29,811 nt of DNA, taken from the IMG/VR virus record IMGVR_UViG_3300025674_000253, positions 1 through 29,811 of that record; one strand, 5' to 3'. The position numbers were made by a program, and so were the translations under genes. Positions 1 to 29,811 of this stretch are shown here, one piece after another. The notes below the pieces were generated by a model that did not search any database, was not told the DNA's origin, and saw only the letters and a program-made list of their open reading frames with translations. Every line of letters starts with the position of its first letter. The stretch's first letter is position 1. This DNA is from a virus.

Positions 1-296
1 GTACATATGTCTTCAATTGCTTTCTCGACATATCTTTCACCATAAATATACGCTACTTTAATTGCATTCCACTCAAAGAACGGATATGAATTATTGAAGT
101 ACACAATACCCATTTCGTGGTCAAGCCACCAATCACGAAGTCTTGCATTGTCACCGCTTGACGAGCCACCCTGTAAATCTACTAAGAAAGTAGTTTGAGT
201 GATAGCCCCCGTAATATCAGTTAATGCACCCGTTACCGCTACACACCCTGTAAACGATGTAGTGGTTTTGCCTGTATAACGGAAAACATCACCACT
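1..296 (-). CDS. C-terminal part of head-tail connector-like protein, frame-shifted by duplication, clipped at window edge
   Basis: On the minus strand an open frame runs from about 296 to the window edge with no stop. It first re-encodes the last repeat-copy segment of the neighbouring gene (SGDVFRYTGK to TTFLVDLQ), then continues with new sequence that includes GGSSSGDNARLRDWWLDHEM and GIVYFNNSYPFFEW. This is the natural continuation of the protein begun at 1551. The two parts are in different frames because a 127-bp direct repeat (171-297 and 298-424) is not a multiple of three. Removing one copy joins them without a gap. There is no separate start codon with a ribosome site, so this is a displaced 3' part, not a separate gene. 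Whether the break is real or an assembly fault cannot be told from sequence alone. Confidence 0.8.
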
Positions 297-424
297 TCTG
301 TAAATCTACTAAGAAAGTAGTTTGAGTGATAGCCCCTGTAATATCAGATAATGCACCCGTTACTGCTACACACCCTGTAAACGATGTGGCGGTTTTGCCT
401 GTATAACGGAAAACATCACCACTT
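171..424. repeat. 127-bp tandem direct repeat, two copies, about 96% identical
   Basis: Copy one spans 171-297 and copy two 298-424, joined head to tail. I count five base differences between them. In the coding frame these give two synonymous changes and two conservative amino-acid changes (Thr/Ala and Thr/Ser). Because 127 is not divisible by three, the duplication shifts the reading frame of the virion gene that crosses it. The pattern fits either a real in-gene duplication or two strain variants placed side by side during metagenome assembly. Confidence 0.93.
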
Positions 425-1551
425 GCATCTATAGCCACACCAGCGTTTGCAAACCCTGTAGTAGACGCTACATTGATAGTTGTAGAATCAAGACTTGTAA
501 ATGTGGTACTGTTATCTTGTCCTTGACTTATAGAAATATCAGAAGAAGTAGTTACTATACTACATACTTCACCGGCTTTCACTGCTCTCATTGATGATAG
601 TTTCACAATACCTGTACCGTAATCTGCATTTGCTGATGCTAAGAATTCGTTATTCACCGCTACATTAGATGTAGAACCTTCTAGTGTAAATGCAGGTGCA
701 AACTCGGCTGCTGTTTTTCCAACTCTGTCTTCTTTGTTAATTAGGTCTGCAAAGTTTTGAGCAACAGTAGTTGCATCAAAATCATCCCTCCACTGATTAG
801 TACCTGTACCTTGTGCTAATGTACCAACACTACCGTTACCGGGTGACAAATATATTGCTGAAGAGGCTAAGTTAGACACATCATCAAACTTAATTCTGAC
901 TTCAGCACCACATATCTCACGATAGTCGTCACCCTGCCATAGTTCAATGCGAAGCATCTGCTGTACATTACGGAATAGAAGTGGGCTTGTACCTACATAG
1001 TCGGTATAGTATCGGCGGCGGTACGGTTTGTATGTATCGAAGTTGATATATTCTGCTGCTACGAGATAAGGTCGCCAAGCATTGCGAGTCATATTGTCTA
1101 TGCGGTCTTGCATCTTCAAAATCACATGGTCTACCTTAGCCTTAGTCAATCCACGAGTTCTGCCGTTGGTAAACGATGCTTTATTCTGTACATACCCATT
1201 ATCCGCAACTTCAAAATCTGTAGTAGTGATAGTAGCACCGCTAACTGTAATCTTAACGTGACCGCTTTTGTCACCAGCCCCTCGTCCTATAGCGGTGATT
1301 TCTAAATCATCATGACCGAATGGGTCAGCGTCGCTGTATATACGAAGTTTATCTCCTACGCTAAACCCTACATCACGATACTCATTTCCTGTAATGTAGA
1401 TAGCATCGCTGTCAGCGTCAGCACTCATTAGTATAGCGTCTTGTGCGCTAATCTCAAGAAGGTCTGCTACTTTTTGGGCTGTAGTGTACACTACTTCTTC
1501 GGGATAAAGTGGCCTTGTTTCCGGCTCACCGGGACTGAATACCATTGGCAT
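289..1551 (-). CDS. Head-tail connector-like virion protein, N-terminal 420 residues (prematurely ended)
   Basis: Probable virion protein of the head-tail interface or tail, inferred from its place at the end of the head-gene run and from its composition. Residues about 1-130 are a mixed domain. A Tyr/Arg-rich stretch near residues 165-200 (FDTYKPYRRRYYTDY) follows, then a long Ser/Thr/Ala-rich beta region. The end (TTFTSLDSTTINVASTTGF, then GDVFRYTGKT and FTGC) is the short beta module common in phage structural proteins that reads 'T.i.VasT.gF...g.i.i..E...YtGkt...ftgc'. The ATG at 1551 has a good ribosome site (GGAGGG, 7 bases upstream). The frame stops at 289 just after VDLQKW, inside the second unit of a 127-bp tandem duplication. 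The true C-terminus continues in another frame at 1-296. The exact family is not recognised. Confidence 0.7.
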   Translation of the reverse strand: MPMVFSPGEPETRPLYPEEVVYTTAQKVADLLEISAQDAILMSADADSDAIYITGNEYRDVGFSVGDKLRIYSDADPFGHDDLEITAIGRGAGDKSGHVKITVSGATITTTDFEVADNGYVQNKASFTNGRTRGLTKAKVDHVILKMQDRIDNMTRNAWRPYLVAAEYINFDTYKPYRRRYYTDYVGTSPLLFRNVQQMLRIELWQGDDYREICGAEVRIKFDDVSNLASSAIYLSPGNGSVGTLAQGTGTNQWRDDFDATTVAQNFADLINKEDRVGKTAAEFAPAFTLEGSTSNVAVNNEFLASANADYGTGIVKLSSMRAVKAGEVCSIVTTSSDISISQGQDNSTTFTSLDSTTINVASTTGFANAGVAIDASGDVFRYTGKTATSFTGCVAVTGALSDITGAITQTTFLVDLQKW

Positions 1552-1564
1552 ACATTACCCTCCC

Positions 1565-2332
1565 TCACTGTGATGCTTTTGCTGTGGATGTATGACAATT
1601 TAAACAAGCACCGTACTCAAAGTCGTTTCTATCAAGTTGCTTCCCGCATCCTCTACAAGAAAGATTTTGGTCACGCACATGCTTATATCGTATCATTCTC
1701 AACTCTTCGGGCGTGAGTCCATCATTCATGTGTTGACTCATTGCTTCTTTTGTTTGTTCAGCAGTGTAATTTTTCAACAAACTCCAAGCATCACTAAATG
1801 CTACTCTTCTTGAACTTTTGAAATAATCGGGATGGTCAGCATCCATAGGTACATGTTGTCTTTCTGTTTTAGTATTCTCAGCCTCTTCTTCTTCATCGGG
1901 TTTTAGAGTGGTACGAAGATTGCCTTGCTCATCGAATAATTTACTGTGATAGTCACTGTTATCCTTCACAGTATTATTAGCCTCAAAAAACTCTTCTTCT
2001 TCATCGGGTGCAAACTGACTATCAATTGCAGCCGCCTCACCTTCGGGGTCAGCCTCAGTTAAGTCAGAAGTCAACTCTTGACCTTCAAACGGTACTCTTT
2101 CAGCCATGAACTTTAGTCCGTGTTTTTCGGGATTCATTACCGCTTCTCGCATGAGTGCATCCCTTGCAAGTCTATGCTGCTCTCCCGAAGCATCTCCACC
2201 AGCCCCTCTCAATTGCTCGGCGGCTAACTTATTAGCCCACCGTTGCAATTTCATCTCTTCACCCTGTTGAGTTAGAACTTTCTGTCTATGAGGTCTAATT
2301 GCTTTAATCAGTATTTTATTCATAAACTTCAC
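1565..2332 (-). CDS. Acidic protein with C-terminal zinc ribbon and an AWxLLK peptide
   Basis: A 255-residue protein of unknown function. The N-terminal third is basic and helical. The middle is strongly acidic with Glu runs (residues about 105-155). Then comes FSDAWSLLK (about residues 180-190), a peptide that resembles short motifs in other proteins of this virus. The last 35 residues form a zinc ribbon with two Cys pairs (CRGC near residue 226 and CLNC near 243). The annotated start is GTG at 2332, overlapping the upstream stop as GTGA. An in-frame ATG three codons later is an alternative with a more normal distance to the upstream AAAAGG. Its place after the decoration-type genes suggests a head-completion or accessory virion role, but nothing in the sequence fixes that. 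Confidence 0.75.
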   Translation of the reverse strand: MKFMNKILIKAIRPHRQKVLTQQGEEMKLQRWANKLAAEQLRGAGGDASGEQHRLARDALMREAVMNPEKHGLKFMAERVPFEGQELTSDLTEADPEGEAAAIDSQFAPDEEEEFFEANNTVKDNSDYHSKLFDEQGNLRTTLKPDEEEEAENTKTERQHVPMDADHPDYFKSSRRVAFSDAWSLLKNYTAEQTKEAMSQHMNDGLTPEELRMIRYKHVRDQNLSCRGCGKQLDRNDFEYGACLNCHTSTAKASQ

Positions 2333-2637
2333 ATCCTTTTCTTTTCATCTCTGTGTCCCAAGTTGTATTCCATAGGTTTGTCACACGCACCACAGGTTTC
2401 TCTCCATAAGAAATGTAGGAAACCACAGTGTGTGCATCTTGTACCCGCACCAATGTTTAATACATCGCCTATATCACGATTACGCTTGCGCTGTTGTTGT
2501 GTTACACCTGCTAACGGTTTGTCAGAATTTGTAACTGCGCTACTATTGTAACTTAAATCGGACTTGGTGCCCTGCTTTGAGCCACGCATTATGTCCGATA
2601 AGTCAATGCTTCTAACATCAAACCCCACACCACTCAC
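2329..2637 (-). CDS. Small zinc-ribbon protein
   Basis: A 102-residue protein with a polar, disordered-looking first half. The C-terminal half carries a four-Cys zinc ribbon, CTHCGF then CGACDKP (residues about 68-87), followed by a basic tail. No enzyme motif is visible. The frame opens with GTG at 2637, but a GAGGTGA ribosome-site-like stretch covers that codon. Initiation may therefore use the next in-frame GTG at 2628, which lies a few bases downstream of it. It overlaps the following 255-residue gene, which also ends in a zinc ribbon, so the pair is probably co-translated. Confidence 0.72.
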   Translation of the reverse strand: MSGVGFDVRSIDLSDIMRGSKQGTKSDLSYNSSAVTNSDKPLAGVTQQQRKRNRDIGDVLNIGAGTRCTHCGFLHFLWRETCGACDKPMEYNLGHRDEKKRM

Positions 2638-2638
2638 C

Positions 2639-2842
2639 TCAAGCGAGTTGGTATAGAACTACAATGAATGTGTTACCGAGAACAGTGATACACTCAGTGC
2701 CTAGAATTGCGTTAGTTGCGTTTGCATCTGATACTGCTTGTATAGCCGTATTGATGGTTGTTTGTAGTGCAGAAGCATCGCTAAACTCTTTTGGGGATAG
2801 CGGTCCAACTACCTTAGAGGCTACTTTGGACAAATTTACCAT
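2639..2842 (-). CDS. Small hypothetical protein in head-gene cluster
   Basis: A 67-residue protein of unknown function, rich in Ala, Thr, Val and Ser. The middle (residues about 20-48) is predicted helical and the last 18 residues are beta-like and hydrophobic, which is reminiscent of small virion proteins. It is probably real: ATG at 2842 is preceded by GAGGTGA with about 6 bases spacing, and it fills the gap between two clear genes almost exactly. The hydrophobic end is too short and too interrupted to call a membrane segment with confidence. Confidence 0.6.
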   Translation of the reverse strand: MVNLSKVASKVVGPLSPKEFSDASALQTTINTAIQAVSDANATNAILGTECITVLGNTFIVVLYQLA

Positions 2843-2853
2843 TGGTCGTCACC

Positions 2854-3201
2854 TCAAGAACGGCGACCAATTGCTAAGAATGTACCTGCTTCCCCTACTG
2901 CTATCAATGCTGTATCGGTAGCGTCGGGGTCACTTATATCGCCTACAGCAGAGCCGATGCGTATAGTAGTGCCGTCAATTCTTGCTTTAGGGGCAAAAGT
3001 TACGTTTTGAGTGCCACCACTTCCACCACCTGTATCTCCAATTGCCTCATAAGCATGTGCGCCCGATGGATTGATGCCTGCAAAGTCAATACTTGCAAGT
3101 AGGCTAGACAAATCTATTTCTGAGTCGCCCGCTTCGTAAGTTCCTGTTACTATCATTCTGTCACCGAAATATGTCGGTCTTTCATCTATTGTTACTGCCA
3201 T
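2854..3201 (-). CDS. Beta-rich candidate head decoration protein
   Basis: A 115-residue beta-rich protein. Its opening (FGDRMIVTGTYEAGDSEIDL) followed by a Gly/Ser/Ala-rich middle and short alternating hydrophobic strands resembles small phage head decoration or stabilisation proteins in general character. No specific family motif is recognised. The start at 3201 is supported by an AAGGAG site with normal spacing. Its position three genes downstream of the major capsid protein fits a head-surface or head-completion role, which is inference. Confidence 0.65.
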   Translation of the reverse strand: MAVTIDERPTYFGDRMIVTGTYEAGDSEIDLSSLLASIDFAGINPSGAHAYEAIGDTGGGSGGTQNVTFAPKARIDGTTIRIGSAVGDISDPDATDTALIAVGEAGTFLAIGRRS

Positions 3202-3203
3202 AA

Positions 3204-3539
3204 TTATTCAACTCCTTCTACTGTTGGATTTAGGTGCCCTTCTACGAGTGCTAGTGCCTTAGTTTTAGTAACATATCCACTACCTATATCTACATTGTTA
3301 TCGTCAAGCCATTGTAATATGTCTTTTCGACTCCAACCGGGGTCGGGAATACCATCACCGTCATCTAGGGATTCACCCCCCTCATCACCTTCGATTAAAA
3401 AGCGTGATGAGGGAAGGGTGTGTCTCCACTCGTCTAACCATTCTTGGGTTACTTCAACCGCTTGGCCCCTTAACCACGGACCAATGGTGTCTGCTCTTCG
3501 CCTTTCATAGAAAGGGCCAAGAAAGGTTACAATAGGCAC
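3204..3539 (-). CDS. Small virion-cluster protein with HeH/LEM-like C-terminal domain
   Basis: A 111-residue protein. The N-terminal half (FLGPFYERRRADTIGPW, later FLIEGD) looks like a small beta-rich domain. After an acidic linker, residues about 68-105 (PGWSRKDILQWLDDNNVD, then YVTKTKALALVEGHL) match the helix-extension-helix pattern of HeH/LEM/SAP-like domains, which occur at the ends of phage head proteins. The start is GTG at 3539 with an AAGGTGA ribosome site and about 4-5 bases spacing. The gene lies between two beta-rich candidate decoration proteins. A nucleic-acid-facing or connector role is possible but unproven. Confidence 0.68.
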   Translation of the reverse strand: MPIVTFLGPFYERRRADTIGPWLRGQAVEVTQEWLDEWRHTLPSSRFLIEGDEGGESLDDGDGIPDPGWSRKDILQWLDDNNVDIGSGYVTKTKALALVEGHLNPTVEGVE

Positions 3540-3549
3540 TTAATCACCT

Positions 3550-4014
3550 TCAGTTAAGCAATACGCATGTTACGGTACCTGCGCCAGCCGCTTCTCCATG
3601 AAGTACAATTGATGGGTCTGAGCCACCTGTCTTAGCAGCAGGTGCAAGTCCTGTGTTAGTGAAGGTAGCAGATAGAGTCTTATCGGCCACTGCGAAGGTG
3701 GTACCGAGGACACCAATAATCTTTGAAGCACCTGCGGTTAGAACCAATACTTGTTCAGCAGCATCAGCCAATGTGAATGCAATTTGTACCAATCTCATGC
3801 TACCTACTGCATTTCCATCAGTGTTTGCTGCATTGAATCCAGCAAGTGTACCCGGATAAGAGCCACCTGCGTTTCCATCAAGCCATCCTGTTTCATCGAC
3901 AGGGGTTCCTGTTCTTAGGTCAAGGTCTAAAAGAACCGAGACTGTTCCTGTGCTAAAATCTGCATCATCAAATGATATTGTCAAGCCTTTATTAGTTGCT
4001 GTTTCTGTTGCCAT
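3550..4014 (-). CDS. Candidate head decoration/stabilisation protein
   Basis: A 154-residue, Ala/Thr/Gly-rich, beta-rich protein encoded directly after the major capsid gene with only a 32-base gap. Direct adjacency to the capsid gene is the classical position for a decoration or capsid-stabilising protein in HK97-type viruses. The sequence (alternating strands such as GTVSVLLDLDLRTGTP and KTLSATFTNTG) is compatible with a beta-sandwich. The ribosome site is strong (AAGGAGATGA, 5-7 bases before ATG at 4014), almost the same as that of the capsid gene, which suggests high expression. No family-specific motif was recognised. Confidence 0.65.
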   Translation of the reverse strand: MATETATNKGLTISFDDADFSTGTVSVLLDLDLRTGTPVDETGWLDGNAGGSYPGTLAGFNAANTDGNAVGSMRLVQIAFTLADAAEQVLVLTAGASKIIGVLGTTFAVADKTLSATFTNTGLAPAAKTGGSDPSIVLHGEAAGAGTVTCVLLN

Positions 4015-4046
4015 AATTTCATCTCCTTAATAATCTCCAAACAACC

Positions 4047-5147
4047 TCACTTTAGGTCACGGATAGAACCATGTCCTCCGAAGAAAGTAGTCCATAACTC
4101 TCCCATTGTGCGGTACATACCTTCTTGTCCTAGTCTGTTGATAGCGAATGGGTCGCCTGTCTCGATACCGGACTCAAAGTATTGTGTTGGAATTGCTGTA
4201 CTGAAGTAAACGTAGTCAGTATCAAGGAAGTACATTCTGCTCAGTGTGTCGGGCTGTACATCTTTGGAAGGGATAATTGGTACACCGTTGTAAGTTGCTA
4301 CGATAAATCCAGCCTCAATACCCGGTACACCCTTAACACCGTTGTAGGTAGGTGTGACTCTCTTCTCTTCCATGAACCTTTGTTGGCTCTGTAGAAGTTG
4401 CTGTAGTCTCATCAAAGTGTCATATCCTGTTAGGATAACCTTTGGATTACCACCACGAGTCCAAATCTTTTGGAATAGGTCATCTAGGTGGTCTAGTGAT
4501 AGAACTCTGTCAGTTCCACTGTTCTCATTGTGTTCTGCCAATGACCATGAGTTTGCACTTCGGTCAATGGAGTAAATGTCTTCGTCTGTACCTGCGGAAG
4601 CACCGGTGGTGATTCTGTCAAGTGATTCAAAGTCGTTTCCAGCAACAGTTGCCTTGTCAGTAGTTAGCATCTTGTTGATGTGTTCTGCGTGGTGCTTACC
4701 CATCTCTTCTTTCATGATAGAGCGAATGTCACCAAGTCCGTCATCCTTGTCTGCAAGGAACATTGCTGTCTCAGACATGTCGAATGTGTGTACGATTGTC
4801 TTTGGCTTTGCTGCAATGTTTTGGAAGGTTGGCTTGGTTGTGTCCGGTAGAGTAGCGTTTTCTGCTACACCGCCACCTACGTTAAACGATGGGCGACCTG
4901 TGATAACTCTCCAACCGCTTCTCTCCCACGGCCTCTTTGGTAGAATGCTAAATGCATTGAATTCTTGGTTCAACTGTGACCATACTTTACGACCATAAAT
5001 CGCTTGGTATGTACCAGCAGTTGTGCTTAACATTGGCGAATCTGCCTTTAACAACTCGCTACCGGAGTAGGAGTAACCCATAGCGTTACCCGCACCGTAG
5101 TAGTAGCGTTCCATGTCGTGAATGTTTCTGATATAATCTCTTGCCAT
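4047..5147 (-). CDS. Major capsid protein, HK97 fold
   Basis: A 366-residue protein identified as the major capsid protein by position (immediately after protease/scaffold) and by sequence. Residues about 60-120 give the E-loop/N-arm region. The conserved late part includes KVILTGYDTLMRLQQLL, then GFIVATYNGVPIIPSKDV and FLDTDYVYF, a pattern found in many HK97-fold capsid proteins (an 'NGvPii.s..vp' strand followed by a final beta segment). It lacks a long N-terminal delta domain, fitting a separate scaffold at the end of the protease gene. The ribosome site is very strong (TAAGGAGATGAG before ATG at 5147). The product would form the hexamers and pentamers of the icosahedral head. Confidence 0.92.
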   Translation of the reverse strand: MARDYIRNIHDMERYYYGAGNAMGYSYSGSELLKADSPMLSTTAGTYQAIYGRKVWSQLNQEFNAFSILPKRPWERSGWRVITGRPSFNVGGGVAENATLPDTTKPTFQNIAAKPKTIVHTFDMSETAMFLADKDDGLGDIRSIMKEEMGKHHAEHINKMLTTDKATVAGNDFESLDRITTGASAGTDEDIYSIDRSANSWSLAEHNENSGTDRVLSLDHLDDLFQKIWTRGGNPKVILTGYDTLMRLQQLLQSQQRFMEEKRVTPTYNGVKGVPGIEAGFIVATYNGVPIIPSKDVQPDTLSRMYFLDTDYVYFSTAIPTQYFESGIETGDPFAINRLGQEGMYRTMGELWTTFFGGHGSIRDLK

Positions 5148-5169
5148 ATTCTCATCTCCTTAGTCTTAC

Positions 5170-6543
5170 TTATTCTCCCCTCATGGTTCTTGAAGCAAGG
5201 GCGTGGACTTCATCCCAACCCATGTTTGCCAAATCCTGCGTAGAAGGAACTTCAATGTTTGAACCGGCAGACTTCTGTATTGCTACTCCGCCTGTGCCGA
5301 TGTTGTCTATTCGCTCGTTAAGAGTTTCAAGAGTTTTCATAATCTGTGATAGTGGCTCTCTTGCATCAAATGCAGCCTTTTCTTGCTGTGACTTTGCAAT
5401 TTCAACTTCTCTGTTGAATCTGTTTGCAAAGTGACCTTCAAGGTCATTGCGGAAGTGCTGCTCTTGTGCTGCTGCCTTGTAAACTTCGTATGCAGCCTCA
5501 ATGTCAGCATCGGAAACATTTCCGTGGTTTAGGTAACCCTTAGCCAAAGATGCTGGTCCCATTGCACCGGCTGGTGTCTTACCGCCGCTTGCAGTGATTG
5601 CGTTGATTGCACCTGTAGATGGGGAACCGTTTTCCTGTCCACGGCCACGGACTTGACCAGCGAAGTAGTCAGCACCGTCAACTGCATCGGGATTGTCGAA
5701 TCCACCAAGTTGTGCCTTTTCCAAGTTGTCGAAGTGTAGTCTTGCTGCTTCTGTATCAATACCAGCAGACTTTAGTGTACCTTCCATCCAACTTAGGTAT
5801 TCAGAAGTAATAACGTCGCTATATTCATCACCTTTCATGTAATTCATCTTATCATCATCCTCTTCTTCTTCATCTTTCTTTTCTTCTTTCGGCTCGTCAT
5901 CTTTGGACTCTTTCTTGTCCTTCATGTGTTCCTTGAGTCCCGGTGGCATTTCACCCTTCTCCAATTCATCAAGCCTCTTTTCAAGCCTTTCCATTATATT
6001 GCTAATATCTGTATCAGTCATATCTTTGTCCTCCTTTAAAATTCTAAACTGTGCTTCGGGATTGATTCCCTTTTCACAGATAGTAATCTCATGCAATTCC
6101 ATCTTTGAAATCTCTTGGTAGTCGCCTTTTTCAAAATCAGACCTTCGCACTCTTTTGAATGCTTGGCCTCCAATTGAAAATCCACGAAGGTTACCCTTGC
6201 GGATTTCTGCGGCTACTTCACGAGCCTTCTCTATGTCATTACGGAGTTTAACTACAACAAACATTCCTGTGTCGTCTACTTCAGACTTCCACATTCTGCC
6301 GTTGCTATCTACATAGGAGTCAATTACTTCTCCTACTTGGATGTTGGAGTGTGCTAGTTGCACATTGCGGAATTTCTCACTCTTCATGAAGTTACCAAAG
6401 GCATCGTTCAAAGCACCTTGAGTAATTAGGTCACCTTGCTTGTCAACCAATTCCACAGAAGCATATCCAGCAACTACCAAATCGGACCCACTCTTGAGAA
6501 GAGCGATACCGTCATTTGGTCGCTGAATTGCCAACATTGCCAC
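5170..6543 (-). CDS. Prohead protease fused to C-terminal scaffold
   Basis: A 457-residue fusion. Residues about 20-170 are an HK97-type (S78) prohead protease: candidate catalytic His65 in VQLAHSNIQVGEV, Ser123 in LRGFSIGGQAF, and the conserved HEITICEKGINPEAQF segment near 151-166. Residues about 180-235 are acidic and coiled-coil-like with long Glu/Asp/Lys runs. The rest (to 457) is a helical scaffold region. The scaffold probably shapes the procapsid and is then digested by the protease. The last about 22 residues (MGWDEVHALASRTMRGE) resemble the C-terminus of the 115-residue protein at 12914-13261. There is no ribosome site before ATG at 6543, but a TATA box lies 19-26 bases upstream, so the first translated gene of a capsid transcript appears leaderless. 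Confidence 0.92.
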   Translation of the reverse strand: MAMLAIQRPNDGIALLKSGSDLVVAGYASVELVDKQGDLITQGALNDAFGNFMKSEKFRNVQLAHSNIQVGEVIDSYVDSNGRMWKSEVDDTGMFVVVKLRNDIEKAREVAAEIRKGNLRGFSIGGQAFKRVRRSDFEKGDYQEISKMELHEITICEKGINPEAQFRILKEDKDMTDTDISNIMERLEKRLDELEKGEMPPGLKEHMKDKKESKDDEPKEEKKDEEEEDDDKMNYMKGDEYSDVITSEYLSWMEGTLKSAGIDTEAARLHFDNLEKAQLGGFDNPDAVDGADYFAGQVRGRGQENGSPSTGAINAITASGGKTPAGAMGPASLAKGYLNHGNVSDADIEAAYEVYKAAAQEQHFRNDLEGHFANRFNREVEIAKSQQEKAAFDAREPLSQIMKTLETLNERIDNIGTGGVAIQKSAGSNIEVPSTQDLANMGWDEVHALASRTMRGE

Positions 6544-6559
6544 AAGAAGTGTCTGTTAT

Positions 6560-6571
6560 GGTATTTATACC
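6560..6571 (-). promoter_or_regulatory. Archaeal-type TATA box for leaderless capsid transcript
   Basis: Read on the minus strand, GGTATAAATACC contains TATAAATA at 6569-6562, which is -26 to -19 relative to the A of the protease ATG at 6543. Transcription about 25 bases downstream of the box centre would begin at or next to the start codon. The bases in between contain no GGAG-type ribosome site, unlike the neighbouring genes. It overlaps the stop of the giant upstream gene. The box is also flanked by a small dyad (GGTAT, two bases, ATACC). Transcription-factor binding is inferred. Confidence 0.55.
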
Positions 6572-9500
6572 TAACTTTGGCTTTGAGACACGATTGGCTG
6601 GTCATTGTCATAGTCTATAGAAAGATTCTCGCCTTCTTCTGTTTTGATTTGAATGTGATTCAGTCTCTCTTTTTCAGAGTGTTTCTTTTCATGATTAATT
6701 TTCTTTTCGCCATCGAAATCGGGTAAAGTAGACTCATGTCTTAGTTGGGTGGGGCCACGAGGTGACTCTTGGGGCGAACCTACGTCAATTCCAAGTCCTT
6801 TTGGCCCTGTCCAAGTCATCTTTTCTTTAGCAATCACATCCAATGCACGAACTATCAACTCTAGTGCTTTCTTTTTGCTTTCGGGTTTGACAATCATATC
6901 TTCATCATCAGCCTCTAAAATACCAACACTCTGCTCTTCCACCTTTTCTTCAGTCGGCTTCTTAGGCATATCCATAGTTTTCTCTTTTCTTACGTTACCC
7001 GAAATCATAAGAGGTGCTACAGGCGACCAAAACGGCAACAAACTTTCAGCCAATACTAGAGGATAATCTGTTTTCTTTAGAGAACCAATAGCACTTGTAG
7101 GTGAATGAATGTACCATGCGTCATTTAATTGCTCGTAAGAATAATTCACAACATCAACATCTTTCATGATAATTTGAATATACTTATCGTCAATTTCAAT
7201 ATCGTGAGGAATTAGGATTGGTGCAAACGACTTTGTGAGTAAGTCAAGAGATTCAACACTTGCTGCCCCCTCACCTTCTCCTTCGCTTTCTATTTCTTTG
7301 AACTGTACGTTGTAAACTGCTCGCTCTTTTCTATTCTTCTTTGTTACACCTGTAATGGATGTTCTAACAATGTCACCAATCTTGAATACCTTTTGTTGAT
7401 TGTGTGCGGTACCTATGTCCATGTAATAATGACCATCATGTTCAATCGCTCGATTACCTAACTCTTCACCGTGGTTTATTGGCCCCGCACCAAGTTGGTA
7501 GGTATATGGTCCCTTACCTCTTCTATCTAATACAATGAAATTGTAATCTCTACTACTGCGATATAGCACCCACTTTGGATGTCTCCTTTCTCCTTTCATG
7601 TATGTAGATTTGTTATCTCTAAGCAAAATGTTGTCATGCTCTTCTTTCAGACTGTTGACCGATTCTTCAAGTCCCTCATCGTCTGTCATTCTAGTATCGT
7701 GAGGTCCGGGGACTATCACGTTTTCATGACTTTCAAATTGAGAGCGTAGTATCTTCAATCTCTCATACAATTGCATGTCAGATATATTATTATCATCGTA
7801 ATTTAAAATATCAATGATATTCAAATCCTCTTCACCGAGAATAGCATCTATAGTGAAATTGTTATCATTAACTTTCTCTAAGGCTTCTTTGGTGGCTTTA
7901 CGAAGTCCTTTCTTTTTACCGCTTTCATTGTATGCCGTGACCTCATCGCTGTTCTTTACAATGATAACTCTTTGACCATCATACCACTTACTTACTACCC
8001 AAGAACCACTGAAACCTTTCAAATGTTCTAAATCCTTCATATCGAAAATACGATGCATAGGTCTTACTGCTGGTGACCAAGCCGCTTCATCACTCTTCGT
8101 CAACAAGATGTCGGGGTCAAGTAAGGAAGTAATGATTTCAGTCATTTCGCTCATAGCAATACGAGTAGGAACATCATTTGGAGTTTCAAAGGTATCGTAA
8201 TTCATACTTAGGAATGGAGGAAGTGTATATTGTGGAGGTGGTGCTTTATCCCAAGTTTCCTCCCAATTCCCTTTTCCGTGTGCTACGTTAAGCAACTCTT
8301 CGGGTACACTGTAGAACAAACCGGGGCCGGGATTAGTACCAGCCACAATGTTACCTTGCGAATCAAACTCGCAACCAACATTAGGATTACACTCATGACC
8401 ACCATGCCAAGCACCACTATCAAAGGAGTCTATAATAGAAAAGTTGTTTGGGCTTGGTGCGCCTACTGCACCCATCTTCAAACCTGCTGTCTCAACTACT
8501 TCGTTTGGTGGTGTAAAAAGACCGTACTCATCTAGTTCAGCATTAGGGTCATAGTGTACTATAGTATCAAGATAATTTCTTGTTTGTCTTGAAACCTTAT
8601 CCTTACCTTTTCTTTGCAAACCTTGCATATTATGTATATCACCCGAAAGCATACCAATACCTGCGGCTTGCATACTAAAATCAAATTGTTGAGGATTTAA
8701 CATTCCCATCATTCTGCGTGGTACAGCGTGTGCAAAGTGCCCCTTCCAATCACTTTCTTTGAATGCGGTTTGAGAATTAATTAAGGCTGAATGATAATCT
8801 GAATTGTGAAGTTTATGATAAAATAATTCTTCGTCAGATACCTCACTTTCATCTTTATTTGCTAACTCTTCATTATGATGCAAATCTTCTATATTTACAC
8901 CACGAATATCCTTTATGTTACCATGAGTAATAATGTCCTTTATGGTCGCTACAGACAATGGTGTATTCAAACTACTACTCTTTTCTCGTAGATTAGCAAT
9001 CATTTGTTTAGCCATAGGCGACCTTTCATTGATGTTTAGAGCATCAAATATTTCTTTATCACTCATGTTAGGGTCTATCATTGTACCATGAGTCTTCAAA
9101 TGATTTGCAATATCTAAATGGAAACTATCTTGCTTCGGATTTGGTTTTAGTTCTGTAGATAAACCGTAACCCATTGCTTGCAATCCGTGTATATCATGTG
9201 GTACAGTCATAATATATCTTTGAGCATCACGGAATGCTCTCATAGTATTGTCAATATACTGTTGAGGATTAGAAGTGTCAAACGCATCGGGTCTTACTTC
9301 TATCATGGCTGGAATGATTTTATCTCTTGCTACTTCTGCTACTAAGTTTCTGTGAGATTTGGCTAAATCATGGAGAATATTTTCTTCAATCTTCCAATAA
9401 TTATTTGCTTTTGAACCTAATACTTTTTGCATACTTTTTCTTTGCATTTCGGCCAAGTCTCTCTCTGCTTCTGCCATTTGACCCGCAATCATTTCTTTTT

Positions 9501-12330
9501 CTTCGGGATTAGTTGAAGCCATAAATTTGTAATTTAGACTATCCAAATATTCTGTTAAACCGCTTTCCTTCTCAAACGAAGGTAACATACCACCTAATCT
9601 TATCATTCGATTAATAGCATCATGCACACCAGCAGTGCGTTTAGTTTTGTTTTTCTGTTTTGCAGTTTGTGCCTTATATTCTTGATTTAAAGTAATAATA
9701 GTGTCATCGAAGGTGTTTCTTATATCATCAAAATTTATGTTGTCCTTTTGACTGAAACCTAATGCTGCTTTCAATTCGTGGTGGTCATCTCCTTCTAAGT
9801 AATCTAAAATTTGTTTAGGATTAGTAGTTTCTAATATTTTAGAGATAGTATTGATAATCTTAACAGGCATTCTGTTTTTTGGGTTATCTATAAACAAGTT
9901 TCTCATATTATTGTAATTTGGTTGAGATATGTTACCCCATCCCATCAATTCAGCAAATTGGTCAGCATCTTCATCTCCAAGCCCACTATCACCTCTCATG
10001 TAATCATTAAACTTTACAATTGATTTTTTGGCAGGGTTATTTGGGTGATTATTTCTTCCTGTTACTTTGTTTAACCAAGCAGCGTGTCTAGCATTTCTAT
10101 AAATGTGATTGTCAGAAGGATTAGCACCAAATGCTGACTCCGGTAAAAACGATTTGTTAGGGATGTTAGTAATAACATCTTCATTAGGCACGAGATGACT
10201 TCCGTATTTTTTCCTATCTTTCTTACTTGTAAATCTCATTACATATTCATATTGTGGAGAAAGAGATGACTTATGTTCAGTAAAATTGTTTTTATCGGTT
10301 AAACCTTCTTTTAACATACCACTATCATGTTTGTAAGGTACACTTACATTCATCGGTGAAACTAAATTTTGAATACTCATATTATCCGGTGCATGAATGA
10401 ATTTTTTTGTACCGGCATCATAATTACCAAGTAATTTTTGTTTTTCGGGCATAAAGTGAAATGCTAAAGAAGAATTATTTGGGTTTGGGTGTATGTATTC
10501 TGTACCTGTATCTGTTATTTCAAATAAGTCTGACATTCCGTTTTCGTCTGCTGCAATTGCGTGAATCATTTCAAGATATGTAGTAAGAGTCATGTTACCC
10601 CCGCCCGTATTTTGAAACGGTTGTGACCAAAATTTACCGGGGCCATATGTGTAAGTACCATCATTAGATACTTTCCAATACTCCGGCTTTTCTTCTTCGG
10701 GATGAGGGCCATGTGCAGCAGTAAAGAATGCACGATGTTTACGGAAATCCTTTATTTTTGAATGTAAAGAGCCGCTTTCTTTAGCCATCTCTACTATTTT
10801 ATTTATCATATCAGAATTAATTATCGGCCCATCTAACTGCCCATGTATAGGGTGGTTTTCTAATAAATTACCATTTACAGGGTCATATCCTGCTAGATAC
10901 ATTAAATCATCTTTAGTCATTCTAACATTTTCAATGTCTCTTTTCTTTTTCAAAGCACCATATTTACCATCTTTTTTGATAGTTCTAAAGTGATTGTAAG
11001 AGGCATCTCTTAAATCGGGCCAATCCATCTCTTTCATCGGCTCTTTACCGATTCTTAAACGAGGCAAGAATCTCAACGGGCGATGTCCAGCAGCCTCTAT
11101 GTTTGCATCATGTTGATTATTTATTTCATCAAGAATGTAATCAGCAACTGACCTTTCGCCTAATTCATCTAAAGGGGTGTGTGCAATTCTGCCTAATGCT
11201 TGTTGGAAAAATCTGTCATCACCGGGGTTATGATAATCTGTTTCATTACTTTCTTGTCTTAAATGAGAATTCCTTCCCGGCATTTTCATTTTTCTTATTG
11301 CCCAATTTTTTTCGGGAGTCATCCTCATCAGTTTGTTATAGATTAAACGTGCAGATGGAATTTTTTCTCCATTTGGTAATTTAATTTCATCATGCTCATT
11401 TAGGCCTTTTTCTTCTATATGTTTTTGAATAGCGGTTCTTTCTTCGGGAGAAAACCATTCAAGTCCATACATGTAAGACCTATGACCAAGATTCTTTGGA
11501 TGATACTCAACATCATCCATATATTCACTACCTGTTTTGATATGTTCATTAGATACCCAATCTGCTGCTCTATCATTAAAGTGAGCATGTCGCATTGCTT
11601 CTTCTGCCTCAAATGCGTTTAAACCATTTTTGATAAATTCATCCTGTAACTCTGAGTTTTCTTTTTTCCAGCGATTATAATCACGATGATAAAAATCCTC
11701 TTGGTGACGATTAATCGTCATGGCAGTATTCAGATTACCTACTAACTTTGTTTTCTTATTATCGTGCGGTCTTTTGAAACCCGATAAAAACACATGGTCA
11801 TGAGGAAGATGCTTTAGAAGTGCTTTTTCAAAATCTCTCTCTTGTTCTATGTGTCCATTGAATACATGTGAACGTAATAACTCAACAAAGTGAGGCATAC
11901 CCGATTCAGCATGTTGTCTTCTTAGTGGGTGGTTTACCTCATGAAATGGAAAATGATGTTTTTGATATGGGTGTCTTGGGCTTTTTGGGTTATAATAAGG
12001 CCAAACAGCAAACCTATTGTTTGCCTCTTCGGGAGTTTGTAACCCATCCATCCAAACGTGTTGAGTAGGTTCTCCGTGAGTATGGTGGTGTGCGAGTAGA
12101 TAGCCTTGACCTTGACGGTAACGAGTTATCTCATCCTCATTCAACGCTTCTTCTTGTTTTAGGATTATTTCTTCTGCTGTAACTTTCAATGATTTATACA
12201 AAATGTCTGAAGGGACATCTGTATTTTCAAATGCAATGATATATTCTGCCGCAGCATTAGGAAGGTCAATTCCATCTCCTAATGATTTTAACAACTCATT
12301 AGTACATATATTGAAATGGTCTAATGACAT
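6571..12330 (-). CDS. Giant 1919-residue protein with DNA ligase-like nucleotidyltransferase and OB modules
   Basis: The largest gene of the window, lying where minor head or ejected proteins often sit, between portal and protease genes. Residues 1 to about 1400 are helical, polar and His-rich early on, with no family recognised. Residues about 1420-1680 resemble an ATP-dependent DNA ligase core: motif I VVSKWYDGQRVIIV with candidate AMP-accepting Lys1448, a motif-III-like LNIIDILNYD near 1505, a motif-IV-like NILLRDNKSTYMKGERR near 1565-1580, a motif-V-like KWVLYRSSRD around Trp1587, and an OB-like stretch near 1645-1680 (FKIGDIVRTSITGV). The tail is charged. Several ligase catalytic positions are altered (Glu of motif III absent, motif V Lys replaced), so activity is uncertain. 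ATG at 12330 follows GGTGAG closely. A virion-packaged nick-sealing role is speculation. Confidence 0.82.
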   Translation of the reverse strand: MSLDHFNICTNELLKSLGDGIDLPNAAAEYIIAFENTDVPSDILYKSLKVTAEEIILKQEEALNEDEITRYRQGQGYLLAHHHTHGEPTQHVWMDGLQTPEEANNRFAVWPYYNPKSPRHPYQKHHFPFHEVNHPLRRQHAESGMPHFVELLRSHVFNGHIEQERDFEKALLKHLPHDHVFLSGFKRPHDNKKTKLVGNLNTAMTINRHQEDFYHRDYNRWKKENSELQDEFIKNGLNAFEAEEAMRHAHFNDRAADWVSNEHIKTGSEYMDDVEYHPKNLGHRSYMYGLEWFSPEERTAIQKHIEEKGLNEHDEIKLPNGEKIPSARLIYNKLMRMTPEKNWAIRKMKMPGRNSHLRQESNETDYHNPGDDRFFQQALGRIAHTPLDELGERSVADYILDEINNQHDANIEAAGHRPLRFLPRLRIGKEPMKEMDWPDLRDASYNHFRTIKKDGKYGALKKKRDIENVRMTKDDLMYLAGYDPVNGNLLENHPIHGQLDGPIINSDMINKIVEMAKESGSLHSKIKDFRKHRAFFTAAHGPHPEEEKPEYWKVSNDGTYTYGPGKFWSQPFQNTGGGNMTLTTYLEMIHAIAADENGMSDLFEITDTGTEYIHPNPNNSSLAFHFMPEKQKLLGNYDAGTKKFIHAPDNMSIQNLVSPMNVSVPYKHDSGMLKEGLTDKNNFTEHKSSLSPQYEYVMRFTSKKDRKKYGSHLVPNEDVITNIPNKSFLPESAFGANPSDNHIYRNARHAAWLNKVTGRNNHPNNPAKKSIVKFNDYMRGDSGLGDEDADQFAELMGWGNISQPNYNNMRNLFIDNPKNRMPVKIINTISKILETTNPKQILDYLEGDDHHELKAALGFSQKDNINFDDIRNTFDDTIITLNQEYKAQTAKQKNKTKRTAGVHDAINRMIRLGGMLPSFEKESGLTEYLDSLNYKFMASTNPEEKEMIAGQMAEAERDLAEMQRKSMQKVLGSKANNYWKIEENILHDLAKSHRNLVAEVARDKIIPAMIEVRPDAFDTSNPQQYIDNTMRAFRDAQRYIMTVPHDIHGLQAMGYGLSTELKPNPKQDSFHLDIANHLKTHGTMIDPNMSDKEIFDALNINERSPMAKQMIANLREKSSSLNTPLSVATIKDIITHGNIKDIRGVNIEDLHHNEELANKDESEVSDEELFYHKLHNSDYHSALINSQTAFKESDWKGHFAHAVPRRMMGMLNPQQFDFSMQAAGIGMLSGDIHNMQGLQRKGKDKVSRQTRNYLDTIVHYDPNAELDEYGLFTPPNEVVETAGLKMGAVGAPSPNNFSIIDSFDSGAWHGGHECNPNVGCEFDSQGNIVAGTNPGPGLFYSVPEELLNVAHGKGNWEETWDKAPPPQYTLPPFLSMNYDTFETPNDVPTRIAMSEMTEIITSLLDPDILLTKSDEAAWSPAVRPMHRIFDMKDLEHLKGFSGSWVVSKWYDGQRVIIVKNSDEVTAYNESGKKKGLRKATKEALEKVNDNNFTIDAILGEEDLNIIDILNYDDNNISDMQLYERLKILRSQFESHENVIVPGPHDTRMTDDEGLEESVNSLKEEHDNILLRDNKSTYMKGERRHPKWVLYRSSRDYNFIVLDRRGKGPYTYQLGAGPINHGEELGNRAIEHDGHYYMDIGTAHNQQKVFKIGDIVRTSITGVTKKNRKERAVYNVQFKEIESEGEGEGAASVESLDLLTKSFAPILIPHDIEIDDKYIQIIMKDVDVVNYSYEQLNDAWYIHSPTSAIGSLKKTDYPLVLAESLLPFWSPVAPLMISGNVRKEKTMDMPKKPTEEKVEEQSVGILEADDEDMIVKPESKKKALELIVRALDVIAKEKMTWTGPKGLGIDVGSPQESPRGPTQLRHESTLPDFDGEKKINHEKKHSEKERLNHIQIKTEEGENLSIDYDNDQPIVSQSQS

Positions 12331-12341
12331 TTACTCACCGC

Positions 12342-12917
12342 CTATGATAGCGGTAAGTATTTCGGACAGTTCTCTAATTCCATACCACCATGTTGAGGTA
12401 GTTGGCAACCTGTGTTCGGTGTACCACCGCATGTTTTACAGATTGTTATAGGAGGCATAGGTGCATACTTCTTCAGTGGTTTACTTTCACCAGCAGAGTC
12501 TTCTCTTTCTACACCTGTACCGGAGTGAGGATTCATTCTGTCACCAAGTCTCGCCATATCTGACTTTTCGCCTGTCTTCTTCTTAGGCTTGGCATCTTCT
12601 GTCTCAATGGTCTTACCGTTAGTAGTAAAGTAACCACTCTTGGTTTGCCCACCGGACTCAGCCATAAAAGCAGGATTTACGTCAGTAATTTTTTCGGCCT
12701 TATATCCCGGTTGGGCTTTTTGCATATTAACGCATTCCGATTTACACATTCCAGCCTTATCTAACTTATCACCGCAAGTAGGACAGTTTTTACACTTACA
12801 ATCGTCGCCCTTTCCTTCACATTCGGGACACTTTTTCGCTTTAACTAAGCGGTCAATTCTTTGTTCAATTTCTGCGGCTTTTGTTAGTAATGGTGCTTCG
12901 TCATATCGTGGTTTCAT
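12342..12917 (-). CDS. Cys-rich multi-zinc-ribbon protein
   Basis: A 191-residue protein with about 15 cysteines in two groups. Residues about 30-62 contain CPECEGKGDDCKCKNCPTCG and then GMCKSEC, a DnaJ-like/zinc-ribbon arrangement able to hold two metals. Residues about 160-185 contain ICKTCGGTPNTGC and a further Cys near the end. The middle is Lys/Thr/Glu-rich and probably disordered. The N-terminus is a short helix with basic and acidic residues. It starts at 12917 as ATGA, overlapping the upstream gene, and ends 11 bases before the giant protein start. It may be a structural or DNA/protein-binding adaptor. No catalytic motif is present. Confidence 0.72.
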   Translation of the reverse strand: MKPRYDEAPLLTKAAEIEQRIDRLVKAKKCPECEGKGDDCKCKNCPTCGDKLDKAGMCKSECVNMQKAQPGYKAEKITDVNPAFMAESGGQTKSGYFTTNGKTIETEDAKPKKKTGEKSDMARLGDRMNPHSGTGVEREDSAGESKPLKKYAPMPPITICKTCGGTPNTGCQLPQHGGMELENCPKYLPLS

Positions 12918-13261
12918 TGTGCTACACCTCGTGCATCGTTTGCCATTTCATGAATATCTTCCCAAGACATTTCATGTAGTTGTTCATTTGAAATTGATGT
13001 AATATTTTGCTGATTAGATTTCATAATATCACTAGAGAAATCCATATCACCTCTAAACGGGTCAACTTGTAAATCATCAGTTAATGGGGTGCTTACAGGG
13101 ACAAGACCCATTTTACGAAGCAATGCTTGAGGATTATTGATTAATCTTCTCAGAGCATCGTTTTCAGCCTTAATGATATTCAAGTTACTGTCCATAATCT
13201 CCATCTTATTGATGAGTACACCCATCAACACCTCCGCATTATTTTCTGAAGATTCTGTCAA
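12914..13261 (-). CDS. Coiled-coil protein sharing a C-terminal tail with the prohead scaffold
   Basis: A 115-residue protein. Residues about 5-50 form a probable coiled coil (INKMEIMDSNLNIIKAENDA). A polar linker follows, and the end reads EQLHEMSWEDIHEMANDARG. This tail aligns with the last residues of the prohead protease/scaffold (DLANMGWDEVHALASRTMRG), suggesting both bind the same partner, possibly the inner face of the capsid shell. The start is TTG at 13261, supported by GAGGTGA with about 5 bases spacing. It overlaps the next gene as ATGA. It may be a second scaffold or internal head protein. This role is inferred from the tail and from its location between portal and capsid genes. 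Confidence 0.68.
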   Translation of the reverse strand: MTESSENNAEVLMGVLINKMEIMDSNLNIIKAENDALRRLINNPQALLRKMGLVPVSTPLTDDLQVDPFRGDMDFSSDIMKSNQQNITSISNEQLHEMSWEDIHEMANDARGVAQ

Positions 13262-13270
13262 ATAATCACC

Positions 13271-13621
13271 TCAAACTCTTCTACCGTAGGAACCAGCACC
13301 ACGAGTATGATTCCTGTTGAACTTGATAGAGGAAGTAAAGCCTAGTCTATTACTACCATCTACTGAAGATGACTTTGTAACATTCTCAAACTTTAGAACA
13401 GGTACCCCACCCGCAAAGATGTCCTTTGGTCCTTGTGGAGTTACTACATCGCTCTTAGCGATTTCATTCTGCAAATCTTCTGCTAAAAAGTCGCTTAGTT
13501 TCTGTACTTCGGTGAGGTGCTGTTTGGCTAAATTGCCATCACCATTTTCTAAAGCATCAACAAATGCTTTCTGAGCCTGTCCCAATTTTCTTGCCATAGG
13601 GTGCATTTTGATTAAGTCCAT
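13271..13621 (-). CDS. Small helical protein downstream of portal
   Basis: A 116-residue protein of unknown function. Residues about 5-58 are helical with heptad-like hydrophobics (RKLGQAQKAFVDALENG, then LTEVQKLSDFLAEDL). The C-terminal half is Gly/Ser/Arg-rich and basic with no predicted fold. The ATG at 13621 has a weak CAGGGA ribosome site. A gap of 46 bases separates it from the portal stop, longer than the usual overlaps here. Size, position and helical N-terminus would fit a chaperone, internal head or portal-associated factor, none of which is demonstrated. Confidence 0.62.
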   Translation of the reverse strand: MDLIKMHPMARKLGQAQKAFVDALENGDGNLAKQHLTEVQKLSDFLAEDLQNEIAKSDVVTPQGPKDIFAGGVPVLKFENVTKSSSVDGSNRLGFTSSIKFNRNHTRGAGSYGRRV

Positions 13622-13655
13622 ATCTATCCCTGCCGTGTTACGCTCATGTATTACC

Positions 13656-13662
13656 TATTTAA
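13656..13662 (-). promoter_or_regulatory. Possible weak TATA-like element before 116-residue gene
   Basis: In the 46-base gap between portal and the next gene, the minus strand reads TTAAATA about 35-41 bases before ATG at 13621. If used, it would give a short leader still containing the CAGGGA site. The element is short in an AT-rich context, so chance occurrence is likely. Confidence 0.22.
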
Positions 13663-13667
13663 GATAC

Positions 13668-15440
13668 TTATGCCCCTCTTAGATTTCTCGCATCTCTTAT
13701 TGCGTTACTATTTCTTTGTTGGAGTGTGGGTGGTGGTCCCCTTTGTTGGACATTAGAAATTGGTGAACCACTTCCTAACGTAGTGCGCCTTTGTGGGGCC
13801 GCAGGGCCACGATTACGAATGCCCATACCCTGTCCTCCCGGTTGTGGTGGAGGCATTATTTGTTGTGCTAACTGTGGAGGTATCTGTGGTCCTCTGCCCA
13901 TCATGGGAGGCATACCACCCGCCATTGGCATTCCTCCACCCGGTGGCATACCCGGTGGCATACCCGGTGGCATACCCGGTGGTGGTGCGCCTCCCGGTGG
14001 AGGTTGTTGAGCAGGTTGAGGTTCGGGCCGCTTGTAAGTGAATCTAATGTCACGGTTAGCGGTGTCCTCTAATAGTTCGGGGGCGAATCCAAGTTGCGCC
14101 ATCCTCTGAGCAACATTCAGTTCTTGCTCATCTCTGCGTAGTCTTGTAATCTCATCCTCTTCTTCGTTTGGATATAGAGTTAATTTCCAATCATTGATGT
14201 TCATTTGCTTGAAAAGTCGAGGGAATAAAACTTCTGTGTACACTTTTTGACCAAACTCAACAGCACGATTAGTAACAAGTATTTGCATACCTTCGTTATT
14301 TAGTCCACCCGATTTACCACTATCAATCATAAAGACCGATGAAACACCATAGAAAGCAGCAATACGATTGCGTATTTCATCACGCACTGCTATGTATTGC
14401 ATTTCTTCAAGTGTGTCCATAAATTTAACCCAATTGACTCCACCACGACCTGTACTAGATTCTATGCCTACTTTTGGTACATAGTGAGGGTCACGTTCCA
14501 TCTTTTCATCTACAGCCTTCCAAAATGACTTCATAGATTCAAGATTATCTGTGGTTACAGATACAATACCTTTTGGCATTCTACGCTTTTGGTATGCAGT
14601 GTAAATGTAATTGTCCATAGCGGTAAGAGTCATTGCTTGTCGCCACATAGTGTTAACAGGAGAACGACCATACAACTTAGATGGAGTGTACTTACTTACA
14701 TGTATTACTTCACCTTCTACGAAGTATTGCGTTTTACCCGAGCCTGCCATATTGACATAATGTACGTCATGAAGTTCAGAGCCACATATTTCACAAGTAT
14801 CATCTTCAGCATGGGTTTTTATTTCATCTCTATGGATTAGACATGTCTTGTAACGCCCACCACGCACACCACGCTTGTCAGCAACAATACGCATGAAGAT
14901 AGGGTCACCACGCATTATTTCTTTTACTCTGAAAAATGCAACCTCTTTCGTTTTTGGGTCTACGAAATATTCTTTCACAAGAATTAAGAAAGCATCGTCA
15001 ACCACGTTCAAGTCCGCCTCTATTTCATTTAGTACGTTGATGAAAGATTGTTCCATGCTGTTTTCTTGCTTTAGTAACCATTTAGCATAAGTTATTTCAT
15101 CGGTGTCCGGCTTTCTTACCGGCCCTCCACATTCTTTACATTGTTGCATTTCACTTTGATATTCCTCATCACAAACAGTACACTTAGTTACGAATCTCTT
15201 TTCAAAATAATAGCCTCTTCTAAACATCTCTTGCCTTAATTTTGCAAGCACAGTTCTTAGAATTAATGACTCATTACTAACTGCATAAAGAGCAGGTATA
15301 GTAATACCTTGAGCCATTACAGGTTCTTGAATACCACTTGTCCAAAGCGGCATAGTAGGTACAGGTGAATCTTTGCGTTTAAACGGTCTACCTAACGCAC
15401 TAATAAAACGACTAATTCTTCCTTGCTCTTCTGCCATCAT
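13668..15440 (-). CDS. Portal protein with two inserted zinc-ribbon modules and proline-rich tail
   Basis: A 590-residue protein identified as portal by its place in the terminase-portal-protease-capsid order and by sequence typical of portal cores: VDDAFLILVKEY, then FVEGEVIHVSKYTPSKLYGRS, RMPKGIVSV and the helical wing to about residue 450 (RIAAFYGVSSVFM). It forms the DNA-entry vertex and docks the terminase. Unusually, two zinc-ribbon-like modules are inserted: C87, C90, C101, C104 (CTVC and CKEC), and a second near residues 195-225 with CEIC as one half. The C-terminal about 120 residues are Pro/Gly/Met-rich with a repeated PPGM unit. ATG at 15440 overlaps the upstream stop, behind a clear GGAGGG site. 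Confidence 0.88.
   Translation of the reverse strand: MMAEEQGRISRFISALGRPFKRKDSPVPTMPLWTSGIQEPVMAQGITIPALYAVSNESLILRTVLAKLRQEMFRRGYYFEKRFVTKCTVCDEEYQSEMQQCKECGGPVRKPDTDEITYAKWLLKQENSMEQSFINVLNEIEADLNVVDDAFLILVKEYFVDPKTKEVAFFRVKEIMRGDPIFMRIVADKRGVRGGRYKTCLIHRDEIKTHAEDDTCEICGSELHDVHYVNMAGSGKTQYFVEGEVIHVSKYTPSKLYGRSPVNTMWRQAMTLTAMDNYIYTAYQKRRMPKGIVSVTTDNLESMKSFWKAVDEKMERDPHYVPKVGIESSTGRGGVNWVKFMDTLEEMQYIAVRDEIRNRIAAFYGVSSVFMIDSGKSGGLNNEGMQILVTNRAVEFGQKVYTEVLFPRLFKQMNINDWKLTLYPNEEEDEITRLRRDEQELNVAQRMAQLGFAPELLEDTANRDIRFTYKRPEPQPAQQPPPGGAPPPGMPPGMPPGMPPGGGMPMAGGMPPMMGRGPQIPPQLAQQIMPPPQPGGQGMGIRNRGPAAPQRRTTLGSGSPISNVQQRGPPPTLQQRNSNAIRDARNLRGA
13939..13983. repeat. 12-bp tandem repeat (CCCGGTGGCATA) in portal tail
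   Basis: Three full units plus a partial unit of CCCGGTGGCATA on the plus strand. On the coding strand each unit gives the residues PPGM. Being a multiple of three, copy-number change keeps the portal frame, so tail length could vary between relatives. Confidence 0.85.
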
Positions 15441-16741
15441 AGACCCTCCGCAAATGTACCAATGGTATCAGCATCAACGCCCCATTCATTTAGAAGAGAT
15501 GCTGCTTTGTTTTTATGCTCTTTCCAATTATTGAAAGTAACGAGTTGGTACAACTCATTTTTTCGCATTGTGTCTTTTTCGTCAATATAATTCAACACAG
15601 CCTTCGCTTGTAGTGATTTTAATTTCAGATACGGGGATATACCCTTTAGTAAAGAGCGAATAGAATCTTTTGAAGAGAAAATAAGTCTGTGTACAGGTTT
15701 TACAGTATTCTTGGCTAATTTTTGGTCAGATACAAGACGACCACACTCAAGTAACTTCTGTAATTCCTCACAGTGCATTTTACCCTCTGCACCACTCGCT
15801 ACTATTGTTACACGAGGGTCACCACGCTTGGAAATAAAGATACTACCGTCAGCATCTACAAATCCTGCGGTGTAAGCCCAAATATCCTTTATGATAAGTC
15901 CATCATTACCCATTTTTACAAATGTACCCCTAGATGCACCTCTGTAAACGTCAACTTCTTCACCATACATCTTGATGAGGCTACCTAACTTGCTTGTAGT
16001 CATAGATTTGTCAAGCACATCCATACCCCTTCGCAAAATTTCACGACTACTTAGTGCCCCTTCCTTTTCTAACAAGTCTGTAGTGAACATTAATGCGCTA
16101 TAATCGCTTTTTGTCAAAGAATCTATCTGATGTAGCGTATTTCTCCACATTTTTTGTGCATCTTTCTTCATGTCAAGTGCAGTAACCCAATTTTCTTGGT
16201 CATTAGTGTCCCAATCTATCTTATCATTGATATGTTGAAGCACTGTTACTGCTTTTAGGTACTGTTGACAGGCTTTTTGCAAACTTGTACTTCTCGACTC
16301 CCCAAATTTACGCAATGCTTTGAGAGTTTTATCATCTAAACCGATATTTCTTATTACATCGTCTAATCCTTCTGACCATGATAGACTTTTGATAGTAGTA
16401 TCTACTTCTAACGCTTTCAAAGTACGAATATCGCTTATGATACTGTCATAATCATCTCTGTTATCTTTGTCATGCCTTCGCATTTTCTTGCACATTCGGA
16501 TTATTGAATTTGCATCTTTTCCATAATGAGATTCAAACCAACCATCACCGTTTTCGGGAAATGATTTCTTTTTTACATGTTCATTTTTGAATATAGTAGA
16601 AGATTCTACAGGGATATTGTGATTTAGAAAATTAGGGTGCTGTGATAGATTTTTTATCACCATATTAGAAAATTCATCGGTGACATTTAGAGGTGTATCA
16701 TAGGTGTCACCTATCAGCATACTCCCCCACATAATGACCAC
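15437..16741 (-). CDS. Protein with C-terminal LAGLIDADG homing-endonuclease-like domain
   Basis: A 434-residue protein. Residues about 290-302 (YTAGFVDADGSIFI) are a clear LAGLIDADG motif. The following about 90 residues (including VHRLIFSSKDSIRSLL and ISPYLKLKSLQAKAVLNYI) complete a single-motif LAGLIDADG-1 domain. One motif per chain implies dimerisation if it cuts DNA. Residues 1 to about 285 are helical, contain YRGASRGTF (about 266-274), and belong to no family I recognise. No intein splice-site residues are evident. It lies between terminase and portal and is tightly coupled to the portal by an ATGA overlap, so it is not a simple free-standing insertion. The GTG start at 16741 has GAGAGGT about 7 bases upstream. 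Nuclease activity is a family inference. Confidence 0.8.
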   Translation of the reverse strand: MVIMWGSMLIGDTYDTPLNVTDEFSNMVIKNLSQHPNFLNHNIPVESSTIFKNEHVKKKSFPENGDGWFESHYGKDANSIIRMCKKMRRHDKDNRDDYDSIISDIRTLKALEVDTTIKSLSWSEGLDDVIRNIGLDDKTLKALRKFGESRSTSLQKACQQYLKAVTVLQHINDKIDWDTNDQENWVTALDMKKDAQKMWRNTLHQIDSLTKSDYSALMFTTDLLEKEGALSSREILRRGMDVLDKSMTTSKLGSLIKMYGEEVDVYRGASRGTFVKMGNDGLIIKDIWAYTAGFVDADGSIFISKRGDPRVTIVASGAEGKMHCEELQKLLECGRLVSDQKLAKNTVKPVHRLIFSSKDSIRSLLKGISPYLKLKSLQAKAVLNYIDEKDTMRKNELYQLVTFNNWKEHKNKAASLLNEWGVDADTIGTFAEGL

Positions 16742-16761
16742 TCAATTGACCTCTCTAATAA

Positions 16762-16896
16762 TCATTTCTTCTTATCTTTGATACCGACTTTCTTTGGTTT
16801 GGCTACGGTAATCACCATAATCATACCACCCTTCTTCGGTTTTTCTTCTTCGCCTTTTGATTTCAAAAAACCCATTACATAATCCATATTTATCAT
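16762..16896 (-). CDS. Small lysine-rich 44-residue protein after large terminase
   Basis: A short frame reading MINMDYVMGFLKSKGEEE, then a basic C-terminus ending in KDKKK, with about one third Lys. The start ATG at 16896 overlaps the terminase stop as ATGA, exactly as the neighbouring gene pairs do, and the frame fills most of the otherwise empty space before the LAGLIDADG gene. An internal hydrophobic stretch (GGMIMVITVA) is a likely beta strand and is too short for a membrane helix. Function is unknown. It might be a DNA- or terminase-binding peptide. The alternative start at 16887 gives 41 residues. Confidence 0.5.
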   Translation of the reverse strand: MINMDYVMGFLKSKGEEEKPKKGGMIMVITVAKPKKVGIKDKKK

Positions 16897-18383
16897 GGTA
16901 TCATCCATCCGTCTGCTAAACTATCTCTTCTATTTCTATGTGGTTTGCCGGTTAGCCATTCATCAAATCCGGGCATTACATCATCGAGTAAGACCACTGA
17001 ACCCTTGAACTCCTTAGTAGCCCAATTAGCCAATGCAAGACTCATTGCTAAGTCATCGTGAGTACCCACGCTTTCTAACTTACCATTCTTTTGCATACCG
17101 AAGCGGTTCAACTCCGTTTCTAATTTGTGAGTAAACTCTCTGCTTCTCTTGTCTCCATACGGAGTTTGAATCTGCCCTTGCTCAAATGCCATCAATAGTG
17201 ACATGAACATACTTTCTTTGCGCTGTCGAGTTGTCATGAAAGTCTTGATTGGTATATCGTTTCTCATTTCTTTTAATTCAGCCTCAAACATTCGCTGGAA
17301 GTTGTTACCTTCAAGTTCAATCAAATCGGGTTGGAAACGATTGTTCAGTAGAAGAATCTGTTTCTTCTGCGCTAATCCACCAACACCCTTTTCATGGAAT
17401 ACACCAACAATTTGTTTTGTGTTGTCATCGGGAAGTGTTCGTAGTACAGTCATTGCTGTAAAGTCAGCATTCTTATCAGAAGCAATTGCTGTGTCCCACC
17501 CAATGAAGTGCTGACCAAATACACCAGCCGGTTCTCCCTCTTCATCGTACTCAGTTTCGGCCCTATCGAGTAAAACCAAATCTTTGTTACGAGCCTTTTC
17601 CAATATGTCATTAGGGAACATACTCGCTACATCGTGAATAGGTTCACACAGATATTCACGAGAGAACTGTATCGCTGGCATTGACATTCGTCTTTGGTCA
17701 AGTGATTCTAAGTCCCACCGTTCGGGCCACAGTGCCTCACCTTGCTCATTTATCGCAGGATATGTTTCAACAGTAAATGTTTCAGTCTGCTCAAGTTGAG
17801 AATATAAATCGTTATACGAAAACGGTGTACCTACCATCATCAGTCTACCTGTGTGGTGCAGAACAGGAAGCAATACACCATAGAACCAATCTGCTGCTCT
17901 TTGTAATTCAGTACCCGTAGTACCCCACAAAATATCGTCACACAGTACAACATTCGGGTGGAAACCACGAGTACCTCCACCAACTGACTTTGCCATTATA
18001 CGGCTACCATTTGAAAACTCAAAGTAAGTCTTACGCCACGGTCTACCTTCGGGAATTAAGTACCTTAAACACGGCGTACCTTCTATGTTATTGCGAATGA
18101 AACGCATGTGTTCTAGTGTCTGTTCAAGAGAGTGTGAGAAAATCATGATGTGTGTATTAGGTTGAAACGCTGCAATCCATAATGCACGACTCATAAAAAA
18201 TACAGATTTACCGTGGTCACGACTCGCTTTAACACAGTAGTATCTGTTTTTATTAAGACCCTCATCCCAACTTTTGTGATGTCCCGAATAATCAAAACCT
18301 AAAATTTCTGTAAAGAAATACTGAAAGGATTTGGCAGACATCTTTCTGTCCATATCCATGATAAACTCAGTCATGTCGGTCAT
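16893..18383 (-). CDS. terL: Terminase large subunit (ATPase and nuclease)
   Basis: A 496-residue DNA packaging motor. The ATPase domain has a Walker A variant KASRDHGKS (residues 52-60), Walker B VVLCDDILWG with acidic residues 149-150, and a coupling motif MMVGTP (182-187). The C-terminal RNase H-like nuclease shows the three expected acidic sites: Asp297 in FIGWDTAI, Glu358 in LIELEGNN, and Asp443/444 in VGTHDDLAMSLA. Length is normal for TerL and the frame is intact. It acts at the portal vertex, cutting and translocating genome DNA into proheads with the small subunit. The start at 18383 has GGTGA about 5 bases upstream. The next small gene overlaps its stop. Confidence 0.95.
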   Translation of the reverse strand: MTDMTEFIMDMDRKMSAKSFQYFFTEILGFDYSGHHKSWDEGLNKNRYYCVKASRDHGKSVFFMSRALWIAAFQPNTHIMIFSHSLEQTLEHMRFIRNNIEGTPCLRYLIPEGRPWRKTYFEFSNGSRIMAKSVGGGTRGFHPNVVLCDDILWGTTGTELQRAADWFYGVLLPVLHHTGRLMMVGTPFSYNDLYSQLEQTETFTVETYPAINEQGEALWPERWDLESLDQRRMSMPAIQFSREYLCEPIHDVASMFPNDILEKARNKDLVLLDRAETEYDEEGEPAGVFGQHFIGWDTAIASDKNADFTAMTVLRTLPDDNTKQIVGVFHEKGVGGLAQKKQILLLNNRFQPDLIELEGNNFQRMFEAELKEMRNDIPIKTFMTTRQRKESMFMSLLMAFEQGQIQTPYGDKRSREFTHKLETELNRFGMQKNGKLESVGTHDDLAMSLALANWATKEFKGSVVLLDDVMPGFDEWLTGKPHRNRRDSLADGWMIP

Positions 18384-18387
18384 GGTA

Positions 18388-20472
18388 TCACCGAACCATC
18401 TTGTCTAAGTATAATCCCATGACGATAGAACCGACTTCATGCGGGTCAGCCTTATGAAATAAGTCACCAAACTCATTGAACATCATATTTACAAATGATT
18501 TCCACTTAATTCTTGGGTCTTTTCGCCAATCAGCAAAATTATCTTGAGCGTCAATTAAACTCATTCCATCATTTTGATTTCTTAAGGAAGTGTCACCGCT
18601 TAGAGTCTTTCTACCGGAAAATGGAGTTCTACGAGATATAGTAGCACCCGGCCCTAATTTTGTTGATTCACCAACAGGTAATCTATTAGGATTAGTATTA
18701 AGAGAAGCCAATGCCGCATCTAATGGAGATTGTTGCTGGTAAGTTTGAGGTGTGTCTTGCCAATTAATGTCATCTCCTATATGTGGTCTTACACTACTTG
18801 GAAGTCCCGCATACATTTGTTCTCCACTCATAGATGGTACATTACGAGAGCCAGCATAAGCATCTTCTGTTGTATCAAAGTCACTTGCTCTATACTCTTT
18901 ATTAGAAGTAGTTATATTAGGTGCTTGATATGGTATTGCTTGGGGTTTTTGTACAGGATTTAAAGACCCACCAAATATATTATCATAATAACCCGGTGCT
19001 ACTCCTTGAGGTAAAGCAGGAGGGGTTCGGCTACCCATTAATGCTGGTGGTGGAGGTGTAGTATCTATTACAGGTGTACGTTGTAAATCTTCTATTTTTG
19101 GTGACTGTGATGCTATATTAGGATTACCGGGTAAATTTGCTACGCTTGGTAACTCTTCTGCCGGTGGAGGTGTGGTTTGCATAGGTGGTTTAACACGGAT
19201 ATTTCCTAATTTGTCACTTGGGTCATTCATTCTACGCTCAAGTTCTGCTCGCTTATCTTGTCTTGTTGGAGGTGTTTGAACAGGTTCGGGTACAAGTTGT
19301 ACATCGCTGTTATCGGGTACCTGTGCATCACCTATATCTTGAAAAGTTTGATTAAGTTCATTTTCATATCTTTTTGTATTTTTACGAGTTTGTCTTGCTT
19401 CTTGGAATTTTGCTTCACGATTAGCCCTATCAAGTAAACTTCGTTTTACTCCTACGTTTGGTGCAGCAGGTTGAGGTGTTTTTCCCATTTGTTGCCCTAA
19501 GTTTTTACCAGCATTTATCATTGCAGCGTTATTTTGAGGATTTACCGGGCCTTGTCCGGTATTACCCCCGTAAATTAAGTTTTGAACAGGTTGAACTAAT
19601 TGAGATGGTAAAGCATCAAAAGGATTAGAGATATTTTGAGGCGCAGCAGGTGCAGGTTGAGCAGGTGCAGCAGGTGCAGCAGGGTTAGTAGGATATGATG
19701 TAATTAGATTGGGATTAGCAGGTTGAGCAGGTGCAGGTTGAGCAGGTGCAGGTTGAGCAGGTGCAGGTTGAGGTGCAGCAGGTGCAGGGGCGGCTTGAGC
19801 AGGTGGTTGACCAAACATGCCCTGTGGCACTGTAGCGGCCAAAGCCCCTGCCACTTGAGTTGGTTGAGTAGTTGGTTGAGTAGTTGGTTGAGTAGTTGGT
19901 TGAGTAGTTGGTTGAGTAGTTGGTTGAGTAGTTGGTTGAGTTTGTATTTGACCCAATTTTGGGCCTTGACTACCCGGTAGTGCTGTACCTGTAGAAGTCT
20001 GTTGCGTTTGCAGTTGTTGGTTAAATGGACTTTGCTCTTGATATTGCTGCACTTGGGCTTGAGTGGCAGCAGCAGGGTTTGTGACATCAATTCCCGCATT
20101 TGTCATTGCTTGCAAATCTTGAGTATTCGCTGTTTTTTGTGCATCCATTACCATTGTGCGCTGCTGTTCAGCAGGTGTTACATCTCTTTTCATTCCTGTA
20201 GTTGGGTCTATTCCAGCGTAGGTATATCCAGCACCTAATGCACCACCTATATTACCACCTTGTAATTGATTTGCTACTTGTATTCCTGTAGCACCTAAAG
20301 CGGCAAACTTACCAGCAAGACCAAGACCGGCTCTAACTTTATCCATTCTATTTGCGGTAGGGTCTTTGAAGCGACCAAATAATTGCATCATAGATGGGCG
20401 TGAACCTTCTTCAGCACCAATTTGTTGAAACTGCTGCACAGCAGGGGCTTGCTTTACGAGAATCTTACTCAT
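18388..20472 (-). CDS. Large Pro/Gln-rich low-complexity protein
   Basis: A 694-residue protein with no recognised catalytic domain. Residues about 45-90 are Gly/Ala-rich and mildly hydrophobic (GLGLAGKFAALGATGIQVA). Residues about 125-400 are low-complexity Pro/Gln/Ala/Thr, including a TTQP tandem repeat and an AQPAP tandem repeat. The middle is polar and disordered-looking. The last about 55 residues (FADWRKDPRIKWKSFVNMMF, then GSIVMGLYLDKM) are a compact helical end that may be the docking domain. The start at 20472 follows GGAGGCGATGAG. It directly precedes the large terminase, and its neighbour upstream is also large and unknown. A virion or internal head role is plausible, not shown. 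Confidence 0.75.
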   Translation of the reverse strand: MSKILVKQAPAVQQFQQIGAEEGSRPSMMQLFGRFKDPTANRMDKVRAGLGLAGKFAALGATGIQVANQLQGGNIGGALGAGYTYAGIDPTTGMKRDVTPAEQQRTMVMDAQKTANTQDLQAMTNAGIDVTNPAAATQAQVQQYQEQSPFNQQLQTQQTSTGTALPGSQGPKLGQIQTQPTTQPTTQPTTQPTTQPTTQPTTQPTQVAGALAATVPQGMFGQPPAQAAPAPAAPQPAPAQPAPAQPAPAQPANPNLITSYPTNPAAPAAPAQPAPAAPQNISNPFDALPSQLVQPVQNLIYGGNTGQGPVNPQNNAAMINAGKNLGQQMGKTPQPAAPNVGVKRSLLDRANREAKFQEARQTRKNTKRYENELNQTFQDIGDAQVPDNSDVQLVPEPVQTPPTRQDKRAELERRMNDPSDKLGNIRVKPPMQTTPPPAEELPSVANLPGNPNIASQSPKIEDLQRTPVIDTTPPPPALMGSRTPPALPQGVAPGYYDNIFGGSLNPVQKPQAIPYQAPNITTSNKEYRASDFDTTEDAYAGSRNVPSMSGEQMYAGLPSSVRPHIGDDINWQDTPQTYQQQSPLDAALASLNTNPNRLPVGESTKLGPGATISRRTPFSGRKTLSGDTSLRNQNDGMSLIDAQDNFADWRKDPRIKWKSFVNMMFNEFGDLFHKADPHEVGSIVMGLYLDKMVR
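19719..19775. repeat. 15-bp tandem repeat encoding AQPAP
   Basis: Three full units of CAGGTTGAGCAGGTG plus a partial unit on the plus strand, in the low-complexity region of the 694-residue protein. Each unit keeps the reading frame. Confidence 0.85.
19859..19941. repeat. 12-bp tandem repeat encoding TTQP
   Basis: Six perfect units of GTTGGTTGAGTA on the plus strand followed by a partial one. On the coding strand each gives TTQP. Perfect units with no third-position drift suggest recent expansion or ongoing slippage, and the frame is preserved whatever the copy number. Confidence 0.92.
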
Positions 20473-20473
20473 C

Positions 20474-22435
20474 TCATCGCCTCCTTTTCAGTACAGCCAT
20501 TACTCTGTCCATGACATCGTTTGATTTATAGTATTGGGAAAGTAACCTCTGTCTTGGGTCAGCCAATGCAGCCTGTGCCCTGCTTTCTATAGGTGATAAT
20601 TCCGATGATGTAGGTCTTGCTAGAACAGGCGCACGACCTGCGGCTTGCATCATTTCTCTAAACTGAGATGGGGAGTAACCAGCAATTTGCTGTCTTACAT
20701 CTTGGAATCTTGGGGGTGTCCCAACAGAAGGCGGAGGAAGTGAAGCCGCACCAGCAGACGGCTCTTGACCAAGTTGCTCTGTCGTGGTAGGAGAAACAGG
20801 AGGTGTGACACCCTCTGTCGGGACTGTAGGTTTGGATATAGATGGGTCGAATGCCCCTGTAGGTGCGAAGTGGTGCATTTGGTAAATGTAATCATCCATG
20901 TGTGGCTCAAGAGTATTGGTATCATACTGACCTGTAGCCTCATCCATTGTAGGATAACCATGAATGTTGTATGTTTTCATTGGTTCAGTAGGAATGTCAC
21001 CAAGTCCACGTTTTACTTCATGTCCTCTTGCACCTGCTTGATGGTCAGCCAATGCCTCAATGACTTTTCTAAACCTGTCAACTTGAAGCATTAGTGCATC
21101 GCTATAGTGATAATTCGCTGCTTTTAATTCATCAGCAGTTATTTTGTGTTCACCAAATTTACTACGACCTTCTTCACTACCCTCTCCCGATGCACGAGCA
21201 AGAGCGAACAATCTCTTTGCGCTGGTGTGCATTCCTTGTCCACCCTTTTCTCCTTCTTTCAGATACTTAGCGTGTTCATCAAGAGAAAGCGCACCTTCAT
21301 CTGCACCATATTTTGTCATCATGTGGTCATACAGTTTCTTAAAATCTCCTTGTCCACTGCGACCAAATAAGAACATCATAGCAGGCACATGCGCCATATC
21401 TCGCACCAATGCTTCTCTCAAATCGGGAGTGCGAAGAATTTCATGCAATGGTCTGTTTATCATATCGGGTGCGCCTAAACTTTTACCACGATTGATAGTT
21501 ACGTTTACATTTGGAATGTGTTCTAATCCTTGTTGCATGGCTTGGTCTATCATTGCATGAGCCGCATTATACAACTTAGTAGGTGCTTTACCTTTCTTAG
21601 TCAAATTGGCTTTTAAATTAGGATAATAGAAAATATCGGGTAGGTGATGTGCTATCTCCCATGTGTGTACTGATTGTCTATCTCCATAGTAACCTTCGGG
21701 GGCATGGCTCATCATAGATGAGTCTACTTCACTTGGATGCTGCTTTGCGTAAGAACGCAAGTACCCTTCCGGTGCTGTCATGTTTGCATAAATATACGGG
21801 TACTTAGTGAAAGGTAGTGCTTGTTTAACTTCAGATTCGGGAACACCCATATCTGTTAATTCCTTTAGCAGTGATTTATTGAATGGAACATAATATGATT
21901 CAAGGAAACGACCCATAGGAGTTGCTTCGTGATTCTTGTTTGTAAGCATAGTAATTTTGTTACCACTATGAGTTCTTACAGGTCTGTTGTTTGAGGTATG
22001 GGTAGAGTCGCCCGGTGGAAGTGCATTACCACGCATCTTCCTCCATTCTAAAGAGTGAAACGGATTTTGCTCGTGTTTGTCTAAGTTAGAATGAGTTTCA
22101 TTAGAATGCTTAATCGCATTGTTTATTACATCAATAGCGGGAACAGGAATACCTCTTGCTTTCAAAAACTCTCCAAGATGATGTGCTACTGCGTCAATAC
22201 CGTGTCTAAAGTCTCCTAACGCTGTGCGATATACATGCTCTCCATGCTCTCCCTTAACGAATTGCCCTTCAATATGTTGCCCTCTACCATTATGGGCAAA
22301 CGCCGGAATATCCATTTCACCATCGGGTCTAAAATGGGTTTCGGGAGGATTAGTAAATACCGTTGGTCCTTCGGGCGGATGACCTACAATACTCCACGCT
22401 TTGATTAGTGGAATACCTCTTCGTATTCCTATCAA
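20474..22435 (-). CDS. Large hypothetical virion-cluster protein
   Basis: A 653-residue protein not recognised as any family. The first about 480 residues look folded and mostly helical, with many His residues (for example FRHGIDAVAHHLGEFLKARG and ALVRDMAHVPAMMFLFGRS). Residues about 530-600 are Pro/Thr/Gln-rich linker. The C-terminal about 55 residues (GYSPSQFREMMQAAGRAP, then RQRLLSQYYKSNDVMDRVM) are helical. The start is TTG at 22435, overlapping the previous gene as TTGA, behind an AAGGGGG stretch. An ATG-started version would lose a large part of the frame. It may be an internal or ejected virion protein given its size and location upstream of the terminase. Confidence 0.72.
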   Translation of the reverse strand: MIGIRRGIPLIKAWSIVGHPPEGPTVFTNPPETHFRPDGEMDIPAFAHNGRGQHIEGQFVKGEHGEHVYRTALGDFRHGIDAVAHHLGEFLKARGIPVPAIDVINNAIKHSNETHSNLDKHEQNPFHSLEWRKMRGNALPPGDSTHTSNNRPVRTHSGNKITMLTNKNHEATPMGRFLESYYVPFNKSLLKELTDMGVPESEVKQALPFTKYPYIYANMTAPEGYLRSYAKQHPSEVDSSMMSHAPEGYYGDRQSVHTWEIAHHLPDIFYYPNLKANLTKKGKAPTKLYNAAHAMIDQAMQQGLEHIPNVNVTINRGKSLGAPDMINRPLHEILRTPDLREALVRDMAHVPAMMFLFGRSGQGDFKKLYDHMMTKYGADEGALSLDEHAKYLKEGEKGGQGMHTSAKRLFALARASGEGSEEGRSKFGEHKITADELKAANYHYSDALMLQVDRFRKVIEALADHQAGARGHEVKRGLGDIPTEPMKTYNIHGYPTMDEATGQYDTNTLEPHMDDYIYQMHHFAPTGAFDPSISKPTVPTEGVTPPVSPTTTEQLGQEPSAGAASLPPPSVGTPPRFQDVRQQIAGYSPSQFREMMQAAGRAPVLARPTSSELSPIESRAQAALADPRQRLLSQYYKSNDVMDRVMAVLKRRR

Positions 22436-24090
22436 CCCATGTGCCCCCTTCGTGAAATTAATGCACCAGCAGGGTCAAGACCTAGACGACTAGAGTTAGT
22501 TTCTAGGTTTTGAGTTGGCCCATCATTCTTTTCATCTTCATCCTCATGTTGTTGTACACCGGCAGGATGGTCGGGAACATGACCGTTTTCAAAAGCAGAA
22601 CCTCCGCCTTGAACATACTTCTTAATTTTCTTAGCCTCTTTTTCTTTGGCTTGAATTAATCTTCGCATTAGGTTAAGCAACTCATATCTTCGTGCAATAT
22701 TTCTTGCTTTGAGCAATTCGCTGTATTCCTGTGCATCTTCACTCATCATAATACTCGATGGTGCTGCTGGCATACTTGGAACTGAACTTTGCATGGCTGG
22801 CATAGACGGCATAGACGGCATAGATGGTCTTCTTGGTCGCCTAATTCTTGGTCGCCTTACACCTAATTGCCTCAAAGATGGCTGAGTCATCTGTCCTCTC
22901 TGACCTGCAAGTAGTCCACTTAGACGACCCGCACCGGTAGGGCCAGCACTGAAACTGCGCTGACCAAACCTACCACGAGGGGAGTATGGAGTGCGAACAT
23001 TACCCTGTATTTTACGGGCTTCAGACTGACCACGGTATGCCGTATATTTCTGTGGGTCTTTACTCATTGGTTGCTTTGTAGCAATACCACGGTGGCTCAT
23101 CTCTACAGACAAGTGTGGTTTCATCAAACCTGTTTTCTTACCGCTTGAGATACCACGCATTCTTGCAGCGTGTCGTCTTTTAGTAGCACCTACACCACCA
23201 CTCATACCACCCGGTGGTGTTTTGAATTGACCTGTAGATGGTCTAAACTGCTGTCGTGCTTCTCTCCTTCTGCGAGCCGCAATAGTCTTTGCAGTATCAC
23301 GCTTGAGTATTTCAGACCAAGCATCCTCCATCGGCTCGCTCATGGTAAAGCCTGTTTTTTCATTAAATGGCACATTAGTAAAATCACGATATTCATGTTC
23401 TATGTCGTCAAACGGAGGTCGTGCATCATCAACTTGAAAATTATGTAAATCATATAATCTCTCAAAAAACTCTTCACGAGATGTAGCACCTGCTAAATGG
23501 TTAATATCGGGTTGTTGAAAATCATCTGCAAGTCCTTCATATTCAGCAGGGTTATCTAATGTTTCTTGAATCCAATCATACCATTCGGGGTGAACATCAT
23601 CACGATTTGGCATATTGTATCGGTGTTTATATTGGTTTTCTCCGGGGTGTACAGTAGGTTCTTCCTTCAACAAACTACTCCAAGCATCCTCCATCGGCTC
23701 ACTCATCGCAATAGGAAGGCCGGGACTCATTGCTGAACCTGTACCGGATTTTGCGCCTGTCGCAAGGTCGAGTAATGTACCCCTACTTCCAGCAGGGCCA
23801 CCCTGTAGTCCCATTTCACGCTCATCATCACGCTTGTTACCATCATCTAGTCCATCTAGCGACTCATCACCGCCAAGTTTCTGCTTAGAACTAATTTTAA
23901 TGTGCTTGATTTTTGATTTGCGCTCTTTCTTTTCTTCTTCCTTGCGCTTCTTTTCATCACGCTTTTGTTCGTTATATTCGGGAGAAGCGGGGTTATATTT
24001 TGTTTCATCCTCATTTGCAGATGAATACATTTTATCTGATTCACTGCGAGGTGAATACATGCGAGTATCAGAGCCACGACCCATTACCAT
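22432..24090 (-). CDS. Large basic/disordered protein with two MSEPMEDAWSxxLK peptides
   Basis: A 552-residue protein with no known domain. Residues about 1-90 are highly charged (Lys/Glu/Arg repeats). Two near-identical peptides, MSEPMEDAWSSLLK and MSEPMEDAWSEILK, occur near residues 129-142 and 250-263. A third, looser version (MSEDAQEYSELLKARN) lies near 450. Between them, residues about 265-440 are Arg/Gly/Ser/Pro-rich, strongly basic, with short repeats such as RRPRR and MPSMP. A helical segment with coiled-coil potential follows at about 455-495. The basic middle could bind DNA or RNA. The repeated peptide suggests several docking sites for one partner. It overlaps the small-terminase-like gene stop as TAATG. 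Confidence 0.72.
   Translation of the reverse strand: MVMGRGSDTRMYSPRSESDKMYSSANEDETKYNPASPEYNEQKRDEKKRKEEEKKERKSKIKHIKISSKQKLGGDESLDGLDDGNKRDDEREMGLQGGPAGSRGTLLDLATGAKSGTGSAMSPGLPIAMSEPMEDAWSSLLKEEPTVHPGENQYKHRYNMPNRDDVHPEWYDWIQETLDNPAEYEGLADDFQQPDINHLAGATSREEFFERLYDLHNFQVDDARPPFDDIEHEYRDFTNVPFNEKTGFTMSEPMEDAWSEILKRDTAKTIAARRRREARQQFRPSTGQFKTPPGGMSGGVGATKRRHAARMRGISSGKKTGLMKPHLSVEMSHRGIATKQPMSKDPQKYTAYRGQSEARKIQGNVRTPYSPRGRFGQRSFSAGPTGAGRLSGLLAGQRGQMTQPSLRQLGVRRPRIRRPRRPSMPSMPSMPAMQSSVPSMPAAPSSIMMSEDAQEYSELLKARNIARRYELLNLMRRLIQAKEKEAKKIKKYVQGGGSAFENGHVPDHPAGVQQHEDEDEKNDGPTQNLETNSSRLGLDPAGALISRRGHMG
23302..23343 (-). repeat. Second copy of the MSEPMEDAWSxxLK-coding repeat
   Basis: A 42-base segment encoding MSEPMEDAWSEILK. 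The companion copy is at 23665-23706 and encodes MSEPMEDAWSSLLK. The two DNA stretches coding MSEPMEDAW differ at one base only, so this is a recent or conserved internal duplication. Confidence 0.85.
23665..23706 (-). repeat. First copy of the MSEPMEDAWSxxLK-coding repeat
   Basis: A 42-base segment in the 552-residue protein gene, paired with 23302-23343. The peptide also resembles AWxxLK motifs in three other proteins of the window. Confidence 0.85.
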
Positions 24091-24767
24091 TACTCTACCC
24101 CCATGTTTTCTTCTAACTGACGCTTAATACGCATCCAAGTATCGGGGCTTTCTTTACCCAATTCAACTTGTAGGATATTGAATGTTTGATTGACTTGTTG
24201 TCCATCACTCTGTGCGCCCCATTGGTCTTGGAATCGCAGTAGGTCTTTTACAGTTTCACGCACTTCTTTGTGAAGCGATACTGCATCTCTTACAAACCCA
24301 TCTTCATGTACTGTACCTTCGTCAAGTAATTCAGATAATTTATGATTAAGTTTTTCTGCGTTAGAGCGAAGCAAGTTGATTTCTTGACCTGCTACTAACG
24401 CCACTTCAATTGCTGCTGTCTTTTGTACAAGCGGTTGGAAGTGGTGCTTCATGTGGTGATACACTGTGCTTTCGGCAATACCTAAATCTTCAGCGATGTT
24501 CTGACTTACTGAACCATCATCAAAGAAAGCCCTTTCATATTCTGCTCTCATTGGAGAGGTACATACCACGCAATCTACGTTTGCGCCCATGTGATACTCA
24601 CCCATATGATTGCGATAATGACGGTCTGCGGTGTTTGCTCTCCACCCCATATCTTTGTCTAATTGTCTAGCAGAAATGGCACCTTGAAGCATCTGAGATT
24701 CAAACTCATCTCTATCTTCGTGAACGCAAAAGGCGCAAGAGCGTTTAGTCACCTTACCCTCCGCCAT
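24090..24767 (-). CDS. Probable terminase small subunit with two zinc-binding HTH units
   Basis: A 225-residue protein. Residues 11-54 and 66-109 are two copies of one unit: a CxxC pair (CAFC; CVVC), a helix-turn-helix-like stretch (GAISARQLDKDMGWRANT; GSVSQNIAEDLGIAESTV), then a paired His motif (HYRNH; HHMKHH). Each could bind one zinc through Cys2His2. The C-terminal half is a long helix suited to oligomerisation (LLRSNAEKLNHKLSELL and LHKEVRETVKDLLRF). A DNA-binding N-terminus plus oligomerising C-terminus upstream of the large terminase is the classic small-subunit layout, so a packaging-site recognition role is likely. No ribosome site precedes ATG at 24767, but a TTTTTAAT stretch at about -28 could serve a leaderless promoter. 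Confidence 0.68.
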   Translation of the reverse strand: MAEGKVTKRSCAFCVHEDRDEFESQMLQGAISARQLDKDMGWRANTADRHYRNHMGEYHMGANVDCVVCTSPMRAEYERAFFDDGSVSQNIAEDLGIAESTVYHHMKHHFQPLVQKTAAIEVALVAGQEINLLRSNAEKLNHKLSELLDEGTVHEDGFVRDAVSLHKEVRETVKDLLRFQDQWGAQSDGQQVNQTFNILQVELGKESPDTWMRIKRQLEENMGVE

Positions 24768-24826
24768 GCTGGTCTTAAAGCATACACATTAAAAACGATT
24801 ATGACTAAACAAAAATTGGGAGTGCC
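24768..24826. promoter_or_regulatory. Divergent intergenic promoter region
   Basis: This 59-base gap is the only place where genes diverge. For the minus-strand gene (start 24767) TTTTTAAT lies about 21-28 bases before the ATG, compatible with a leaderless transcript. For the plus-strand gene (start 24827) ATTAAAAA lies about 33-40 bases upstream, followed by GGGAG five bases before ATG. The same A/T block could serve both directions. The elements are weak matches and inferred from spacing. Confidence 0.35.
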
Positions 24827-25063
24827 ATGTGGCGTGGTAAGAGAATAGCCAAAGTCCCGCTTACTAAAGCGACCATAGACAGTTTGAAAACTGCTGTAAT
24901 GGATGTAGTAAAAGGGGAATATGCACCACTAATTTTGAAAGAAGAAAGACTACGAATTTGCGATACCTGTCCTTACAGTGGAACCCAATGTGAAATGTGT
25001 GGTTGTCACTTGAAAACTAAAGTATCTTTACTTAATTCTAAATGCCCATTAAATAAATGGTAA
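24827..25063 (+). CDS. Small zinc-ribbon protein, only plus-strand gene
   Basis: A 78-residue protein. Residues 45-73 carry six cysteines arranged CDTCPYSGTQCEMCGC ... CPLNKW. This ribbon, ending in a CP-x-x-x-W tail, is widespread in small phage proteins of unknown function. The N-terminal 40 residues are basic then helical. The start is supported by GGGAG about five bases upstream of ATG. It is divergent from the small-terminase-like gene and its stop abuts the stop of the convergent membrane-protein gene at 25064, so no terminator fits between them. Its separate orientation suggests separate timing of expression. Confidence 0.78.
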   Translation: MWRGKRIAKVPLTKATIDSLKTAVMDVVKGEYAPLILKEERLRICDTCPYSGTQCEMCGCHLKTKVSLLNSKCPLNKW

Positions 25064-25312
25064 TCATTTAGATATTCTTGAAAAGATACCGGTAATCATC
25101 AGAATACTAGCAAACAATCCAATCAACAAATAAGATGCTGACTGTGAACCCATTTCATCTCCTTTGAATACAAGTAGTAGTAACATGGTGATAAATGAGG
25201 CAATAAACTGTACCATAATCATGTCTATAATTACACTTCTTGATGGATTCAAAACATCAAGTGTACTGTTTGCAAATCCTACCGGCACATAATTCCTATC
25301 TTTGTCATACAT
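25064..25312 (-). CDS. Two-helix small membrane protein
   Basis: An 82-residue protein with two hydrophobic helices, near residues 28-49 (IDMIMVQFIASFITMLLLLV) and 58-77 (SASYLLIGLFASILMITGIF), joined by a short polar loop. There is no signal-peptide cleavage pattern. The ribosome site is strong (AGGAGGA, about 8 bases before ATG at 25312). It is the last gene of the GTPase-containing operon. The fold is too small to assign. A holin-like or membrane-assembly part is possible, but no holin family motif is recognised. Confidence 0.72.
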   Translation of the reverse strand: MYDKDRNYVPVGFANSTLDVLNPSRSVIIDMIMVQFIASFITMLLLLVFKGDEMGSQSASYLLIGLFASILMITGIFSRISK

Positions 25313-25313
25313 A

Positions 25314-25940
25314 TTATCTTCCTCCTGTCAATAAACTACGGGCAAAGGTTCCTACGCCTCCACCTACTTTTTGCATCATTCCTTCATCTTGCAATGCTGC
25401 TTGTAGGGCACCACCCATCATTGATTGTTGAGCCATAACTGCTAACTGTTGTTGCTGGCTTTCCGCCGCATTGATGTTTTGGGTAGCCGTACTTTGAAGA
25501 ATACTAAAGTTACTCTTGACGTTTTCAGCACTAATGGTTTGCAAGTTTTGAGGCAACTTAGTTACATCAAGAGTTAGTGTACCTTCATCTTCATTTAGAT
25601 TAAATGTAGCATTTCTCAATATTTCAAGTACACTGTATGATACTACAGTTCCAAGCATTTCTACAAGTGTACCCATTTGTTGACTTGCGATAAATCTGTC
25701 TACCGGGACAATACCACGAAGCAACATAATTTGAATTTCTATTTCAGAAGGTGGTGCGATTGGTTGTTGACCCCATTGATTAGATTGACCGTTAGTTAAT
25801 CCTTGCATAAACGGGTTACTACCCACATTACCAAGTGTGCCCTGTGGCTGTGCAAACGGGTTTTGAGGTTGTTGTGGTACACCAAGATTTAGCGCACCAT
25901 TATTACCCATTGGCTGAGAATTGTTGTTAATACCAAACAT
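25314..25940 (-). CDS. Asn/Gln-rich protein of the GTPase operon
   Basis: A 208-residue protein. Residues 1 to about 70 are Asn/Gln/Pro/Gly-rich and probably disordered. Residues about 70-140 look folded (EIEIQIMLLRGIVPVDRFIA, then TLVEMLGTVVSYSVLEIL and a beta stretch GTLTLDVTKLP). The end is a helical Gln/Ala/Met-rich segment. The frame extends to a GTG at 25949 overlapping the previous gene, but the ATG at 25940 is preferred because GGTGA lies about 5 bases before it. No known family. Gln-rich helices are common in virion proteins, so a structural role is possible. Confidence 0.65.
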   Translation of the reverse strand: MFGINNNSQPMGNNGALNLGVPQQPQNPFAQPQGTLGNVGSNPFMQGLTNGQSNQWGQQPIAPPSEIEIQIMLLRGIVPVDRFIASQQMGTLVEMLGTVVSYSVLEILRNATFNLNEDEGTLTLDVTKLPQNLQTISAENVKSNFSILQSTATQNINAAESQQQQLAVMAQQSMMGGALQAALQDEGMMQKVGGGVGTFARSLLTGGR

Positions 25941-25941
25941 C

Positions 25942-26868
25942 CTATTCACCTACCCCAAGAGGTTGCTCTTCAAGACTCTTTTGTTGAACCAACTGACCCA
26001 TCATCATTTGTTGGAAAGCAGCAGTAGGTTGATTCATTGCTGCTAATTCTTCTTGGAAAATACGCAAATCAAACACAATCATTGTCACATCATTTAGATT
26101 TGTAGATGGATTTTTGTAATGAAGTATATTGATACCGTTAGTGCTTCGTGAATCCTTTTCCAACTCTGCAAAAAACGGCTCATACTTTTCTAAGAATGCT
26201 GGTGTAGGGTCTTTCTTTACTATAGAAGAAACCGGTACACTAACTAAACTAACACCTTTTTTGACTCTATCACGAAGAGTCTTAGGGTTTGACTCTTTCA
26301 CTTTGTCTTCTTCAGTTTCCCACTTACAAAGTAAATGGTAAAGATGCATATGTTCGGGGCAGTATGTACCTCTCATCTTTCTACCTGTAGTAACCTTATC
26401 TCTAGCAATGAATGCTTCGGGCTGACCACTAATTGGATTCTGCCAATACAATTCCCACAGTGATTGATTTGTGTCTTCATCACGAATTTTATTGTACAGA
26501 TTATCATGTTGTATTAGAGCAGCACAATCGCAACCATCTACTACACACATGCTAGTTTGCTTATCATAACGATACTTTCTTCCCAAAGCCCATCTCAAAG
26601 GATTGAATATACTTCTTTTTGATGGAGAAAGTAATTTGTACGCCTGTTTGATGTCCTTTTTTCTTGCTTTATGTGGGTCGGGGTGACGAGAAGGATAGAA
26701 GTTAACTTTTGGAACTTGAATATTGTTTTCTGTATGCATGTCCCTCATTGCTGCTTGTGCAGTTGCTTGTTGTGTCAATGCTTGATGTGTCAATGCACTA
26801 TTGCCTTGCTGACTTAGAGCATACAAGTGCGCTGTATTCGCATCACCTAAATTGTATTGATTATTCAT
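25942..26868 (-). CDS. Protein with a Cys/His metal-binding centre, GTPase operon
   Basis: A 308-residue protein of unknown function. The N-terminal 45 residues are Ala/Gln/Thr-rich. Residues about 45-215 look folded and contain a probable zinc site split across the chain: CVVDGCDC near 108-115 and TYCPEHMHLYHLLC near 168-181. The rest has a basic segment, then a beta-rich domain (DVTMIVFDLRIFQEELAAM) and a Gln/Met-rich end. The ribosome site AAGGCGG lies about 8 bases before ATG at 26868. The N- and C-terminal Gln-rich ends resemble those of its downstream neighbour, suggesting they interact, which is inference. Confidence 0.68.
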   Translation of the reverse strand: MNNQYNLGDANTAHLYALSQQGNSALTHQALTQQATAQAAMRDMHTENNIQVPKVNFYPSRHPDPHKARKKDIKQAYKLLSPSKRSIFNPLRWALGRKYRYDKQTSMCVVDGCDCAALIQHDNLYNKIRDEDTNQSLWELYWQNPISGQPEAFIARDKVTTGRKMRGTYCPEHMHLYHLLCKWETEEDKVKESNPKTLRDRVKKGVSLVSVPVSSIVKKDPTPAFLEKYEPFFAELEKDSRSTNGINILHYKNPSTNLNDVTMIVFDLRIFQEELAAMNQPTAAFQQMMMGQLVQQKSLEEQPLGVGE

Positions 26869-26870
26869 AT

Positions 26871-27044
26871 TTATTCCGCCTTTACTATTTCTATACTACG
26901 AGTTTCATTTTCTGAATCCCAATTGATTTTCCAACTAATTTCATCGCCTTTACTTAGACCCATTAGTTCTGCAATCCACATTGGGATAACTGTTCTAATG
27001 CTATTACTTGCCTTACCTACTGAAGCAATTTTTGTTCTTGTCAT
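26871..27044 (-). CDS. AbrB/SpoVT-like swapped-hairpin DNA-binding protein
   Basis: A 57-residue protein. MTRTKIASVGKASNSIRTVI followed by PMWIAELMGLSKGDEISW matches the AbrB/MazE-type swapped-hairpin domain: a short basic strand, 'S.RttIP' and 'l.l..GD.i.w', ending in a beta strand (TRSIEIVKAE). Such proteins dimerise and bind DNA, often as regulators or antitoxins. ATG at 27044 is chosen over an upstream in-frame start at 27095 because AGGTGA lies about 7 bases before it and the longer form would run into the GTPase gene. No toxin partner is seen next to it. A role as regulator of this operon or of host genes is inference. Confidence 0.72.
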   Translation of the reverse strand: MTRTKIASVGKASNSIRTVIPMWIAELMGLSKGDEISWKINWDSENETRSIEIVKAE

Positions 27045-27052
27045 ACTATCAC

Positions 27053-27769
27053 CTATACTGTTAAAAGTTCTATTAATGTGTTTTCTACATTCCATCCTAT
27101 TCTTGTTGCCATGAATGATTTTTGTGTAGGAATACCTGCTTTTTGTAATCTAATTAAATCGTCACGAAATGGGTCAAACACTTTGTGTTCACCAATTCTA
27201 TCCTGCCCCCAAAGTAGTGCAGCAGTTTCATCAAAAAATCTATCAGCCTTATTTGCTACAAGCATAATTACTCTTGGAGTGTATTTTTTACCCTTCCACC
27301 ATGATTTTAAATTACGATAACGATATTGTCTGTAAATAATTGCATCAACAAGATATTTGAAGCCAGCAATTTGTTGTAATGCCTCATCGCCACCTCGCAT
27401 TGCTCTTTCATCAAACATGTAAACTACAGCCTCTACTTGACGATTAACCATATCATCAGTCCAAAGATTCCAAAATCTCTCTTGTCCTCCTATATCAGCA
27501 GAATAAACAACTCTTTTATTCCCTTTCCATGATATTCTTTTACGAGTTGGTTTAGGCAAAAGATACCTACCTAGTAGTTTTAAATGCACAGTTCTGTCTT
27601 CATCGGGTATTTCTTCCATTTCACCCGGTGTAGTCATATATCTGTCAAGAGTAGTCTTACCCACTAATCCAGCACCGTAAATACCAACCTTTCTTGGTTT
27701 CCACGAATTGTATAGGTTTTGACCCCATAATGCGGCACCCACCAATGCTGAACCTGCGGGGTCTACCAT
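27053..27769 (-). CDS. Ras/Arf-like small GTPase
   Basis: A 238-residue protein with a complete small-GTPase signature: G1 P-loop GAGLVGKTT (residues 32-40), G3 DIGGQERFW (92-100), G4 NKAD (173-176) and a G5-like FMATRIG (219-225). DIGGQERF blends the Arf-type GGQ and the Ras/Rab-type GQERF forms. Switch I probably includes Thr60 (DEDRTVHL). The first about 27 residues (ALVGAALWGQNLYNSW) could be an amphipathic membrane-contact helix, as in Arf. Residues about 140-165 are a basic, Tyr/Arg/Trp-rich insertion. It follows a one-helix membrane protein gene (TAATG overlap) and a two-helix coiled-coil membrane protein. Small GTPases are unusual among virus genes. It probably switches assembly at a membrane, which is inference. 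Confidence 0.88.
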   Translation of the reverse strand: MVDPAGSALVGAALWGQNLYNSWKPRKVGIYGAGLVGKTTLDRYMTTPGEMEEIPDEDRTVHLKLLGRYLLPKPTRKRISWKGNKRVVYSADIGGQERFWNLWTDDMVNRQVEAVVYMFDERAMRGGDEALQQIAGFKYLVDAIIYRQYRYRNLKSWWKGKKYTPRVIMLVANKADRFFDETAALLWGQDRIGEHKVFDPFRDDLIRLQKAGIPTQKSFMATRIGWNVENTLIELLTV

Positions 27770-28026
27770 TAATCAACCAACCCCGATAACCATTCTCCAA
27801 AGGCTACAACCTTATTCCAAAACCATTCTACAGTGTTTACCCATATTGATTCTTCTGAATGATATTCATAGTAACTTGCTATTAGTATTCCTAAAAGCGT
27901 ACATACAACAGTACGAAGCCATCCAACACTACGCTCGTAATAATTGTCAAGTGTATTTTGAGTGTGCATTGCACGAAGCGTTGCTTCAGTAGAATCATCC
28001 GTAGGAGTTTTGAAGATTCGACCCAA
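27769..28026 (-). CDS. One-helix membrane protein next to GTPase
   Basis: An 85-residue protein with one hydrophobic segment near residues 37-52 (LRTVVCTLLGILIASYY), preceded by a polar basic/acidic N-terminus and followed by a Trp-rich amphipathic helix (IWVNTVEWFWNKVVAFGEWL). The start appears to be TTG at 28026 with GGTGA upstream at about 7 bases. The next Met is at residue 20. It overlaps the GTPase gene as TAATG, so the two are probably made in matched amounts. A membrane receptor or anchor for the GTPase is a natural guess, not shown. Confidence 0.68.
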   Translation of the reverse strand: MGRIFKTPTDDSTEATLRAMHTQNTLDNYYERSVGWLRTVVCTLLGILIASYYEYHSEESIWVNTVEWFWNKVVAFGEWLSGLVD

Positions 28027-28036
28027 GAGGCATCAC

Positions 28037-28570
28037 CTACTTCTTTTTCTTTTCTTCCTCTTCTTCAGATACACCGAGGTTAATTGGTTGGTCAATTTCT
28101 GCATTATGTTGTGGAGGATGCTGAATTAGTTTGTTTTCATATTGGTCTACTAAAGACGGAGAGCCACCCGGTACACCCCATGATGGCGGCATCTTGCCGG
28201 GATTTTGTTCCATCCATCGCAATTCAGCCTCTAATTGTGCCTCTTGCATACGGATTTCCATTTCTGCTCTACGGTTATCAAACTGCGATTGCATACTACG
28301 GAAACGATGTTGTCTGTTTCTTTCGATATTCTGTATTCGTACTCTTTCTTGCATGTTCTGTTCAAAGAACATTTTGAAGAAGTAGTACGCAATACCCTGT
28401 ACAAAGAATGCAGCCATTGCGTATGTAAATCCATTCACCATAGCGTCATTACTGTTTAACCACATCCCTGCGTCAAACAGTCCAATAGCCAATCCTACAA
28501 GTGCTGATTGCGATAGAATCAGACCCATCAATCGTATTTCTGCATCCGAGTTGTTACTTGTGGTACTCAT
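28037..28570 (-). CDS. Two-helix membrane protein with cytoplasmic coiled coil
   Basis: A 177-residue protein. Two hydrophobic helices lie near residues 14-36 (GLILSQSALVGLAIGLFDAG) and 46-66 (GFTYAMAAFFVQGIAYYFF). A long charged coiled coil follows (about 68-122, rich in Arg/Gln/Glu/Met), then a proline-rich linker and a tail of Glu then Lys. Long charged coiled coils after membrane segments are typical of tethers. It is the first sizeable gene of the operon, translationally coupled to a 27-residue leader ORF by ATGA, and is followed by a one-helix membrane protein and the GTPase. Function is unknown. Confidence 0.75.
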   Translation of the reverse strand: MSTTSNNSDAEIRLMGLILSQSALVGLAIGLFDAGMWLNSNDAMVNGFTYAMAAFFVQGIAYYFFKMFFEQNMQERVRIQNIERNRQHRFRSMQSQFDNRRAEMEIRMQEAQLEAELRWMEQNPGKMPPSWGVPGGSPSLVDQYENKLIQHPPQHNAEIDQPINLGVSEEEEEKKKK

Positions 28571-28650
28571 GTGTCCTCACCATTGGTCAAATTATTGGTC
28601 ATTATAACCTTTTCGTTTTCCTCACTTTCCTCATTATTCACTTCACTCAT
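28567..28650 (-). CDS. Possible 27-residue acidic leader peptide
   Basis: A short frame starting at ATG 28650 and ending at 28567, overlapping the next start as ATGA like most gene pairs here. It reads MSEVNNEESEENEKVIM and ends NGEDT. A GAGGT stretch lies about 9 bases before its start. The peptide is very acidic and of unknown function. It may mainly couple translation to the membrane-protein gene. No termination-control stem was recognised in it. The exact coupling supports translation, while its size leaves chance possible. Confidence 0.42.
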   Translation of the reverse strand: MSEVNNEESEENEKVIMTNNLTNGEDT

Positions 28651-28657
28651 TTTGAGG

Positions 28658-28747
28658 TTACCTCACTTCATCATACTCTCTATTATTAATATAATATATT
28701 TAGTATAGTCATAATGAATGAAGTGAAGTATGAGGTAAGTGAGGTAA
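28658..28747. repeat. Imperfect inverted repeat around an AT-rich core
   Basis: The left arm 28658-28677 and right arm 28727-28747 are inverted copies: TTACCTCACTT is perfect, followed after a small mismatched gap by TCATACT. The 49 bases between are almost pure A/T in part. Extra GTGAGGTA/GTGAAGTA-like steps extend on both sides. Possible roles are operators of a dimeric regulator, an origin or packaging-type element, or simple chance in a low-complexity gap. It is the largest gene-free region here, at about 105 bases once the leader ORF is counted. Confidence 0.65.
28688..28702 (-). promoter_or_regulatory. Candidate TATA box of the GTPase operon
   Basis: On the minus strand the core of the intergenic region reads AAATATATTATATTA, a good archaeal TATA-like sequence, about 40-50 bases before the leader ORF start at 28650. 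Transcription would begin near 28670, leaving room for the GAGGT ribosome site. It sits centrally between the arms of the inverted repeat, where bound repressor or activator dimers could control it. Assignment is by base pattern and spacing only. Confidence 0.42.
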
Positions 28748-28755
28748 GTTATTAC

Positions 28756-29493
28756 TTACATATCACGCAGTGTGCCTTTTTCTTTGAAATGTCTTGCACG
28801 ATTCTCATGCTCACCTTCAAGAGTTAATTTACCACCTTTGGTGTGTGATACATCTTTATGGTCGTGAGAACCATAGATGCCACGCCTTCTGCGCTCTCTG
28901 TTCAAGTCTTCTCTATACTTGACACGTTCGGGACTAGACTCGTATTTCTTATCGTACTCTAACTTGTGACGTTTGGCTTCGGGACTTACACGCTCTTTAA
29001 GCAGTTGGAATGCAAGTTTCATTGGTTCACTTTTATTAGCCTCTTTAAAATCTTCAGAAAAATGGTCATATGGCTCAGTCTCTCTGTAAAATGCCATATG
29101 TCTAGCCATAGCCCACGGATGGCGAGGGTCATCCCATGATTCTAGGAATTGAGGTGATTTATCAGAATTAGGGTCAGACATATGCTGATTGATGTAATTT
29201 TTAAAATAAATTAACGCCATTGTTAGTCGGTCATACTCTTGGTCGGAAACAGTTTCGTGACCTTCTGCAAATAAATGGTTAAAGTCATATCCACTCCATC
29301 CTTCTTCGGATAAATACTCACTTGGTAAATCTAAAGTAGCGTCTGCTACTTTTTTCTGTCTATCATTCAAAGTCCAATATGGTCCTGCTGACGGAAACTT
29401 ATATTGAATTTTTTCATCATCAACCGGTGTCCTTTCTTTAGGGTCAAGAGGGTCTTCTTTGAGAAGTTGCCAAGCAACATCAATTGGATTCAT
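28756..29493 (-). CDS. Virion-accessory protein with AWQLLK start and basic HNH-like end
   Basis: A 245-residue protein. It begins MNPIDVAWQLLKEDPLDP and repeats the same type of peptide later (PMKLAFQLLKERVSPEA, near residues 156-172). The middle is polar and Tyr/Trp-rich (GYDFNHLFAEGHE). The C-terminal about 60 residues are basic (SPERVKYREDLNRERRRRG, then GSHDHKDVSHTKGGKL and ENRARH). This Arg-rich block followed by 'D.sH..gGk....N' is a recurring end domain of marine phage proteins and resembles an HNH/His-Me type fold, but nuclease activity is not shown. ATG at 29493 is preferred to an upstream in-frame start because the latter would overlap the preceding gene by about 60 bases. Confidence 0.7.
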   Translation of the reverse strand: MNPIDVAWQLLKEDPLDPKERTPVDDEKIQYKFPSAGPYWTLNDRQKKVADATLDLPSEYLSEEGWSGYDFNHLFAEGHETVSDQEYDRLTMALIYFKNYINQHMSDPNSDKSPQFLESWDDPRHPWAMARHMAFYRETEPYDHFSEDFKEANKSEPMKLAFQLLKERVSPEAKRHKLEYDKKYESSPERVKYREDLNRERRRRGIYGSHDHKDVSHTKGGKLTLEGEHENRARHFKEKGTLRDM

Positions 29494-29494
29494 C

Positions 29495-29707
29495 TTACTT
29501 ACCTGCCCAAGCATCACATGTATGGTCAGCACGACAGTTAAAATCGTACCATTCACAATATCCCGTCATTGGGTCATCTGTTTTTGATGAATCCCAAGCC
29601 TTACAGTTGCCACATTTCTTTGGCCCTGTTGCTTTACGATAGTTAGGTGCATCTTCTTTACCTTTCAAAACAAGCCACGCCTGTTCCATTACTGATAAGT
29701 AGTGCAT
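29495..29707 (-). CDS. Small five-Cys protein with MEQAWLVLK peptide
   Basis: A 70-residue protein. Residues 7-15 are MEQAWLVLK, similar to peptides in its neighbour and other genes here. Residues 32-64 have Cys at 32, 35, 51, 58 and 64 (KKCGNCKAW, then YCEWYDFNCRADHTCDAW), the 'CxxC...GxC...C..W' pattern of the high-potential-iron-sulfur-like small proteins often found in phages. Metal or iron-sulfur binding is possible. The start ATG at 29707 overlaps the preceding stop as TAATG. A GTG at 29719 and an ATG at 29686 are alternatives. Confidence 0.7.
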   Translation of the reverse strand: MHYLSVMEQAWLVLKGKEDAPNYRKATGPKKCGNCKAWDSSKTDDPMTGYCEWYDFNCRADHTCDAWAGK

Positions 29708-29811
29708 TAACAATTCCACCGTTTCAATGCTGCACCTTTCGGTGTTAGTTTACCTTTCTTTGAAGTTGGTCCTTTGACTCCTGTCATTCTTGCACAGAAT
29801 GACTTTCGCCT
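29707..29811 (-). CDS. C-terminal end of a basic phage-type protein (clipped at window edge)
   Basis: Only the last 34 codons are inside the window. They encode RRKSFCARMTGVKGP, then a Lys/Gly/Thr-rich stretch and KGAALKRWNC before a TAA stop. The 'SFCARM.G...' to 'RW.C' ending is a known terminal pattern in phage proteins, usually at the end of longer head- or DNA-associated proteins. The full gene begins beyond the right edge. Its stop overlaps the following small Cys-rich gene as TAATG. Confidence 0.6.
   Translation of the reverse strand, partial: RRKSFCARMTGVKGPTSKKGKLTPKGAALKRWNC

Follow-up and report, generated by a model that had tools for sequence, protein, structure and literature searches.

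A Ras-superfamily GTPase lies in a conserved membrane-protein operon beside the packaging module in a group of archaeal tailed viruses

Results

A small GTPase gene and its operon

In this study, we analyzed a small GTPase gene and its neighbors in a viral DNA stretch of 29,811 nucleotides (IMG/VR record IMGVR_UViG_3300025674_000253), referred to below as the window. The features of the locus and the two anchor genes of the packaging and capsid region are as follows.

28567..28650, minus strand: 27-aa ORF overlapping the start of the 177-aa gene by ATGA; a leader peptide or chance
28037..28570, minus strand: 177-aa membrane protein, first main gene of the operon (hydropathy, alignment, TATA-like sites)
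27769..28026, minus strand: 85-aa protein with a single transmembrane (TM) segment and a TTG start (ORF list, 124 loci, hydropathy)
27053..27769, minus strand: small GTPase of 238 aa, a divergent Arf-like member of the Ras superfamily (motifs, model, alignments, profiles); parts: N-terminal helix 4-23, G1 32-40, candidate G2 T60, G3 92-95, G4 173-176, G5 220-227
26871..27044, minus strand: 57-aa AbrB/MazE-like predicted DNA-binding protein (ATG at 27044, GGTGAT upstream; the mechanical ORF is 26871-27095)
25942..26868, minus strand: 308-aa soluble protein
25314..25949, minus strand: 211-aa Q/N-rich protein
25064..25312, minus strand: 82-aa protein with two clear TM segments by hydropathy, NPxRSVIxDMIMVQ...YSRITR
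24090..24767, minus strand: 225-aa HTH protein, probable small terminase subunit (TerS-like)
16893..18383, minus strand: large terminase subunit, which anchors the packaging module
4047..5147, minus strand: major capsid protein (SU10-like), closest to those of Druskaviridae haloviruses; anchor of a linkage test

A sequence-only reading of this DNA had placed two small membrane proteins directly upstream of the GTPase gene, and both ORFs (85 and 177 aa) were confirmed and carry hydrophobic segments. The 85-aa protein has a conserved 31-residue head (MGRIFKTPxDDSxExTLRAMHxxNTxDNxYE), a TM segment at 33-51, and a short tail with Trp, and its stop codon overlaps the GTPase start in TAATG. The 177-aa protein has a clear TM segment at 14-32 and a probable second one, which the hydropathy count misses at the threshold used, followed by a charged, heptad-like helix. 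This helix corresponds to the long coiled coil of the earlier reading; the helix itself was found, while its being a coiled coil is likely as judged by eye. The tail LKKDGTPDxRYK ends many of the 177-aa relatives and is absent from the window copy. The 177- and 85-aa genes are 10 bases apart in the window, and the median gaps over 124 loci are 6 bases for this pair and 3 bases between the 85-aa and GTPase genes. The region delimited earlier ran to 28650 and takes in the 27-aa ORF (28650-28567).

The operon reaches past these three genes, on into those for the 308-aa, 211-aa, and two-TM 82-aa proteins. TATA-like sites were found before the 177-aa gene in 57 of 122 loci and before the inner genes in 5-17 of 124-128. 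Since the enrichment is confined to this position, the 177-aa gene probably heads the transcription unit; a sigma-70 promoter scan is uninformative for archaea. At 28655-28745 (minus strand), in the intergenic stretch before this gene, lies an inverted-repeat-like sequence, TTACCTCACTT ... ATGAAGTGAGGTAA, a possible operator for the AbrB-like protein. In the 308-aa protein, C108, C170, and H173 are invariant and C113 is nearly so, which may indicate a metal site. Its model (pLDDT 75.8, pTM 0.55) matched no solved fold (E >= 2), and the profiles of the 308- and 211-aa proteins found nothing credible in the PDB. The assignment of the 225-aa protein as a small terminase subunit is probable from its HTH and position. 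Between it and the 82-aa gene, a 78-aa zinc-ribbon ORF (DUF6171, 26.2 vs 27 bits) lies on the opposite strand (24827-25063, plus strand). Beyond the other end of the operon, 28756-29556 (minus strand) encodes a 266-aa protein with a C-terminal phrog_6437 domain; many relatives each have more than one similar ORF (several in number), and some of the encoded proteins are about 900 aa long.

Motifs and conservation of the GTPase

The GTPase carries 32-GAGLVGKTT-40 as G1, 92-DIGGQERF-99 as G3, and 173-NKAD-176 as G4. The sequence-only reading had described this set as complete, as we found it to be, and had missed both G5 (220-MATRIGWN-227, ending 11 residues short of the C-terminus) and T60, an invariant residue of the relatives that is the candidate G2 Thr by its position. 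NKAD was found in 128/128 relatives, and every relative long enough to cover G1 has GxxxxGKT, which excludes a chance origin of the motifs. The alignment of 34 members has a mean column identity of 79%, and its invariant residues include G37, K38, T39, T40, R59, T60, D92, G95, and R98, as well as N173, K174, A175, D176, A221, T222, and G225. The position of the catalytic Gln in G3 is Gln in 64 members, Glu in 48, Asp in 8, and His in 2; the window protein keeps Gln. Because Gln is replaced in about half of the family, intrinsic hydrolysis may be poor, and the replacements suggest that members lacking Gln rely on another residue or a partner. As a speculation, the invariant R59 beside T60 might serve as an internal arginine finger.

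An N-terminal amphipathic stretch had also been claimed. The AlphaFold model predicts a helix at residues 4-23, so a helical stretch is present, but it is only weakly amphipathic (hydrophobic moment about 0.22); hydropathy gave no TM segment in it. The window protein starts with MVDP and its relatives chiefly with MVE, MVA, MSA, MSL, or MAG, some with MGG. Since these starts vary, Gly2, as used in myristoylation, is not a feature of the family.

The dN/dS values of the GTPase were 0.013-0.091 in 11 pairs, showing strong purifying selection. Mean identity to the window proteins was 77% for the GTPase and 59, 66, 66, 57, and 70% for the 85-, 177-, 308-, 211-, and 225-aa proteins, respectively. 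The GTPase is thus the best conserved protein within the module; the capsid protein is slightly higher (72-86% in large relatives).

Placement of the GTPase in the Ras superfamily

The AlphaFold model of the GTPase (pLDDT 76.7, pTM 0.77; switch I of low confidence) matched 607 PDB chains at E <= 0.001, the best being Rab, Rho, Ras, and G-alpha. The top 50 Foldseek matches were all Ras-superfamily or G-alpha proteins (prob 1.00, TM-scores about 0.37-0.63). When the model was searched against BFVD, the good matches were giant-virus GTPases. Direct Pfam scores were weak and all under cut-off (Roc, E 0.0013; Arf/Ras/Gtr1, E 0.13-0.18); PF00025 (Arf) gave 11.7 bits against a gathering threshold of 22.3, and TIGR00231 small_GTP gave E 0.0061, below its curated cut-off. 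No PHROG matched the GTPase and no match was found in 50,697 phage records, in agreement with the earlier statement that it is not a standard gene of tailed viruses.

Profile comparison gave a stronger signal. By hhalign, the GTPase profile aligned with an Asgard small-GTPase alignment at prob 98.0, spanning G1-G4, and with single Asgard GTPases at up to 95.7. A six-frame search of 148 Asgard genomes with the family profile (A1) found the Asgard proteins L340-L343, with E 1.9e-6 to 3e-4 per genome, and these aligned with the GTPase profile at prob 96.5-97. L340-L342 in turn score against Pfam Arf at E 7e-11 to 2e-16. By way of these Asgard proteins, the GTPase is placed as a divergent, Arf-side small GTPase; as far as the sequence comparisons go, the Arf link runs only through the Asgard intermediates. 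The Ras/Arf-like identity proposed earlier was therefore borne out by the fold search and by profile-profile probabilities of 97-98, vs a background maximum of 22.6 among 150 halovirus/vir519 ORFs, P-loop ATPases included. The profile search did not lead to a non-switch P-loop family, the placement that the sequence-only reading had named as contrary to its proposal. These three lines, the fold, the profile comparison, and the Asgard bridge, show that the GTPase belongs to the Ras superfamily.

In the tree, the viral GTPases grouped together (100/100), set off by a stem of 4.0 changes per column, and the neighbor of this clade, with weak support (82/52), was Asgard L341-L343. The Arf-like proteins of L341 (1213-2088) and L342 (1216-2088) are about 290 aa long and have a 110-residue N-terminal domain with CxxC, which lies outside the matched G domain.

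Comparison with known GTPase systems

The viral GTPase shares with Arf (PF00025) and Asgard Arf-like GTPases the order of the G domain, the DxGG in G3, and an N-terminal helix preceding the G domain. L341-L343 are the nearest cellular relatives found (DLGGQEDFWSLW vs DIGGQERFWNLW). Unlike Arf, the viral protein has a long basic insert before G4, often replaces the Gln, and lacks Gly2, and its family is set apart in the tree as a clade with a long stem. The giant-virus (Nucleocytoviricota) Rab/Ras-like GTPases, the top fold matches in BFVD, are likewise virus-encoded members of the superfamily; they differ in coming from eukaryote-infecting viruses and mostly share 11-18% identity with it.

Among prokaryotic systems, MglA/MglB resembles the viral protein in having a single-domain Ras-like GTPase. 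In MglA, the G3 Asp is replaced by Thr (PMC3000849), whereas the viral G3 Asp (D92) is invariant, and no Roadblock/MglB protein (PF03259) was found in 20 large contigs. An MglA-type switch was rejected on these two points; the comparison with MglA made earlier did not hold, and the earlier remark that no Roadblock/MglB-like activator lies nearby did (0/20). No known GAP or GEF fold was recognized, with Roadblock sought in the 20 large contigs and the 308-aa protein compared as a model. Roc-COR was also rejected, as the protein has 238 aa with no COR domain after the G domain and scores 19.4 vs 27 bits against Roc. The Rup family of prokaryotic small GTPases has canonical G motifs, and its Group 1 lacks the G3 Gln (PMC4316618). 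Compared by description, Rup and the viral GTPase share canonical G motifs, and the viral locus differs in that no signal-transduction partners were seen.

Linkage of the GTPase, membrane-protein, and packaging genes

Searches of viral contigs returned 64 contigs with the single GTPase query, 209 with the profile, and, when a divergent member (57% identity) served as the query, 143, the three sets partly overlapping. The gene order 177-85-GTPase-(AbrB-like)-308-211-82-225 was kept in 124/128 loci. The 85- and 177-aa genes were present in the same number, and the remaining 4 contigs are cut at the GTPase. All 128 loci carried the 308-, 211-, and 225-aa genes and a TM-bearing ORF at the position of the 82-aa gene, and 92 carried the AbrB-like gene. 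The synteny was also kept in the deepest clade (72-76% capsid identity).

The converse was examined with contigs fetched by other genes. The capsid gene retrieved 47 contigs. In 19 of them the DNA extends at least 24.6 kb upstream of this gene, and every one of the 19 has the GTPase, at a distance of 21.1-23.7 kb; the 28 without it all have less than 22.9 kb there. The TerS-like gene retrieved 80 loci, of which 73 contain the GTPase; the remaining 7 stop within 2.3 kb, before its position. In neither set was a virus of the group shown to be without the GTPase. These results show that the linkage of the GTPase, the membrane genes, and the packaging module is complete wherever the DNA suffices, so the tie between GTPase and membrane genes seen at one locus holds across the related viral contigs surveyed.

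Three loci in genome_contigs matched the GTPase. Each has the gene order of the viruses, and their bins belong to three organisms unrelated to one another. L125, L126, and L127 are contigs of the virus group that were binned into MAGs labelled Maricaulis, Asgard archaeon, and Cytophagaceae. These placements are probably binning errors, with an Asgard host conceivable for L126.

The viruses carrying the module

The window also carries portal and S78 protease genes. Portal and capsid searches matched archaeal viruses only, chiefly Druskaviridae haloviruses and then viruses of Methanomassiliicoccales and Methanofastidiosa. The long relatives are 95-118 kb, with PolB in 20/20, and one encodes TFIIB, an archaeal/eukaryotic factor. 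Magrovirales are viruses of marine Poseidoniales, related to Druskaviridae, with genomes of 90-110 kb and PolB (PMC12999244, PMC10768690); a capsid tree relevant to the assignment is available (PMC8651126). By capsid and portal, size, and PolB, set beside Magrovirales by description, the viruses are archaeal Caudoviricetes, most likely of this order, and marine archaeal hosts other than Poseidoniales are conceivable. The Druskaviridae HCTV-5 and HCTV-1 have related portal, capsid, and protease genes and no homologue of the GTPase or of the 85-, 177-, 308-, 211-, or 225-aa proteins; the sole weak match was to the AbrB-like protein, in vir519.

Several other features were observed in the rest of the window. 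Between the portal and protease genes, 6571-12330 (minus strand) encodes a protein of 1919 aa in which an ATP-dependent DNA ligase domain scored marginally (27 vs 26.2 bits); the haloviruses have a giant zeta-toxin-domain protein at this place. A gene between terminase and portal (15437-16741, minus strand) has a LAGLIDADG/HNH-like endonuclease domain and is placed like the HNH genes of HCTV-5. The GC skew is positive (+0.12 to +0.16) at 18001-21000, under the genes for 694- and 653-aa proteins, and negative in nearly all the remainder of the window; a match to the 694-aa protein was found in only 13 flank-limited loci.

Discussion

We propose, at about even odds, that the GTPase is a core GTP switch that organizes a membrane complex late in infection, during assembly or exit. 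We infer GTP cycling, binding to the 85- and 177-aa proteins, late timing, and a role in assembly or exit, the last two from gene position only. The module would be expressed as one unit, with the 177-, 85-, and 82-aa membrane proteins and two soluble partners, ahead of the packaging genes. Two elements could then hold the GTP-bound GTPase at the host membrane: its own N-terminal helix and the 85-aa protein, which would serve, through a conserved cytosolic head, as receptor or regulator. The GTPase and the 85-aa protein, joined by the 82-aa protein and the 177-aa TM/coiled-coil protein, would form a GTP-gated membrane complex, which hydrolysis might switch in late infection, at sites of virion assembly or at exit.

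The position of the operon also lends itself to another reading, in which the GTPase itself, as an assembly factor and not in exit, drives packaging or capsid assembly with the TerS-like protein, and the membrane proteins merely localize capsids. The TerS-like gene follows directly after the module and is inseparable from it, and the terminase, portal, protease, and capsid genes lie downstream on the same strand. However, HCTV-5 and HCTV-1, with similar portal and capsid, package without the module genes, so such packaging does not need the module, and we consider this reading unlikely. A role in host takeover or counter-defence, in which the GTPase imitates one of the host's small GTPases at the membrane to block a host pathway or superinfection, would fit its resemblance to cellular GTPases, the single-TM partners that could form a membrane receptor, and the adjoining AbrB-like regulator. 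It seems quite improbable to us, as accessory counter-defence genes are variable, whereas the GTPase is in every long-enough contig, fixed beside structural genes; PADLOC gave one weak hit only and no credible match to a defence system. The GTPase occurs throughout the group, keeps a fixed position, and exceeds its neighbors in conservation, and for these reasons we favor exit or membrane-bound assembly over counter-defence. The hijack of a host polarity system is likewise weaker than an assembly or exit complex, since the module gives no hint of proteins for motility or polarity.

It may also be asked whether the protein switches at all. A structural protein that binds GTP and keeps the G domain as a scaffold, with no cycling, would explain the variation of the catalytic Gln position (Q/E/D/H), a switch I strongly unlike that of known families, and the very long stem branch. 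The P-loop Lys and Thr, the G3 Asp, the candidate G2 Thr, R59, NKAD, and G5 are nevertheless strictly conserved, and these are the residues that bind nucleotide and Mg; there is little to recommend a mere scaffold. On searches that covered genome_contigs and the Asgard phylum, we strongly disfavor the recent capture of a host GTPase as an accessory gene. Small GTPases can be numerous in archaeal genomes (one Asgard bin has 42 PF00025 matches), but the viral proteins form a single fully supported clade whose stem measures about 4 changes per site, and the only matches in genome_contigs are the three loci with viral gene order in bins of unrelated organisms.

In the literature, no paper was found that names both magroviruses and a GTPase, with Philosof 2017 and Prabhu 2025 lying outside the search, and the magrovirus paper PMC10160649 does not mention any GTPase. 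Philosof 2017 and Prabhu 2025, where a mention is likeliest, may list the gene as a hypothetical or GTP-binding protein. To our knowledge, the exit mechanism of these archaeal viruses is undescribed, and we know of no description of a GTP-controlled membrane step in infection of this kind.

Membrane-coupled small GTPase switches are regarded as a speciality of eukaryotes and Asgard archaea, and the chief example from bacteria is MglA. In the viruses described here, an abundant marine archaeal group, a Ras/Arf-superfamily GTPase belongs to the invariant core genes and is tied both to the packaging module and to a trio of membrane proteins. Judged by its sequence, the GTPase appears to be a new family within a long-known superfamily, found in a new context and with a proposed role at the membrane. 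Its sequences form a deep branch of the GTPase superfamily, separate from the others. We suggest, tentatively and with more doubt than confidence, that a lineage of prokaryotic viruses operates an Arf-like GTPase switch of its own, with dedicated membrane receptors, shaping or breaching the archaeal membrane at assembly or exit. If this is true, it would be a viral counterpart of the eukaryote-style, GTPase-controlled remodeling of membranes and possibly the missing exit machinery of these archaeal tailed viruses. The module provides a named set of genes for testing how these viruses assemble at or leave the cell.
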